63,543 nucleotides of DNA from an uncultured Gammaproteobacteria bacterium (GTDB lineage: Bacteria > Pseudomonadota > Gammaproteobacteria > Steroidobacterales > Woeseiaceae). Both the position numbers and the translations under genes were made by a program. Positions within the stretch are counted from its first letter, which is position 1. The number at the start of each line of letters is the position of its first letter. Shown here piece by piece: positions 1 through 63,543 of the stretch. The notes under the pieces were generated by a model, which ran no database searches, was not told where the DNA came from, and saw nothing but the letters and a program-made list of their open reading frames with translations. Location of the stretch: NCBI GenBank assembly GCA_937899415.1, contig CALBPI010000088.1, positions 1 to 63,543 of the forward strand, read 5' to 3'.

Positions 1-1510
1 CACCCGTCGAGCCCTGCGTCGCATTCTCGTACTTGATGCCAACGTCGCTGATCTCAGTCTTCCAGACCTTGACCTTTACAATCGCGTTGCTCGCATCCAG
101 CGTGAACGTCGGTAGATCATCCGTTGAAACACCAGCGAACTCGGCGCCAGCAGCGCGCGCCGTGAATTCGGCTACCGTAGCCGACGTATTGATGCCGCTC
201 TGGTCAGGGTTCGGAATGAACGCAAGAGCCGGGTTGTCGTCGTTCTCAAAGACACCCCAAGTGAAGCCCGTACCGCCAGCCGCGGATTCGAAGTCCAGGG
301 TCGGCAACGTGACAGTGCCTCCACCGCCGCCGCCACCGCCCGAGCAGTCAGCAACCTGCTGAATCTCATCGAAGTAGAAGGTCCAGTTGGTGGGATCATT
401 CTCGGCATCGCCGACGACCGCACCATCAAAAATGAAAGTGATCGCATTGCTCGTGAAGCCGTTGGCAGAAGCGCCAAAGTCGAAGCAAAGCTCTTGCCAC
501 TCGCTGCCACCCGGATGGTTTTCCGCGACCTCGATCCCCGCATTTGGGTCGCCCGTGATGGCGTCCTCGTACTTGAACAGCACGGGCACCGCACGCGGTG
601 ACCAGACCTGCATTGTGAAAGCCGTACCCTGCGTAAAGTCAACGTTTCCTGCGAGTGACAGCGTGCTGCCACCGAAGACCTGGTCAGCGAACTTACGCAT
701 GCGTGCGGTCTGGGCCGTCGTGTTGCTGCCCGATTGATCGGGGTTAGCAATCACATCAGCCTCGCCACCCGCAAAGTTCGCGAACTGATAGGTGGCCGGA
801 TCATCTTCGAAGTCGACGGGGAGCGTCGTGGTCGGCGCACCCGGACAGGAGTCAACCTGCTCAATCGCGTCGAGGTAGAAGGTCCAGTTGTCGGGATCGT
901 TGTCTGCGTCGCCAATGACACCGTTGTCGAAAATCAACGTAATGGAACTGGTCGTGAAACCAGCGGTTGCGCCCGAGAAGTCGAAACACAGCGTCTCCCA
1001 CTCGGCGCTGCCGCTATGCGACTCGACGCGCTCAATACCCAGCGCCGGATCACCCGAAATGGCATCTTCGAACTTGAACGTGAACGGAACAGCGCGTTGC
1101 GACCAGACGCTGACCGTAAAGACCTCACCTGGTGTGAAGTCGACGTTCGTGCCGAGCTGGAATGTGCTGCCGCCAAATGGTTCGGCCGCAAATTTCTGGT
1201 AGCGCGCAACCTGCGGCGTCGGGTTCTCCGCGCTGCAGACGGGGTTCTCAACCACGACCGTGGCGCCGCCGCCAAAGCCCGCGTCCATGCCGAAGTCATA
1301 GCTGGCCGCGAGGTTCTCAAAGAAGACCGGGAATGGCGCGCCATCCCCTTGCGCCGTTGCCGGATCACACAGTGAAGGTGGTGGCGGTGGCGCTGGCGTG
1401 CCCGCAATCGGTTCAGGACCGTCGCCCGTTCCGAAGCAGCCGGCGAGGGCTGCAGAAAAGACGAAGGCGCCAAGAGCGCGCACCGGGCGCATGAAGGAGT
1501 CTGAGTGCAT
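1..1510 (-). CDS. Repeat-domain surface lipoprotein of the glucan locus (3' end outside window)
   Basis: The frame is open from an ATG at 1510-1508 to the window edge, so only about 503 N-terminal codons are visible. The N-terminus is a lipoprotein signal with lipobox LAGC near residue 30, followed by a proline-rich linker. Three homologous domains of about 165 residues follow (DNA roughly 1330-840, 840-345 and 300 to the edge). Shared landmarks are FKFEDAISGDPALGIE and FKYEDAITGDPNAGIE, then WETLCFDF and WQELCFDF, then NWTFYLDAIEQV and NWTFYFDEIQQV. A poly-Gly stretch of about eight residues separates domains 2 and 3. The domains look like beta-sandwich carbohydrate-binding modules; this is inferred from composition and from the GH16 gene 150 bp upstream on the same strand. 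No catalytic motif is visible. It is probably an outer-membrane, glucan-binding partner of the laminarinase. Confidence 0.8.
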   Translation of the reverse strand, partial: MHSDSFMRPVRALGAFVFSAALAGCFGTGDGPEPIAGTPAPPPPPSLCDPATAQGDGAPFPVFFENLAASYDFGMDAGFGGGATVVVENPVCSAENPTPQVARYQKFAAEPFGGSTFQLGTNVDFTPGEVFTVSVWSQRAVPFTFKFEDAISGDPALGIERVESHSGSAEWETLCFDFSGATAGFTTSSITLIFDNGVIGDADNDPDNWTFYLDAIEQVDSCPGAPTTTLPVDFEDDPATYQFANFAGGEADVIANPDQSGSNTTAQTARMRKFADQVFGGSTLSLAGNVDFTQGTAFTMQVWSPRAVPVLFKYEDAITGDPNAGIEVAENHPGGSEWQELCFDFGASANGFTSNAITFIFDGAVVGDAENDPTNWTFYFDEIQQVADCSGGGGGGGGTVTLPTLDFESAAGGTGFTWGVFENDDNPALAFIPNPDQSGINTSATVAEFTARAAGAEFAGVSTDDLPTFTLDASNAIVKVKVWKTEISDVGIKYENATQGSTG

Positions 1511-1660
1511 ATCAGTAATCTCGCGGATCGATTCCCGACAAGCGCACGCTTGCCGATGTCGTTCTATTTGTTATGCAGGCATGTTGCCTGGCGACGGCGC
1601 CGTGCCGTCGGTGAAGCGCGTCTTCGCGCGTTTGCCCTGACCACCTGTCCCTAAGGCGGT

Positions 1661-2632
1661 CTAGGGTTCCCCCGAATAAACGCGTACCCAGTCGACTTCC
1701 ATCGTTGCCGGGAACACGGTAGTCGCGTTCGGCGAACCGGGAAGGTTGCCGCCCACGGCCAAGTTGAAAATGATGTAGAACTGATGGTCGAACGGCGCCG
1801 GGTACGGGCCATTCGTTGAGAACCAGTTGTTCTGAACGGCGTAGAGCACGTCGTCGACATACCAACGCATTTCGTTGGCGTCCCATTCGGTGGCGTAGAC
1901 GTGGAATTCGTCCGTGACACTTGAGGGCACCGTGTAATCGACAGAGGTGAACTGGTTGCCCGGGAATTCGGCGCCGTAGTGGATGGTGCCGAAGACATTG
2001 TTGCCGCCAACGCCGCCTAAATTGACCGCTTCCATGACGTCGATTTCGCCACTGGCGGCCCAAGTGCCGTAGGGGCTGTCCTGGGACAGCAGCCAAAACG
2101 CTGGCCAGAGGCCCTGACCGGCAGGCAGCTTCATGCGCGCCTCGATGCGCCCATAGCGGAATGCGAAGCGGTCTCGCGTGTTAATGCGTGCGGAGGTGTA
2201 GTTGAAGATGCCCGTGTTTTGACCCGCGGGCGCTACGAGCTCTTCTTCGCGCGCCGTGATCTTGAGCATGCCGCCTTCGAGCTGCGCACTGTCTGGCAGG
2301 TAGTACTGCAGCTCGTTGTTGCCCCAACCCGGAATGCCGGCTTCGGTGCCGTCGCCCGTTTCGAAGAACCACTTCGACGTGTCGAATGTTGTCCCGTCGA
2401 ATTCGTCGCTAAACACCAGTGTCAGGCTTTCGCCTGGGTCAACCTCTTCGTTCAATGCGACGGTGAGCGTGGGGTTCGTGCTATTGACGTTCGTCTGTAC
2501 AGGTACAGCGCCCGGAGGGGCGATATTGACGTCTCCGAGCTCTTCGGCCCGATCACTGCCACAGGCAGCCAGCGTAGCCGACACGAAAAGCACCGCGAAT
2601 GGGCGCACCAGCGCGCCCTTTGCCGTTGTCAT
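1661..2632 (-). CDS. GH16 family endo-beta-1,3-glucanase (laminarinase), lipoprotein
   Basis: The 323-residue protein has a lipoprotein signal (lipobox TLAAC, Cys24) and a single GH16 jelly-roll domain from about residue 70 to the end. The signature GEIDVMEAV gives Glu196 (nucleophile), Asp198 and Glu201 (acid/base). The protein closes with the usual VRVY strand. The family hydrolyses internal beta-1,3 (mixed 1,3/1,4) glucan bonds; the neighbouring GH17 and GH3 genes point to laminarin. The ATG at 2632 was chosen because it starts the signal peptide and follows GGGGGGAC; an upstream in-frame ATG (2707) gives no signal. A palindromic operator lies 80 bp upstream, and the repeat-domain lipoprotein follows on the same strand. 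Confidence 0.95.
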   Translation of the reverse strand: MTTAKGALVRPFAVLFVSATLAACGSDRAEELGDVNIAPPGAVPVQTNVNSTNPTLTVALNEEVDPGESLTLVFSDEFDGTTFDTSKWFFETGDGTEAGIPGWGNNELQYYLPDSAQLEGGMLKITAREEELVAPAGQNTGIFNYTSARINTRDRFAFRYGRIEARMKLPAGQGLWPAFWLLSQDSPYGTWAASGEIDVMEAVNLGGVGGNNVFGTIHYGAEFPGNQFTSVDYTVPSSVTDEFHVYATEWDANEMRWYVDDVLYAVQNNWFSTNGPYPAPFDHQFYIIFNLAVGGNLPGSPNATTVFPATMEVDWVRVYSGEP

Positions 2633-2711
2633 GTTCTGTCCCCCCGCCGATGGATGTGTCAGCCGCCCCCTGCGGCCACCCACCTCGACTGGGGGATGGT
2701 TTAACAAACGA

Positions 2712-2725
2712 TGACAGCGTTGTCA
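2712..2725. promoter_or_regulatory. Palindromic operator upstream of the GH16 gene
   Basis: TGACAGCGTTGTCA is an almost perfect 14-bp palindrome with a central CG, as in LacI-family operators. The same core and right flank (TCAATTTnCGCC) recur at 7387-7402 before GH3 and the symporter. On the GH16 coding strand the site begins with TTGACA, a consensus -35 hexamer, so binding would compete with RNA polymerase. The binding protein is not identified; the local LysR is a less natural match than a LacI-type repressor encoded elsewhere. Confidence 0.7.
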
Positions 2726-2799
2726 ATTTTCGCCTTGTGGGAAGGGGGTTGGACGAAAATTGGACGCGCTGGTGCGCGACGCCGGGCGGCGCCGGGGGG

Positions 2800-2988
2800 T
2801 TAGCAGCCAGGCTGCTCCGCGGGTTGCCAGTCGTTCCGGGGCTCGGGACGCGTGACAGCGGGGGGCTTCGGAGCTGCCTTCAGCCGGTCATCGGCCACGA
2901 TGACAGGCGCCATGAATGACGCCATCACGGAATGGCCGCGGAGGCTGAAAGCAAACGGATCGCGCTTGGCTTTTCGTTGCGTTGCCAT
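2800..2988 (-). CDS. Small hypothetical protein (62 aa)
   Basis: A 62-residue reading frame starts at an ATG (2988) preceded by a strong Shine-Dalgarno (AGGAGGA, about 7 nt away), which is the main evidence that it is translated. The N-terminus is basic (MATQRKAKRD), a short hydrophobic patch follows (VMASFMAPVIV), and the C-terminus is rich in proline and charge. There is no clear signal peptide, metal site or known domain. It sits between the LysR gene and the GH16 operator on the same strand. I do not recognise the family; a role in the glucan locus is only suggested by position. Confidence 0.6.
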   Translation of the reverse strand: MATQRKAKRDPFAFSLRGHSVMASFMAPVIVADDRLKAAPKPPAVTRPEPRNDWQPAEQPGC

Positions 2989-3085
2989 GATCAGGGTCCT
3001 CCTGTGTTGGCGGGATCGGAGGGGGGGTTCCTCTCCCACGTCGTCACAGTAAGGACGCCGCAAGGCGATCTCAAACGAGACGTTT

Positions 3086-4003
3086 TCAGCCCCGGGTTGA
3101 GTTTTTCTCAACGGCCTCGCGGAACGATTCGAGGATCCATTCACGCAGCAGACGAACGCCGCGGCGATCTCCCGTGCCCGATTTCCAGACCAGGTAGTAG
3201 GCGCTGCGCATCAGCAATTCTTCCCGAAACAGGCGGACGAGGCTGCCCTCTTCGAACCACAGCTCACCCATGGGCATGGGCACAAGCGCAGCGCCCAAAC
3301 CCCGTTGGGCGGCGCGCACGACCGCGATCATCGAGTCGAACTGCATTGACTGACGTGGCGCCGGTAAGGCGATGTTGGCCGACTCGGACCATTGTGGCCA
3401 TGCCTTGGACAAGGTCTCGTGAACGATCAACGGAAAGTCACTCGAGATACGGCGCTTGGACACCTTGAGGCTGGCTTTGAACTCAGGCGAGCCGGCTGGC
3501 ACGAGTCGCAATGGAAAGAGGCGTTCGTGCTCGAAACCTACAGGGGCCGTACTGAACAACCGCACGGACAAATCGGCGTCAGCGGGGTGCTTTTCGGAAG
3601 CCTCGTCACTGGTGCCCACCCGAATATCGATCTCGGGATGTTGTGCCGTGAAGTCCTTCAGCCTGGGTACGAAATACTCACTCGCAAAGAACGGCTGTAC
3701 AGAGACGCGCACGGTTTCCTGTGCCGCAGCGCCGGTCTCGTATCGCGAGACCACATCATCAACGGCATCAATCAGCGGTGCGAGTTCGTCGAACAAGGAC
3801 TGCCCAGCCTCCGTCAGTGAGACCTCACCGCCACGTCGCCGAAACAGCGCAATCCCGAGCTGTGACTCCAGCGTCTTGATTTGGTGACTGACCGCCGAGG
3901 GCGTGACGAACAGCGCCTCCGCGGCTGCGCGAAAGCTCGCGTAGCGCGCCGCAAGGCAAAAGGTCCTCAGGCCGCGTAACGGTGTGCGTGCCGGTTTGCT
4001 CAC
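3086..4003 (-). CDS. LysR-family transcriptional regulator (GcvA-like)
   Basis: About 305 residues with an N-terminal winged helix-turn-helix typical of LysR (LRTFCLAARYASFRAAAEAL then TPSAVSHQIKTLESQLG) and a C-terminal substrate-binding-like effector domain from about residue 95. Length is normal for the family. The GTG at 4003 is preferred because AGGGA lies 9 nt upstream; a TTG at 4012 would sit against that site. The gene begins 21 bp after the GH17 stop, so it is most likely the last gene of the GH3-GH17-lysR operon. That arrangement, rather than a divergent target, suggests it is co-induced with glucan use. The ligand is unknown. Confidence 0.9.
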   Translation of the reverse strand: MSKPARTPLRGLRTFCLAARYASFRAAAEALFVTPSAVSHQIKTLESQLGIALFRRRGGEVSLTEAGQSLFDELAPLIDAVDDVVSRYETGAAAQETVRVSVQPFFASEYFVPRLKDFTAQHPEIDIRVGTSDEASEKHPADADLSVRLFSTAPVGFEHERLFPLRLVPAGSPEFKASLKVSKRRISSDFPLIVHETLSKAWPQWSESANIALPAPRQSMQFDSMIAVVRAAQRGLGAALVPMPMGELWFEEGSLVRLFREELLMRSAYYLVWKSGTGDRRGVRLLREWILESFREAVEKNSTRG

Positions 4004-4024
4004 GGGTGGCAATCCCTGTGGCGA

Positions 4025-5071
4025 CTAGTCTTCGCGAAAGTACGCTTTGGGCGTGCGGTCAACGAAGAACAAGCCCCAGTGCTTCTCAGCGCCCGTCGGA
4101 TTGTCCGGGTTGCCCTTCCAGGGTTCGTCGAACGCCTCGAAAAAGAAGATCGTGACGTTGGCCTTGGTGGCCCAACCCTCGAGTTCCCGGTAGTAGCGTG
4201 CCTGGTTTGCCTCACTCGCCCGCTCACCGAACTCCGACGCCGTCGTCGCCCAGCCCGCCTCGAGGATGGCGAGATTTGACCCAGGCAATGCGCCGTGCAC
4301 GCGATTCATATTTTCGATTGTGTAGCTTAAGCCCTCATCGATCGGCTTCTCTTCCCAAGCGGGATAGGTGTGCACCCCGACGTAGTCCAGCTCCGCGGCG
4401 AGCGGCTGACCCTCCGCGATCCACCATTCATAGTTTTCAGCGACCGTTACGGGTTGGTCGATTGCGGCTTTCACCTCGCGAACGTAAGCAATCATGCTGT
4501 CGAGCGGCACCATATGATCGGTCCAGTTGACCAGCGCTTCGTTGCCCACGTTGACCGAAACGATAATGTCACTGAACTCTTTCGCCAGCGCGATGCCCTT
4601 CGCAACCTCTTCCACATTTTTCTTGGTATTGGCGGCAAGCTCTGACTCCGGGATCGGCGCGTCGAGCCACGGGCAACCCTCGTGGTTTGAAAACTCAGCA
4701 TTCAGCCATAAGCCCTGCAACACGCGAATAGGCAGGTCGTTGTCGCGAATCAGCTCGAGCGTTGTTCGCGAATTCTCGCCGGCATCGTAGAGACGGATGA
4801 GACCGAACCCATGCTCTACAAGGATGTTCAGGTCTTCGAGGATCTGCTCCGGTGTGGGATTGTTCGCGCCGTTGCCACGATCAGGATGTTGGCCTTCGCG
4901 AAAGCCCGAATAGGCCACAGCCATAACCTGGTCCTGCAGCAATGCTGCAGCATCTTGCTGCAGTTCCGCGGGTTGCGTTGCCACGGGCTTATCCTCTGCC
5001 GAATACCGGCAGCCGGCCAGCACGAGTGCAAGCCCCGTGGTTGCCAGCGCAAGGCGTATTGCTGATGTCAT
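4025..5071 (-). CDS. GH17 family beta-1,3-glucan hydrolase, lipoprotein
   Basis: A 348-residue lipoprotein (lipobox LAGC, Cys21) with a complete GH17 TIM barrel. Family landmarks are IRLYDAG near residue 92, the acid/base glutamate in VGNEAL (Glu178), YVGVHTYP near 230 and the nucleophile in AILEAGW (Glu271), followed by FFFEAFDEPWKG. GH17 enzymes cut beta-1,3-glucan or transfer the products. The ATG at 5071 follows GGAGCAGCAAC. It lies 34 bp behind the GH3 gene and just ahead of the LysR gene. Together with GH16 (endo-acting) and GH3 (exo-acting) it makes a full laminarin degradation set. Confidence 0.93.
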   Translation of the reverse strand: MTSAIRLALATTGLALVLAGCRYSAEDKPVATQPAELQQDAAALLQDQVMAVAYSGFREGQHPDRGNGANNPTPEQILEDLNILVEHGFGLIRLYDAGENSRTTLELIRDNDLPIRVLQGLWLNAEFSNHEGCPWLDAPIPESELAANTKKNVEEVAKGIALAKEFSDIIVSVNVGNEALVNWTDHMVPLDSMIAYVREVKAAIDQPVTVAENYEWWIAEGQPLAAELDYVGVHTYPAWEEKPIDEGLSYTIENMNRVHGALPGSNLAILEAGWATTASEFGERASEANQARYYRELEGWATKANVTIFFFEAFDEPWKGNPDNPTGAEKHWGLFFVDRTPKAYFRED

Positions 5072-5105
5072 GTTGCTGCTCCATCACTAGTCATCCGCCC
5101 AGCGC

Positions 5106-7328
5106 TTATGCCGCTGGGTGCAGGTAAAACCCGCTCTCCAGGTCCGCGTCAGAATCTCCGCCAACCCATAGTTGAAATGCACCAGGCTCCACGCGCCACT
5201 CGTCGTTGCGGTCGTAGAAACCAAGATCCTCGCTGTGCAGCTCGAAATGCACGGTGACGGTTTCGCCGACCCCTATCGAGACGCGCTCGAAGCCTTTGAG
5301 CTCTCGTACTGGTCGCGTCACATTGCCCACCAGGTCGCGCACGTAAAGCTGCGCCACTTCGTCGCCAGCCTGGGCGCCGTGGTTGGTCACGCGCACGGTA
5401 ATGCCGAGGGTCTCGCCCACCGAAAGCGCGTGCCGATCTAGCTGCAGGTCGTGGTAGTGGAACTGGCCATAGGACAGTCCAAAGCCAAATGGAAATTGCG
5501 GGCGGTGGCCTGCATCGAGGTGGTACGCGCTCATGCCCAGCGAAGTCTGAGGCGCGCGCGTGTGTAAGCTGTCGATGTGGGCAACCTGGCCCGGCAATGG
5601 CGGCTTGCCTGTCATCTTGTGGTTGTAATAGATGGGCACCTGCCCGACGACACTTGGAAAAGTGATGGGCAGCTTACCCGAGGGCGACACGTCACCCAGC
5701 AGGACTTCGGTAATCGCGGGGCCGGCCTCGATGCCGGGATGCCAGGCGTACAGCAGCGCATCGAAATCGTTGATGACGTTACTGAGCGTCAGCGGCCGAC
5801 CGGCCAGAATGACACCAACTACCGGCTTGCCCGCGGCACGCACAGCATGCACAAGTTCGCGCTGAGCGCCGGGCAGATCGATGTCCGCGCGACTGTGTGC
5901 CTCGCCCGAAAGGATCGACTCTTCGCCAAGCCCGAGCACAACGACGTCGGCATGGGCCGCCAGTTCACAGGCGGCGGCCATGTCACGGGTGTCCCGCGAG
6001 CGTGAATGCTCGAACACACGGAGATAGCTGAGCTCGATGTCATCGCCAAGTTGTTCGCCGAGTGCCTGGCGCAGCGTCACGCTCAATGACGCGTCGCCGT
6101 CAAAAATCCAGGTACCGAGCTGCTGGTAAGGCGCATCGGCGAGCGGCCCGAGCAAAGCCACGTTTTTTAGTCGGCCACGGTCGAGCGGCAGCAGGTTGTC
6201 GTGGTTCTTCAATAGCACAAGACTCTGACGCGCGGTCTCGCGCGCCGTCGCACGCATGCGCACGGGGTCCGGCGCCGGGAGCGTATCGTTGTCGACAAAC
6301 GGCCGCTCGAACAAACCGAGCAGGCATTTGACGCGAAGCACGTTGGACACGGCCGCATCGAGGAGCGCTTCAGCAATTTGGCCCGACTCAATGAGTTCCT
6401 CGAGATGGTGCGCGTAAGCCTCGCCCTGCATTTCAATGTCGACACCGGCCTCGCAAGCTTCGCGAGCGGCTTCGCGGTCGTCTGCGGTTAGTCCGTGAAT
6501 ACTGAGCTGACGAACCGAGTCCCAGTCGCTCACGACCAGCCCCTCAAACCCCCACTCGTCCCGCAGCACCTGGCGCAGCAGAAAGCGGCTGGCCGTGCAG
6601 GGCATGCCGTCAATTTCGCTGAATGAGGTCATCAAGGAAAGCGCACCGGCCTCAACCGCAGCGCGGAACGGGCGCAGGTGCACGTTACGCAGTTCGTTGC
6701 GCGGCAGGTTGGTCGTGTCGTAGTCACGCCCCGCGTCGACACCACCGTAGCCGGCGAAGTGCTTGGCGCACGCCGCGATGGCCGTTGGCGCCGACGGGTC
6801 ATCGGTCTGGAAGCCTCGCACCATGGCCGCAGCCAGTTCGCTCGCGAGATGCGGGTCTTCGCCCAGGCATTCGGCGACGCGACCCCAGCGCGGGTCGCGC
6901 GTGACATCCATCATCGGCGCGAAGGTCCAGTTGATGCCGGCACGGGCGGCCTCTTCCGCCGCCACGCGGGCGCCGGCAAGCACAAGCTCGGGGTTCCAAG
7001 TCGCTGCCTGCCCCAACGGAATCGGCAATACGTGGCGGAAGCCGTGAATGACGTCACGGCCAATCAGCAGCGGAATGCCAAGGCGGCTTTCCTCCACCGC
7101 AATGCGCTGAAGCTCTTTGACGATGTCTGGATTGGCATTGTTGATCACCGATCCCAAACCGCCCGCACGCAAGCGCTCGCCCAGGTAATCGGGCGGGTAG
7201 CCGTGGCTGCCGTCGAGCTGCACGAGCTGGCCGACCTTTTCGGACCGCGTCATGGATCCGAGCAGTTCTGCCACACGCTCGCGAACGCCAACGGCGCCCG
7301 AAAGCGACGTTTCAAGTGAAGCGCTGAT
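5106..7328 (-). CDS. GH3 family beta-glucosidase, cytoplasmic
   Basis: The first gene of the GH3-GH17-lysR operon encodes a BglX-like GH3 enzyme without a signal peptide. It has an N-terminal barrel with KHFAGYG and the nucleophile aspartate in VVSDWDSV, an alpha/beta domain, and a C-terminal fibronectin-III-like domain ending in FQLWVGGDSD. Counting from the GTG at 7274 it is 722 residues with Asp250 as nucleophile. Typical GH3 sequence (VRERVAELLGSMTRSEKVGQL) continues upstream of that GTG with no ATG, GTG or TTG. A GGGGAC ribosome site lies 5 nt before an in-frame ATC at 7328-7326, giving 740 codons; I take this as the probable start. It presumably releases glucose from oligosaccharides imported by the divergent symporter. 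Confidence 0.9.
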   Translation of the reverse strand: MSASLETSLSGAVGVRERVAELLGSMTRSEKVGQLVQLDGSHGYPPDYLGERLRAGGLGSVINNANPDIVKELQRIAVEESRLGIPLLIGRDVIHGFRHVLPIPLGQAATWNPELVLAGARVAAEEAARAGINWTFAPMMDVTRDPRWGRVAECLGEDPHLASELAAAMVRGFQTDDPSAPTAIAACAKHFAGYGGVDAGRDYDTTNLPRNELRNVHLRPFRAAVEAGALSLMTSFSEIDGMPCTASRFLLRQVLRDEWGFEGLVVSDWDSVRQLSIHGLTADDREAAREACEAGVDIEMQGEAYAHHLEELIESGQIAEALLDAAVSNVLRVKCLLGLFERPFVDNDTLPAPDPVRMRATARETARQSLVLLKNHDNLLPLDRGRLKNVALLGPLADAPYQQLGTWIFDGDASLSVTLRQALGEQLGDDIELSYLRVFEHSRSRDTRDMAAACELAAHADVVVLGLGEESILSGEAHSRADIDLPGAQRELVHAVRAAGKPVVGVILAGRPLTLSNVINDFDALLYAWHPGIEAGPAITEVLLGDVSPSGKLPITFPSVVGQVPIYYNHKMTGKPPLPGQVAHIDSLHTRAPQTSLGMSAYHLDAGHRPQFPFGFGLSYGQFHYHDLQLDRHALSVGETLGITVRVTNHGAQAGDEVAQLYVRDLVGNVTRPVRELKGFERVSIGVGETVTVHFELHSEDLGFYDRNDEWRVEPGAFQLWVGGDSDADLESGFYLHPAA

Positions 7329-7386
7329 GACCTGTCCCCTGTGTCAGCACGCCGAAACGTGCATGACCGACGAGTATGGGCAACGT

Positions 7387-7402
7387 TTGACAGCGCTGTC
7401 AA
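7387..7402. promoter_or_regulatory. Perfect 16-bp palindromic operator between GH3 and the symporter gene
   Basis: TTGACAGCGCTGTCAA reads the same on both strands and matches the site at 2712-2725 in core and right flank. It carries a consensus TTGACA -35 hexamer on each strand, and it lies 58 bp from the symporter ATG and 59 bp from the proposed GH3 start. One bound repressor could therefore close both divergent promoters. On the GH3 side a CATACT -10 candidate lies 18 bp further on. Confidence 0.75.
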
Positions 7403-7459
7403 TTTGCGCCAGTGTGCAGGCGGGGAAAGTTTGCACGCGCGTTGGGGGGACTTCGCGGC

Positions 7460-8914
7460 ATGGCAGAAACTGCACATTACGAAACGGCACCAGAAGACCG
7501 TATTCCACCGCTGAAGAAGTTCATCTACGGCATGGGCGCGTTCGCAAACAACGTGCTTGCCGATGGCATTGGACGCATGATCATTGTGCTCAACCTGGGC
7601 CTGGGCATGAGCCCTACGCTCATGGGCACACTCGGCGCGCTGCCACGATTCATGGACGCGCTCACCGACCCGCTGATGGGGTACATCTCCGACAACACAA
7701 AGTCTCGGTGGGGTCGAAGACGACCTTATATTTTTGTCGGCGCTATTCTTGCGGGCGTGGTATTCGCCTTGATGTGGCAGTTTCCGCGTGGGCAGAGCGA
7801 GTCGTTCTATTTCTGGTTCTTCCTGGGCGGCTCACTGCTGTTCTTCCTGGCCTATACGGTTTACGCCACACCCTGGGTCGCGCTGGGCTATGAGCTCACA
7901 CCCGACTATCACGAACGCACGCGCCTCATGGGCGTGCAGTTCTTTATCGGGAGCACCGTCTACCTGATCTCGCCCTACTTTGGCGCCTTTATGGCCGCTG
8001 ATTTTTTTACGGACCTCGTCGAGGGTGCGTCGTGGCTGGCCATCATTATTGGTCTCTCGGTGATCGCCACAGGGCTTCTGCCAGCGATCTTTCTGCGTGA
8101 ACGGTTCAAACAGGCGGACGATGACGGCGAAGCACGGCCTACCATTGGCCAGGTTCTCGCGGACTTCTTCAAGGGCTTCTGGCAGACGATTAAGTTCGTG
8201 CCGTTCCTAAAGCTCTGCATTGCCACCTTCATGGTGTTCAACGGCTTTATTCTTATCGCCGCATTCCAGTCCTACGTCATCATTTATTACGTGTTTGGCG
8301 GCGATGTCGAAAAGGGCTTCACGTGGGTAGGACACGCAGGCCTTGTGCAGCAACTCTCAGCGCTCGTCATCATCGCACTCATCACGTGGCTTGCGACCAA
8401 AATCGGCAAGCGGCGCGCCTTCTTCTTCGCCGTCGGCATGTCCATTGTCGGCTATGCGCTCAAGTGGTTTTGCTACACGCCTGACAACCTGTGGCTCATG
8501 TTCATTCCGGCGCCGTTCATGGCATTTGGACTCGCTGGCTTGTTTACGCTCGTGCCGTCCATGGTGGCCGACGTCGTTGACCTCGATGAACTCGACACCA
8601 ACGAAAGACGGGAAGGCATGTTTGCGTCCATCTTCTGGTGGGTGGTCAATCTGGGATCATCGGCAGCTATCTTTGGCGGCGGCATCCTGTTGACTGCGAC
8701 CGACTTCAACGTGGAGCTCGAGGGTGCGCAAACGGCCGAGACGATACGCCTGATGCGACTGTTTGACGCATTCATTCCTTGCGTCACATCGGTGATCGCA
8801 ATCTGGGCAATCGCGTCGTTCACCATCACAGAAGAGCGGGCCCACGAGATTCGCGAAGAACTCGAGGCACGTCGTGGTGCTGGCGATAGCGAGCCGGAGC
8901 CTGAGCCGGCCTAA
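7460..8914 (+). CDS. MFS sugar:cation symporter, GPH family (MelB/XynB-like)
   Basis: A 484-residue inner-membrane protein with about 12 hydrophobic segments. The motif SDNTKSRWGRRRPYIFVG in the first cytoplasmic loop (about residue 80) is typical of glycoside-pentoside-hexuronide:cation symporters. A second loop has DELDTNERREGMFAS, also a family landmark. The ATG at 7460 follows GGGGGGAC; the upstream in-frame ATG at 7412 would put an arginine-rich stretch ahead of it. Divergent transcription from the GH3 operon around a shared operator indicates that the substrate is glucose or a beta-1,3-gluco-oligosaccharide. The C-terminus is acidic and repetitive. Confidence 0.92.
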   Translation: MAETAHYETAPEDRIPPLKKFIYGMGAFANNVLADGIGRMIIVLNLGLGMSPTLMGTLGALPRFMDALTDPLMGYISDNTKSRWGRRRPYIFVGAILAGVVFALMWQFPRGQSESFYFWFFLGGSLLFFLAYTVYATPWVALGYELTPDYHERTRLMGVQFFIGSTVYLISPYFGAFMAADFFTDLVEGASWLAIIIGLSVIATGLLPAIFLRERFKQADDDGEARPTIGQVLADFFKGFWQTIKFVPFLKLCIATFMVFNGFILIAAFQSYVIIYYVFGGDVEKGFTWVGHAGLVQQLSALVIIALITWLATKIGKRRAFFFAVGMSIVGYALKWFCYTPDNLWLMFIPAPFMAFGLAGLFTLVPSMVADVVDLDELDTNERREGMFASIFWWVVNLGSSAAIFGGGILLTATDFNVELEGAQTAETIRLMRLFDAFIPCVTSVIAIWAIASFTITEERAHEIREELEARRGAGDSEPEPEPA

Positions 8915-8923
8915 GGCCAGGCG

Positions 8924-11900
8924 CTACCGCGTCAAACGCAGCACGACACGTCGGTTGGCCGCCCGGCCTTCCGCTGTGTCGTTGCTCGCGATGGGATCAT
9001 CCTCGCCGTAGCCCGCCACCGTCATCTGTTCGCGCGGGACACCGCGTTCCTCGAGTGCATTCCGAACGCTGCGCGCACGGCGCTCTGACAAGCCACGGTT
9101 GTAATCGGCGTTACCCCGATCATCGGTATAACCCGCCACTTCAACGATCACCGACGGATTACTCCTGAGCGTCTTGGCCGCCGCGTCGAGCTCTGATTCC
9201 GCACCCGACAGCAGCCGGTCCGAATTCGTTTCGAAGTTCACGCTGGGCAAGCGTATCTCGACGATGCTCTCGCGAATGACCTCACAGCCTCTGCTGTCGA
9301 CAACGGCGCCTTCTGCCGTATCGGGGCAGGCATCAACGCCGTCGAGCACGCCGTCGCCATCGCTGTCTTGAGCGCAGCCTTTCTCGTCGACTACAGTGCC
9401 GGCCGGTGTATTGGGACAGGCGTCAGCCTCGTCGTTTACGCCATCACCGTCACGGTCGACAGGCAATGCGCAGCCCGTGGCATCTACAGCGGTGCCAGCG
9501 GGTGTGCCCGGGCATTGGTCCGTGTCGTCATAGACGCCATCGCCGTCACTGTCTACCGGCAAGGCCGCAAGCGGCGATGAACGATCGCGCTCACCGAACT
9601 GCCAGCCCACCGAGATGCCCGCGAACCAGGCGTCGCGGTCGTACCAGTCGACGGTACCGCGCACGAACCAGGGTGAGTCACCGAGATCGACATCGACGCC
9701 CGCGCCGAATGCGAGCTGGATGGAGCTCTGCTTGTCGAAAGGAATGGGCGCACCCGAGCCGCTGTTGCGGATCGTCGACAGACCGACCTTGCCGAACGGG
9801 CGCACGCGCTTATCGGTACGCAGGCGGTAGCCCGCCATGAGCGAGGGCACCTTGTAGCTGATCGCCGCATCGGGGAACGCCGCCGCGATGGCCGGGTTGC
9901 GGTTGGTGATGCCCGCCTCGCCGAGGTCGGCGTAGTTGAGCTCGGCGAACCAGTGTTCCGTGAACTGGCGGCCAAGCGTGACCTGCCAGCCCGAGTCGTG
10001 GTTCTCGTCGGCATCATGGATGAAGTTGTTGGCGGCTTCGTCGGGCGAAACGTAGGAGTAACCGAGGCCCGCAGCCACGTACCAGCAACCCGCGTCGTCG
10101 CCATCGTCGATGGCCTGCGCGCAGTCCTTCTCGGCGCGCGCCGCGGGCACCGCGAGCACAAACAGTACGAGCGTTGCGGCTGCATGGCGGTGCAGACGTC
10201 GCTGCACCGCGAGCATGAGGCCGAGCGCCAGCAGGAACACCAGTCCGATGCTGCCGGTGCCCGATCCCGTCACAGCGGTCTCGAGCTCGCCGTCCGACTC
10301 GAGCCGGTCCAGCACGCCATTGCCATCGGCGTCGGCATCACCCTCAAGCTCATCATCGATACCGTCGTTATCGCTGTCGGGATCGATGTAATCGGGCAAG
10401 CCGTCACCATCGGTGTCGACGGGGTTGGTCGCGTCGGGGCCTGCTTCAGTTTCATCGTCGATGCCGTCATTGTCGCTGTCCGTGTCATTGACGTCGGGGA
10501 TACCGTCGCCGTCTGTGTCGCCGCTACCTTCCACGTCGTCGGGGATGCCGTCGCCATCGGCGTCGGGCAAGGTGCCGAAACCGTCGGCCTGGTCGGCGCC
10601 GTCTGCGATGCCATCGCCGTCGCTGTCGGTGGTGTCATCGATGACGCCGTCACCATCACCGTCGAGCGGACCAAACGGTGTGCCTGCGATATCGGGGGTG
10701 CCATCACCGTCGCTGTCGGTTTCGCGCCAGTCGCCGATGCCGTCCGTGTCCGAGTCTATCGGCATCACGATGCTGCCCTCGTTGTTGACGAGGTCATCGA
10801 TAAGGCCGTCGGCATTCGCGTCAGGGCCACCGCCTTCGACGACATCGGGGATGCTGTCGTTGTCGGCGTCGAGATCGATGAAGTCGGGCGCCCCGTCACC
10901 ATCGGTGTCGGTCACCTGTGCCGCGTCATCGACGCCGTCACCGTTGCCGTCCGCCCCCATCGTGAGGTCTACATCGAACACGTCATTGATTTGATCGCCG
11001 TCCGCATCGGCCATCACGTCTAGATCGGCTTCGACGGTATCGGGAATGCCATCGTTGTCACTGTCGATATCGATCGCATCACGCAAGCCGTCTCCATCGC
11101 TGTCGACGACCACGGTCGCGTCAGCAACACCGTCACCGTTACTGTCGGTGGCGCCCGGCACGGTATCGACGTCGTAGCCGTCATCGATGCCGTCGCCGTC
11201 GCTGTCGATGCCCGTAGCAATGACATCTTCTACGAAGTCAGGAATGCCGTCGTCGTCGCTGTCGGGATCAAGGAAGTCGGCGATGCCGTCGCCGTCGCTA
11301 TCCGCATCACCCTCAATCGCATCCGGAGTACCGTCGTTATCGGAGTCTGGGTCTATGGTGTCGACCAGGCCGTCACCATCGCTGTCGACAGGCATGCCCG
11401 GCATCGGGCCCGCCTCGTCGGCATCCGGGATGCCGTCGTTATCCGAGTCGGGGTCGAGCGCGTCGATGATGCCGTCACCATCGGTGTCACCGGTTTCGAC
11501 GCCATCGGGGATGCCGTCGCCATCCGAGTCATCGCTGGCCGGGTCTGTACCGTTGGCGATCTCGTCGCCGTCGCTCACGCCGTCGTTGTCGGTGTCGCAG
11601 GTGGCCACGGTGTTGTCGGGCACGCACGGATCGCTGTCAGCTCCCGCATCGGGCTCGACCGGAACCGCCGTGGTCGGCGTGCCGAAGTCCGCGGCGCCAT
11701 CGCCGTCACTGTCGAGGCAACCCTGGCCCGGGAAGTTGGGTACGCAGGGGTCCACAGGATCGGCGTCGTTGCCGTCCGTGATGCCGTCGCCGTCGCTGTC
11801 GATCTGGTCGTCGGTGCCGTTGCCCGAGGTCGGGTTGGTGCCGTCGTTCAAGATCTCTGCACCGTCGTCGATGCCGCCGTCGTCGCTATCCGTGTCGAGC

Positions 11901-14900
11901 GGATCTGTGGCACCACTGCCACCGAGCTGGCCGATACCGTCCTGCTCATTACCGTCGGTCAGGCCATCGCCATCCGTGTCGGCATTGAGCGGATCGGTTT
12001 CGCCGCTGCCCGACGTCCCCGTGCCACCAATGGTGTTGGCAGTCGCACCATCGCCGTTGGCGTCTTCGAGACCGTCCTGAAGGCCATCGTTGTCCGTATC
12101 AGCGTCGGTCGGATCCGTGGTCGTTGAGGGATCGGCGTCGACCGTGAAGTTTCCGGCGCCCGTGTCGGTACCCGCGACCGGAACACCGTTGACGTCGCTC
12201 ACGGTCGGCGCGATAGGCGTTGTGACGCCCGTCTCGAGGCCGTCGCTCAGACCGTCGCCGTCGCTGTCTGCCGCATTCGGGTTGGTTTCATCGCCCGTGT
12301 TCGGCAGGCCGTCGGCGCCCACGACTTCGTCGCCATCGCTGACACCGTCGTCGTCGGTATCAGCATCGAGCGGGTTCGTATCGCCCGCATTGATGAACGC
12401 GTCGTTGCCTGTTTCATCACCGTCGTCGATGCCGTCGTTGTCCGTGTCGGGGTCGTCAGGGTCCGTGCCCAGAATGGCTTCCTGCGCGTTGGACAGGCCA
12501 TCGCCATCAGGGTCGGCCGCCGCGTCATCAGCGCCGTTGCCCGACACGGGCAACGTGCCGTCGGCCAGCACCTCAGTGCCGTCCTCAGTGCCACCGTCGT
12601 CACTGGCCGTGGCGAGCGGTTCGGTCGGGCCCAGGCCCGCAAGCGGTCCTGTGCCTGCGGCTTCTTCGCCGTCGAACAGGCCGTCGCCGTCGGTGTCGCG
12701 GTTGTTGGGATCGGTTTCGCCCGAACCCGCATTGCCCGTGCCGCCGATGGTATTGACCGTGGCACCGTCACCGGTGGCGTCCTCGATGCCGTCGAGAAGA
12801 CCGTCATTGTCGCTATCGGGGTCGGTCGGATCGGTCACCGTGCTCGGGTCCGCATCGGGCACGTAGTTCGCCGAACCCGTGTCGGTGCCCATGTAGGCGA
12901 CACCGGTACCGTCGCTCGTGCCACCCGCGACCGGTGCGGTCACACCGATCTCAGTACCGTCGTTGATGCCGTCATCGTCGGTGTCGGCATTCAGCGGGTC
13001 GGTTTCGTCGCCGTTGTTGGCGACGCCGTCGGCGCCCAGCGTCTCGGCGCCGTCGCCGATGCCGTCGTCGTCGGTGTCGGCGTCAAGCGGATTCGTGTCG
13101 CCCGCATCGAGCGAACCGTCGTTGCCTACTTCCGCGCCGTCGTCGAGACCGTCGTTGTCGCTGTCGGCGTCATCGGGGTCGGTTCCGAGTACCGCTTCCT
13201 GTGCGTTCGACAGGCCATCGCCGTCAGGATCGGCCGCGGCATCGTCAGCACCGTTGCCCGACAGCGGGTTCGTCGCGTCAGCCAGCACCTCGGTGCCGTC
13301 CTGCGTGCCGCCGTCGTCGGAGTCGGCGTCGAGCGGATCGGTGGTGCCCAGGCCCGCGAGCGGGCCCGTGCCGTTCACTTCGTCGCCGTCATTGAGGCCG
13401 TCGCTATCGGTGTCGGCCTGGTTCGGATCGCTTTCGCCCGAGCCTGCGCTCGCGCTGTCACCAATCGTGTTCAGCGTCTGGCCGTCGCCGTTGGCGTCCT
13501 CGACACCATCGTCGAGACCGTCGTCATCGCTGTCAGCGTCGGTTGGGTCTGTGGTCGTCGCGGGATCCGCGTCGCCCGTGAAGCCCGGCGCCGTGCCGTC
13601 GTAGGCAATGCCCGAGCCGTCGCTGACGCCACCCGCAACACCCGGCGTGGCCACGCCGGCCTCGATGCCGTCGTTGATGCCGTCGCCGTCTGTGTCCGTG
13701 TTCAGCGGATCCGTTGGCCCGTAGCCTGTGAGCGGACCCGTGCCGTCGACCTCGGTGCCATCAGAAAGACCATCGTCGTCACTGTCAGCGTCGAGCGGAT
13801 CGGTTTCGCCGGCGCCCAGCACGCCATCGCTGCCGGCTTCTTCGCCGTCGCTAAGGCCGTCGTCATCGGAGTCGGCGTCGTTGGGGTCGGTGCCGAGCGC
13901 GCCTTCGAGCGGATCGGAGATGCCGTCGCCATCGCTGTCGACCGCGTCATCGAGACCGTTGCCGGGTGTCGGGTCCGTGCCGTCCGTCAGGACCTCGGCG
14001 CCGTCGAGTGCGCCGCCGTCGTCGGTGTCCGTGTCGAGCGGATTGGTGTTGCCGATGCCTGTGAGCGGACCCGTCGCATTGACTTCGTCGCCGTCGCTGA
14101 GGCCGTCGCCATCGGTATCGCTGTTGCCGGGATCGGTTTCACCGCTGCCCGCAGCGCCACCCGTGCCACCAATCGAGTTGACCGTCTGGCCGTCGCCGTT
14201 CGCGTCTTCAACGCCATCGTCGAGACCATCGCCATCGGTGTCCGCGGCAAGCGGGTTCGTGGTCGTGCTCGGATCAGCGTCGCCATCAAAGGCACCGTCC
14301 GTGCCACTAATGGGACCCGCACCGTCAGGATCGGCGACGCCAGCCACGCGACCCAATTCGACGCCATCCACAATACCGTCGCTATCGCTGTCGGGATTAC
14401 TCGGGCTGGTTTCACCGGCCTGCTGAATGCCGTCGCCGTTGGCGTCTTCGACGCCGTCGGCCAGGCCATCATCATCGCTGTCGCGGTCGAGCGGGTTGGT
14501 CTCGCCCGGATCGATCGTCGCATCGCCGCCCGTTTCGACACCGTCGGGAATACCGTCGGCATCGCTGTCGGGGTTGTTGATGTCGGTGCCCAGTGCGGCT
14601 TCGTCTGGATCGCTCAGTCCGTCGCCATCGCTATCGTTGGTGCAGCCCGGTGCGGTCGTGGACGGGATGCAGGGGTCGCCGTTGGCAGGATCGGCCTGGT
14701 CGTTGGTGCCGTCGCCATCGGCATCGTTGATCGATGACTCGAGGTAGTCGGGCGTACCGTCACCGTCCGTGTCGGCCGTCGGGCCTTCGACGCTGTCGGG
14801 CGTGCCGTCGCCATCGGTATCCGTCGTGCAGCCCGTGCCGAACTGCGAGGGGACGCAAGGGTCGCCGTCGTTGGCATCGAGCTCGTCGGGCGTGCCGTCG

Positions 14901-17317
14901 CCGTCCGCGTCATTGGTCCCCGACTCAAGGTAGTCGGGCGTGCCGTCGCCGTCCGCGTCGTTACTTGCGCCGCCCTCTGCAGACGTGTCCGTGCCATCGT
15001 TGTCGTCGTCGGTGTCGCGCCAGTCGCGGTCCGCATCACCGTCAAGGTTCTGCAATGGCGCGTTGCCGCCGATTGCATTGAGCGGATCGGGCGCTGTCGT
15101 CGTGTCAAAGTTGTCGTTGAGCCCGTCGCCGTCGGCATCGGCATTGCCAGGCGCAGGTGTAATGTCAGCCACGCCGTCGTTGTCGGCATCGAAACCTTCT
15201 ATCGCATCCGCAACGCCGTCGTTGTCGCTATCGTCGTCGAGGTAGTCGGGCTGGTCTGCACCGTCCGTGTTGATGGGCGATAGTGCGGCACCGCCCTGAT
15301 CAGGGTCGTAGGCATCATCAATGCCGTCGCCGTCCGTGTCCGTGCCCGTCGGCGGGACGTAACCCGCCTCGGTCTGGGCCTCGATGTTGTCGACGATGCC
15401 GTCATTGTCGCTGTCGATATCGCGCAGGTTCGGGACGCCGTCGCCATCACTGTCACCCGCGCCGTCGGTGGTGTCGGGAATGCCGTCGTTGTCGTCATCA
15501 TCGTCATTGATATCGATGATGCCGTCGCCGTCGGTATCCGTGCCCAGCACGCCGGTATCCGTGCGCACAACGGAGGCACCCACCGCGTCGATCTGATCTG
15601 TGTATTCGACGCTTACGCCGTTGCCCTCGCCCGCGTTCAGCGTGCCATCGTTGTTGGGGCCGGCGACCGCTGAGGCGGTAGGCACATTGGCCGTAAACGT
15701 GCCCGTGTTGGGTCCCGTTTCCGTGAGCACGACCTGCTCGATCTCGCCCGTCGTCGTGTTGATCACGTCGACGCCGACTGACTCGACAATACCGGCGTCG
15801 TTGTTGAGGTCGCTGTCAGTGACCGTGACCGAAACCGCGTCCCCTATCACCGTGATGTCAGGGATGTCGACGCTGCCGTCACTGCCCGTGATCAGCGCGT
15901 CGCCCGAGGTCACGTAGACGAGCGTCGAGGTCGTGGCAGTAAAGCCGTAAACATAGGTATCGATGAAGCGGTCGTTGCCGAAGCCCGTTCCCGAGAAGTT
16001 GCCCCAGGTGTGGCGTCCGGCGCTCGTGTTCGAGAGCTCGCCGTCGGGCAGTGTTGTCGTGCCACCGGCGGCCCCGCCCAGGATCGTGACGTCATCCCAG
16101 AACACACGCGTCGGCTGCGGCGTGTCGGTTTCATCGACGAGAAAGATGGTCAGGCCGTCTTCGGTGCCGCCACTGGTTTCGGCGTCAAAGGCCACGAAGT
16201 GGTACTCGCCCATGCGCACGCTGATGCGCGCGCTGTAGACGCCGTCGCCCAGCGTGGCACCGGTCGCATCGGTGCCGTCCCAGGCGACGCTGTTGGCGCC
16301 CACAGCAACGGGGCCCAGAAGCAGTCGGTCGCCCGCATTGCCGAACACGCCGTCGCCGTCCACGTCGATCGTGATGGCGTAGGTGCCGGCAACGTCAGAC
16401 GTGAACTCGAAAAACCCCGTGTCCTGCACACCGATGGTGTCGCCCGGCGAGATGCCGCTGTCGACACCGGCATCATCAATGAATCGAATGTCCGTGATGA
16501 CGGGCGGCAATGCCGGCTGCGGCAGCGCCACGTCAGGAACGCTCGTGTAGATCGGAAACTGGTAGGTGACGGCGTTGCCCGCAAGCTCTGTCGAGTAACC
16601 CGAGTTCGGTGCGTCTACACCGATGTCGTTGGCCACGATGTAGTAGACGAAGCCCGCGAAGTTGTTGAGGTCGAGCTGCCAGACGTAGTTCGTGTTGGGA
16701 CGCCCGCCCGGGACGAGCGCGTAGAAGTCGGCGTCCGTGGCCGCGGAGACGTCGAAGGCACCCGCGTTGATGTTCCAGCTGTAGGCCCAGAGGCGACCGT
16801 CATCGGCCGTCGGGTCCGGGTCGTCGGTGCTGCCAGGCGGCGTCACCGTCACGTCGTAGCGGCGCAGGATGCTGTCGTTGTTGCCCGTCTCGCTCGTGTT
16901 CTCGAGGATGATCCGGTAAGTACCCGTCGTCGTTGCCGTGTATTGCGCCGGGTTGGTCAGCGGCGCTGTCATGGGGTCGTTGCAGGCCACGTTGCCGCTG
17001 GTCAGCGACTGCGTGAAGACACTGGTGTCGGTCGGGTCGAAGATCTCGATGAAGAGGTCGTCGCTGTCCGTGTTGCCGCACAGCGAGTTATTGATGATCT
17101 CGTTGGCCGTCGTGTTGTCGACGAACAGGGACTGCGAATTGGCGTCGATGGCAAAGCCGCGGTCGAGCGCGCGTTCGGCGTCGAACAAGGGCTGGTTGAT
17201 GCCGATCTGGGCCGAGCCTTCGGCCAGCGCCTGGGGTGACGCGATGCAGGCTCCTGCCAGGATCATTGCGGTCAGTGAACGGATCCGGCGAGCGGGCGAC
17301 GAAATCTTCTTCTGCAT
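8924..17317 (-). CDS. Giant thrombospondin type-3 repeat protein fused in frame to an OmpA-family protein
   Basis: 2,797 codons from an ATG at 17317 (GGGAGAAG upstream; a GTG directly before it is possible). Order: signal peptide ending ASPQALA; non-repetitive adhesin-like region to about residue 590; then about 1,750 residues of Asp-rich TSP3-type calcium-binding repeats ([16 protein letters not shown]). Next, around residues 2347-2372, comes a Gly/Ser motif, a hydrophobic helix ([15 protein letters not shown]) and RRLHRH, like a tripartite C-terminal sorting signal. It continues without a stop into a second signal peptide ([14 protein letters not shown]), an eight-strand-type OmpA beta-barrel, three more TSP3 motifs and a C-terminal OmpA peptidoglycan-binding domain ([24 protein letters not shown]). 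Likely role: cell-surface adhesion or envelope anchoring. The two halves look like separate ancestral genes. Confidence 0.88.
11830..14560 (-). repeat. Higher-order tandem repeat inside the TSP3 region (about 238 residues per unit)
   Basis: Within the giant gene the short Asp-rich motifs are arranged into long units of about 705-720 bp. The landmark [16 protein letters not shown] or a variant, followed by SGETDP, recurs at about 14170, 13465, 12745 and 12030. Each unit then carries GTGPL, SDDGGTxDGTEVL, a [19 protein letters not shown]-type block, a GNDG block and a [12 protein letters not shown] block. The copies differ by many substitutions, so the expansion is not recent throughout. Confidence 0.8.
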
Positions 17318-17704
17318 CACGGACAGCTTCTCCCTGTGTCCCTGGAGCCCGCCGCGCCTCGCGGCAAGCCGCGCCCGGAGGCGCGAATTGCACATAATGT
17401 ATGCCAATTGGATGGGCGGCCGGCGAGAACCAGGTCTCGTTTTGGCCATGCCGCAGCCGCAGCATAGCGATGTAAACGCCTAATTACCCAGTGATTCTGC
17501 GGTTTACATGCAGGTTACGTGAGCCCGGTCACGGCGCGGCGCCCGCCCAGGCGTGCACCCGTCACCCTGGGGGTGCGTCCTACTTTGCGGCGATTCGGCC
17601 GCTATGGGGGTGAACAGATGCCACGTCACGTCTGACAGCCGGCCCCGCTTCGGGCAAAATGACAGGCGGACGCCCGAAGCGAACCTCCAAAGCAAAGGCC
17701 ACGG
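17318..17704. other. Intergenic region between the giant gene and the response regulator
   Basis: 387 bp between divergent genes. It should hold promoters for both. Visible structure is a 6-bp inverted repeat (GCACCC 17555-17560, GGGTGC 17571-17576) and a longer one at 17646-17681. No convincing -35/-10 pair or coding frame was found. Confidence 0.5.
17646..17681. promoter_or_regulatory. 10-bp perfect inverted repeat upstream of the response regulator
   Basis: CGCTTCGGGC (17646-17655) and GCCCGAAGCG (17672-17681) are perfect inverted arms separated by 16 bp, ending 23 bp before the ATG of the LuxR-type regulator. It could be an autoregulatory operator or a 5'-UTR hairpin. There is no T-tract, so a terminator is unlikely. 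Confidence 0.5.
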
Positions 17705-18364
17705 ATGAACCAGCCCGAGCTCAACCCCGATGCTGCACTCACAGTCCTCGTCGTGGACAACCACGCCGTGGTTCGCCGTGGCGTGGTCTCCGTGATCCAG
17801 GCACGCTTTCCCAGCGCCACCATTATCGAGGCAGAGAACCAGGCCGATGCCCTGCGCCTCGCCGAGTCCGAGCAGCCCGACTTGCTGCTGCTGGACGTGG
17901 ACCTCGGGGACGGCAGCGGCATCGAGGTACTCGACCGCGTCGTCGCGCTGGGTTACCCCACCCGAACGGTGATGCTCACGGTCTTCCAGGAATTGCGCAT
18001 CGCACAGTCGTGCCTGCAGAAAGGCGCCAGCGGCTACGTGAGCAAGGACTCAGCCGCCGAGCATCTCGAGGAAGCGATCGAATCGGCACTGGCCGGCGAA
18101 GTGTTCCTGAGCCCCGATCTGCGCCGCGATATGCAGGCCGCGTTTGCGGGCCAGGTCGTGCAGGCGCCCCACGAGCAGCTCTCGAAACGCGAGTTCGATG
18201 TCTTCCGTCTCGTAGCCCAGGCCAACACGGCCAAGGAAATCTCACGCCAGCTCGGCATCAGCGAAAAGACGATCGCCACCTACCGCGCTCGGATCGCCGA
18301 GAAAACGGGTCTCAAGACCGCTGCAGAGATCATACGCTACAGCGTGAAAGCCGGCCTCGACTGA
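17705..18364 (+). CDS. NarL/FixJ-type response regulator (REC-LuxR HTH)
   Basis: 219 residues. The receiver domain spans about residues 12-130 with phospho-acceptor Asp64 in LLLLDVDLGDG, the conserved Thr in VMLTVF and the Lys in YVSKDS. The C-terminal LuxR-type helix-turn-helix (about 155-215) has LSKREFDVFRLVAQANTAKEI and ISEKTIATYRARI. No histidine kinase is encoded nearby. A 10-bp inverted repeat lies directly upstream and a REC-EAL gene starts 196 bp downstream on the same strand, so the two may belong to one signalling pathway. The target is not evident; the divergently transcribed giant surface protein is a possible one. Confidence 0.93.
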   Translation: MNQPELNPDAALTVLVVDNHAVVRRGVVSVIQARFPSATIIEAENQADALRLAESEQPDLLLLDVDLGDGSGIEVLDRVVALGYPTRTVMLTVFQELRIAQSCLQKGASGYVSKDSAAEHLEEAIESALAGEVFLSPDLRRDMQAAFAGQVVQAPHEQLSKREFDVFRLVAQANTAKEISRQLGISEKTIATYRARIAEKTGLKTAAEIIRYSVKAGLD

Positions 18365-18394
18365 GTCCGACCCGCCTCTTTTGACAATAATTTG

Positions 18395-18417
18395 GGGGGC
18401 TGTCAGCAACAGTCCCC
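18395..18417 (+). terminator. Hairpin after the response regulator, possible weak terminator
   Basis: GGGGGCTGT (18395-18403) pairs with ACAGTCCCC (18409-18417) across a 5-nt loop with one G-U pair. There is no T-tract, so termination is uncertain; it could equally be a leader structure of the REC-EAL gene. Confidence 0.35.
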
Positions 18418-18559
18418 ACAATACGTCGCCAATCGGCCCTCTGTTCATGGGGGCGCCCCCAACCGAATATGGGTACCCAGCAACACCTACGACGCACACT
18501 TGCGGGTGATTGCATCTCGAGATGCCACGGACGGCGACTCGCAAACCAGGGATGGGGTC

Positions 18560-19780
18560 ATGAAGACACAGACGGTACTTACGAGTCGAAAGCCGCAGCC
18601 CGGCACGATGTTGATCATCGACGACGACGCGGGCATTCGCGGGCTGATTCGGTCGGTCGCCGAACGACAGGGATTCGAAGTTACCGACTGTGGGCGCAGC
18701 GAAGACGCGGCAGACGCCGCCGAAGAACGCGCCCCGGCCGTCATCACGCTCGACCTCAGCATGCCCGGTTGCGACGGCATCGAGGTGCTGCGACAACTTT
18801 CTGCAAAGCGTATCCGTGCCCGCATCTATCTGATCAGCGGTTTGTGCAAACGTGTGCTTGCCACGGCCAGCGACCTCGCGCACACGCTCGACCTTGACGT
18901 CGCGGGCACGCTGCGAAAGCCGTTTGACATTGCGCAACTGCGTGCCCTGCTCGCCGAAGAGTGGCGTTTCGAGAAGGTGCTCACGGCCGCCGATTTACGC
19001 CACGGCATCGAACGCGGCGAGCTCGTGGTGCACTACCAGCCGCGCGTCAAACGGCATGGCGAGCGCTGGGTGATCTCTGGCGTGGAGGCGCTGTGCCGCT
19101 GGCAGCACGCGCAGCACGGTCTCGTGATGCCCGACGCCTTTATTCCCATCGCCGAGCGCTCCGGCGCCATCGGCGCACTGACCAACTATGTGCTCCGCGA
19201 AACCATCGAGCAGTTGGCCCGCTGGGAGGCAGCGGGCCATCGGCTCACGGCCAGCGTCAATATTTCCGGCGCCCTGCTCGGTGATCTGGAGCTACCCGAC
19301 AGACTGGCCACGATGCTCAGCACGCACGGGCTCACACCGGACCGACTCATCCTCGAGATCACCGAGACTGCGGCCATGGCCGACCCGGCGCTAACCATGG
19401 ACATCCTCACGCGGCTGCGCGTCAAAGGCTTCGATGTCGCCATGGACGACTTCGGCATCGGGTTCTCGTCGATGCAGCACCTGTTCCGCCTGCCGTTCAG
19501 TGAGCTCAAGATCGACAAGTCCTTTGTGCTCGAGATCAGCAAGAGCGCGAACGCGCGGACGCTTGTCTCGGCTCTCGTGGAGCTTGCACACAATTTTGAT
19601 ATGAGCGCGTGCGCAGAAGGTATCGAGGACGAAGACATCCTCGGCTTCCTGACGGACGCCGGCTGCGACACGGGCCAGGGCTTTCTGTTCAGCCCCGCGG
19701 TGCCCGAGCAGGAACTCATCGGGCTCATCGAGTCTGACGCTTTTTCGACGTCACAGGACAAGGTGCCGCATAGCGCCTGA
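18560..19780 (+). CDS. Response regulator with EAL domain (cyclic di-GMP phosphodiesterase)
   Basis: 406 residues from an ATG at 18560 after GGGATGGGGTC. The receiver domain (about 15-135) has the acidic pocket IIDDDAG, phospho-acceptor Asp65 (ITLDLSMPG) and Lys120. The EAL domain (about 145-395) keeps the residues expected of an active enzyme: HYQPRV, the GVEALCRW signature (Glu176), the Asn of SVNISG, LEITE, AMDDFGIGFSS, LKIDKSF, CAEGIED and GQGFLFS. It should hydrolyse c-di-GMP to pGpG in a phosphorylation-controlled way. No GGDEF partner lies in the window. A small GC-rich hairpin follows before the convergent glycosyltransferase gene. Confidence 0.93.
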   Translation: MKTQTVLTSRKPQPGTMLIIDDDAGIRGLIRSVAERQGFEVTDCGRSEDAADAAEERAPAVITLDLSMPGCDGIEVLRQLSAKRIRARIYLISGLCKRVLATASDLAHTLDLDVAGTLRKPFDIAQLRALLAEEWRFEKVLTAADLRHGIERGELVVHYQPRVKRHGERWVISGVEALCRWQHAQHGLVMPDAFIPIAERSGAIGALTNYVLRETIEQLARWEAAGHRLTASVNISGALLGDLELPDRLATMLSTHGLTPDRLILEITETAAMADPALTMDILTRLRVKGFDVAMDDFGIGFSSMQHLFRLPFSELKIDKSFVLEISKSANARTLVSALVELAHNFDMSACAEGIEDEDILGFLTDAGCDTGQGFLFSPAVPEQELIGLIESDAFSTSQDKVPHSA

Positions 19781-19909
19781 GTGACTTTCAACGTGTGCTG
19801 GAGGGACGCCCCGGCAAGGAAGCCGGGCAACCGGGGCAGGCGGCGGCGCAGGGACTGCGCTTCCAGGGACGGAAGCCGTCCTGCCCCGACCCGGCGCGCG
19901 CTCGACGAA

Positions 19910-21070
19910 TCAGGCGTTCGCGTCGCGTAGTGCCGTTGCGATAGCCACGACGCGTTGTGCGTTGGCTTCCCAGGTGTAACCACGCTCGTGCACGGTCTGC
20001 ACGATATTCCCTTCGATGCGCGCGCGAAGATCGGCATCGGAAAGCACACGGTCTATCCCGGCCGCGAACGCCTCGGCGTCGCTGTGATCAAACAACGCCG
20101 CATCGTGACCGTCCCTGAGAATCTCGCGAATGTTGTCAGAGTCGGGCGCGACCACGGCTTTGCCCAGGGCCATGTACTCAAAGAGCTTCAGTGGCGAGGC
20201 ATAGGGCACGACGCTGGGCTGCAACGCCACATCGAACGCCGACACGTAGCGCACGATGTCCTCACGCCCAACGAGCCCCGTAAACGTCACGCGCTCGGTG
20301 ATACCCAACGTACCCGCGAGCGCTTCGAGGCCGGGCCGGGCAGGCCCGTCACCCACGAGCAACGCGTGCCGTGTGCCGTCCGGGTCGCGGGCCACGGCGT
20401 GCAGCACCGCGTCCAGGCCGTGCCAGTCACGCATGAACCCCGTGAATCCCAGCACGTCGCGCCCTTCGAGACCCAGCAGCAACTTGGCCTGCTCGCGGCC
20501 ACCCTGAATGGGTTCGAGCATGGCTTCCGGAATGCCATTGTGCACCACCGTCACGCCGTCGCCGTGTCCGCGCCGCTCGCGCACCTTTTCCGCGAGCACT
20601 TCGGTCACGGGTAACACCGCGTCAGCCTTGCGCCACACGTAGGCTTCGGACCAGCGGGCGAGCGACTTGAGCACGATGCCTGACGTCTTGCCACGCTCTT
20701 CGAACAACGGCGCATTAACCTCACTGATGAGGGGCAGCCCGAAGCGACGCGCCGCCCACACCCCCGCGGGCAGGAACAGGTTGTAGCGTTCGTAAATAAC
20801 GTCGGGCCGGTGTTGACGAATAGCACGGGCCAGTTTCAGGTAAGCAAACACGGCGTAGCCGAATTCCATGAGCTCGTAGACGGCGCCCGGAACGAGTCGC
20901 TTGAGCCAACTGATGACGCCACTCTCGCCACCAAACGCCTCTTCGTCAGTGCCACCCGGCGTGACCCAGACGAGCTCGTGTCCCTGGCTCGACAACGCGC
21001 GCGTCAGGCCCTCGACGTGCACGTACTGGCCGTCTTTGGACGCGATTCTGTGGTGGTAGAGGATCTTCAA
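19910..21070 (-). CDS. GT4-type (group 1) glycosyltransferase
   Basis: 386 residues with a GT-B fold. N-terminal acceptor half begins KILYHHRIASKDGQYVHVEG; the C-terminal nucleotide-sugar half has VLGFTGFMRDWHGLD, the loop VGDGPARPGLEAL and the EX7E-like block SPLKLFEYMALGKAVVAPD. The only start that keeps the first beta strand is a TTG at 21070 with no clear ribosome site, so the exact start is uncertain. It is cytoplasmic or peripheral to the membrane. It stands alone, divergent from GH53 and convergent with the EAL gene, and no polysaccharide cluster surrounds it. Donor and acceptor cannot be deduced. Confidence 0.88.
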   Translation of the reverse strand: MKILYHHRIASKDGQYVHVEGLTRALSSQGHELVWVTPGGTDEEAFGGESGVISWLKRLVPGAVYELMEFGYAVFAYLKLARAIRQHRPDVIYERYNLFLPAGVWAARRFGLPLISEVNAPLFEERGKTSGIVLKSLARWSEAYVWRKADAVLPVTEVLAEKVRERRGHGDGVTVVHNGIPEAMLEPIQGGREQAKLLLGLEGRDVLGFTGFMRDWHGLDAVLHAVARDPDGTRHALLVGDGPARPGLEALAGTLGITERVTFTGLVGREDIVRYVSAFDVALQPSVVPYASPLKLFEYMALGKAVVAPDSDNIREILRDGHDAALFDHSDAEAFAAGIDRVLSDADLRARIEGNIVQTVHERGYTWEANAQRVVAIATALRDANA

Positions 21071-21209
21071 CGGCGGGTCTGCCTGCTAGTAGTCGCGCGC
21101 AGATCAACGACCCCCGCTGGGACGCGCCGTAGTGTGCACGCTGCACGCGGAAGCGTCCACCGACCCCGTTTGCTTGTGGCTGCCCGGCGCACGGCGCTAT
21201 CGTAGGCGC

Positions 21210-22318
21210 ATGAATCGAGTGGCCTTTCTTGCCGGGGCGACGGCGATAGCACTGTCGATGTTGACCCCCGACGCGTCATCTGCCGAACGCGCAACCTGGC
21301 GCGGTGTCGATCTCTCCTACGTGAACGAGCTCGAGGACTGCGGCGCGCAGTACCGTGATGAGGCGGGGCGCAAAGACCCTTACGCGATCTTCGCCGCCGC
21401 CGGCGCCAACATCGTGCGGCTGCGTCTCTGGCACACACCCGAGTGGACGCGTTACTCGACGCTAGACGATGTGCGCAAGAGCATCCGCCGCGCGCGCAAG
21501 CACGGCCTGCGCGTACTCCTCGACTTTCACTACTCCGACGACTGGGCGCACCCGGGAAAGCAACTCGTACCAGCCGCCTGGCGTGACATGGACGCGCCCG
21601 ACATGGCCGCGGCATTGGGCGCCTACACGGAACGCACACTCGACTCACTGGCTGCAGACGGGCTGTTGCCCGATGTCGTTCAGGTGGGCAACGAGACGAA
21701 CACCGACCTGTTGATCACCGAGGAGATCGACGAAAAGACACCCGTGCGCTGGTCGCGCAATGCCCCGTTCCTCAACGCCGGTATCAACGCTGTGCGCCGC
21801 GTCGCCCAACGTCATGATCACGACATCAGGGTGATGCTGCACGTGGCCCAGCCCGAAAACGTCGTGGGCTGGTTCGAAGGTGCTGTGGCCGCGGGCGTCG
21901 AAGACTTCGACCTCATCGGTGTGAGTTACTACCCCCGCTGGTCGTCGACACCGTTTGAGGCTGTCGGACCCTTTGTCACCGCTTTGCGCGCACAGTTTGG
22001 GCGCGACGTGGTGATCGTTGAGACCGCCTACCCCTGGACGCTCGACGCCGAAGACAACGCGCACAACCTGCTCGGCGAGGACGCGCTCGTCGCGGGCTAC
22101 CCCGCGAGCATCGACGGCCAGCGCCGCTGGCTCATGGACCTGCAGCGCGCAGTGCACGACGCGGGCGGGCTGGGCACCGTCTATTGGGAGCCGGGTGGAT
22201 TTCCACCCCTTGCAAGACGCGCTGGGGCCAGGGCTCGCACTGGGAGAATGCGACGCTATTCGACACTAAGTCAGGAAGCCTGCATGCCGGCGCGGCGTTT
22301 TTGGCTCCCAGGAACTGA
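21210..22318 (+). pseudogene. GH53 endo-beta-1,4-galactanase, interrupted by a 1-nt frameshift near 22195
   Basis: The N-terminus is a signal peptide (cleavage after DASSA, about residue 25) followed by a GH53 barrel: RGVDLSYVNELEDCG, VRLRLWHTPEW, LLDFHYSDDWAHPGKQ, the acid/base in VQVGNETNTD (Glu162) and the nucleophile in VVIVETAYPW (Glu271). At the conserved YWEPAW motif the sequence reads YWEPGG and leaves frame. One missing base at about 22193-22196 restores TGG at 22196 and 40 further codons with the family ending (GQGSHWENATLFD) to a TGA at 22316-22318. As read, the frame runs on to 22427 with an arginine-rich tail overlapping the next gene. Restored length is about 369 residues. Substrate would be arabinogalactan-type galactan. 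Confidence 0.88.
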
Positions 22319-22423
22319 GGAACCCCGCGCCCCCAGGCGCGGTCGAAGCTCACATAACAGATGCCCCGAGGACGCAGGCCCGATACCATTCGCCATGCCA
22401 ACCACGAGGTGCCCCCACCCCCC

Positions 22424-24955
22424 ATGAATTCACTGCCCCGCGCCTACGAGGCGCTCGTCATTGATCGCCCGAGGCTCACGCTGGTTTTCATCGCCATCGT
22501 GACGCTGGTTTTGGCCGCCTTCATTCCGCGCTTCCAGATGGACGTGTCGGCGGATTCGCTCGTGCTCGAAAACGACGCGTCGCTGGACTTCTATCGTGAG
22601 GTCCGCGCGCAGTACGGCACCGACGACTTCCTGATTGTCACCTGGACGCCCGAGGCCGGCCTGTTCTCGGATGAAAGCCTGGAAATGCTGGCAGAGCTCC
22701 GGGACCGGCTGGCCGCCGTCGGTCGCGTCGCGCGCGTCACCACAGTACTCGACGTGCCCCTCGTCCGGGGTCTGACGCTCGACGCACTTGAGAACGGCAT
22801 ACCGACGCTGGCCGACCCGGACACCGATCGCGAGGCCGCCGCCGAGGAGCTGCGCGAGAGCCCGCTCTACAAGAACGCGCTCGTCTCGACCGATGGCCAG
22901 ACCGCGGCAATCCAGGTCACCCTGGAACGCGACGAAACCTTCTACACGCTGCTCGATCGACGCGACAGCCTGCGCGACGTACCCCGCAATCAGCGCAACG
23001 GCCCGGCGCTGCGCGAGGCCGATGAGGCGCTCAACACCTACCGCGAACAACTCATGGCCGAGGAAGGCGTGCTGGTCGACACCGTGCGCAGCATCGTGGC
23101 CGAGTATGCCGATCGTGCCGAGGTCAGTGTCGGCGGCCTGCCCCTCATCGCGCGTGACATCACGCGCTACATCGAACGCGACGTCGCCACCTTCGGCATT
23201 GCCGTCATCTTTATTCTTGCCGCTTTGTTGCTGGTCATTTTCCGGCAGCCGCGCTGGGTCCTCGTACCCATGCTCACGGCGGCCGTGGTCGGCGTCTGCA
23301 CCACGGGTTTCCTGGGGCTCACGGGCTGGCCCGTGACTATCGTGTCCTCGAACTTTCTCGCCCTGCTGCTGATCTTCAGCTTTTCACTGACGATCCACCT
23401 GGCCGTGCGTCACCGCGAACTGCAGGAACAGGACCCGTCGCTCGACCCGCGCAGCCTCGTCTCGCAAACCCTGCGTGACAAACTCGCGCCCTGCTTCTTC
23501 ACGGTGCTCACGACAGCAGTCGCATTCGGCTCGTTGGTGGTCAGCGACATCCGGCCCGTCATCGACTTCGGCTGGATCATGGTGTTCTCGCTCTGGGCAT
23601 CGCTCATCGCGGCTTACACGCTGTTCCCGGCCCTGCTTATGATCCTGCCCGGCGCCAAGCTGCGGCGCGCGCCCGATGTGCTGGGGCCCTGGCTGCGGCG
23701 GCTTGCCGCAACCGCCGAACGGCACGGCATGGCACTGGTCGCCACACTGTCGGTGATCACGGTGTTTGCCTTGGTCGGCATCCAGAAGCTGACCGTCGAC
23801 AACCGGTTCATCGACTACTTTGACAAGAGCACTGACATCCACCGGGGTCTCGCGCTCATTGACGCCCGCCTGGGCGGCACGACGCCGCTTGACGTCCTCA
23901 TCGATGCACCGGCGCCCGAAGCCGTGGAACCCGGTGTGGACGCGGACGCCGCGCTCGATAGCAGCGGCTCGGATGACTTCGACGATGAATTTGCCGATCT
24001 CGATGACGAGTTTGGTGACGATTTCGACGACCCTTACGCCGATGCCGATGCCGATGCGGGCCTCACCGCCACGAGCTATTGGTTCCGGACCGCGCGTTTC
24101 GCCGAAATCGCGGCCATCCACGAGTACCTCGAGTCACTGCCCGAAACGGGTAATGTCATGAGCCTGCACTCGACCATCCGGGTGCTCGCCGAGATCGATC
24201 AGGACATCGCCGCGGACAATTTCGCGCTGGCTATTCTCGAGCGCAAGCTGCCCGACGACATCCGTTCAGAGTTAATTGCCCCCTATCTGTCCGAGGACGG
24301 ACAGCAGCTGCGCATCGCCGTTCGCGTACTCGAGGGCAGCGTCGGTCTCGACCGTCAGGCGCTGCTCCAGAAAATCCAAACCGATATCCGGGCGCTGCGC
24401 GCGGGTACAGGCGAGGAACTCAACCTCAGCGGCATGATCGTGCTCTACAACAACTTGTTGCAAAGTCTGTTCAGCTCTCAGATCCAGACCATCGGTGTGA
24501 TCTTTGTCGCGATCCTGATTACGTTCGTCATTTCGTTCCGGTCACTGGCCGTCGCCGTCGTCGCCATCATCCCCAACCTGCTGCCCGCGGCTGTTGTGCT
24601 CGGCGTGCTGGGCTGGGCGGGGATACCCCTCGACATCATGACCATCACGATTGCCGCGATCACGATCGGTATCGGTGTCGATAACGCCATCCATTACGTG
24701 CACCGGTTCGAAACCGAGTGGCTGCGCGACCGCAGTTACGAGCATGCAGCGCTTCGGGCGCACGACAGTATCGGCCGCGCCATGCTCTACACGTCGCTGT
24801 GCATCACGATCGGCTTCGTAGTGCTCGTGCTCTCAAACTTCAACCCGACGATTTACTTCGGGTCGTTGACGGCGCTGGCCATGGTCACAGCACTGCTCGT
24901 TAACATCACGCTGCTGCCGCTACTGCTGCGCGTGTTCCGACCTTACGGGCAGTAG
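22424..24955 (+). CDS. RND-superfamily exporter, MMPL / sterol-sensing type
   Basis: 843 residues from the ATG at 22424. An N-terminal membrane helix, a periplasmic domain, a five-to-six-helix block (about 260-430, starting GIAVIFILAALLLVIF), a second periplasmic domain and a second helix block (about 685-840, with TITIAAITIGIGVDNAIHYV) give the 12-helix duplicated RND layout. IGIGVDNAIHYVHRFETE is the MMPL counterpart of the proton-relay helix. An acidic insert of about 40 residues (SDDFDDEFADLDDEF and on) sits in the second periplasmic domain near residues 505-545. The gene overlaps only the frameshifted tail of GH53, and a lipoprotein gene follows 21 bp later. Substrate unknown; lipids or hopanoids are typical. 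Confidence 0.88.
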   Translation: MNSLPRAYEALVIDRPRLTLVFIAIVTLVLAAFIPRFQMDVSADSLVLENDASLDFYREVRAQYGTDDFLIVTWTPEAGLFSDESLEMLAELRDRLAAVGRVARVTTVLDVPLVRGLTLDALENGIPTLADPDTDREAAAEELRESPLYKNALVSTDGQTAAIQVTLERDETFYTLLDRRDSLRDVPRNQRNGPALREADEALNTYREQLMAEEGVLVDTVRSIVAEYADRAEVSVGGLPLIARDITRYIERDVATFGIAVIFILAALLLVIFRQPRWVLVPMLTAAVVGVCTTGFLGLTGWPVTIVSSNFLALLLIFSFSLTIHLAVRHRELQEQDPSLDPRSLVSQTLRDKLAPCFFTVLTTAVAFGSLVVSDIRPVIDFGWIMVFSLWASLIAAYTLFPALLMILPGAKLRRAPDVLGPWLRRLAATAERHGMALVATLSVITVFALVGIQKLTVDNRFIDYFDKSTDIHRGLALIDARLGGTTPLDVLIDAPAPEAVEPGVDADAALDSSGSDDFDDEFADLDDEFGDDFDDPYADADADAGLTATSYWFRTARFAEIAAIHEYLESLPETGNVMSLHSTIRVLAEIDQDIAADNFALAILERKLPDDIRSELIAPYLSEDGQQLRIAVRVLEGSVGLDRQALLQKIQTDIRALRAGTGEELNLSGMIVLYNNLLQSLFSSQIQTIGVIFVAILITFVISFRSLAVAVVAIIPNLLPAAVVLGVLGWAGIPLDIMTITIAAITIGIGVDNAIHYVHRFETEWLRDRSYEHAALRAHDSIGRAMLYTSLCITIGFVVLVLSNFNPTIYFGSLTALAMVTALLVNITLLPLLLRVFRPYGQ

Positions 24956-24976
24956 ACCGCATACAAGAGAAACCTC

Positions 24977-25675
24977 ATGAACACGGCTTACCCGAAACTG
25001 ATGCTCGCACTGCTCATGATTGCCGCAGGCTGCGACGCCAATAGCAATGCCAACAAAGACGCGGAGGGCGAGCAAAGCACCGACTCGAAGGCCCGGGTCA
25101 TCCTGCCCGATGGTACGCAGCGCGCACTCGAAAGCGCCGAAATCAACATCTCAATGCGTGCCGTCGCGGTGCTCTCTGAGGAGATGAGCATTCCCATCTC
25201 ACAGGTCACGGTGGTCAGCGTCCGACCCGTCAACTGGCCCGACTCGAGCATCGGCTGCCCGCAACCCGGTCAGGCCTACGCCCAAGTCATCACGCCCGGA
25301 CACAAGATTTCAGTGCGCGCACGCGGCGAAATCCACGTCCTGCACGAAGCGGGCGGCAAGCCGTTCCTCTGCAAGCGCACCAAGCCCGTTGCCGAGCTGA
25401 CGCCCAAGCGTGAACTCGCCTGGGCCGGCATGGCGACACAAGCCCGCGAAGCGCTGGCAGGCCAGCTTGGCGTGACGCCTGAGGACATCAAGGTTCGCGA
25501 CGCACGCCGCAAGCGCTTCGACAACGCGAGCCTCGACTGCCCCGAGGCCGGCGTGAGCTACCCTGCCACACCCGTCGAAGGCTACGTGATTGTGCTGAGC
25601 CACGGCAGACGCCTCTTCAGCTACCACACCGATCTTGAGCGTCTGGTGCTCTGCCCCGCCATCGGCGCTGACTGA
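24977..25675 (+). CDS. Lipoprotein with two tandem homologous domains
   Basis: 232 residues with a lipoprotein signal (lipobox AAGC, Cys19). Two copies of one domain follow: the first around DSSIGCPQPGQAYAQVITPGHKISV and the second around NASLDCPEAGVSYPATPVEGYVIVL, each ending in FLC or LVLC. The paired cysteines probably form a disulfide in each domain, which fits a periplasmic location. The gene lies 21 bp behind the MMPL exporter and is probably co-transcribed. It might assist that exporter, but this is only positional. I do not recognise an enzymatic function. Confidence 0.8.
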   Translation: MNTAYPKLMLALLMIAAGCDANSNANKDAEGEQSTDSKARVILPDGTQRALESAEINISMRAVAVLSEEMSIPISQVTVVSVRPVNWPDSSIGCPQPGQAYAQVITPGHKISVRARGEIHVLHEAGGKPFLCKRTKPVAELTPKRELAWAGMATQAREALAGQLGVTPEDIKVRDARRKRFDNASLDCPEAGVSYPATPVEGYVIVLSHGRRLFSYHTDLERLVLCPAIGAD

Positions 25676-25682
25676 CCGGCAC

Positions 25683-25715
25683 AAAAAAACCCGCCCGGCC
25701 GAGGCCGAGCGGGTT
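25683..25715 (-). terminator. Rho-independent terminator of the subtilisin gene
   Basis: On the minus strand a 13-bp stem with one mismatch (arms 25703-25715 and 25688-25700, 2-nt loop) is followed by seven T residues. It lies 26 nt after the protease stop. The plus strand lacks a T-tract on the other side, so it serves mainly the minus-strand gene. Confidence 0.88.
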
Positions 25716-25740
25716 CACCAGGCGGTCGCCCGTCAGTCGA

Positions 25741-28700
25741 CTACGGGCAAATGCCGAAGTCGCAGATCGAAGCGCCCGGATCGTTCTCGATATCGATGAT
25801 CGTCAGGTTCTGGATACCGTTCGGATCACTGTGCGAAATAGCGCCGAGCTGCTTCTGAAGCAAGCCTGTCGGCAGTCCCGCCCAGTCGACCGTGATCGGC
25901 ACCGTCTGACCCGCCGTAGCCGTGTCCGGCGCGTCGACGGTCAGGTTGCCTGCATCATCCACGATGCCGAACGTCGCATCGTAGTAGATGAACGTCGTAT
26001 CCGGTGCTTCCGTCTCGAACGCGTGGATGAACAACACGTAAGGGTTGAACGCCACCGGATCAAACGGAATCGGCAGCAGCACGCTCACTTCCTCATCCGA
26101 ACCTGCGTTGGTGCTAGACGCAATCTGCGTGCAAGAGCCACCCGGGCAGTAGTAGAGGTAGAGGTCGATATCGTCGTTGCCCGTCGTGTACTCGTTGTAC
26201 AGCGCGAAGCGGCGGAATGCCGTGCCCGGCTGAACGTCGTCGATGATCGTCGCAAACGTTGCGGGATCCGAGAACGAGAACGCGAAGCTGTTGTCGGGAT
26301 CGTCGAGCAGGTTCACGAAGCCAACAGGTGTCGCGCTGTTGAGGCCGTGCACCTGGGCTGTGTAGTCACCCGAGTAGCCGAAGGTCATATCGAACTGCGC
26401 GCTGCCCTGGGCACCGGCACCGTCGACTTCGTCTTCGGTGATGAACGCCAGCGCCTTGACGGCGATGGGGCTGCGTACGCCGTTGCCCGACTCGGGCTCC
26501 CACGTCAGCGAACCGAATTCCCAAACATTCGGGATCGCCGTGTCGTTGGTGACCGTAAGCGCGTAGCTCGCGGACTCACCGGCGGCGAGCACGATCTCGC
26601 TGGGCGATACCGACACCTCAAAGCCTTCAGGCGCGTCAATGACCGCGCGGTAGCGCGTCGCTTCCGGCAGTGCGGGTGTTGCACCGCGTCCGCCGAAGAA
26701 GGCATCGCGATCACCGCTGGCGCGGCTGGCGCGTGTGTTCGGCGCGCCAACGGCCGTAACCGTACGCGTCACCGTTTGTGTGCCAGGCAGCGCACCGATA
26801 CCGATTGACGGCAGGTTGAGGTCTGCGGGGCTCGTTGAGAAACCGATGGCTTCTACGAACGCACAGTCACCTGGCGTCAGCAGCGGCGTTACGGTGCCGC
26901 AACTCGCCACGAGGTAGTCGAGCTCGCCGGCGTCGTAGGTCAGCCCGGGATCGATGGCCTTGTTGGGATCCACGTGGCCGGCACCGTAGTCGAAGGGATC
27001 TGCCGGCGTGGCGCCGTCTTCCTTGACCACGTTCTGGCGCGCCGTCGTCATGATGGCCGACTTGATCTGCGCGGGGCTCCATTCGGGGTGCGCTTCCCGA
27101 AGCAGCGCGCCGATACCCGCGATGTGCGGACCCGACATTGAGGTACCCGACAGGTAGTCGTAAAGCGAACCCTGACCACCGTTGGCTGGCTCGGTCGTGA
27201 ACGGCGCGAGGATGCTCACGCCAGGTGCCGTAATGTCAGGCTTCACCCAGTCCTCTTCAACGAGGTAGGGCCCGCGAGACGAGAAGCCCGCCATGATGTT
27301 GCCCTCACGGGGCTCGGTCGTGAACGTCGCGTCGTTGAGGCTCGCGTTGACTGCGTTGCCACCATCCAGTTCGGCAAGCAGCGCGACACCGGGCTCGTTG
27401 TCGATCATGACGCCCGGGATGCTCTGCGACAGCGGCGTCGGCGTTCCGCCCATGATGACCTTGGGTCGATCGTCGGTATACATCAGTACTGCCGATGCGC
27501 CCGCGTTGGCGGCATTCTCAACCTTGGTCACAAAGCCGCAGGTGCCGCGCGCGATGAGTGCGATCTTGCCCGTCAGATCATTGTCGAGCGGTGTGCAGGC
27601 TTCGATTGGCGAAGCTGCGCCAAGATCAGCGGTGACGTCGCCTGAGTCAGCCAGAGGTTGCGTGATGGCACCTTCCAGAGACGAGTAGTTACCTGCAACG
27701 GAAGCTGGCGAGTTAATGCCGGCAGCCAGCGTGAACAACACACCGTCGGTCGTCGATGCAGCAACTGTGGTCACCCAGGGCTCGCCTGCGTTCGTCGTAC
27801 CAAAGCCCGGACCGCTGTTACCGCCCGAGCGGGCGATGAAGACACCGGCGTTCGACGCGTCGAAGAAGGCGAGGTCCTGCTGGTCCGTGAACGAGGCAGC
27901 CGTACCCACTGAGAAGTTGAGTACGTCGACACCGTCAGCGACGGCGGCATCCGTTGCCGCAGCACTATCGGAGAAGAAGCAGCTGAAGTTGGTCGCACCC
28001 GGCGAGAGCCAGCAGACCTTGTAGATCGCCAGGCGGGCGCGCGGCGCCATGCCCGAAAGCTGACCAACAGGCGTACCGTTGAGCGTGGCCGTGACTTCGT
28101 TACCACCTGCCGTACCGGCCGTGTGGCTGCCGTGGCCCGAGGAGTCACGCGGCGAGAGGAATTCGCCCTCGACGACCGAACCGCGGCCGGCGAGGAAGCC
28201 GTCCACATACCAGCGGGCGCCGAGCATCTTGTTGTTGCAGTCGTCCTCAGTCCAGGCTTCACCGGCCTGGCAGATGCCGTTCCAGCGAGCCGGCGGCTCG
28301 CTGTAGACAACGCGGTTGTTGGCGCGCTCGATGGCGTCGCAGGCGAAGGTTTCGAAGCGGTTGGCCGGCTCGGCACAGAACTCCGGCACCAGCAGGTTGC
28401 CCGTGTCCGAGAAGCTCGGGTGCTCCTGGATAGCGCCTGTGTCGAGGATACCGATGATGACGTCCTCACCCGTCACGCCGAGTGCGGCGCGCACGCCTTC
28501 ACGGCGATCGTTGAGGCCCAGGAAGTCGCTGGTGTCGTTGGTGTCGACATCGACGGCGTAGTCTTCCCAGACCGCGGCCACCGTGCCGCTGCGCTTGAGC
28601 GTTTCGGCTTCGCCCGCCGTCAGGCGTGCGGCAAACCCGTTGAGCGCGTGGCGGTAGCTGTAAATCTTGCGATCGGAAGCACCTAAGCTGGCCAGGACGT

Positions 28701-29001
28701 CGTCGTGCTGTGCGACGAGACGTGTGGTGTAGGCCTGCACATGCGGTGCGTCGGCGTTGTAGGTCTGTCCTTCCCGGGGCGCGGTGGCTGCGAAACCGGC
28801 AATGCCGCCTTCGTAGCTTGCGCCGGGCGCGTCGGGCAGCTGGACAATGTAGGTGCGCATGGGCGCGGTGCCAGTTTGCGTCGGCGAAACTTCGACGAGG
28901 CCATTGGGCCCCTGGCTCGGATTCGGCGCGGTGAGCTCGGATGCGTACGATGTCGCAGCGATACCGCAGGCCGCCACGACGGCGGTCAGATACCTGAACA
29001 T
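25741..29001 (-). CDS. Secreted S8 subtilisin-like protease with PA domain
   Basis: 1,086 residues from the ATG at 29001 (GGGAGAG upstream). A signal peptide (cleaved after SYAS) is followed by an I9-type propeptide (about 48-150, TYIVQLPDAPG). The catalytic domain carries Asp187 in GILDTGA, His290 in SSGHGSHTAGT and the serine in GTSMSGPH (about 620). A PA insert lies before the serine block (GKIALIARGTCGF with cysteines). C-terminal are a subtilase fibronectin-III-like domain and further beta-rich sequence. No type IX or PEP-CTERM signal is seen. It is most likely an extracellular protease for protein scavenging. Terminator downstream at 25683-25715; a CRP-type site 173 bp upstream. Confidence 0.95.
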   Translation of the reverse strand: MFRYLTAVVAACGIAATSYASELTAPNPSQGPNGLVEVSPTQTGTAPMRTYIVQLPDAPGASYEGGIAGFAATAPREGQTYNADAPHVQAYTTRLVAQHDDVLASLGASDRKIYSYRHALNGFAARLTAGEAETLKRSGTVAAVWEDYAVDVDTNDTSDFLGLNDRREGVRAALGVTGEDVIIGILDTGAIQEHPSFSDTGNLLVPEFCAEPANRFETFACDAIERANNRVVYSEPPARWNGICQAGEAWTEDDCNNKMLGARWYVDGFLAGRGSVVEGEFLSPRDSSGHGSHTAGTAGGNEVTATLNGTPVGQLSGMAPRARLAIYKVCWLSPGATNFSCFFSDSAAATDAAVADGVDVLNFSVGTAASFTDQQDLAFFDASNAGVFIARSGGNSGPGFGTTNAGEPWVTTVAASTTDGVLFTLAAGINSPASVAGNYSSLEGAITQPLADSGDVTADLGAASPIEACTPLDNDLTGKIALIARGTCGFVTKVENAANAGASAVLMYTDDRPKVIMGGTPTPLSQSIPGVMIDNEPGVALLAELDGGNAVNASLNDATFTTEPREGNIMAGFSSRGPYLVEEDWVKPDITAPGVSILAPFTTEPANGGQGSLYDYLSGTSMSGPHIAGIGALLREAHPEWSPAQIKSAIMTTARQNVVKEDGATPADPFDYGAGHVDPNKAIDPGLTYDAGELDYLVASCGTVTPLLTPGDCAFVEAIGFSTSPADLNLPSIGIGALPGTQTVTRTVTAVGAPNTRASRASGDRDAFFGGRGATPALPEATRYRAVIDAPEGFEVSVSPSEIVLAAGESASYALTVTNDTAIPNVWEFGSLTWEPESGNGVRSPIAVKALAFITEDEVDGAGAQGSAQFDMTFGYSGDYTAQVHGLNSATPVGFVNLLDDPDNSFAFSFSDPATFATIIDDVQPGTAFRRFALYNEYTTGNDDIDLYLYYCPGGSCTQIASSTNAGSDEEVSVLLPIPFDPVAFNPYVLFIHAFETEAPDTTFIYYDATFGIVDDAGNLTVDAPDTATAGQTVPITVDWAGLPTGLLQKQLGAISHSDPNGIQNLTIIDIENDPGASICDFGICP

Positions 29002-29368
29002 GATTGATCTCTCCCTGTGACGATAGTGTTCGCCCCGGTTGGTCTCTAAGACTTCGAATTGTTGTCTTGCGGCTGTCGTGACACAGCCACTTCGCGGGGC
29101 CTTGCGACCTCCTCCGATCGGTACATCCTGACGGACGCCGATTCGCGCTCGCTGAGTGTTCCGTATGACCATATGTGATGCAAGTCACACTTTCGCCGGC
29201 GGCATCGACCGCGCTTCGTCGTTCCCCGGCCGTTCCGGCGCCGCACTGGAAAACCTGAGCCAAGTCAGTGTCTTCGCGACGTCTCGGTCGCGCGGGCAAT
29301 TCCGCGGCGCGGCGAACGACCGCGCACTCGTCACGCGTCATACCAGATTATGAAAAATAGCGTGCGGG
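29002..29368. other. Intergenic region upstream of the subtilisin gene
   Basis: 367 bp between the end of the cyanophycin cluster and the protease gene, both on the minus strand. It contains a consensus CRP-type site at 29174-29189. No clear terminator for the upstream cluster and no further coding frame were recognised. Confidence 0.5.
29174..29189. promoter_or_regulatory. CRP/Vfr/Clp-type binding site, TGTGA-N6-TCACA
   Basis: TGTGATGCAAGTCACA has both perfect half-sites of the CRP consensus with the correct 6-bp spacer. Its centre lies about 180 bp upstream of the subtilisin ATG, suitable for class I activation of a promoter near 29120. It suggests carbon-state control of the secreted protease. 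Confidence 0.7.
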
Positions 29369-31072
29369 TTATGTGGGGGTGGATTGCTCGGCTACCGCGA
29401 GCACGTCGCGCAAGGCGGCGGCCTCACCCAGGGCCAGCATAATGACGGCATCGCCCGGCTCGGCCCACTCCAGCGCCTCGGACAACGACTCGGCTTCGGT
29501 GTCGTTATGCGACACCTGTTCAGGCGCGGCGCCGCATTGCAGCAACTCGTCGCGGATCAAGTGGTACACCTCACTGGCTTCGCGGCCCCGGTGGTAGGTG
29601 GCGAGCTCACTCACCACGACCTTGTCGAGCCCAATGGCCCAGGCGCCGCGCGCGAGCTCGCGGATCTGTGCGTCGGTGCGATCTCCGGCCTGTCCAAAAC
29701 AAAGCACCCGTCGTCTCGCGGGGCGCAGTCGCGCCATGTCGAACAGCGCCGCCATGGCCTCGGGATTGTGGGCAAAGTCGAGCAACACTTCGGCGCCGCC
29801 GACCTGGTAGAGATTGCTGCGGCCCGGGTTCGCCTCGACGGGCATCGACTGAAGACCTGCAGCGATGACGTTGTCGGGCACACCCAGCGCATGCGCCACG
29901 GCTGCGGCTGCCAGCGCATTGGCGATGTTATGCCGAGCCGTCGCGCCCAGCGTGACAGGAATCTCGGCGGCCTCGCAGAGCGCCACGGCGCTGCCGTGGG
30001 TTTGCCGCGTTAATGTGTCGCCCTCGAGCACGAACGCGACCGAACCGTCGTTGCGGATCACGTCGTTGTCCGCGTGCATGGAAAACCAAACGCGTGGACC
30101 CGCGTGACGCGGCGCACGCTCAACGAGGATCGCGTCGTCGGCATTGAGTACGGCCGTGCCGCGGTCTTGCAGCGCATCAACGACCAACCACTTGATGTCT
30201 GTCAGCTCGGCCAGGTTGGCGGAGCCAAAGTCACCGAGATGGTCCTCGCTGATATTGGTAATTGCGGCAACGTCCGCAAACGGCACACCCAACCCCCGCC
30301 GCAGCAAACCGCCGCGCGCGGTTTCGAGCACGGCCACATCGACATCCGTCTCGCGCAGGATCGTGCGCGCACCACCCGGGCCCGACCAGTCGCCCCGGTC
30401 GATCACGCGGTTGCTGACGCCGATCCAGTCCGTCGAGCTGAGCCCCACGGTGTGGCCGGCCTTCTCAAGAATGTGGGCCAGCAGCCGAACCGTGGTGGTC
30501 TTGCCATTGGTCCCCGTAATCATTGCCGCGGGAATATCGTGACAGCCTGCCGTGTCGACGGGCGCGGGCAGATCGGGCACGTCCCAGGTGCGACTGCCGC
30601 GGCCCATGCCGACGGATACGAAGTCGTCGTCCCAAAGAAACGTGACGCCGGCTTGCGCGGCATCCCGGCCCGCCGACAGCAGGTCCGGATTACTCTCATC
30701 GCCGGCCATGGCAAAAAAGTGCGCGGGCGCGTCAGCCAGTGACACAGATGCCGCGTCCGCGTCCGGCGTGCCCAGCACCGATCGCAACGCCCATTCGGCG
30801 ATTTCCACGGCGGTGTAGAGCCGGTCGATGGGCGCGAGCAGCGCCAGGCTCACCCCGCCTTCAACAGGGCGCGCGAAGGTCTTGAGTGGCCAGCCCAGGG
30901 CCTCGAAGACGGGGCCGACGCGCTGCTCCCAGGCCTGACGCAAGGAGGCCACGGCGCCCGGGTCATCCAGCGCTACGTCGACGACCGCCGCCGCCTCGGC
31001 GCAGACTGCATTGCGGCCCGTCAGCCGGCGCGCGTCGAGCAGTCGGCAGTTGGCGGCGACGAACGCGCTCAC
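29369..31072 (-). CDS. Mur-ligase-family protein paired with cyanophycin synthetase
   Basis: 567 residues from a GTG at 31072, 2 bp after the cphA stop, so translationally coupled. The N-terminal 185 residues show no recognisable motif. A Mur-ligase core follows: P-loop ITGTNGKTTT (about residue 187), AVLETARGGLLRRG, ITNISEDHLGDFG, TAVLNADD and VLLDFAHNPEAM. These resemble the Mur half of cyanophycin synthetase. It lacks the ATP-grasp domain and is shorter than CphA (927) . It may attach a residue to cyanophycin or its precursors, or help prime or recycle the polymer. The exact reaction is unknown; the position makes a cyanophycin role likely. Confidence 0.85.
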   Translation of the reverse strand: MSAFVAANCRLLDARRLTGRNAVCAEAAAVVDVALDDPGAVASLRQAWEQRVGPVFEALGWPLKTFARPVEGGVSLALLAPIDRLYTAVEIAEWALRSVLGTPDADAASVSLADAPAHFFAMAGDESNPDLLSAGRDAAQAGVTFLWDDDFVSVGMGRGSRTWDVPDLPAPVDTAGCHDIPAAMITGTNGKTTTVRLLAHILEKAGHTVGLSSTDWIGVSNRVIDRGDWSGPGGARTILRETDVDVAVLETARGGLLRRGLGVPFADVAAITNISEDHLGDFGSANLAELTDIKWLVVDALQDRGTAVLNADDAILVERAPRHAGPRVWFSMHADNDVIRNDGSVAFVLEGDTLTRQTHGSAVALCEAAEIPVTLGATARHNIANALAAAAVAHALGVPDNVIAAGLQSMPVEANPGRSNLYQVGGAEVLLDFAHNPEAMAALFDMARLRPARRRVLCFGQAGDRTDAQIRELARGAWAIGLDKVVVSELATYHRGREASEVYHLIRDELLQCGAAPEQVSHNDTEAESLSEALEWAEPGDAVIMLALGEAAALRDVLAVAEQSTPT

Positions 31073-31074
31073 GG

Positions 31075-33858
31075 TCAGTCGTTGAGCTCGCGCGCGAGCC
31101 GCACGCCACGCTCGTCGACGATGAGCTCGACCTCGTCACCAAAGTCGAACTCGGGCAGCGAGATGTCGGGGACGGCGCGTTCGGGCACCTCGCCGCGAGG
31201 TGCTGCACCCTTGCTCGTATCGAAGTAGATGATCTGCTTCCAGCAGCGGCGCACGTCATCGCCCAGAACGAGCACGAGATCGCCCACAGCCGCTGACGCC
31301 AGTGCGTGGTTAACGGCTTCCTGCTCGTCCACGACCACCTCGATCTGGCTGTCGTCGACACCCGCATCACGCAGCGTGGCCGCGAGCATTTGCGGCACCT
31401 CATCATCACCGCGACCACGTGCGCGGTCATCGCGCTTGCAGACGAAGTGATCGAAATGTGGAGCGGCGAGTCGCGCGATGGCCTCAATATCTTCGTCACG
31501 CCGGTCACCGGGTGCCGCCAGCACGATGGTGCGCCGACCTGCCACGTCGAGCAGGCTTACGAGCTCGCAGATCGCTTTGACGGCCGCCGGGTTGTGCGCG
31601 TAGTCGAGGATGACCTTGAACGGGTGCTCGTCGAAGATGTTCATGCGGCCGGGCGCCTGGAAGAAGGACGTACCGAAGGTGCGCAAACCCTGGCGAATGT
31701 TGTCGAGCGACACATCCATGTTGTAGGCGAGTGCTGCGGCGAACATCGCGTTTTGCACGTTGTGCAACGCGCGGCCCTCGAGCGTCGCGGGGATCAGGTG
31801 CGTCCAGAGCAACGGAATGTGCGTGTCGCTGCCGTAGATCGTGATCATGTGACCGTTGATGCCCTGCTCGAGCACGAACGCCTGGCCGCCCGCGTCGATG
31901 TGCTGCTTCACCAGCGGGTGGTCGGCGCGCATTGTGATGTAGCAGAGACGCTCGGCGTCTGTGTAATCCGCCATGCGCAGACAGTTCGGGTCATCGGCGT
32001 TGAGCACAGCCGCCTTCTTCGCGATCTCGACGGGCAGGCGCTTGAGCTCCGCGAGCTGTTCGACGGTATCGATGCCGCCAATGCCCAGGTGGTCCCCGGT
32101 CACGTTGAGACAACAGGCCACGTCGCATTCGCGAAAACCGATACCGGCTCGGAGCATGCCGCCGCGCGCCACCTCCATGACCGCTGCATCGACGTCCGGG
32201 TCGCGCAACACCATTGAAGCCGAGGTAGGACCCGTCATGTCGCCCTGCACACTGAGCGAGCCGTCAATGTAGACGCCCTCGGTCGAGGTCAACCCAACGG
32301 TGAAACCCGACAACTTGAGGATGTGCCCAAGCATCCGCGAGGTCGTGGTCTTGCCGTTGGTCCCCGTAATGGCGGCGATGGGAATACGGCTTGGGGTGCC
32401 CGGCGGGAACAGCATGTCGATCACTGGGCCCGCAACATCACGCGGCGTGCCTTCGCTGGGTGCCACGTGCATACGAAAACCCGGGCCCGCATTCACTTCG
32501 CAAATCGCCCCGCCCGTTTCGCGGTACGAGAGGCTGATGTCCGTCGTCAGGAAATCCACACCGCCCACGTCTAACCCGATGGCCTTGACCGTGCGCTCCG
32601 CCATCTCGCGGTTGTCGGGGTGGACGATGTCCGTCACGTCAATCGCCGTGCCGCCCGTCGACAGGTTGCCCGTCGAGCGCAGGAACACGATCTCATCCGC
32701 CGGCGGCACAGAATCGCGGTCGTAGCCGGCCTGCGCCATGAGTCGCTCGGCCTGGTGATCGAATTCGAGACGCGTGAGTACCTTTTCGTGGCCCACGCCG
32801 CGCCGCGGATCCGAGTTCACGACGTCCACGAGCTCGGCAATCGTGCTCTTGCCGTCACCCACCACGTGGCCCGGCATGCGTTTGGCGGCGGCGATGAGTT
32901 TGCCATCGACTACCAGCATGCGGTGGTCGAGGCCCTGAATGTAGCTCTCGACGAGCACGGTGCGCGCGTGTTCGCGGGCCTTGTCGAAGGCCACCTCAAC
33001 CTGCTCGATCGAGGTCAACCCGATTGAGACGCCGCGACCGTGATTGGCGTCGAGCGGTTTAACGACAACGGGGAAGCCGATGCGCTTGGCTGCGCGCACG
33101 GCCAGGGCCTGGCTGCGCACCGCGAACTGTTGCGGCACGGGCAAGCCTAAATCCCGCAGGATGGCGTTGGTCTCTTCCTTGTCGCCCGCCAGATCGACGG
33201 CGATGTTGCTTGTGTTGCCCGTGCAGGTGGCCTGCAACCGACGCTGGTAGCGGCCGTGGCCGAGCTGAATGAGGCTGTAGTCATTGAGTCGGAGCCAGGG
33301 GATACCGCGTTCCTTTGCCGCCTCGACCAGCGAGGCCGTGCTCGGTCCGAGCGCGCGCTTCTGCGCGTAACGAATGAAGTTGTCGCGGGCTTGTTCGAAA
33401 TCCCATTCGGGCTCGGGCGCATCCGTCTGGAGCTCTGCGGGCAGCAGGCTCTGCAGCAGCTTGTTCGCGAGCCGGCTGGCCTCGAGGCCCACGCGGCGAT
33501 CGCGGTAGGCGAAGACCATGTTGTAGAGACCGGGCTGACCCTCAACCGAGCGCGTGCGACCGAACGTCACATCGATGCCGGCCACGCTCTGCAGCTCGAG
33601 TGCGACGTGCTCCATGATGTGACCCATCCAGGTGCCCTCGTCCTCGCGCAGGCGACGCACGAAACCGCCTGGCTGGCGGTAGCTGCAGCCGTGCTCATCG
33701 AGACCCGGCAGGGCGGCGAGCAACCCGTCGATGAAGGCGGGGCCGATCTTGGCCGAGGGCCAATGCTCGAGCTCGCCCAGGTCCAGGACGTGGCGAATGA
33801 CGGGAAAGTGGGCGTAGACGGACGGACCCACGTATACGTTGGTAGAGACGACGCGCAT
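31075..33858 (-). CDS. cphA: Cyanophycin synthetase
   Basis: 927 residues, within the usual CphA1 range. The N-domain (1-160) starts with VVSTNVYVGPSVYAHFPVIR. An ATP-grasp domain (about 220-480) has FPVVVKPLDANHGRGV, VESYIQGLDHRMLVV and EVNAGPGFRMH; it adds Asp to the backbone. A Mur-ligase-like domain (about 490-890) has P-loop ITGTNGKTTTSRM, VMEVARGGMLRAG, VTGDHLG and VILDYAHNP; it adds Arg to the Asp side chain. It makes multi-L-arginyl-poly-L-aspartate, a nitrogen, carbon and energy store, in the cytoplasm. The ATG follows GGAGCTAGCCG. Cyanophycinase and the dipeptidase lie upstream in the same operon. Confidence 0.96.
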   Translation of the reverse strand: MRVVSTNVYVGPSVYAHFPVIRHVLDLGELEHWPSAKIGPAFIDGLLAALPGLDEHGCSYRQPGGFVRRLREDEGTWMGHIMEHVALELQSVAGIDVTFGRTRSVEGQPGLYNMVFAYRDRRVGLEASRLANKLLQSLLPAELQTDAPEPEWDFEQARDNFIRYAQKRALGPSTASLVEAAKERGIPWLRLNDYSLIQLGHGRYQRRLQATCTGNTSNIAVDLAGDKEETNAILRDLGLPVPQQFAVRSQALAVRAAKRIGFPVVVKPLDANHGRGVSIGLTSIEQVEVAFDKAREHARTVLVESYIQGLDHRMLVVDGKLIAAAKRMPGHVVGDGKSTIAELVDVVNSDPRRGVGHEKVLTRLEFDHQAERLMAQAGYDRDSVPPADEIVFLRSTGNLSTGGTAIDVTDIVHPDNREMAERTVKAIGLDVGGVDFLTTDISLSYRETGGAICEVNAGPGFRMHVAPSEGTPRDVAGPVIDMLFPPGTPSRIPIAAITGTNGKTTTSRMLGHILKLSGFTVGLTSTEGVYIDGSLSVQGDMTGPTSASMVLRDPDVDAAVMEVARGGMLRAGIGFRECDVACCLNVTGDHLGIGGIDTVEQLAELKRLPVEIAKKAAVLNADDPNCLRMADYTDAERLCYITMRADHPLVKQHIDAGGQAFVLEQGINGHMITIYGSDTHIPLLWTHLIPATLEGRALHNVQNAMFAAALAYNMDVSLDNIRQGLRTFGTSFFQAPGRMNIFDEHPFKVILDYAHNPAAVKAICELVSLLDVAGRRTIVLAAPGDRRDEDIEAIARLAAPHFDHFVCKRDDRARGRGDDEVPQMLAATLRDAGVDDSQIEVVVDEQEAVNHALASAAVGDLVLVLGDDVRRCWKQIIYFDTSKGAAPRGEVPERAVPDISLPEFDFGDEVELIVDERGVRLARELND

Positions 33859-33922
33859 CGGCTAGCTCCGGCGACCGCTCGCAGCGGCTTCTTGTGGCGC
33901 CGCGACTCCCTAGCGCGGCGGG

Positions 33923-34741
33923 TTACTCAGAATACGCACTGCGCGTGGCGATTTCGAATCGGCCGCCCGAGATGAGGATGTGCAGTTTCACGCCTAGCAG
34001 GCTCACGGGCTCGCCCTGGCGTGCGCGGTCCATCGACGAGAAGCTCATGTCGCTCGGGTCGATGACCGTGATGCCACCGGAACCGACCACCTCAAAGCTG
34101 TCGCCGGGCTTGATGAAGGCAGCCGTGTCTTCGTCCAAGCCGATGCCGCAGGCAAACGGGTTGTAGGCCAGCGCCGTGAGCAGACGCCCCACGCGATCGC
34201 GCTGGCGAAAATGCTGGTCGATGATGAAGTTGTTGGTGAGGCCGAGGCCCGGCGCAAGCGTCACCATGTCCGGTGACGGTGTGGGGCCCTCGCGGCCGCC
34301 TGCGATCATGTGTTCCGGCATGAAGGCTGCGCCCGCTGATGTGCCGGCCACATGCATGCCCTCAGCGTTGCGGCGCCGAATGAGGCGCGCCACCTGCGTG
34401 CCGCCCAGCGTCGTTGACAGCCGCAGCTGGTTGCCACCCGTCATAAAGACGCCGTCGGCCTTGCCGAGGTACTCGAGCAGGCTCGCGTCATCGCAGTCTT
34501 CGCGCGTCTCAAACGGCAACACGCGCGCGTGGCTCACGCCTAGCCGGCGAAACAGTTTCTCGTAGTTTCGACCCGTATCCTCGAGCTGCGAGGCCGTCGG
34601 GATGATCGCGATACGCGCGGGCTTGCCGCCACAGATCTCGACGAAGCGGTCCAGGATCTCGGGATTCGAGAGTTTTTCCTCGGCGCCGCCGATGGGAATG
34701 ATGTAGCCGCGCTTGGTGTTGTCGATCGAGGGTGAAGGCAT
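33923..34741 (-). CDS. cphB: Cyanophycinase (serine peptidase family S51)
   Basis: 272 residues. The nucleophile elbow GTSAGAAF (Ser135) and the motif VFMTGGNQLRL (about 98-108) are typical of cyanophycinase, as are GYIIPIGGAEEKL at the N-terminus and the IIDQHFRQRDRVGRL block. The enzyme cuts cyanophycin into beta-Asp-Arg dipeptides. No signal peptide is present, so it is the intracellular type that mobilises the organism's own store. It lies 14 bp behind the isoaspartyl dipeptidase gene and 64 bp ahead of cphA. Confidence 0.95.
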   Translation of the reverse strand: MPSPSIDNTKRGYIIPIGGAEEKLSNPEILDRFVEICGGKPARIAIIPTASQLEDTGRNYEKLFRRLGVSHARVLPFETREDCDDASLLEYLGKADGVFMTGGNQLRLSTTLGGTQVARLIRRRNAEGMHVAGTSAGAAFMPEHMIAGGREGPTPSPDMVTLAPGLGLTNNFIIDQHFRQRDRVGRLLTALAYNPFACGIGLDEDTAAFIKPGDSFEVVGSGGITVIDPSDMSFSSMDRARQGEPVSLLGVKLHILISGGRFEIATRSAYSE

Positions 34742-34755
34742 GCGTCGTCAGTCTG

Positions 34756-35922
34756 TCAAAGCGTTTCGAAAGTGCCCACGACAAGCTGCTCGCCGTCGCG
34801 GCGGTGCCAGGTGCCCCGCGCCATGACGCCGTCCACGGCGCCGGCGTCATCGAGCACCACAAGATCAGCGTCAGCGCCAACGGCGATCCGGCCCTTGCCG
34901 TGCAGCCGCAGCAGCGTAGCGGGGTTGCTCGTCACTGCGGGCAAGACATCGGCCAACGGAATACCGGCTGCCACGAGCTCGGCGAGGGTGCCGGCCAGGC
35001 TGTCGGGCGTGCCGATCCCCATACGGATCACTTCGCCGGCATCGTTGAAATGCGGCAGGCAGCCACCGCCATCGGAGCTGATCGTGATGCGGTCCGCGGG
35101 TGCGCCGGCTTCCGCGTAGCGCAGAAAGCCGTCGGCTGCCGTCCAGGCGTCCTCGCCTTCTTCAACCGGGAACGCCGTCAGGTCAATCCACGACCCCGCT
35201 TTCGCCAGTAATACGGACTCGTCGAACAGCCCGCGGCGGCGGTTGCAGTGGGTGGGGTGAAAGACGCGCGCAGGCAGCTCAGACTCGGCCAAAGCCATAC
35301 GCACCAGTTCCAACCCGCGCGGACCGTCCCCGAGATGCAGGTGGAGAATGCCGGCCTTGCCCGTCATGAGGCCCGCGACGTGCGCGTCACTGGCGACGCG
35401 CAGGATCTCCTCTAGCGTCGGCTGGCTGGACCGGTGGTCGGAGATGGCGATCTCGCCTACACCAATCACGGGCTCGAGGTTCACGATGTCGCTTCTGACA
35501 TCGCCCGTGAAGGTGACGGGCGGGACGCGGTAGCCGCCCGTGTAGCACCAGGCGCTCAAGCCTTCAGCGCGCAAGGCGCGCGTCGCGGCCAGCAGCTGGC
35601 CTGTGTCGCGCGTCGTGTCGTCAGTGCCCAGCAGACCCAGCACCGTGGTCACGCCGGCCGCCGTAAACAGGCTCAGCGGCGGCGCCGGCACGCGGCTCGC
35701 ATAACCCGACTCGCCACCGCCGCCCGTCGTGTGTGCGTGGCAATCGACGAAGCCCGGCACCACGCGCCGACCCGCGGCGTCCCAGGTGGCCACGCCCAGC
35801 GCGGCATCCAGCGACGGCACGCTGTCACCCATCCAGAGCACCTGGCCGCCGCCCACGAGCAGGTGCTGCGACCCGAGAGACTCGGGCGCGTAAACATCGG
35901 CATTGGTGATGAGCTGCAGCAC
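34756..35922 (-). CDS. iadA: Isoaspartyl dipeptidase (metal-dependent amidohydrolase, IadA-like)
   Basis: 388 residues of the amidohydrolase superfamily. The N-terminus resembles IadA (LITNADVYAPESLG). Metal-site motifs are VVPGFVDCHAHTTGGGGESGY (HxH), histidines in ISDHRSSQPT and GILHLHLGD, VFHPTHCNR, and the catalytic aspartate in TISSDGGGCLP. It should split beta-Asp-Arg from cyanophycinase into free Asp and Arg, which completes the degradation path encoded next to it. The start is a GTG at 35922 with no good ribosome site (the upstream strand reads CCTCCT), so the exact start is uncertain. It begins 63 bp after the TonB-domain gene. Confidence 0.9.
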   Translation of the reverse strand: MLQLITNADVYAPESLGSQHLLVGGGQVLWMGDSVPSLDAALGVATWDAAGRRVVPGFVDCHAHTTGGGGESGYASRVPAPPLSLFTAAGVTTVLGLLGTDDTTRDTGQLLAATRALRAEGLSAWCYTGGYRVPPVTFTGDVRSDIVNLEPVIGVGEIAISDHRSSQPTLEEILRVASDAHVAGLMTGKAGILHLHLGDGPRGLELVRMALAESELPARVFHPTHCNRRRGLFDESVLLAKAGSWIDLTAFPVEEGEDAWTAADGFLRYAEAGAPADRITISSDGGGCLPHFNDAGEVIRMGIGTPDSLAGTLAELVAAGIPLADVLPAVTSNPATLLRLHGKGRIAVGADADLVVLDDAGAVDGVMARGTWHRRDGEQLVVGTFETL

Positions 35923-35985
35923 TTCAGGAGGGGATGCGGGAAAACGGGGCGCAATGGTACCGCAGGGCGTCTCGATGCGGGGCGC

Positions 35986-36576
35986 TTAGTCCCTCTGAAA
36001 GCGGATTCGCGCTTCCACGCCTGGCGTATCCGCCACCTCACCGTCAACGACACGCGGCTTGTATTTGAACTTGCTGACCGCCTGCTTCGCCGAGCGCTCA
36101 AAAATGCTGTCTGTGGAATACGTCACAACAATGTCGGCCGTCGACCCGTTCGCCTTGACGGTGAACTTCAAGTCCACGTAGCCCTCGGTGCCCGTCGCCA
36201 AGGCCGATCGAGGGTACAAAGGCGCGACGCGCACGATCGGCAACACGTCCTCTACGGGGACAGGCGGCGGCGCCGTTTCGCTGCGGCACACGCGACAAGC
36301 GCGGACGCGCGTCTCGGTGCCTTCCTCAATGTCCTCAAGCTGCAGCATCTCAAAGCCGCCCTTCACCATCGTGGCCAGCGGCGTGTCACCCAGGTACCAG
36401 TCGACGCGTGAGCACTGTGGCGTATCGACCGTGAAGTCGAGATGATCTGCATTGCGGGTGATCTCGGCCTCACAGCGTTCCGCAAACCCGGCCGGGCCGC
36501 ACAAACATACGGGACCTTCTGCGAATGCGGGTGTTGCGAGCATCAGTACTGCGGCGAAACACAATCCAAACCTCAT
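35986..36576 (-). CDS. Periplasmic protein with C-terminal TonB domain
   Basis: 196 residues with a Sec signal peptide (cleavage after TPAFA, about residue 19) instead of the N-terminal anchor helix of a true TonB. The middle part has a CLCGPAGFAERC segment and a VRACRVCRSE segment, so at least five cysteines. The last 90 residues are a TonB C-terminal fold (APLYPRSALATGTEGYVDLKFTV to GVEARIRF). Its ATG overlaps the TGA of the outer-membrane factor gene, so it belongs to the RND operon. Without a membrane anchor it is unlikely to energise receptors; a scaffolding role in the envelope is more plausible. Confidence 0.82.
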   Translation of the reverse strand: MRFGLCFAAVLMLATPAFAEGPVCLCGPAGFAERCEAEITRNADHLDFTVDTPQCSRVDWYLGDTPLATMVKGGFEMLQLEDIEEGTETRVRACRVCRSETAPPPVPVEDVLPIVRVAPLYPRSALATGTEGYVDLKFTVKANGSTADIVVTYSTDSIFERSAKQAVSKFKYKPRVVDGEVADTPGVEARIRFQRD

Positions 36577-37976
36577 TCGACGAAGCTCCCGCCCAGCGCC
36601 TTGTACAAGGCCGCCAGCGCCGTCGCGCGGTCGGTCGTTGCAACGGCCAACTGATCCTGCAGATCGAGCGACGTCCGCTCGGCATCAAGGACAGCCAGAA
36701 AATTGTCAGCCCCATTGTCGTAGCGCAGCCGCGCGAGCCGGCTCGCGTCTTCGGCCTCACGCACGGCCACCTCGAGCGTCGCCACGGTTTCCGTGGTCGC
36801 GCGGTAATTGGCCAAGGCGTTTTCGGTTTCTTCGAGCGCCAGGCGCCACGACTGTTCGAAGCGCGCGTAGGCGGCTTCGGCGCGGGCCTCGGCGGCCTGG
36901 ATGTTGCGCTTCACGCGCCCATAGTCGAGAAAGCGCCAGCTGATGGTTGGCGCAAAACGCCAGCGCTCGCCGGAGCTCTGGCCGATGGCACTCTCAGAAA
37001 CACCCGTCCAGCCGAAGCTGCCCAGCAGTTCGAGCTTGGGATAGAGCTGCGCCGTCTCGACGCCAACACCTGACACAGCTTCGGCCAGACGCCGTTCCGC
37101 GGCCACAACATCCGGACGTCGTGCGAGCCAGGCCGTGGGCGTGCCGACGGGCCGAAGCTCCGGCATCACGGGCATACCCGTCGGCGCTGTAAGCTGCGCG
37201 CGCACATTGGCGGGCGTTTGTGCAGTGAGGACGGCGAGGCGCTGCTCGGCCTGGGTTCGCGCGACCTTGGCGCCCGGCAGCGTCGCCGCAACGCTGCGTT
37301 CCAGCGCGCGAGCCCGGGCCACGTCGAGCGAGGTGCCGCTGCCGGCCTCAAACGCACGCTCGAGGATCTCGAGGTTGTCGGCCTGGTTGGCGAGGTTTCG
37401 CTCGAGCAGCGCAATGCGCAGCGCGGCGCCACGCCAGGCGAAGTAGGCCTGCGCCGTCTCGGCCACGATGCTGAGCTCGGCCGCGTAGTACGCCGCCGTG
37501 TCGGCCTCGTCACGCCGCACAATGCCTTCGGCCTGGCGGCGCAGGTTGCCAAACAGATCGATTTCCCAGGCCATGTCGAAGCCGAACAGGTTGCGCTCGG
37601 CCACGCCACCGAACGGGAACGCGAAGGGGTCATCCTCGGCCTGGGTCACGCGCTCACGATTGCCTTCGGCCGTGATCGTCGGGAACAGGCTGAAGATGCG
37701 CAGCCCCGACAACGCGCGCGTTTCGTCGCGCACGGCCGCGGCTTCGGCCAGCGTCAGGTTGCGCTCGCGTGCCCGCGCAATAAGCGCGGCCAGCTCGGGC
37801 TCATCAAACACGGCCCAGAGCGCGCCCACGTCATCGTAGTCGGCAACATCACCCGCGGGCGCCTCGACGAAGGTTTCAGGCAGCTCGGGCTCGGGCGGCA
37901 CGTGGTCCGGGCCGACGGTGCAGCCGGCAAGCCAGGCGAGAACTACAGCGCCCGCAAACCTGCGAACGCTACGCAC
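36573..37976 (-). CDS. RND efflux outer-membrane factor, NodT/OprM family lipoprotein
   Basis: 467 residues with lipobox LAGC (Cys19) and the VGPDHVPPEPELPETF start seen in NodT/OprM proteins. Two homologous OEP repeats of long helices and paired beta strands follow, including WEIDLFGNLRRQAEG and RRPDVVAAERRLAEA. It forms the trimeric outer-membrane duct of the tripartite pump. It overlaps the RND pump gene by 8 nt and the TonB-domain gene by 4 nt, which points to tight coupling in one transcript. Confidence 0.95.
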   Translation of the reverse strand: MRSVRRFAGAVVLAWLAGCTVGPDHVPPEPELPETFVEAPAGDVADYDDVGALWAVFDEPELAALIARARERNLTLAEAAAVRDETRALSGLRIFSLFPTITAEGNRERVTQAEDDPFAFPFGGVAERNLFGFDMAWEIDLFGNLRRQAEGIVRRDEADTAAYYAAELSIVAETAQAYFAWRGAALRIALLERNLANQADNLEILERAFEAGSGTSLDVARARALERSVAATLPGAKVARTQAEQRLAVLTAQTPANVRAQLTAPTGMPVMPELRPVGTPTAWLARRPDVVAAERRLAEAVSGVGVETAQLYPKLELLGSFGWTGVSESAIGQSSGERWRFAPTISWRFLDYGRVKRNIQAAEARAEAAYARFEQSWRLALEETENALANYRATTETVATLEVAVREAEDASRLARLRYDNGADNFLAVLDAERTSLDLQDQLAVATTDRATALAALYKALGGSFVE

Positions 37977-40900
37977 TGGCCTGCTCCGCAGCCGCGCGAG
38001 CCGCGCGCCGTGAATTGCCCCACTCTTCGAAGCGTCGCAGCAGCACGTAAAACACGGGCGTGAAGATCAGCGCGAAGAATGTCAGCCCGAGCATTCCGGC
38101 AAAGACGGCCACGCCCATGACGTTGCGAATCTCGCTACCCGCGCCCGAGGCGAATACGAGCGGCAGGACGCCCGCATTGAAGCTGAAGCTCGTCATGAGG
38201 ATCGGGCGCAGACGAATGTGGCAGGCCTCGATGGCGGCGTCGGTAATGCTGCGGCCCGCACGCTCCAGGTCGCGCGCGAACTCGACGATGAGAATCGCGT
38301 TCTTGCAGGCCAGGCCGATCAACACGACGAGACCGATCTGCGTGAACACGTTGTTGTCGAGGAACGTCGGTGGTGCGACGGCGGGCGGCGGCGGCATCCA
38401 GCCCGCCGCAATCTTTAGGCCGAACAACATGCCCGTGACCTGGTTGAGCAGCCAGATGCCGCCGACTGCGGACAGCAGGCACAGCGGCACGACAAGAATG
38501 ATCGCGAGCGGCAGCGACCAGCTCTCATAGAGCGCCGCGAGCACCATAAATACGAAGAGGATCGACAGCGGGAACACGAGCCACTGCGCGCTGCTTTGCG
38601 TGGCCTGCTGGTAGGTCAGATTCGTCCACTCGAAACTGGCACCTCTAGGCAACACGTCACGCGCAATGTCCTCGACGACAGCCAGCGCATCACCCGAGGA
38701 CAGAATCGACGGATCGGTCTCTCCCGCAAGGTCGGCTGCCGGAAACCCGTTGTAGCGAATCACAGGGTCCGGGCCAAAGGTCTCGCGCAGACTCACGACG
38801 CTCGAGATGGGCACCATGCGGCCCATGGCGTCGCGCACCTTGATACGCGCGACGTCGGAGATTTCATCGCGGTACTGCGCGTCTGCCTGCACGTAGACGC
38901 CGTAGGTGCGACCAAAGCGGTTAAAGTCGTTGACGTAGGACGAACCCAGATAGGTCTGCAGCGCCTCGAACACTTCATCGAGTTGCAGGTTCTGCTCCTT
39001 TACCTTGCGCCGGTCGACGTCGGCCTTGAGCTGCGGCACGTTGGCCTGGAACGAACTCAGCACCGAAAACGGATCGAAACCGCGCGTCTGGCGGAGCTGA
39101 GCCGCCAACGTGTTGGTGACGTCGCTGAGCTCGCCGAAGCCGAGCCCGCCACGGTCCTGCACGTACATCTCGATGCCCGCCGAGTTACCGAGCCCGATCA
39201 CGGGCGGCGGCATGAGCGCGAAAGCGAGCCCTTCCTCGATGGCCGAAAATTTCACCGTGAGGTCCAGCGACAGGAAACTGCCCGTCTCATCGCGGTCTGC
39301 GAATGGCTCCAGGCCGATGAACATCGTGCCGATATTCGGTGTGTTGACGAAGTGAATGCCATTGAGACCCGGAAACGACACGGCGTTCTGCACGCCTGGC
39401 GTGTCCATGGCGATCTCGGCCATTTCCGAGAGCATCGCCTCGGTACGATCAATGGTCGCACCCTCGGGCAACAGGGCCACGGCAAACAGATACTGTTTGT
39501 CCTGGGTCGGGATAAAGCCCGGCGGCACGGACCGGAAGGCAAAGAAGCAAAGCACGACCAGGCCTGTGTAGATGACCATGAGCCGACCGCCGCGACGGAT
39601 GTAACTGCCGACCTTCTTGCCGTACCAGGCCGACCCGCGCTCGAAGACGCGATTGAACGGACGAAACAGCCAACCCAAACAGAACTCGATGACGCGGCCC
39701 GTAGTCTTCTGCGGCGCACCTTGCGGCTTGAGCAGCAGCGCGGCCATGGCGGGCGACAACGTCAGCGAGTTGAAGGTTGAGATCGCAACCGAAGCCGTGA
39801 TGGTGACCGCGAATTGCTGGTAGAACTTACCGGTGACACCGTCGAGGAAGGCGAGTGGCACGAACACCGCAAACAGCACGAGCGAGGTCGCAACGATGGG
39901 ACCCGACACCTCGTCCATGGCGTCTCGCGCGGCCTCGCGCGGCGACTTGCCCATCTCGATGTGGCGCTCGACGTTTTCCACGACGACGATCGCGTCATCC
40001 ACGACGATGCCAATCGACACCACGAGTCCGAACAGCGTCAGCACATTAATGGTGAAACCGAGTAGCAGCAGGATCGCGAACGCACCGACGATCGATACGG
40101 GCACGGCGAGCAACGGAATGATTGAGGCGCGCCAGGTCTGCAGGAACACCACAACGACGAGCACCACGAGTGCTACTGCTTGCAGCAGTGTCGTGATCAC
40201 CGACCGGATCGAGTCGCGCACAAACACCGTGGGGTCGTAGGCGACGTCCCAGCTCATGCCCGGCGGAAAATCATCCGCAAGCCGATTCATGGTGTCGCGT
40301 ACGGCCTGCGACAGCTCAAGCGCGTTGGCACCCGGCGACTCGAAAATCGGAATGGCCGAGGCCGCCTGGTTGTCGAGCAGCGATCGCAACGCGTAGGAGT
40401 CGGCACCAAGCTCGATGCGGGCCACGTCGCGAAGCTGCGTCACCTCGCCGGGCTCGCCGGCCTTGACGACGATGTCGCCAAACTCTTCTTCCGTGACGAG
40501 ACGTCCGTCAGCAGTCACCGACAGCTGGATCGGCGAGTCAGGCTGCGGTGGACCGCCAATGAGCCCGGCCGATGCCTGCAGGTTCTGCTCGCGGATGGCG
40601 TTCATGATGTCGCCAGCCGTGAGGCCGCGCGCGGCGGCCTTCTCTGGGTCGACCCAGATTCGCATCGAGTAGAGCCCGGCACCAAACACGAACGATTGAC
40701 CCACGCCCGGCAAGCGATCGATCTCGTCTTTGATACGCAGGTTCACGTAGTTCGACAAGTAGGCGCCGTCGTAGGTGCCGTCGGGTGACGTGACGTGCAC
40801 AACCATGGTCAGCGTCGGCGACGACTTCTCGACCGTCACGCCAAGCTGACGCACGGCTTCGGGCAGTCGCGGCGTCGATTGCGTTACGCGGTTTTGCGTG

Positions 40901-41226
40901 CGCACTGCCGCGAGATCGATATCGGTTCCGCTCGCGAAGGTCACCGAGAGCGTCATGCCGCCATCGGAACTCGCGACCGACTTCATGTAGATCATGCCCT
41001 CGACGCCGTTGATGGCTTCTTCGAGGGGTGCGGCGACAGTCTCCGAAATCGTCTGCGGGTCGGCGCCCGGGTAGCGCGCAATGACCTGCACCGTGGGCGG
41101 CACGACGTCGGGGTATTCGGTGACGGGCAGGTTCGGGATCGCGATGCTGCCGCAGATCAGAATGAACAGCGACAGCATGGCCGCAAACACGGGCCGGTCG
41201 ATAAAGGCCTTGGCAAAGCCGGACAT
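37969..41226 (-). CDS. RND multidrug efflux pump, HAE-1 family (AcrB-like)
   Basis: 1,085 residues, slightly longer than AcrB. It starts FAKAFIDRPVFAAMLSLFIL and has the proton-relay aspartates in SIGIVVDDAIVVVENVERH. Two large periplasmic loops and 12 transmembrane helices are visible. The C-terminal half carries GLVVLIGLACKNAILIVEFARD and GLTFFALIFTPVFYVLLRR. It exports hydrophobic compounds or drugs with proton influx. An alanine-, glycine- and proline-rich stretch (PPPPAVAPPTF) sits in a late loop. The gene lies 2 bp behind the adaptor gene. Confidence 0.96.
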   Translation of the reverse strand: MSGFAKAFIDRPVFAAMLSLFILICGSIAIPNLPVTEYPDVVPPTVQVIARYPGADPQTISETVAAPLEEAINGVEGMIYMKSVASSDGGMTLSVTFASGTDIDLAAVRTQNRVTQSTPRLPEAVRQLGVTVEKSSPTLTMVVHVTSPDGTYDGAYLSNYVNLRIKDEIDRLPGVGQSFVFGAGLYSMRIWVDPEKAAARGLTAGDIMNAIREQNLQASAGLIGGPPQPDSPIQLSVTADGRLVTEEEFGDIVVKAGEPGEVTQLRDVARIELGADSYALRSLLDNQAASAIPIFESPGANALELSQAVRDTMNRLADDFPPGMSWDVAYDPTVFVRDSIRSVITTLLQAVALVVLVVVVFLQTWRASIIPLLAVPVSIVGAFAILLLLGFTINVLTLFGLVVSIGIVVDDAIVVVENVERHIEMGKSPREAARDAMDEVSGPIVATSLVLFAVFVPLAFLDGVTGKFYQQFAVTITASVAISTFNSLTLSPAMAALLLKPQGAPQKTTGRVIEFCLGWLFRPFNRVFERGSAWYGKKVGSYIRRGGRLMVIYTGLVVLCFFAFRSVPPGFIPTQDKQYLFAVALLPEGATIDRTEAMLSEMAEIAMDTPGVQNAVSFPGLNGIHFVNTPNIGTMFIGLEPFADRDETGSFLSLDLTVKFSAIEEGLAFALMPPPVIGLGNSAGIEMYVQDRGGLGFGELSDVTNTLAAQLRQTRGFDPFSVLSSFQANVPQLKADVDRRKVKEQNLQLDEVFEALQTYLGSSYVNDFNRFGRTYGVYVQADAQYRDEISDVARIKVRDAMGRMVPISSVVSLRETFGPDPVIRYNGFPAADLAGETDPSILSSGDALAVVEDIARDVLPRGASFEWTNLTYQQATQSSAQWLVFPLSILFVFMVLAALYESWSLPLAIILVVPLCLLSAVGGIWLLNQVTGMLFGLKIAAGWMPPPPAVAPPTFLDNNVFTQIGLVVLIGLACKNAILIVEFARDLERAGRSITDAAIEACHIRLRPILMTSFSFNAGVLPLVFASGAGSEIRNVMGVAVFAGMLGLTFFALIFTPVFYVLLRRFEEWGNSRRAARAAAEQASA

Positions 41227-41228
41227 GG

Positions 41229-42434
41229 TCAGCCCTCGCTGGCGGCGGCCGCGGTCGCGGGACCGGCGGGCGCCGTCACGCGCAACGGATCTTCCATGGG
41301 CACGTCCGTGGGAATCACGGGTGCGCCATTAAAGAAGATCTTGCGCACCCCGTTGACCACGATCTTGTCGCCGGGCTCGAGCCCGGCGGCCACGACACGA
41401 AGACCATCGACCTCGCGCCCGAGCGTCACATCACGGCGCAACGCCGTGTTGCCTTCGCCGAGCACGTAGACGTACTTGCGGTCCTGGTCCGTGAGCACGG
41501 CCACGTCGTGGATGAGCAACGCTTCAAAGTCACTGCGGCCCAGCAGGCGTACACGCGCGAAAAGGCCGGGAATCAGGTAGCCATCGGCGTTGTCGAGAAT
41601 CGCGCGCCCCTGGATCGTGCCCGTCTCGGGGTTGATGCGGTTGTCGACGAAATCCATGGTGCCGCGGAACGGGAAGTCCGTGTCGTTGGCAAGCCCAACC
41701 TGTACCGGGTTCGGGGCCTCGCGCGAGCTGGGCCGGTCGCCCGTCTGCGCCTGTGCCTGATACTTCAGGTAGATGCGTTCATCACCCTCGAAGATCACAT
41801 GCACGGGGTCGATGCCGACGAGCGTCGCGAGCAGCGTCGTGCCGGGCGAGATCAGGTTGCCGACGTCGACAAGCGCCTCGCCGATGCGCCCGCGCATGGG
41901 TGCTTTGAGCACCGTGAACTCGAGGTCGAGTTCTGCGCGCTCGAGCGCCGCGCGGGCACTGCCCAGTGCCGCGCGGGCCTGGCGATGCTCGCCTTCGCGA
42001 CGTGCGAGCTCTTCGGTCGACAGTGCACGCGCCTCGCGCAGCACCTCGCCGCGCTGGAGTTCGGACTCGGCCAACGAGAAGCGGGCCTCGGCCTGCTCGA
42101 GATCCGCACGGGCCAGTGCGACTGCCGCAAGGTATTCGCGTTGATCGATCGTAAATAAGGTGTCGCCCGCCTCGACGACCTGACCGTCCTCGAAATGCAC
42201 CTCACGCAGGTAGCCCTGCACGCGGGGGCGAATCTCGACGTCATCGACGGCCACGATGCGGCCCGTGAACTCGTCCCACTCGGTGATGTTGCGCACCACC
42301 ACTTCGGACACGCTGACATTGGCGGGCGGCGGCTGACCGGGCCCGCCCCCGCCACCGCAGGCGGCCAGGAGTGCAGAGAGAACAACGAGGGTTTGGGGTC
42401 GCAGGACACGTGCGACACGCTGGGGGTGTGTCAT
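41229..42434 (-). CDS. RND efflux periplasmic adaptor (AcrA/MexE-type lipoprotein)
   Basis: 401 residues from an ATG at 42434, 4 bp after the tetR stop (GGAG lies upstream). The signal peptide ends in lipobox LAAC followed by five glycines. Domains are in family order: beta-barrel strand and lipoyl half (IRPRVQGYLREVHFEDGQVVEAGDTLF), an alpha-helical hairpin with heptads (about 95-165), the second lipoyl half (LKAPMRGRIGEALVDVGNLI), a beta-barrel and a membrane-proximal domain. It links the pump at 37969-41226 to the outer-membrane factor. A frame open further upstream to 42920 is only read-through of the tetR region. Confidence 0.94.
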   Translation of the reverse strand: MTHPQRVARVLRPQTLVVLSALLAACGGGGGPGQPPPANVSVSEVVVRNITEWDEFTGRIVAVDDVEIRPRVQGYLREVHFEDGQVVEAGDTLFTIDQREYLAAVALARADLEQAEARFSLAESELQRGEVLREARALSTEELARREGEHRQARAALGSARAALERAELDLEFTVLKAPMRGRIGEALVDVGNLISPGTTLLATLVGIDPVHVIFEGDERIYLKYQAQAQTGDRPSSREAPNPVQVGLANDTDFPFRGTMDFVDNRINPETGTIQGRAILDNADGYLIPGLFARVRLLGRSDFEALLIHDVAVLTDQDRKYVYVLGEGNTALRRDVTLGREVDGLRVVAAGLEPGDKIVVNGVRKIFFNGAPVIPTDVPMEDPLRVTAPAGPATAAAASEG

Positions 42435-42438
42435 TGCA

Positions 42439-43005
42439 TCAGTCTCCGGTCGAGCTCGCCGGCTCGGTCCATTCGCGGGCAAGCTCCTCGAGCAGGTCCC
42501 GCAGGCGTTCTTTGAGCGGTTCGGGCAGTTCCGGGCAACCGAAGAAGTCGGCCCAGAACATGCCCATGGCCGCGAGGCGCAGCAATTGCTGGCGCAGCGC
42601 GGCGTCGGAATCATCAATTTTGGCCAGGCGCTCTGCCTCGTAGGCGCGCGCCGGCTCCAGCACAGAAGGGTCGTGCATCGCCGCACCGACCATGCCCGAG
42701 ACGAAACGGCGCCGATCGGTATCGGGCGCCGTGTGGACGCGCAGAAAGCCCAGGAGGTCGGCCAGCGCCTCGGGCTCATCCTGGGGCCTGTGTTCGGCCT
42801 CGGCGGCGTCCCAGTGCTGCAGGTCGTGCTCGATGAGCGCCCGCAGCAGGGCCTGTTTGGTCGCAAAGTGGTAGGTGATACCGCCGCGGGTGATACCGCT
42901 GACCTCGACGAGCTCTTCATAGGTCAGCGCACCGGCGCCACGTTCCATGACGATCTGGCGCGCCGCATCGAGGACACGGTTTCGGGCTATGGGGGGACGG
43001 GACAT
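42439..43005 (-). CDS. TetR-family repressor of the RND operon
   Basis: 188 residues from an ATG at 43005. The N-terminal helix-turn-helix is RNRVLDAARQIVMERG, then TYEELVEVSGITRGGITYHFATKQALL; the C-terminal ligand domain ends in a WTEPASSTGD tail. It is the first gene of the efflux operon. Two copies of a 16-bp palindrome start 11 bp upstream of its ATG, as expected for an autorepressor that also controls the pump. The inducer is unknown but is probably a pump substrate. Upstream ATGs in frame would translate through the palindromes and were rejected. Confidence 0.93.
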   Translation of the reverse strand: MSRPPIARNRVLDAARQIVMERGAGALTYEELVEVSGITRGGITYHFATKQALLRALIEHDLQHWDAAEAEHRPQDEPEALADLLGFLRVHTAPDTDRRRFVSGMVGAAMHDPSVLEPARAYEAERLAKIDDSDAALRQQLLRLAAMGMFWADFFGCPELPEPLKERLRDLLEELAREWTEPASSTGD

Positions 43006-43016
43006 AAGAGTTACTA

Positions 43017-43055
43017 TACAGAACGTTCTGTACAAACTATACAGAACGTTCTGTT
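43017..43055. promoter_or_regulatory. Tandem palindromic TetR operators
   Basis: TACAGAACGTTCTGTA (43017-43032) is a perfect palindrome, and TACAGAACGTTCTGTT (43040-43055) is a near-perfect copy. The two lie in a 23-bp direct repeat starting ACTATACAGAACGTTCTGT. They overlap the tetR promoter region and lie 130 bp before the divergent MacB-type operon, so TetR could control both units. Confidence 0.85.
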
Positions 43056-43184
43056 TAGAAACACGACGAATTTCTGATCGGGCCCGCAATGCACTGCAAC
43101 GAACTCGCGGGCTCGGGCATCTCATAAGGACCGGGCTGCGCATCCGCGGCGCTGCAGCCACCGAAGGTGCAATAAACTAAAACA

Positions 43185-43877
43185 ATGCCGAGCCCAATGA
43201 TCGCCACCCAAGCCCTCACCCGAACCTTCCACGTTGGAGATGCCACGGTTCATGCGCTGGATGCCGTGGACCTCGAGGTCCACCCAGGCGAGTTTGTCGC
43301 CGTTATGGGCCCTTCCGGCTCCGGCAAGTCCACACTGATGAATATCCTGGGTTGCCTGGATACCCCGGATGCCGGCGAATACCGGCTCCTCGACGAGGCC
43401 GTCAGCGAACTGGACGACGAGTCACTGTCGCGCATCCGCAATGCGCACATCGGTTTCGTGTTCCAGAGTTTTCACCTACTGCCGCGCATGTCGGCACTCG
43501 AAAACACGTTGCTGCCCCTGCGCTACGCCGAATCGGAGCCCGAAGGCGCCCGCGAACGCGCACATGAACTGCTCGCAAAGCTGGGCCTGGGCGACCGGCT
43601 TGACCACCGCCCCAACCAGCTATCGGGCGGCCAGCGCCAGCGGGTCGCGATCGCACGCGCGCTCGTGAGCACCCCGCCCCTGCTATTGGCGGATGAACCA
43701 ACGGGAAACCTCGACAGTCGAACCTCGGACGAGATCATGCAGCTTTTTACAGGGCTCAACGCCGAGGGCCAGACCATCGTCATGGTCACCCACGAAGACG
43801 AAATTGCGGCTTACGCGAGCCGTGTCATTCACATGCGAGACGGAAAAATTGAACGTGACCACGTCAAAGCGGCTTAG
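43185..43877 (+). CDS. ABC transporter ATPase, MacB/LolD type
   Basis: 230 residues with a complete nucleotide-binding domain: Walker A GPSGSGKST (about 44-52), Q-loop FVFQSFHLLPRM, signature LSGGQRQR, Walker B LLLADEPTGNLDSRT with catalytic Glu, and the switch histidine in VTHEDE. NLDSRTSDEIM is typical of the MacB/LolD/FtsE subfamily. It is the first gene of a five-gene operon and must power the FtsX-type permease at 47167-48420. The ATG at 43185 has only a weak ribosome site; a second ATG (43197) is possible. Confidence 0.94.
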   Translation: MPSPMIATQALTRTFHVGDATVHALDAVDLEVHPGEFVAVMGPSGSGKSTLMNILGCLDTPDAGEYRLLDEAVSELDDESLSRIRNAHIGFVFQSFHLLPRMSALENTLLPLRYAESEPEGARERAHELLAKLGLGDRLDHRPNQLSGGQRQRVAIARALVSTPPLLLADEPTGNLDSRTSDEIMQLFTGLNAEGQTIVMVTHEDEIAAYASRVIHMRDGKIERDHVKAA

Positions 43878-44829
43878 CACACTGGCCGCCATCATCATCG
43901 GTGGCGCAGGCCTGGGAACAGCCGAGGCCGGCCCCTTGCTGACTGGCGTCATCGAGGACGTCAACGCGCAGACCATCGAGATGCCGTCGCTGCCCGGTGC
44001 GTGGCAGCGTCGCATCGAATGGATGGCGGAAGAAGGCACCAGAGTGAAGGCCGGTGATCTCGTGGTGAAACTCGACCCCGGCACGCTCATCGCCGAGGAA
44101 GAGCAGGCGCGGACCGACCTCGAGAAAAGACGCTTTACGGCGGCGCGCGGTGTCGATGAGCTCAAGCTGCAAGTATTGGATGCGGAGCAGTTGCTGGCGT
44201 TTGAAACGTCGAATGTCGCGCTTGCTGAGCTCGACGCAATCATTCCCGAAGAGACCATTCCCCGACTTGACTTCGAGCGCTACCAACTCGCTTTGTCGAT
44301 CTATCAGCAATCGCGCACACGCGCCGAACAGGAGCTCGAGAATCGGCGTGCCGCGCTGCGCGATGAACAACGTCAGGCAGCACTCGAGATCGAACAGGCG
44401 GAGCGCACCTACAACCGGATTCGCGACGCACTGACTGCCACCGAGATTCGCGCTGACAAAGCGGGATTCATGATCTATGCCGAAAACCCGTTCACGGGCC
44501 GCAAGATCTACCCAGGCGATACACTGTATGCCGGACTCAAAATTGCTTCGGTCGCCAGCCGCGACGACCTGCAGGTTCGCCTGTGGATTCACGAAGCCGA
44601 TTTTCGCGAAGTGGAACCCGGTCAGCGCCTGGAAATCGCAGCGGATGCACAAGGCATCGAGACCTTTCCCGCGACAATCAGCTGGCGTTCGAGCCAGGCC
44701 ATCACGCGTGAGGAATGGAGTGACAGTGGTTATTTCGAGGCGTTCGCGAAACCGGGTGTCTCGCTACCCGCAGCGATCATGCCGGGCATGAGCGTCCTCG
44801 CCGTATCGGACCTTGGAGAGTCGCCATGA
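43855..44829 (+). CDS. HlyD-type periplasmic adaptor 1 of the MacB-like operon
   Basis: 324 residues from a GTG at 43855 that overlaps the end of the ATPase gene; a TTG at 43849 is an alternative. The GTG gives a signal peptide (TLAAIIIGGAGLGTAEA). A lipoyl half-motif follows (WMAEEGTRVKAGDLVVKLDP), then a long helical hairpin (about 95-200, with EQELENRRAALRDEQRQAALE) and the second half with KIYPGDTLYAGLKIASV. The beta-barrel part is short. It is one of three different adaptors encoded in a row. Sequence similarity among them is low, so they are not recent duplicates. Confidence 0.82.
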   Translation: MTTSKRLSTLAAIIIGGAGLGTAEAGPLLTGVIEDVNAQTIEMPSLPGAWQRRIEWMAEEGTRVKAGDLVVKLDPGTLIAEEEQARTDLEKRRFTAARGVDELKLQVLDAEQLLAFETSNVALAELDAIIPEETIPRLDFERYQLALSIYQQSRTRAEQELENRRAALRDEQRQAALEIEQAERTYNRIRDALTATEIRADKAGFMIYAENPFTGRKIYPGDTLYAGLKIASVASRDDLQVRLWIHEADFREVEPGQRLEIAADAQGIETFPATISWRSSQAITREEWSDSGYFEAFAKPGVSLPAAIMPGMSVLAVSDLGESP

Positions 44830-45977
44830 TGTGGAAACGACGCGTCATCGCAGCTGCGCTCTTCAGCATTTGCACCGTTGCACAAGCTGAGCAATGGCAG
44901 GAACTCGAAGCACGAGACCGGCCAATCACCGTTACGGCCAGCGGTGTTGTCGCGTCACGCGAGGCGCTGCGATTCGGACCGCCGCCCTCGCAGAGCTGGC
45001 GCATCACGATCACCAAGCTGGCGCGTGAAGGCACGCGCGTTAAAAAAGGCGATGTACTTGCTGAATTCGACGGTGCAGCCACCGACGACAGGCTGAACCA
45101 AAGGCAGGCTGACCTTGGCCAGAAGCAGTCCGAACTGGCATCACTTCGAGAGGCTCAGGCCCGGGAAATAGAGGACGACAAGGTTCGGCTCGCCGCCGCC
45201 AAGAGTGACGCTGACAAGGCGGCGCGCAAGGCGTCGGTGGACCCCCAGGTCTACGCGGGGCTCGAGTACCGCAAGCTGGTGGAAGAGCGCCGGGCTACAG
45301 AAGACACCTACCGACGCGAACAATCGCGCACGGCGCTTGTGGCGCGCGTACGCCAGTCCAAGCTTGCCGAGCTCGAAGCGGACATCCGTCGTCTTGAGAG
45401 CGAAGTGGCTGGCGCCAAGGCAGAGCTTGAGTCGTTCACGATTCGCTCACCGCGCGATGGACTCGTGATCGTTGGGACTGACCAACAGGGCCAGAAACTC
45501 GATGCCAACGATGCCGTGAACCCGGGTATGACCGTCGTCGAAGTCATTAACGACCAGGTGCTGGTTATCGAAGCCGAAGTGCCCGAGTTTGCGGCCGCGA
45601 GTCTGGCCGTGGGTCAATCAGCGCGTGTCGCACTCGACGTCGCGGGCAGTGGCGAGCTCCAGGGCACCATCGTTGAGGTGTCGAGTATCGTGCGGCGCCA
45701 GTCGCGCTTCTCGCAGGCCATGGTGCGTGACGTCTCCATTCAGCTTGAGGATGACACGGTGCCCCTGCGCCCGGGTATGTCGACGCAAGTCACGCTCGTC
45801 GTCGACACCATATCGAATGCGCTCGCTGTTCCCGAACAAGCGCTCCGTTACCGTGACGGCCAGCCGGGCCTCATGGTCCGCGGTGATGGCTGGCAACCCG
45901 TGACCCTCGGTGGTCTCAGCGCAGGCTTGCGCATCATCGTCGACGGCGTCGACGCCGGAAAGGAGATTGCACTGTGA
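44826..45977 (+). CDS. HlyD-type periplasmic adaptor 2 of the MacB-like operon
   Basis: 383 residues with a signal peptide cleaved after TVAQA (about residue 20). Features are a lipoyl half (LAREGTRVKKGDVLAEFDG), a helical hairpin of about 110 residues rich in Lys/Glu/Ala heptads, the second lipoyl half (IRSPRDGLVIVG) and a complete barrel plus membrane-proximal domain (VPEQALRYRDGQPGLMVRGDGWQPVTLG). This is the most complete of the three adaptors. Its start overlaps the stop of adaptor 1 (ATGA) and its stop overlaps adaptor 3, which implies coupled translation. Confidence 0.88.
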   Translation: MMWKRRVIAAALFSICTVAQAEQWQELEARDRPITVTASGVVASREALRFGPPPSQSWRITITKLAREGTRVKKGDVLAEFDGAATDDRLNQRQADLGQKQSELASLREAQAREIEDDKVRLAAAKSDADKAARKASVDPQVYAGLEYRKLVEERRATEDTYRREQSRTALVARVRQSKLAELEADIRRLESEVAGAKAELESFTIRSPRDGLVIVGTDQQGQKLDANDAVNPGMTVVEVINDQVLVIEAEVPEFAAASLAVGQSARVALDVAGSGELQGTIVEVSSIVRRQSRFSQAMVRDVSIQLEDDTVPLRPGMSTQVTLVVDTISNALAVPEQALRYRDGQPGLMVRGDGWQPVTLGGLSAGLRIIVDGVDAGKEIAL

Positions 45978-47170
45978 ATGCATCAACTCGCTTGGCGATT
46001 TCCGTTGCTACGCTTTTCGTCGCTGCTTGCGGCAATGACACCGCAACCATGCCAACCGTGTCCGCAGCTTCAAAGGATGTCGAATTCACCGTCCCGGCGC
46101 GCGGCGAGCTTGTGGCCTCGGAGGCCCTGCCCGTCGCATTGCCCCCCGGTATCCGTATGGGCTTCAACATCTCCTGGATGGCGCCGGAGTTCTCCGAAGT
46201 GAGCAAAGGTGATGTTGTCGCGCGCTTCGACGACGAACGCATTCTGGAGACGCGTCAAGACACGGCACTCGCGATTGCCAAGTCGGACTTCAAACTGGCT
46301 GAACTCGCGCGGGTCGGTGCGCTCGAGCAGGTTCGCATTGATCACGAGACAGACCGCGTCGACGGTGAAAAGCGTATTACCGAGACTTACGCTAACGTCG
46401 ATGAGCGGCTCATGAGTCGTAACGAGATCATCGACGCACTTTCCGACGTTGAGTACCTCAACGTCGCCTCGGCTTTCCTGGAGTGGCAGTGGGAGACCTT
46501 CGACCAGCGTACTCAGGCGGAAGCCAACACGATCATCGCCGAGCAACAGGGCGAGAAAGCCAAGCTCGACAAACAGGACACGGCGCTCGGCATGATGGAA
46601 CTGCGCAGCCCCGCCGACGGTACCTTCGTCTATGCCGAAACGCCCTGGGGCGAGAAGCTCGGCAAGGGCAAGCGCGTATTCCCGGGCATGCCCGTCGGCG
46701 TGCTACCCGTCAAAGGCAAAGTACGTGCGCGGCTCTACGTGACCGAGAGCGAAGCCATCGGGCTCGCTGAGGCGCAGGCCGTGCGCTTCCGCCTCGACAG
46801 CGCGCCCGAGCAGTCCTTCACGGCAAGCGTCATCTCAGTGTCTGCCGTTGCCACGCCGCTCGATCGTGAGAACCCGCAGAAGTTCTTCACCGTAGAAGCC
46901 GACATCGACAACATCGCCGCCGAGCTCATGCGCGTCGGCAGTCAGCTGCGCGCCGAGATCATCACAGGCGCACTTGAAGACGCCATTGTTGTACCGTCAC
47001 AGGCCGTGTACGGCGACGACAACGCGTCCTGGGTCTATGTCGCTGCGGGTGGTGAGCCCGAGAAGCGCACGATCACGTTGGGCCAGCGCGGCGCCGATCT
47101 CGTGGAGATCGCAGGCGGCCTCGAGCCCGGCGAGCGCATTGCGCTCATCAGCCCGGACGAAGCCGGGTGA
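45974..47170 (+). CDS. HlyD-type periplasmic adaptor 3 of the MacB-like operon, lipoprotein
   Basis: 398 residues with a lipoprotein signal (ATLFVAACG, lipobox VAAC), unlike adaptors 1 and 2. A lipoyl half (MAPEFSEVSKGDVVARFDD), a helical hairpin (about 85-195), the second half with LRSPADGTFVYAETPWGEKL and a barrel/membrane-proximal part (VPSQAVYGDDNASWVYVAAGGEPEKRTITLGQ) follow. The GTG of the permease overlaps its stop. A lipid anchor means it stays on a membrane while the other two may be soluble or anchored by their uncleaved signal. Confidence 0.88.
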   Translation: MNASTRLAISVATLFVAACGNDTATMPTVSAASKDVEFTVPARGELVASEALPVALPPGIRMGFNISWMAPEFSEVSKGDVVARFDDERILETRQDTALAIAKSDFKLAELARVGALEQVRIDHETDRVDGEKRITETYANVDERLMSRNEIIDALSDVEYLNVASAFLEWQWETFDQRTQAEANTIIAEQQGEKAKLDKQDTALGMMELRSPADGTFVYAETPWGEKLGKGKRVFPGMPVGVLPVKGKVRARLYVTESEAIGLAEAQAVRFRLDSAPEQSFTASVISVSAVATPLDRENPQKFFTVEADIDNIAAELMRVGSQLRAEIITGALEDAIVVPSQAVYGDDNASWVYVAAGGEPEKRTITLGQRGADLVEIAGGLEPGERIALISPDEAG

Positions 47171-48420
47171 GCACAAACCGCTACGAAGGGCTGGCGCTGG
47201 ATGTCCGCCAGGCGCTGGGCCAACTCTCGCACCACCGACTGCGCACGGCGCTAACACTGCTGGGTATGGTGTTCGGCGTGGGTGCTGTGATCGCCATGCT
47301 TGCCGTCAGCGAGGGTGGCAAGCGCGAAGCCCTGCAGATGATCGAAGGCATGGGCCTCAACAACCTCATCGTCGAGGCGCGCGACGCCGACGGCGAGGCG
47401 CAGAAGGAAGTGCGCAAGTTTTCTCCGGGCCTGTCCGTGCGCGACGCCGAGGCCGCACAGTCGACGCTGCCATTCGTCGAGTCCTGGGCGGGCAGCCGCG
47501 AGTTTCGCACCTGGGGCCTGTTCAGCCGCGAAGGCGACAGCGGCGCCCGCGTGTTTGCGGTCAGTCCCGAGTACTTCTCCCTGTCGAGCCTGAGCGCCGA
47601 ACGCGGTGGCTTGTTCACGGACGCGGACAACCAGCGCTTTGCCCAGGTGGCCGTGCTGGGCGGCGGAACGGCGCGCGAGCTGTTTCCCAACGGTGATGTC
47701 ATCGGGCGTTACATCAAGGTCAACCATCTCTGGCTCGAGGTCGTGGGCGTGCTCACGGATCGCCAGGTCAGTGACGGCGAGTTCGAAGGCCGCGACGTCG
47801 GCGGCGAGAGCGACTACGTGTACCTGCCGCTGCAAACCGGGCTTGCGCGCCTTAAGACCGAAGCGCTCGAGTCCGAACTCGACGAGATCAAGCTGCGTAT
47901 CGGCACAGGCATCGCACCCTCGCAGGCCGCACGCGCGATCGCCCACCTGCTCGATCGGCGCCACTCGAATCAGAACGACTACGAGATCGTCGTGCCCGCG
48001 CGACTGCTCGCACAACATCAGCAGACGCAACAGATCTTCACGATCGTGATGTCGGCGGTGGCCGGCATTTCGTTGCTCGTGGGCGGCATCGGCATCATGA
48101 ACATCATGCTGGCCAGTGTGCTAGAGCGGAAATCGGAAATTGGCTTGTTGCGTGCCATTGGCGCCAAGCAGGCTGACGTCGTGCGCCAGTTCCTCGTCGA
48201 GACGTCGGTCATCGCGGCAATCGGCGCCTTACTGGGCGTCGTGCTGGGCATTGTGCTCGCCTACGTGATCGCGGCCTTTGCAGGCTGGGCCGTGGCCTGG
48301 TCGATCATCGTGATCCTCGTGGCCGTGGTGACCTGTATCGCGATTGCCGTGGGCTTTGGCGTCTACCCGGCCATGTCGGCAGCGCGACTCGACCCCGTTG
48401 CCGCATTGCAGTCGGACTAA
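47167..48420 (+). CDS. MacB/FtsX-type ABC permease
   Basis: 417 residues from a GTG at 47167 that overlaps the preceding stop (GTGA). An N-terminal amphipathic start and first membrane helix (LRTALTLLGMVFGVGAVIAMLAV), a periplasmic MacB_PCD domain (about 50-285) and three C-terminal helices (VMSAVAGISLLVGGIGIMNIM, FLVETSVIAAIGALLGVVLG, SIIVILVAVVTCIAIAVGFG) match the mechanotransmission-type permeases. The end AARLDPVAALQSD is typical. It works with the ATPase at 43185. No outer-membrane factor is in this operon; the NodT-type protein of the divergent operon could be shared. Confidence 0.94.
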   Translation: MSTNRYEGLALDVRQALGQLSHHRLRTALTLLGMVFGVGAVIAMLAVSEGGKREALQMIEGMGLNNLIVEARDADGEAQKEVRKFSPGLSVRDAEAAQSTLPFVESWAGSREFRTWGLFSREGDSGARVFAVSPEYFSLSSLSAERGGLFTDADNQRFAQVAVLGGGTARELFPNGDVIGRYIKVNHLWLEVVGVLTDRQVSDGEFEGRDVGGESDYVYLPLQTGLARLKTEALESELDEIKLRIGTGIAPSQAARAIAHLLDRRHSNQNDYEIVVPARLLAQHQQTQQIFTIVMSAVAGISLLVGGIGIMNIMLASVLERKSEIGLLRAIGAKQADVVRQFLVETSVIAAIGALLGVVLGIVLAYVIAAFAGWAVAWSIIVILVAVVTCIAIAVGFGVYPAMSAARLDPVAALQSD

Positions 48421-48448
48421 TCGCTGAACCCGCGGCTGACGGCAGCGA

Positions 48449-49354
48449 TCAAACGAGGTAGTGGTCGGCCAGCAGCGCCGCGAACAGCAACATCAGGTAA
48501 TTGATGGAGTAGGTGAACATCGGCATCGCCGCGTCGTCTTCGGCGTCGCGTGACAAGCGAACCGCGTGGCGCATGAATACGGCGCCGAGCGCCAGCGCGC
48601 AGGCCAGGTAGATAAACCCGCTCATGCCGGCCAGCCAGGGCAACAACGTGACGATGACGAGCAGCACCGTGTAGACGAACACCGAGAGCTTGGTAAAGGC
48701 GACGCCGTGCGTCACGGGCAGCATGGGCGTGCCGACCTTGGCGTACTCGTCGCGCCGCGCAATGGCCAGCGCCCAGAAGTGTGGCGGCGTCCAGGCGAAG
48801 ATGATCAGGAACAGCAGCAGCGCGTAGGCGTGCACCTCACCGGTGACGGCGACCCACCCCAGAACAGGCGGCGCAGCGCCCGCGGCCCCGCCAATCACAA
48901 TGTTCTGCGGTGTCGCAGGCTTCAGGTAGACCGTGTAGATCACGGCGTAGCCAATCAGCGAGGCAAAAGTGAGCACGGCGGTCAGCGGGTTGACGAGCCA
49001 CCAGAGAATGGCCATTGAGACGCCCGCGAGCAGGCCCGCAAACGTGATCGCCTGGCGCTCGGTGAGCGCGCCCTGAACGAGCGGGCGGTGCTGCGTGCGC
49101 GCCATCTGCGCGTCGACGCGCGCGTCGATCACCTGATTGATCGCCGCAGCGGATGACGACGCCAGGCCGATGCCGAGCGTACCGAAGACAAAAGCGTCGA
49201 GCGGCGGCAGGCCAGGCACAGCCAGCAGCATGCCGACCACGGCCGTAAACACGATCAGCATGACGACGCGTGGCTTCGTCAGCTCATAGTAATCGCGCAG
49301 CGACGCCGCAGCGGTGGCGGCCGTGGCAGCAACAGGCGCTTCAACCTCGCGCAT
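48449..49354 (-). CDS. ctaB: Protoheme IX farnesyltransferase (heme O synthase)
   Basis: 301 residues, about nine membrane helices. The polyprenyltransferase motif [20 protein letters not shown] is intact, as is the second loop [21 protein letters not shown] and a [13 protein letters not shown] region. The enzyme adds a farnesyl group to heme B to make heme O for terminal oxidases. It overlaps the upstream ctaA gene by 14 nt, so heme O and heme A synthesis are co-expressed. No cytochrome oxidase subunit genes lie in the window. A 7-bp inverted repeat separates it from the convergent permease gene. Confidence 0.96.
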
Positions 49355-50369
49355 ATCGGCTCTCGTAGTTCAGGTACAGCAGCGCAAGCAGCAGCAGCGC
49401 GCCGCCCGCATTATGCGCGGTTGCGAGCCAGAGTGGGAGCGACCACTCGATAATGCCCACCCCAATCGCGATCTGCAGCGCAAGCGCAGCGAGCACAGCG
49501 CCGCCGGCGACACGCAAGCGCGAGTCCCCGCGCGCGAGCAACGCGATGCTCAGGATGACGAGCACAAGCGTGACCACAATGGCACCGATGCGATGGGTCA
49601 GGTGGATGGCCGCGCGCGCCGGACCGTCGAGCACGCCGCCCTCGTAGTCGACCCCAATGCCGCGCCAGAGCACGAAGCCCTCGCCGAAATCGGCCTCGGG
49701 CCACCACTCACCCTGGCAGGTCGGCAGCTCGGGGCAGGCCAGCGCCGCGTAATTGGTGCTGGTCCAGCCGCCCAGCGCAATCTGGCCGAACACGACCACG
49801 AGCGCCAACGTGGCCCAGGGCACAAATCGGCGCGCGGTCTCAGACACAGCCGCTGGAGAAGGGGCGCGATCACGCCAGGCCTTGAGCGTGAGCCAGAACA
49901 ACAGGCCCAGCGTCGACATCCCGCCAAGCAGGTGCATCATGACGATCACTGGCTTAAGCAGCAGCGTGACCGTCCACATGCCCAGCAGCGCCTGGAAGGT
50001 GATCAACACCGCGAGCGCGGTGGGCAACGCCACAGGGTGCGACGCGTCGCGCCGTCGTGCGCGCCACGCTGCAACCGTGATCCCGAACACGAGCAGGCCC
50101 AGCGTGCCCGCAAAGTAGCGGTGGATCATCTCGTTCCACGCTTTTTGCGTTTCAACGGGGCGTTCCGGGTAGGTCTCGGTCGCGAACGCGAGCTCCGTCT
50201 CCGTTTGCGGAACGGTCAACGTGCCATAGCAGCCCGGCCAGTCGGGGCATCCCAGCCCGGCATCGGTCAGTCGCACCCAGGCGCCCAACACAACCACGCC
50301 GAACGCCAGTGCGGTGGAGAGGGGCAGAAGGCGGCGGTACCAGGCGGCTGAGCGGTTCGTATCTGTCAT
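49341..50369 (-). CDS. ctaA: Heme A synthase (COX15/CtaA family)
   Basis: 342 residues with eight hydrophobic segments and the family motif [21 protein letters not shown] near the N-terminus, including the paired cysteines. Conserved histidines lie in [15 protein letters not shown] and IHLTHRIGA. It oxidises the C8 methyl group of heme O to give heme A for aa3-type oxidases. The ctaB gene follows with a 14-nt overlap. Presence of both genes implies an aerobic, cytochrome c oxidase-based respiration. Confidence 0.95.
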
Positions 50370-51084
50370 CGTTGTCTGTGTGTTGTGACCGGGCCGCGCT
50401 CGGCACGATGCCAGGCGGCGCGACGCGCGGCCGGGGGCCGCTCACGGGACTCATCAGGTGGAGATCTTGGACGCGACCGCGCTTGGCGCGTCGGCACGTT
50501 CGATGACACTGATGATACTAGAAATAAAGGCTCTACACAGGAACTGGGGCCCTTTTTGAACCCGGTCAGCCAGCGTCTAATTGGCGACTCAGAATGCTGG
50601 CAGCTCGCTTCATCGACATGCCATCGACTGCGACCAAAACAGGCCATGCGAAAGCTACCGCGGCGCGCATTTGTGCCCACATGCGGACCGGGCTCGCGCA
50701 CCGCTGGCCGCGTCGGCTCCGGTGAAACGAGGCACGCGCGCTACGGATTGCCGACATCCCCGACCGGGACGCGCCAGCATCGACCACGCCCCACGACCGT
50801 TAAGCCAGCAGAGCGGTAGCTCACTGAATCTAATCAGGTTCTGCAAGCTCACCTACCAAAAGAAGACCGACTTGCGCCATCAATCCCCTTTCGCAAGTTC
50901 GGTCACACCGCGCTTCCCGGGCCCATTCTGTTGCAAAAACCCTGCAGCGTCGGCGGTGGCGTTCTTGTATCCTGACGCCACCGCGAAGTGACGATTTTCG
51001 TGTAACGCGTTAGTCACACTCCGCCACTAGCCTTGGCGGCCCAAATAGAAGTAACTACACATCCAGCCCTGCAGGGGAAAGAGC
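50370..51084. other. Long intergenic region before the TonB-dependent receptor gene
   Basis: 715 bp between divergent genes. Short open frames here lack ribosome sites and recognisable protein features, and no tRNA or known riboswitch pattern was found. The last 140 bp hold a 9-bp inverted repeat (50954-50983) and the palindrome TAACGCGTTA (51003-51012), probably part of the receptor promoter. The rest shows nothing I can name. Confidence 0.5.
50954..50983. promoter_or_regulatory. 9-bp inverted repeat upstream of the receptor gene
   Basis: CGGTGGCGT (50954-50962) and ACGCCACCG (50975-50983) are perfect arms with a 12-bp spacer. It lies about 100 bp before the GTG start of the receptor. It may be an operator or an RNA hairpin; no T-tract follows. 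Confidence 0.45.
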
Positions 51085-54000
51085 GTGAATACATCAAAAC
51101 CCACTCACTACTTGAGAAGAGTAGCTGCCAGCGTATTGGCCTGCTTTTCTTTGGTTGCCGTACTTGCGAGTGCACCGGCGGCAGCTCAGGAGACCACAGG
51201 TTCCGTACGCGGGATCATCACAGGCCCGAGCGGGGCCCCGGTATCGGGTGCCACCGTGACGGTAACCAGTCTGTCGACGGGGCTGACCCGATCGGCCACG
51301 TCAGACGGCAACGGCTTGTATGTCGTTCGCCAGCTTCCGGCAGGCGTGAGCTACAACGTCTCGGTGACCTCGTCGCAGGGCAATGCGTCCACAGAAAACC
51401 TGGCGTTAACCGTTGGCCAGCAGGCGACATTGAACTACGCGCTCAGCTCACTGGAAGAAGTCGTGGTGATGGGTCGAATCCCCGAAGTCGCTGAGACAGC
51501 GATCGGCCCGACGGCGGTATTCGATCTCGAGGCGCTCCAGAATTCGCCCGCGATCAACCGCAACATCAACGACATCATCGGCCAGGACCCGCGCGTCTAC
51601 ATCGATCAGTCCAGCAACCAGGACTCGATCCAGTGCAACGGCGCGAACCCGCGTTTCAACAGCCTGACGATCGACGGTATCCGCCTGAACGACGGTTTTG
51701 GCCTGAACTCAAACGGCTACCCGACGCAGCGCATGCCGTTCCCGTTTGACGCCGTTTCTGGGGTCGCGGTTGAGCTGGCACCGATGAGCGTCATTTACGG
51801 CGGTTTCTCGGCCTGCAACATCAACGCGGTCACCAAGTCGGGCGGTAACGAGTTCACGGGCTCGGTATTCGTCGACTTCACAAGCGACTCATTCCAGGGC
51901 GACACGCTGGAAGGTGACGATATCCAGGTCACCGACTACGACGAAACCCGCTACGGCTTTGAATTTGGCGGCCCGATCATGAAGGACAAGCTGTTCTTCT
52001 ACGCCGCTTACGAGTTCTACGACGGCGTCGACTTTAATGATCGCGGCGCGATCGGCAGCGGTGCCGTCAACGAAGTCTCTGTCACCCAGGCCGAGCTTGA
52101 CGAGATCGCGCAGATCTCGCGAGACGTCTACGGCTTTGATCCAGGCAGCAGCGCACCGGGTACGTTCTCATTTGAAGATGAGAAGTACATCGCGAAGCTG
52201 GATTGGTACGCCAGCGACACGCAGCGTGTCGCGTTCACGTACATGCACAACGACTCGTTCAACGCGACCGCATCTGATGGCGAAAACATCGAATTCGAGT
52301 TCTCGGACCACTTCTACAACCGTGGCGCGGACCTGGATTCGATCATTGCGAGCGTGTATTCAGATTGGACGCCGAATTTCTCGACCGAAGTCCGGATTTC
52401 CCGCAGTGATGTGGACTTTCTGCAGGAACCGCGTGCTGGCAACGAGTTTGGTGAGATCCGCGTAGAGCTCGACAACGTCGACGTCTACCTCGGCGGCGAT
52501 GACAGCCGTCACGCGAACGCGTTGAACTACACCATCGATCAGATCGTGGCGCGCGGCCGTTACCAGGCCGGTGATCACTCAATCTCGTTCGGTGTCGAGC
52601 GCGAAGCCTACGACATCTTCAACCTGTTCTATCAGCACGTGGATACCGAGATTCGTTTCGGAGGCGATACCAGCGCCGAAGCCATCGACAATTTCCGTAA
52701 TGGTCTGGCGGCTCGCGTTTACTACGGCAACGCCATCAGCAACAACGAAGCCGACATCGCCGAAGCGTTTGAGTACGCGATCAACTACTTCTACCTGCAG
52801 GACGAGTGGCAGGTGAGTGATCGTCTTAGCCTGACCTACGGTCTGCGCTACGACTACTACGAGACGAGTGATGCACCGAACCTCAACCAGGACTTCCTGG
52901 CGAGCTACGGTTTCGGCAACAACGAGACGCTGGACGGCCGCGACCTGCTGCAGCCGCGCTTCGGCTTTACGTATGACGCGACGGACACTGTGAGTATTCG
53001 CGGTGGTATCGGTCTGTTCTCGGGCGGTAACCCGAACGTGTGGTTGTCCAATACCTACAGCAACACCTCGACGACGGCCGTTCAGGCGCGCATCGATGGT
53101 GTCGACCTGTTCGCACAGACCTACACGAACTGTGAGGCCGGTGTACCCGTGCAAGGCCCGGGCTACTGCGTACCGCAGAACATCGCGGATGTCGTGGCAA
53201 TCGGCGACGGCAGCAACTTCGAAATCAACTTCCTGGACCCCGATTTCGATATCCCGAGCGAGGGGAAATTCACGGCGGGTTTGACCTGGTTCGCACCGCG
53301 CGACTGGACGGTGTCTGCTGACGTACAGGTCACGCGCGGCAACGACTCGGCGATCTACAAGCGCGCCGACCTTGAGCAAGTGGGTGTGACGCCTGATGGA
53401 TACCCGGAGTACGTGGAAGCCTTTGAGCCTGCATTCGTACTGACGAACGCAAGCAACGGCAACCGGTCCGAGTCCATCTCGATTGGCGCGTTCAAGAGCT
53501 GGGACAACGGCATCGACCTGCGACTGGGCTATGCCTGGACGGAAGCGGAAGACGTGAACCCGATGACCTCGTCGATCGCGTTCTCGAACTACATCAACCG
53601 CGCGTTCGTTGACCCTCAAGCTGAAGAACTCGCCCCGTCCAACTGGGCGATCGAGCACCGCATCACGGCCGTCATGAACTACACGAACTACTTCTTCAAC
53701 GACTACGCCACGCGTATCTCGCTGTTCGGTCAGTACAACTCTGGCCTGCCGTACAGCATTACGCTGGGCGGCTTTGAAGGTACGATCCTCACGTTCGGCG
53801 GCACACCGTTCCTCGACTTCGAGCAGAACGTGCTGCCGATCGGGGGTACGCGAAATAGCGAAACCGGTCCGTCGTTCAGCAAGGTTGACCTTCGTGTCTC
53901 GCAGGAGCTACCTGGGTTCGCCGAGAACCACCGCGGCAGCTTCTTCTTCGTCATTGACAACCTGACCAACCTGATCAACGACGATTGGGGCATCCTCGAG

Positions 54001-54117
54001 CAGCCGTCATTCCCGTATGGCGTCACGGCTGATCAGATCGCGATGGGTCAAGCGATACAGCGCGTCGGCCAGACCTCGCTCTGGAGCATGCGCTTCGGCT
54101 TGCGCTACGAGTTCTAA
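51085..54117 (+). CDS. TonB-dependent outer-membrane receptor with carboxypeptidase-regulatory-like N-domain
   Basis: 1,010 residues from a GTG at 51085 (GGGGAAAGAGC upstream). A signal peptide (to SAPAAAQ) is followed by a CarboxypepD_reg-like beta-sandwich (about 35-120, GSVRGIITGPSGAPVSGATVTV), a plug domain (about 125-260, with LNDIIG-type and INAVTKSGGNEFTGS motifs) and a 22-strand-type beta-barrel. It ends in an aromatic residue (LRYEF). It imports a large or scarce ligand with TonB energy. No SusD-like, hydrolase or siderophore gene adjoins, so the substrate is open. A strong terminator follows. Confidence 0.94.
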   Translation: MNTSKPTHYLRRVAASVLACFSLVAVLASAPAAAQETTGSVRGIITGPSGAPVSGATVTVTSLSTGLTRSATSDGNGLYVVRQLPAGVSYNVSVTSSQGNASTENLALTVGQQATLNYALSSLEEVVVMGRIPEVAETAIGPTAVFDLEALQNSPAINRNINDIIGQDPRVYIDQSSNQDSIQCNGANPRFNSLTIDGIRLNDGFGLNSNGYPTQRMPFPFDAVSGVAVELAPMSVIYGGFSACNINAVTKSGGNEFTGSVFVDFTSDSFQGDTLEGDDIQVTDYDETRYGFEFGGPIMKDKLFFYAAYEFYDGVDFNDRGAIGSGAVNEVSVTQAELDEIAQISRDVYGFDPGSSAPGTFSFEDEKYIAKLDWYASDTQRVAFTYMHNDSFNATASDGENIEFEFSDHFYNRGADLDSIIASVYSDWTPNFSTEVRISRSDVDFLQEPRAGNEFGEIRVELDNVDVYLGGDDSRHANALNYTIDQIVARGRYQAGDHSISFGVEREAYDIFNLFYQHVDTEIRFGGDTSAEAIDNFRNGLAARVYYGNAISNNEADIAEAFEYAINYFYLQDEWQVSDRLSLTYGLRYDYYETSDAPNLNQDFLASYGFGNNETLDGRDLLQPRFGFTYDATDTVSIRGGIGLFSGGNPNVWLSNTYSNTSTTAVQARIDGVDLFAQTYTNCEAGVPVQGPGYCVPQNIADVVAIGDGSNFEINFLDPDFDIPSEGKFTAGLTWFAPRDWTVSADVQVTRGNDSAIYKRADLEQVGVTPDGYPEYVEAFEPAFVLTNASNGNRSESISIGAFKSWDNGIDLRLGYAWTEAEDVNPMTSSIAFSNYINRAFVDPQAEELAPSNWAIEHRITAVMNYTNYFFNDYATRISLFGQYNSGLPYSITLGGFEGTILTFGGTPFLDFEQNVLPIGGTRNSETGPSFSKVDLRVSQELPGFAENHRGSFFFVIDNLTNLINDDWGILEQPSFPYGVTADQIAMGQAIQRVGQTSLWSMRFGLRYEF

Positions 54118-54140
54118 GCCGTAGCGTCATCCGACCAGAG

Positions 54141-54175
54141 AACCCGGCGAGGCGAAAGCTTCGCCGGGTTTTTTT
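54141..54175 (+). terminator. Rho-independent terminator of the receptor gene
   Basis: AACCCGGCGA (54141-54150) and TCGCCGGGTT (54161-54170) form a 10-bp perfect stem with a 10-nt loop, followed by a seven-T run (54169-54175). It starts 24 nt after the receptor stop. Confidence 0.92.
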
Positions 54176-54283
54176 GTGCGCATGGATGCGCCATGGCACG
54201 GCGCAATCCGGTCAACACGTCGACAACGTGATGTCGACGGCAAAAAGGAGACACGGATGCTGCGGTGCACCGTGCTGCTAGCC

Positions 54284-54289
54284 TATAAT
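54284..54289 (+). promoter_or_regulatory. Consensus -10 box (TATAAT) upstream of the cytochrome gene
   Basis: TATAAT is a perfect sigma-70 -10 hexamer lying 92 bp before the cytochrome GTG, in a GC-rich surrounding where it is rare. The -35 at 17 bp (TGCGGT) is poor. It is the best local promoter candidate. Confidence 0.5.
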
Positions 54290-54380
54290 GCGCGGCGGAA
54301 AGAACGACAGGCCAACTCGCGAGTTGGGGCACTGCCCCGGGGACCTCGCCAAGCAGAGCGGGCCGCAACGGAGCAATTCA

Positions 54381-54893
54381 GTGAGTGCTGACGCCGATCG
54401 CAAATTCTTCGACCTGTTCATGGTCGTCCTGGCCGCGCTCGTCGGTATCTCGGTTCTGATCTGGGTGATCTCGGACCGGATTTCTGACGGCACACAGAAG
54501 CAGTACCTGGCCGAAACAGCCGAGTACCAGGCCGAGATCGCAGACCGCATCGCGCCGGTTGGCAGAGTTCGCCTGCCCGGCGAGGCCGCTGCGGCGGAAG
54601 CCGCTGTGCAGGCCGTGCCCGAACCCGTCGCCACGGAGCTTACGGGCGCCCAGGTCTACAACGCCAACTGTGGCGCCTGCCACACCAATGGCATCGGCGG
54701 TGCGCCGAAGATCGGCGACGGCGACGCTTGGGTCGCCCGCGCGGCACAAGGCCTCGAGACGCTCCGTGGTCACGCCGTCAACGGCTACCAGGGCGACGCG
54801 GGCTACATGCCGGCCAAGGGCGGCAACGTCGGCCTGAGCGACGACGAAGTGCACCGCGCCGTGGACTACATGCTGGCCGAATCGGGTCAGTAA
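54381..54893 (+). CDS. Membrane-anchored cytochrome c5-family protein
   Basis: 170 residues from a GTG at 54381 (GGAG 9 nt upstream). An uncleaved N-terminal helix (about 10-31, LFMVVLAALVGISVLIWVI) anchors it, followed by an alanine-rich linker and a single c-type heme domain. The heme site is CGACH (Cys97, Cys100, His101), with Met143 in GYMPAKGG as likely distal ligand. It should carry electrons in the periplasm, probably to a terminal oxidase, in line with the heme A genes upstream. Terminator at 54961-54990. Confidence 0.92.
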   Translation: MSADADRKFFDLFMVVLAALVGISVLIWVISDRISDGTQKQYLAETAEYQAEIADRIAPVGRVRLPGEAAAAEAAVQAVPEPVATELTGAQVYNANCGACHTNGIGGAPKIGDGDAWVARAAQGLETLRGHAVNGYQGDAGYMPAKGGNVGLSDDEVHRAVDYMLAESGQ

Positions 54894-54960
54894 GCCCCGA
54901 AGCGTTTTAGAGCCCCCCAACTCCGGCTGCCGACGCGTTCACGACGCGGGTGCCAAGAGA

Positions 54961-54990
54961 AACGGCCACCGAAGACGGTGGCCGTTTTGG
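54961..54990 (+). terminator. Terminator of the cytochrome gene
   Basis: AACGGCCACC (54961-54970) and GGTGGCCGTT (54977-54986) form a perfect 10-bp stem with a 6-nt loop, followed by TTGGTTTT. The T-tract is interrupted. It can also act for the convergent secreted-protein gene at 55023, since the minus strand carries TTCTCTTGG after the stem. Confidence 0.75.
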
Positions 54991-55022
54991 TTTTGGCGTT
55001 GGGGCGTGTCGTCACCCATCCG

Positions 55023-55688
55023 TTAGAACTCGAGAACAACGACACCGGCAGGGTAGCCGAACGGTCGACCTTCAATCCCCAGGTGGGGAACACCGGCGCC
55101 CGGGTCCTCAGGCGTCAGCAACTGACGCGCGAGTTGCCGCTTGTCGTTGGTGTCGGCTGCACCATGGCCAAACACGAACAGCCATACCTGTGAGCCAGGC
55201 GTGGGGTTCATGCCACGAAGGTCGCCTGAGAACCAGGTAAGGCCCGCGCTCCGGGCAACGGCGCTGTCCATTCGACCAAATACCGCGAGCGGATCGAGCC
55301 CCTGGCCGGACTCACTTGGCGTGAAGAAATCCGCCAGTCCGCAGGAACCCGCAAAGCGCTCGGGCTCAGGAAAGGGAACGGGCGAGTTTTCAGGTGTCAG
55401 TCGCACGCCGGCGCAGGAGGCCGGGCGGTCGATGTAGACCCACCAAACGGTGTAGGCGAAGCCAGGGGTGAGGCCGCGGACACTCAGGTTCGAATAGAGC
55501 CCCGAGTTTGTGGCGCACACCGTGCCACGTCCGGTCAAAGCGCTGCCGGCGATGTCCTGCTCCCAGAAACTGGTGAGCCGGTCGCGGTCGCACCGCAGTA
55601 CGTCGCCGAACCGCGCTTCGGCGTCGGTTGGGACGAGCGCGCCCAACATCAGCAAAGCCGCGAAGAGAAATGTGATAGGTCTGGTCAT
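55023..55688 (-). CDS. Secreted hypothetical protein with Fn3-like segment
   Basis: 221 residues from an ATG at 55688 (AAGGAGA upstream). The signal peptide is cleaved after PTDAEA (about residue 23). Five cysteines suggest disulfides. A segment LTPGFAYTVWWVYIDRP resembles a fibronectin-III strand pair, and the chain is rich in Gly, Pro and aromatic residues. No catalytic motif is apparent. It follows the DUF4242 gene by 64 bp on the same strand and is possibly co-transcribed. I do not recognise the family. Confidence 0.8.
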   Translation of the reverse strand: MTRPITFLFAALLMLGALVPTDAEARFGDVLRCDRDRLTSFWEQDIAGSALTGRGTVCATNSGLYSNLSVRGLTPGFAYTVWWVYIDRPASCAGVRLTPENSPVPFPEPERFAGSCGLADFFTPSESGQGLDPLAVFGRMDSAVARSAGLTWFSGDLRGMNPTPGSQVWLFVFGHGAADTNDKRQLARQLLTPEDPGAGVPHLGIEGRPFGYPAGVVVLEF

Positions 55689-55752
55689 AATTGCGTGTCT
55701 CCTTGATGGCTGGCCGCGTTCATCCCGCATGCGACCCCGCATTGCACCGCCA

Positions 55753-56037
55753 TCAATTGTTGGCGGTCAGCGGATCGATGATCTGAGGAACTTCAACGAT
55801 GCGGGTTACGGGTATGCCGCTCAGCTCGGCGTGCCTGCGTAAAACCGTCTCGTCTTTGGCCAGGTAGATACAGAACGTTCTGTCTCCCGCGACATAGCTT
55901 TGTTGCCATTGGATTTCAGGCAGTAGCTGATCGACCGCCTGGTTTGACGCACGTGCGGCGCCACACAGCTCGGTGATCGACATGGCGCCAATTCCGGGAA
56001 TTTCCCGCTCAACCAAATAGCGTTTCAGATACTTCAT
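55753..56037 (-). CDS. DUF4242-like small protein
   Basis: 94 residues from an ATG at 56037 (AGGAAG upstream). The pattern is that of DUF4242: LKRYLVEREIPGIGAMS at the start, then DRTFCIYLAKDETVLRRHAELSGIPVTRIVEV. It is a small ferredoxin-like alpha/beta protein without signal peptide. Members of this family are of unknown function, with some annotated as nickel-binding. It is divergent from a LysR gene, with an inverted repeat between them, so it is a likely target of that regulator. Its coding sequence contains a chance-looking copy of the TetR palindrome at 55870-55883. Confidence 0.83.
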   Translation of the reverse strand: MKYLKRYLVEREIPGIGAMSITELCGAARASNQAVDQLLPEIQWQQSYVAGDRTFCIYLAKDETVLRRHAELSGIPVTRIVEVPQIIDPLTANN

Positions 56038-56100
56038 TGCTGCTTCCTGTCGTGGGGTCCAGAGACGCCTATTGTCGACACCGCTGCCGTTTCAACAAGC

Positions 56101-56128
56101 TAAACTTTCTTTATATTGATAAAGTTTA
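56101..56128. promoter_or_regulatory. AT-rich inverted repeat between LysR and DUF4242 genes
   Basis: TAAACTTT (56101-56108) and AAAGTTTA (56121-56128) are perfect 8-bp arms with a 12-bp spacer, ending 16 bp before the LysR ATG. The AT-richness in a GC-rich region and the divergent genes mark it as the probable LysR operator. Confidence 0.7.
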
Positions 56129-56144
56129 TATTTATCGTTGAATC

Positions 56145-57074
56145 ATGACGCAACCGACGCACCTCCGCAGTCTCCAGGCCCTCGAGCTCGCCATCCGTAT
56201 GGGATCGCTTAAGGGGGCTGCGGCCGCGCTTTCGATTACACCCGCAGCGCTTGGGCAGCGCATCAAGGCCCTTGAAGACTATCTCGGCTACGAGCTCATC
56301 AGCCGCGGCCGTTCCGGCGTGCGCCCGACAAGCGAGGTCAAGCCCGCGCTTGCGCATCTCACGGCCGCGTTTCGCGAACTTGAGACAGTGACGCGACTGC
56401 TCGACTTTCAGCGTGTCGACGAAATCCATATCACGGCTCATACCGACTGGGCCCAGCTTTGGCTCGCGCCCAGGCTCGAGGCTTACAAGCAGGCTAACCC
56501 CAACACGCTGTTTTGCGTCAACGGCGTCGGCGATGTCCCCGCGCGCATCGGGGACGCCGACTGTGACGTCGGCTTCGGGGTAGCCCTGAAGGGTGGCGAT
56601 GTGGACGTGCTCCACCGGGACTACCTGTTGCCCGTGGCGTCCACCGAGAATGCGGCTCGACTCGAGGGACTGCCAAACGACCGGGCACTGGAGGGCTTTC
56701 CACTGCTCCACATTGACGCCTACACCGCCCAGTCCGGTGACATGGGATGGCCCGAGTGGTTTCGGCAATTCGGCCACCGACGCACTGGCCTTTCACGAGG
56801 CGTTCGCTACCAGTGGGTACTTCAGGCTATGGAAGCAGTCCGTGCGGATGCGGGCTTTATGCTGTGCGGCCTGTCACTGGTGCAGGCCGAGGTAGCACGC
56901 GGCAGTTTGCTGACGCCATTTGGCATCAAGGAAGGCTGTTGGGCCAAGCGACCGTTCGAGGCCAGGTTTCGATCTGCATCACTCAAACGCAGTGCCCTGG
57001 CGCACTTCAGAGACTGGCTTCTGACCGAGGCCCGCGCGACCGACGACGTGCTCGCGCGCACGATAAACAGCTAG
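56145..57074 (+). CDS. LysR-family transcriptional regulator
   Basis: 309 residues. The N-terminal winged helix-turn-helix is LRSLQALELAIRMGSLKGAA then ITPAALGQRIKALEDYLGYELI; the effector domain runs from about residue 90 (VDEIHITAHTDWAQLWLAPRLEAY). The helix AALGQRIKALED differs from the usual AVSxxIRxLE, as in GcvA-like relatives. It is divergent from the DUF4242/secreted protein pair across an AT-rich palindrome. The stop is followed by a shared terminator with the convergent gene at 57150. Ligand unknown. Confidence 0.92.
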   Translation: MTQPTHLRSLQALELAIRMGSLKGAAAALSITPAALGQRIKALEDYLGYELISRGRSGVRPTSEVKPALAHLTAAFRELETVTRLLDFQRVDEIHITAHTDWAQLWLAPRLEAYKQANPNTLFCVNGVGDVPARIGDADCDVGFGVALKGGDVDVLHRDYLLPVASTENAARLEGLPNDRALEGFPLLHIDAYTAQSGDMGWPEWFRQFGHRRTGLSRGVRYQWVLQAMEAVRADAGFMLCGLSLVQAEVARGSLLTPFGIKEGCWAKRPFEARFRSASLKRSALAHFRDWLLTEARATDDVLARTINS

Positions 57075-57092
57075 CGGCTTTACGCTACGCGC

Positions 57093-57122
57093 AAAAAAAA
57101 ACGGCCACCTGAAAGGTGACCG
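57093..57122 (-). terminator. Terminator of the 157-aa gene (partly bidirectional)
   Basis: CGGCCACCT (57102-57110) and AGGTGACCG (57114-57122) pair with a 3-nt loop. On the minus strand the one imperfect position is a U-G wobble and nine T residues follow (57101-57093), so it terminates the gene ending at 57150. On the plus strand the T-tract is short. Confidence 0.85.
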
Positions 57123-57149
57123 CTTTTGTCGCTGATGGCTGCCAGCGTG

Positions 57150-57623
57150 TTACGGCTGGAAGGGCAGCGACGAGTGGTGCTGGATGATACGCAGCGTGCC
57201 GTCGGCGTCCTTCTTGTAGCCCCAGCTCTTGTCGACTGTCGTCACCTGACCGTCTTTGTCGGTCATGATGACCCAGCCCATCCACATGGCGACGTCGCCT
57301 TCGATGAAGCTCGCAGAGGTCTCGGAGCGGCACTCGCGCCAGCCTTTCAGCGCAAAGCCACCGTCGAGCGGGTAGTCCTCGTCGTGGCCGACGAAGTAAG
57401 ACAACGCGCCTTTCTTGGTCGGGCGGAACGTCTTTTCGCCACTGGCCAGTGTCGGCTTGAACAGGACCGGGCCCAGGTTGTAGCCGTAAGCGGCATCCAG
57501 CACGCCGTCGGCAACGCTGCGGGCGCTGTCGATGCCGTCCGCATCGTAGGCTTTGGCAATGGCGATCAGTGCTTCGCCCCAAGCGACTCTGGCTTGATCA
57601 AGTTCCGATTCAGTAATGCTCAC
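57150..57623 (-). CDS. Cytosolic hypothetical protein, possibly SnoaL/NTF2-like
   Basis: 157 residues with no signal peptide. N-terminal helices (ARVAWGEALIAIAKAYDADG) are followed by beta-rich sequence (VGHDEDYPLDGGFALKGW, ASFIEGDVAMWMGWVIMTDKDG, LRIIQHHSSLP). The order of helices then a curved sheet with a closing IQHHSS strand is like the SnoaL/NTF2 fold. Several aromatic and acidic residues could line a pocket. The fold assignment is inference. It is monocistronic with its own terminator; nothing nearby indicates a substrate. Confidence 0.75.
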   Translation of the reverse strand: MSITESELDQARVAWGEALIAIAKAYDADGIDSARSVADGVLDAAYGYNLGPVLFKPTLASGEKTFRPTKKGALSYFVGHDEDYPLDGGFALKGWRECRSETSASFIEGDVAMWMGWVIMTDKDGQVTTVDKSWGYKKDADGTLRIIQHHSSLPFQP

Positions 57624-58129
57624 GTTGACTCCTTATCCTTCATCAATACGTGTTGCCGCCGCGGGCATCCGCATGCGGACACCGGTGACGATCGTGGGGT
57701 GGTCCAACCAAGCTCGCGGACGGCTCAGTTAGACAGAACTGGTGCAGGGCCGCAGTTTCGGCCGAGGGCGTCTGTTATATCGTAACGACCGTATACATTC
57801 ATAAGGTTTTCACGAACAGTTACAACGAGTATTACCACCTGTGTGTTACAGCGGCTTCCCTACCTTAGCGAGAGAGCAAAACGCTTACGCCGGAGGGACC
57901 TCTCAACCTAGGTCATCGCCCGACGATTCTGGCGACAAAACGGTGCCGTCCTTGCAGGGGTGAACCTAGATGCTAACGAGTAGCCATTTGGCCGCGGCCC
58001 CGGAGGTAATCCATGAATCGGAGGCTCGTTCGCAGGCGTTTCTGAATGCAAGTTTTGTTGACGTGCTGATTGCCGCTCAGGCACGGTTGCTTGGCCCTGA
58101 GGCGTGTGCTGCGTACCAGGGAGTGGAAA
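57624..58129. other. Long leader region with possible RNA structure
   Basis: 506 bp. Around 57868-57960 several short complementary arms occur: GAGAG with CTCTC, GACCT with AGGTC, TCGCC with GGCGA, ACGG with CCGT. They could form a structured leader, but I could not match a known riboswitch consensus. An arginine-rich minigene lies at 58013-58045. A frame from 57970 to 58197 (75 codons) lacks a ribosome site. Confidence 0.4.
58013..58045 (+). CDS. Possible 10-residue arginine-rich leader peptide
   Basis: GGAGGT lies 5-6 nt before an ATG that opens MNRRLVRRRF and stops at TGA 58043-58045. Five of ten residues are arginine, two encoded by AGG. The ribosome site is among the best in the window. 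A second mini-frame follows at once (ATG 58046 to TGA 58069). It may be a regulatory upstream ORF for the orphan gene at 58130, or chance. Confidence 0.35.
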   Translation: MNRRLVRRRF

Positions 58130-58516
58130 ATGGAAAGGACCGTTCTTGTTGGTCTGGTGTGTGCGTGCATTTTTGGGGCAATCGATGCCGGCGCTAGTGG
58201 AATCGATATACCAGACAATTCGTCTCTCGAATATGACATAGCGCTGGTTGATGCCAACCCAAATCAAGGCTACGTCCTATTGGGTGGGCCCGGAGATACC
58301 TTGGTTCTCGGAGTCGGTCTCATCGTCAATGGGACATTCAACGAAATCTCACGAACCGATGTCTACGATTCAGATGGCGAATACGATGCAGCATTTCCAG
58401 GCACTGCAGATCGTTACGACTGGGCACACTGGTACTCGTCTATGTCGTCGTTCGCGAGCGGGTACTGCAACACCCTGATTATCTGCCTGGCGGACAATAA
58501 TCAACTCCCACCCTAG
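58130..58516 (+). CDS. Secreted orphan protein
   Basis: 128 residues from an ATG at 58130 (GGGAGTGGAAA upstream). The signal peptide is cleaved around AIDAGA (about residue 21). The mature part is acidic with Asp, Tyr and Ser, and has two cysteines near the end (GYCNTLIICLAD). The base composition is visibly lower in GC than the neighbours and codon use differs, which suggests recent acquisition. The next gene, 33 bp downstream, shares these traits. I do not recognise the family. Confidence 0.65.
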   Translation: MERTVLVGLVCACIFGAIDAGASGIDIPDNSSLEYDIALVDANPNQGYVLLGGPGDTLVLGVGLIVNGTFNEISRTDVYDSDGEYDAAFPGTADRYDWAHWYSSMSSFASGYCNTLIICLADNNQLPP

Positions 58517-58549
58517 TGCGTAGATCGAAGTCACAGGTCGCGATGGAAT

Positions 58550-59308
58550 ATGAAACTGGGCGCAGGCGTCATAGGTGCATTCTTAGCCGCTTCTGCGGCA
58601 CTTATTGCATCAATTCACTATTTCCTTAGCCAGCCAAGACCGCCTAGCTCCACTGGGGATCCATCGGTATGCAGTGAGCTAGCAGGGGAAGGGCAGGACT
58701 GTTCGGACAAAGTCCTGAACAGCCAGACGCCCGTTGCGGCCACTGTCGACACTGCGGGCGATGCAGCAATCGTCCGCATGGGTGTTGCTGGCTCTGTGGA
58801 TCCAAGTGGCCAGTCTCAATCGGTCAAAAATGATTCACAGCCCACTAGCCTCCAACAATCCGCCAGCTACGCGGAACTCTATGAACTGTATCGCCAAAGA
58901 CCAGGCGGCGAAATCGACAGATTTGGCCAGACTCGAAGATCAAGGTTCATTTCCGGGTTTGCTGCGATGCCCGGTGACGAGTTCACTAGCTGGGTGGACG
59001 AGCAGTTCAGCCGGCAAAGCACGGCTCTCCGGGTGATAGAGCGCAACGTCAGCCGCGTGGAGGAGTTCATGGAGCGGGCAGTTAGGCAAGATCGTCTCCA
59101 AATCAGAACTGAGTGCGCCGAATCCGTTTGCAGACTCGAGATGCCTATTGAGGTGTTTCGCCGAATCCGCGCGATAGAAAGACTGCAGGATCTTGTAGAC
59201 ACGGACACATTTATCGACGTTCCAATCGTCGGCTTCCGGAGACTCGATGAGCGCTTCATGGTCGTTCACATAGTCCGCGAAGATGCCGACCTGTTTCCCG
59301 AGCAATGA
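58550..59308 (+). CDS. Orphan membrane-anchored protein
   Basis: 252 residues. An N-terminal hydrophobic helix (AGVIGAFLAASAALIASIHYF) anchors it or serves as signal, followed by a Ser/Gln/Asp-rich linker to about residue 105. A charged helical domain (about 105-250) has ECAESVCRLEMPIEVFRRI with two cysteines. It resembles no family I can name. Its base composition is lower in GC than comM and the glnK block. It forms an isolated pair with the preceding gene between conserved housekeeping loci. Confidence 0.65.
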   Translation: MKLGAGVIGAFLAASAALIASIHYFLSQPRPPSSTGDPSVCSELAGEGQDCSDKVLNSQTPVAATVDTAGDAAIVRMGVAGSVDPSGQSQSVKNDSQPTSLQQSASYAELYELYRQRPGGEIDRFGQTRRSRFISGFAAMPGDEFTSWVDEQFSRQSTALRVIERNVSRVEEFMERAVRQDRLQIRTECAESVCRLEMPIEVFRRIRAIERLQDLVDTDTFIDVPIVGFRRLDERFMVVHIVREDADLFPEQ

Positions 59309-59327
59309 GCCTCAAGTGTAAATCTGG

Positions 59328-60866
59328 CTACCGCGATTGCGTATTGGGGCTATGGTGACCAGCAGGAGCTATCGTAGGCGCTCGAAGCGACAACGCTTCT
59401 GCCATATCGACTTCAGCTATGTAGTCGCGGCCAGCTAGGTCGCTCACCGTACGCGCCACCCGCAACACGCGATGACAAGCACGCGCCGACAGATGCATAT
59501 TATTAGCCGCGCGTTCCAGCAGCGCCTGCGCCGCATCTGCGCCTTCGAGCAAGGCGCCCAGCCGCGCGGGACTCAAGCGGGCGTTGGAACAACCCTGGCG
59601 ATGGTGCGCCCGCCCGCGCGCGTCGCGGACGCGGGCAGCAACTGGTGGAGACTCGGGTCTTGATGACTGGCTGCGCAGCGTCTTGAACGGCACGCGGCCC
59701 AAGCTGACGCTGAGATCGATGCGATCCAATAAAGGCCCTGAAAGACGTCCCTGATAACGCAGCACCTGGTCCTGGGAGCAGCGGCATAGCGTGTCTGGGT
59801 CACCCAGATACCCGCAGGGGCAGGGATTCATTGCAGCGACGAGCTGGAATCGGGCCGGGAAACTTACGTACGCATTGGCGCGAGCGATATGCACGCGGCC
59901 TGTCTCGAGCGGCTCGCGCAACATCTCGAGGGCGTGGCGCGAAAACTCGGGCAACTCGTCGAGAAACAGCACGCCGTGGTGGGCGCGGCTAATTTCGCCA
60001 GGGCGCGGTCGTGAGCCACCACCCACGAGTGCCGCAGACGACGCGCTATGGTGTGGCGCACGAAAGGGTCGTTGGTGCCATCGTGTCTTGGAAGGCGCAT
60101 GACCGGTGACGGATCGGATCGTGGCCACCTCGAGCACTTCGGCTTCAGTCATTTCGGGTACAAGACCGGGTAGGCGCGCCGCGAGCATGCTTTTGCCACT
60201 GCCCGGCGGCCCGATCAGAAGCAGATTGTGTTCACCGGCCGCCGCTACCTCCAACGCGCGCTTTGCGCCCTGTTGGCCGCGCACATCGGCAAGATCTGGA
60301 ACCGGCACTGCGTCGTCATCAACAACACGACGCGACGCGACCACAGCCAGCGATTGCTTGCCCGACAGGTGGTCCACAGCATCAGCGAGTGTTGCCACGG
60401 CGTGGGCGCGAGCCCCGGGGGCCAGCGCGGCAATGTGTGCGTCACACGCCCCGACGATGACACTGCGTCCCGCAGCAGCGGCCGCGATCGCCGCAGGCAG
60501 CACACCGGCGACGGGTGCGACCTCGCCCGCCAGCGTCAACTCACCGAAGCACTCCGTGTCATCGAGCACTGTCGAGCGAAGCTGCCCCGACGCAGCCAAG
60601 ATGGCCAATGCAATGGCGAGATCGAACCGACCGCCCGACTTGGGCAGGTCGGCGGGCGCAAGATTGACGACGATCCGCGACACGGGGAAGTCGTAGCCCA
60701 AACTCGCGAGCGCACCGCGCACACGGTCGCGGCTTTCGCGCACCGTCGTTTCCGCGAGGCCGACAATATTGAACGCGGGCAGGCCGCTCGCCAGCTGCAC
60801 TTCCACCGAAACCGGTGGTGCCTCCAGGCCACGCTCACCGCGGCACCGCACCCTGGCATATCCCAT
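59328..60866 (-). CDS. comM: YifB/ComM-family Mg-chelatase-like AAA ATPase
   Basis: 512 residues. The N-terminal Lon-like ChlI domain (about 1-165) starts YARVRCRGERGLEAPPVSVEVQLASG; the AAA+ core has Walker A LIGPPGSGKSMLAARLPG (about 214-232), sensor/arginine-finger block GVLFLDELPEFSRHALEMLREPLE, a PCPCGYLGDPDTLCRCS zinc-like cysteine cluster and a C-terminal Mg_chelatase domain. ComM is a hexameric helicase that promotes branch migration during natural transformation. It precedes ubiK on the complementary strand order (ubiK upstream, same strand), a common gammaproteobacterial arrangement. Confidence 0.95.
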   Translation of the reverse strand: MGYARVRCRGERGLEAPPVSVEVQLASGLPAFNIVGLAETTVRESRDRVRGALASLGYDFPVSRIVVNLAPADLPKSGGRFDLAIALAILAASGQLRSTVLDDTECFGELTLAGEVAPVAGVLPAAIAAAAAGRSVIVGACDAHIAALAPGARAHAVATLADAVDHLSGKQSLAVVASRRVVDDDAVPVPDLADVRGQQGAKRALEVAAAGEHNLLLIGPPGSGKSMLAARLPGLVPEMTEAEVLEVATIRSVTGHAPSKTRWHQRPFRAPHHSASSAALVGGGSRPRPGEISRAHHGVLFLDELPEFSRHALEMLREPLETGRVHIARANAYVSFPARFQLVAAMNPCPCGYLGDPDTLCRCSQDQVLRYQGRLSGPLLDRIDLSVSLGRVPFKTLRSQSSRPESPPVAARVRDARGRAHHRQGCSNARLSPARLGALLEGADAAQALLERAANNMHLSARACHRVLRVARTVSDLAGRDYIAEVDMAEALSLRAPTIAPAGHHSPNTQSR

Positions 60867-60901
60867 CGCCCGCTCCTGTTACCGGAGCGGGGGGACGCCC
60901 G

Positions 60902-61153
60902 TCAGTCGTCGCTCAGCCCTTGCTCCAGGTCGGCCAGGCTGGCTTCGAGCGCCTCGAGGCGTTCCCGCGTGCGCTTGAGCACGGCGGCCTGGACCTCGAA
61001 CTCCTCGCGCGAGACGAGGTTCATCTTGCCCAGGCCCGAGCTCAGCACGGACCTGAAGTTGCGCTCGATGTCTTCGTGCGCGGTTCTGAGGTTCTGCGGG
61101 ATCGCGTCGGCAAGGCGTTTGGCCAGCCCGTTCAACGTGTCGTCATTGGTCAC
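60902..61153 (-). CDS. ubiK: Ubiquinone biosynthesis accessory factor UbiK (BMFP domain)
   Basis: 83 residues from a GTG at 61153 (GGAGAG 7 nt upstream). It is the YqiC/BMFP type: an amphipathic N-terminal helix (LNGLAKRLADAIPQNLRTAHEDIERNFRSVL), the motif MNLVSREEFEVQAAVLKRTRERLEALE and a C-terminal coiled coil (EASLADLEQ) with an acidic end. UbiK trimerises with UbiJ and assists ubiquinone assembly in aerobic growth. The length is normal. It lies 35 bp upstream of comM on the same strand and is probably co-transcribed. Confidence 0.92.
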   Translation of the reverse strand: MTNDDTLNGLAKRLADAIPQNLRTAHEDIERNFRSVLSSGLGKMNLVSREEFEVQAAVLKRTRERLEALEASLADLEQGLSDD

Positions 61154-61283
61154 TTGATGCTCTCCGGAGCAGCGCCCGACGCGCCGCATACGTTTCGTCG
61201 CGATGGTGCCAGAAAGACCCGGCGCGCGAGACGCGAATCGCCATAGCCCTGGCCGCCAAGCTGGTGCATCGCAGCATCAACCT

Positions 61284-61300
61284 TGCACCACATTGGTGCG
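61284..61300 (+). promoter_or_regulatory. NtrC binding site
   Basis: TGCACCACATTGGTGCG matches the NtrC consensus TGCACCA-N3-TGGTGCA at all but the last base. A weaker second site (perfect right half TGGTGCA at 61262-61268, partial left half) is centred 32 bp upstream, about three helical turns. This is the usual enhancer spacing. Confidence 0.85.
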
Positions 61301-61350
61301 AAAGTGAGTGCGGTACTAATCTAAGCCACTTATTTTATTGAATTTTTCTT

Positions 61351-61843
<493 letters not shown>

Positions 61844-61861
61844 GGCTCAGGGGTAATTCAG

Positions 61862-63139
61862 GTGGAAGAACTCGCAACACAAGTCACGGGCATCAGTTAT
61901 GCCCTCGACACATTCTATTTCCTTGTCATGGGTGCGCTGGTCATGTGGATGGCCGCGGGCTTCACGATGCTCGAATCCGGTCTCGTTCGTTCCAAGAACA
62001 CGGCCGAGATTCTGACCAAAAACGTCGGTCTCTATTCGATCGCCTGCATCATGTACATGCTCTGTGGTTACAGCATCATGTACCCGGGCGGCGATTTTCA
62101 GGGCGGCTACTTCAACGCGCTGGCCAACATCAGCATTCTTACCGGTTCCGACAATGATGCTGCAGCAGTCGCTGACGGCAGTTACTACTCCGGCCTTTCA
62201 GATTTCTTCTTCCAGGTGGTGTTCGTCGCCACGGCGATGTCGATCGTTTCTGGCGCCGTCGCCGAACGGATGAAGCTCTACTCGTTCTTTGTATTTGCCA
62301 TCGTGCTGACCGGCTTCATCTACCCGATCCAGGGCTTCTGGAAGTGGGGCGATGGCTGGCTCAACGTCGGCAACGGTGATGTTGGCTTCCTCGACTTCGC
62401 AGGCTCGGGCGTCGTGCACATGACGGGTGCCGCAGCGGCACTCGCCGGCGTGATCCTGCTGGGTGCGCGCAAGGGCAAGTACGGCAAGGACGGCCAGGTG
62501 CAGCCGATCCCGGGCGCCAATCTGCCGCTTGCGACAATCGGTACGCTCATCCTCTGGCTGGGCTGGTTCGGATTCAACGGTGGTTCGCAGCTGCAGGTTA
62601 CAGGCATCGAGAACGCCAACGCCGTTGCGCTGATTTTTGTCAACACGAACATGGCTGCCGCCGGTGGTCTCGTCGCGGCAATGCTGTTGTCGCGCATCTG
62701 GTTTGGGAAGGCGGATCTCACCATGATCCTGAATGGTGCACTTGCCGGACTGGTGGCCATCACCGCTGAACCGCTGACACCGCAGCCTCTCGAAGCGACA
62801 CTCATTGGTGTCGTCGGTGGTCTGCTCGTCGTGGCCTCCATCGTGTTCCTCGACAAGCTCAAGATCGACGATCCGGTCGGCGCCATTTCCGTCCACGGTG
62901 TAGTTGGTGCCTGGGGCCTTCTGGCCGTGCCGCTGACCAACGACGATGCGTCGATGGTCTGGCAGCTTATCGGTCTGGGCAGCATCTTTGCGTGGGTGTT
63001 TGTCACGAGCTTTGCCGTATGGTTTGTCGTTAAAGCAACCATGGGCATCCGCGTCTCGGACGAGGAAGAGTACGAAGGGCTCGACATCGGGGAATGTGGC
63101 CTCGAGGCCTACCCCGAGTTCGTCACCACGGACTCATAA
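61862..63139 (+). CDS. amtB: Ammonium transporter
   Basis: 425 residues from a GTG at 61862. Eleven membrane helices of the Amt fold are visible. Conserved blocks are AGFTMLESGLVRSKNTAEIL (about 32-51), the twin-His pore residues His186 (SGVVHMTGAAA) and His345 (ISVHGVVGAWG), and GWFGFNGGS (about 234-242). The N-terminus lacks the cleaved signal peptide of enterobacterial AmtB; the first helix starts within 15 residues. The C-tail contains the GlnK-interacting region ending ECGLEAYPEF. It conducts ammonium into the cell under nitrogen limitation. Confidence 0.96.
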   Translation: MEELATQVTGISYALDTFYFLVMGALVMWMAAGFTMLESGLVRSKNTAEILTKNVGLYSIACIMYMLCGYSIMYPGGDFQGGYFNALANISILTGSDNDAAAVADGSYYSGLSDFFFQVVFVATAMSIVSGAVAERMKLYSFFVFAIVLTGFIYPIQGFWKWGDGWLNVGNGDVGFLDFAGSGVVHMTGAAAALAGVILLGARKGKYGKDGQVQPIPGANLPLATIGTLILWLGWFGFNGGSQLQVTGIENANAVALIFVNTNMAAAGGLVAAMLLSRIWFGKADLTMILNGALAGLVAITAEPLTPQPLEATLIGVVGGLLVVASIVFLDKLKIDDPVGAISVHGVVGAWGLLAVPLTNDDASMVWQLIGLGSIFAWVFVTSFAVWFVVKATMGIRVSDEEEYEGLDIGECGLEAYPEFVTTDS

Positions 63140-63463
63140 GGACATCGCGGCTGTGGCAGCCCTTCACGGGGCTGTCACAGTTCGCGGCTACTCTAATGAC
63201 GTGGTTGTCGCCAACCCCCCCCACCGGCGTCACCATAATGCGGTCTTGAGGTGACTCGGCCGCTTCGAAACGGGCCAGACGGCCCGTTTTTTTTGCCTCA
63301 CCGCCGAGTGGACATAATCCGATGATTCCGGCGCGTTGCGTGACACGGCGCACGTCGCGTAGTGCGAGCCAGTTCACCGTATCCCCGGCCCCGCTCCGAT
63401 AGGCTGCCCCTGTAACAGTCCGAGCGCTTGCCGCCGGGCGCATTTCCTTAGAGGATAGAGGCC
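63140..63463. other. Intergenic region after amtB
   Basis: 324 bp. It contains a hairpin at 63151-63180 (12-bp arms CTGTGGCAGCCC and GGGCTGTCACAG, one mismatch, no T-tract) and the strong terminator at 63268-63294. The last 170 bp probably carry the promoter of the next gene, but no clear hexamers or sigma-54 site were found. Confidence 0.55.
63268..63294 (+). terminator. Rho-independent terminator of glnK-amtB
   Basis: AAACGGGCC (63268-63276) and GGCCCGTTT (63281-63289) make a 9-bp stem with loop AGAC, followed by an uninterrupted T-tract to 63294. Confidence 0.92.
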
Positions 63464-63543
63464 ATGACGCGCCGCACGACAATTCGCATCGCCACGCTCG
63501 CCGCGTCGGCTCTCGTGTTTGCGCAAGCGAGTGCCGAGAGCTA
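63464..63543 (+). CDS. Exported protein, N-terminal fragment only
   Basis: An ATG at 63464 follows AGAGGATAGAGGCC and opens a frame to the window edge. The 26 visible residues form a Sec signal peptide: basic TRRTTIRI, hydrophobic ATLAASALVFA, cleavage about QASA-ES. Position behind amtB is where some proteobacteria carry a TorF-like putative porin, but the fragment is too short to assign. Confidence 0.7.
   Translation, partial: MTRRTTIRIATLAASALVFAQASAES

Follow-up and report, generated by a model that had tools for sequence, protein, structure and literature searches.

Results

One frame joins a TSP3-repeat protein to an OmpA-type protein

The window, the whole stretch of DNA analysed, covers positions 1–63,543 of contig CALBPI010000088.1 (assembly GCA_937899415.1) from an uncultured gammaproteobacterium of the Woeseiaceae. 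On its minus strand, 8924–17449 is one open frame, 2841 codons long without its stop; frame and coordinates were re-checked, and translation runs uninterrupted from 17449 to the stop codon at 8924. The frame encodes, in this order, a TSP3 protein, an 11-residue sorting motif, a hydrophobic helix, the sequence RRLHRH, a signal-peptide-like segment ending ARA/E, an eight-stranded barrel, further TSP3 motifs and an OmpA domain. As read from the sequence, ATG 17317 is the likely start and gives a signal peptide of normal appearance; a motif count shows that TSP3-type repeats are dense from 15541. The features are as follows:

17222–17317 (−): signal peptide of the surface half, MQKKISS...PQALA/EGSA (sequence reading; start and cut picked by eye)
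15542–17221 (−): N-terminal stretch of the surface half ahead of the repeats (by eye like L039, unlike L040 and L042)
10286–15541 (−): TSP3-type repeat region up to the sorting motif (Pfam TSP3_bac PF18884 in 11 stretches; 58 motifs of the D-x-D-x-D-G type counted)
10253–10285 (−): 11-residue sorting motif (L9, E10, T11, A12 and G15 invariant in 5/5 sequences of alignment A1; variable in further relatives)
10202–10252 (−): first hydrophobic helix, 17 residues, GlyGly-CTERM-like (hydropathy; AlphaFold helix of low confidence)
10184–10201 (−): basic loop RRLHRH, predicted to be cytoplasmic (positive loop in 22/23 close junctions)
10133–10174 (−): second hydrophobic segment, 14 residues, signal-peptide-like, ending A-R-A before E2440 (AxA in 20/23 close junctions, sites by eye; region-wide test on 57)
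9596–10087 (−): eight-stranded beta-barrel (PF13505; eight long strands in AlphaFold; OmpA barrel 9fzc, TMt 0.77)
9290–9556 (−): TSP3 motifs linking barrel and OmpA domain (PF02412, 3 stretches)
8951–9235 (−): OmpA/Pal peptidoglycan-binding domain (PF00691)
10214–10216 (−): in-frame internal ATG (M2412), at which the OmpA half might start, though without support (sequence)
10205–10207 (−): in-frame internal GTG (V2415), a possible but unsupported start (sequence)

The residues EKDC begin at 10132 (−), directly after the segment ending PAARA, and the barrel starts 15 residues past this signal-like segment. Because 425 residues follow the first helix, the sorting signal does not lie at the extreme C-terminus. 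Downstream of the junction, Pfam matches were found for OMP_b-brl (5.8e-14), TSP_3 (1.9e-10) and OmpA (9.3e-23), and the second half belongs to the OmpA family by its PF00691 score (80.9 bits, cut-off 27.2) and its eight-stranded barrel. An AlphaFold model (13 sequences; mean pLDDT 78.7, pTM 0.44) contains two helices of low confidence, whereas confidence is high for the OmpA domain and for the barrel with its eight long strands, with 14 of 16 ten-residue blocks of the barrel at pLDDT 81–95. The best PDB matches of the predicted structure are OmpA and OmpA-like domains. A preliminary description had proposed a TSP3 protein whose tripartite sorting signal runs without a stop into a second signal and a full OmpA protein; this was confirmed, and its coordinates and description were correct.

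Positions 1661–8914 hold what appears to be a beta-glucan-type use locus (GH16, a LysR regulator, a weak GH17, a GH3 beta-glucosidase and a GPH-type sugar symporter), and positions 18392–24952 encode a response regulator with an EAL domain, a glycosyltransferase, GH53 and an MMPL transporter. These neighbours were considered as functional context and set aside: they look like a glycan-use locus without evident link to the fused gene.

The fusion recurs in related genomes

Fused counterparts were found when 60 relatives were searched with the C-terminal half, and they occur in four other genera (genomes G040, G051, G015 and G017). All five sequences (A1) share LETA, a Gly/Ser motif, a helix, basic residues, a second helix and A-x-A; invariant columns include L9–A12, G15, G19, S20, G22, A57 and A59. 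In a scan of long OmpA-matching ORFs, L044–L047 and L049–L051 yielded no counterpart of this kind, and L048, a long ORF with an OmpA match, was by eye another protein. L043 (G008:C1:2162500-2182000) is by eye also another protein, a 5603-aa ORF with an LEPRILLS motif at its start and, close to its end, an OmpA-type match that precedes a GlyGly-like tail with basic residues last, an order opposite to that seen here. The fused orthologues L039 and L040 carry two OmpA-type stretches in tandem at their C-terminus.

Of 396 genomes of the order, 22, our own included, were hit by a profile of the junction region. The profile also hit 13 loci in a public genome collection, including loci of Marinibactrum halimedae NBRC 110095 and of Marinagarivorans algicola Z1; the relatives from this collection are placed in the Gammaproteobacteria, several of them in the Woeseiaceae. 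All 23 distinct readable junctions (own included) continue in one frame; L070, L072, L073, L075, L076 and L090 were set aside as partial, at a contig end or without an evident fusion. The preliminary description had named homologues lacking the internal hydrophobic segments as evidence against it. Of 60 barrel ORFs with a long N-terminal part (over 150 aa ahead of the barrel; our gene and the two named strains included), 57 carry two such segments in that part; the exceptions at the threshold we chose are L085 and L177 with one segment and L156 with none. In L085 the single segment between sorting motif and barrel ends VAHA, and in L156 a long stretch rich in charged residues precedes the barrel.

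The fused or two-gene state changes repeatedly on a barrel tree

A profile of the barrel only (A3) matched 113 of 369 genomes of the class, own included. We classified the strongest class-wide matches together with the earlier ones, 116 rows including three duplicates (L107, L112 and L113, second copies of L181–L183). They comprise 57 two-helix fusions, 2 one-helix and 1 no-helix fusion, 31 separate genes with a sorting-tailed upstream gene, 24 genes standing alone and 1 undecided case. With duplicates removed and only the strongest class-wide matches kept, 90 ORFs remained: 36 two-helix fusions, 28 two-gene forms, 23 alone and 3 others; two-gene cases were chosen by the pattern of the upstream tail and starts by rule, so that some genes counted as alone may be missed pairs and distances may be off.

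Where there are two genes, the first encodes a protein with a Gly-rich motif, a helix and a basic tail at its C-terminus, closed by a stop, and the second, by its chosen start, begins anywhere from 11 bases upstream to 87 bases downstream of the end of that stop. Twelve of the 28 pairs overlap, by exactly 4 bases in six and by 1 base in four. Relatives with two adjacent genes and an intervening stop, which the preliminary description had suggested looking for, therefore exist (28 of the 90 class-wide barrel ORFs). Its suggestion of a lost stop codon is further supported by a same-genus pair, G596 (fused) and G469 (two-gene), whose sequences align across the junction save for a 26-base gap: these bases, which hold the two-gene stop, are missing from the fused copy. 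This gap may reflect a single assembly error there.

On a barrel tree built by a quick method from 107 of the 116 rows (L067, L070, L077, L135, L176, the FUSED0 row and rows below 120 residues were left out), the fused or two-gene state changes at least 11 times, counted without direction of gain or loss. When fused rows are set against every other label, 19 changes are required, 9 of them forced by starred branches, and the smallest starred set containing our gene consists of 6 rows, all fused. The fused arrangement is real, widespread and repeatedly changing.

Several paralogous barrel loci, in fused, two-gene and alone states, are present per genome in G450, G586, G583, G404, G666 and G758, which suggests an expanded family of paired surface proteins. 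An earlier look upstream of free-standing OmpA genes, covering 14 of 29 loci, showed no tagged gene by eye, a result that the flanks and the motif filter make uninformative. The N-terminal halves vary: in L074 an N half free of TSP3 repeats precedes the hairpin and barrel, and the ~105 residues covered upstream in L164, L171 and L172 lack them as well. Two contig-cut cases aside, 12 fused ORFs stop within 8 residues of the barrel; the final residue is F or W in ten of these and non-aromatic in L063 and L095. A C-terminal residue of the F/W type is common in outer-membrane barrels.

The two helices and a predicted signal peptidase site

With the exception of L085, the loop between the helices carries 2–8 R/K and is free of D/E in the close junctions (22 of 23, own included). 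In windows placed by eye, small residues compatible with a signal peptidase site are present in all 23 and a strict AxA in 20, compared with a mean of 8.1 and a maximum of 14 after shuffling. Across an unselected region of all 57 two-helix fusions, [AVST]xA followed by a residue other than A was found in 53 (shuffled mean 35.9, maximum 45) and AxA in 36 (shuffled mean 23.6, maximum 34). Free-standing signal peptides from the two-gene and alone rows showed no excess in the same tests (AxA in 24/47, shuffles 19.5, maximum 30; [AVST]xA in 35/47, shuffles 32.0, maximum 40), and because they are not separated from their shuffles, the site tests are a weak guide. In our gene, ARA/E fits the pattern of a signal peptidase I substrate (n-h-c regions, small residues at −3 and −1), so that the second signal peptide of the preliminary description, with its predicted cut before EKDC, is present as a sequence pattern.

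Sorting enzymes and the class of the sorting signal

Our genome encodes one rhombosortase above the cut-off (TIGR03902, 144.5 bits versus 84, GASG motif present), one C-terminal GlyGly tail above the cut-off together with two weaker matches, and one GspD above the cut-off; no MrtJ exceeded its cut-off (23.5 versus 75). Rhombosortase was found in 22/22 order-sample genomes with the junction-region profile versus 285/396 overall (Fisher p 0.0009, kinship ignored), and in 25/25 class-sample genomes with a fused gene versus 128/369 overall (p 6e-13, kinship ignored). It does not mark the fusion, because two-gene genomes of the class sample have it as often (25/26, the exception being G495).

Against the GlyGly-CTERM model TIGR03501 (cut-off 15.5), our first helix was not listed at E up to 10, a search in which the HMMER filters may drop weak matches, and our Gly/Ser motif has no Gly-Gly pair; the relatives L039 (18.4) and L060 (17.8) pass this cut-off. 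MYXO-CTERM was rejected for our signal (TIGR03901, 16.8 bits, below the cut-off of 20; no Cys in the segment), as was JDVT-CTERM (NF033191, no listed match; no Cys in the signal, and no MrtJ above cut-off in the genome). A JDVT-like Gly-x-Cys tail pattern fits 6 of 57 fusions versus 18 of 28 two-gene forms (loci L103–L183; kinship ignored). In a scan of the tails of ten relatives, five matched JDVT-CTERM best and two exceeded its cut-off, one of these inside the fused ORF L104 (30.9 versus 27). With some tails matching GlyGly-CTERM and others JDVT-CTERM, the layout seems to be served by more than one sorting system.

Discussion

We favour the view, at a probability of about 0.6, that the gene encodes an envelope polyprotein that arose by in-frame fusion of an ancestral gene pair and is cut by a rhombosortase and signal peptidase I into a surface protein and an outer-membrane partner at 1:1. 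The N-terminal signal peptide would start Sec export of the TSP3 half, and the first internal helix would act as a stop-transfer segment that leaves the basic loop cytoplasmic. Export would resume at the second helix, which would serve as an internal signal peptide; by cutting between A-R-A and E2440, signal peptidase I would release the barrel/OmpA half to the outer membrane and the peptidoglycan. A rhombosortase would cut at the Gly/Ser motif, so that the TSP3 half is processed for surface attachment and exported, probably via the type II secretion system. The outcome would be one surface protein for each outer-membrane partner. We infer this topology, both cuts, the surface location, the pairing of the two products, and a gene pair that is older than the fusion. 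Processing of the fused product is likely. The barrel of an uncut chain could presumably hardly reach the outer membrane with a hairpin 15 residues upstream held in the inner membrane. In favour of the polyprotein we count the two hydrophobic segments, the positive loop, the signal-peptidase-like residues, the two-gene relatives, the F or W ends at the barrel, and the rhombosortase, GlyGly tail and GspD of our genome; the unmatched first helix of our own signal, the relatives with one helix or none, the weakness of the site tests, the two non-aromatic ends and a rhombosortase equally common in two-gene genomes weigh against it.

Among the other readings, a chain cut only at the second site is unlikely but carries the most weight. 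The OmpA half would be freed, and the TSP3 half would either keep the two-helix hairpin as an inner-membrane anchor or be released by another protease such as GlpG. The missing Gly-Gly pair and the missing GlyGly-CTERM match of our own signal speak for it, as does the report that, in Vibrio lacking rhombosortase, VesB is cut by GlpG (PMC13393428). Against it stand the two relatives whose tails exceed the GlyGly-CTERM cut-off and the presence of rhombosortase in every fused-gene genome of the class sample. We consider it improbable that the fusion stays uncut, with the whole chain held in the inner membrane by the hairpin or with the hairpin simply a part of one protein. The one uninterrupted frame would fit this, but the barrel is an outer-membrane fold beginning just after a signal-like segment, and related barrels that are encoded separately begin with signal-peptide-like N-termini.

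An internal start, by which the OmpA half would also be made from ATG 10216 or GTG 10207 to give the fusion and a free OmpA protein, appears similarly improbable. Both codons, noted in the preliminary description, do exist and lie upstream of the plausible signal peptide, and some ATG, GTG or TTG falls within the tested range at 19/23 junctions. Neither codon in our gene has a visible Shine–Dalgarno-like sequence before it, however; 4/23 junctions lack any such codon in that range, and an SD-like sequence precedes one at 3/23. A conserved internal start was rejected on these counts. Least probable is that a sequence or assembly error deleted a stop, as the preliminary description had allowed. 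The source assembly is in 102 contigs, and G596 and G469 differ by just such a stop-holding gap; yet the same fusion is found in many genera and in two named strains, and both hydrophobic segments are kept although the region diverges to ~40% identity. Such an error was rejected on this recurrence, which contradicts it for the family as a whole.

The polyprotein that we favour has a partial precedent. In MXAN_5598 of Myxococcus xanthus, an internal MYXO-CTERM lies between an adhesin N half and a barrel/OmpA C half; its authors, in the portion of the paper on this protein, consider a possible gene fusion with a processed N half, call the layout atypical and indicate that internal sorting tags can work (PMC11980579, mBio 2025). 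Compared by description only, it resembles the present protein in combining an adhesin half, an internal sorting tag, an outer-membrane barrel and an OmpA domain in one ORF. It differs in having a Cys-containing MYXO-CTERM, a myxosortase and a host among the Myxococcota, and the passage on it makes no mention of a second signal peptide, two-gene relatives or rhombosortase cutting. The preliminary description had thought such a protein new, if real; this needs qualifying, as the layout is already in print (PMC11980579), and the present case is a rhombosortase-type variant of what was noted for one Myxococcus protein. What is new is the rhombosortase-type version, its breadth and the repeated switching between one gene and two. 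No other account of this layout was among the matches listed for the literature on MXAN_5598, rhombosortase with OmpA, sorting tags, myxosortase, JDVT and internal signals, mostly without subscription papers, and one literature search found no printed precedent for the internal signal peptide.

The outer-membrane exchange pair TraA/TraB is alike in that a sorting-tagged surface protein is followed by an OmpA-domain partner, and the four-base overlap described for the traA and traB ORFs (PMC3325183) is matched by 6 of the 28 two-gene cases here; unlike the present gene, it consists of two genes and uses MYXO-CTERM. An identity with TraB was rejected (NF033763, 133.6 bits against a cut-off of 700, matching only the TSP3–OmpA part of the OmpA half). 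For VesB, rhombosortase is described as cutting behind Gly-Gly, with addition of a glycerophosphoethanolamine moiety and export by the type II system (PMC6219818, PMC13393428). The present signal shares with such substrates a Gly/Ser motif, a helix and basic residues, and its genome has rhombosortase and GspD; it differs in being internal and in having no match to the model. GlyGly-CTERM signals have been described at the extreme C-terminus (PMC3237569), and the words 'internal', 'fusion' and 'OmpA' are absent from the main text of that paper. JDVT-CTERM (NF033191) likewise relates to the family through relatives, as the best match for half of the tails scanned and inside the fused L104, and not through our own signal or genome, which lack the Cys, a match and an MrtJ above cut-off.

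More broadly, and with the odds about even, the Gammaproteobacteria may possess a general hairpin that says 'sort here, restart there', in which an internal rhombosortase (or JDVT) signal directly before a cleavable signal peptide lets one ORF yield equal numbers of a surface protein and of the outer-membrane barrel that partners it. Its passengers would vary, and on many occasions it would have arisen from, or given way to, neighbouring gene pairs, which often overlap.

To our knowledge, bacterial polyproteins whose cleavage gives two envelope proteins bound for different places are rare. By analogy with TraA and TraB, the findings suggest barrel/OmpA partners dedicated to sorting-tagged surface proteins, for which no account in this class was found among the matches listed. 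Annotation that seeks sorting tags only at protein ends would overlook such substrates. Because natural one-gene and two-gene versions exist side by side, co-synthesis, stoichiometry and partner choice are directly testable.
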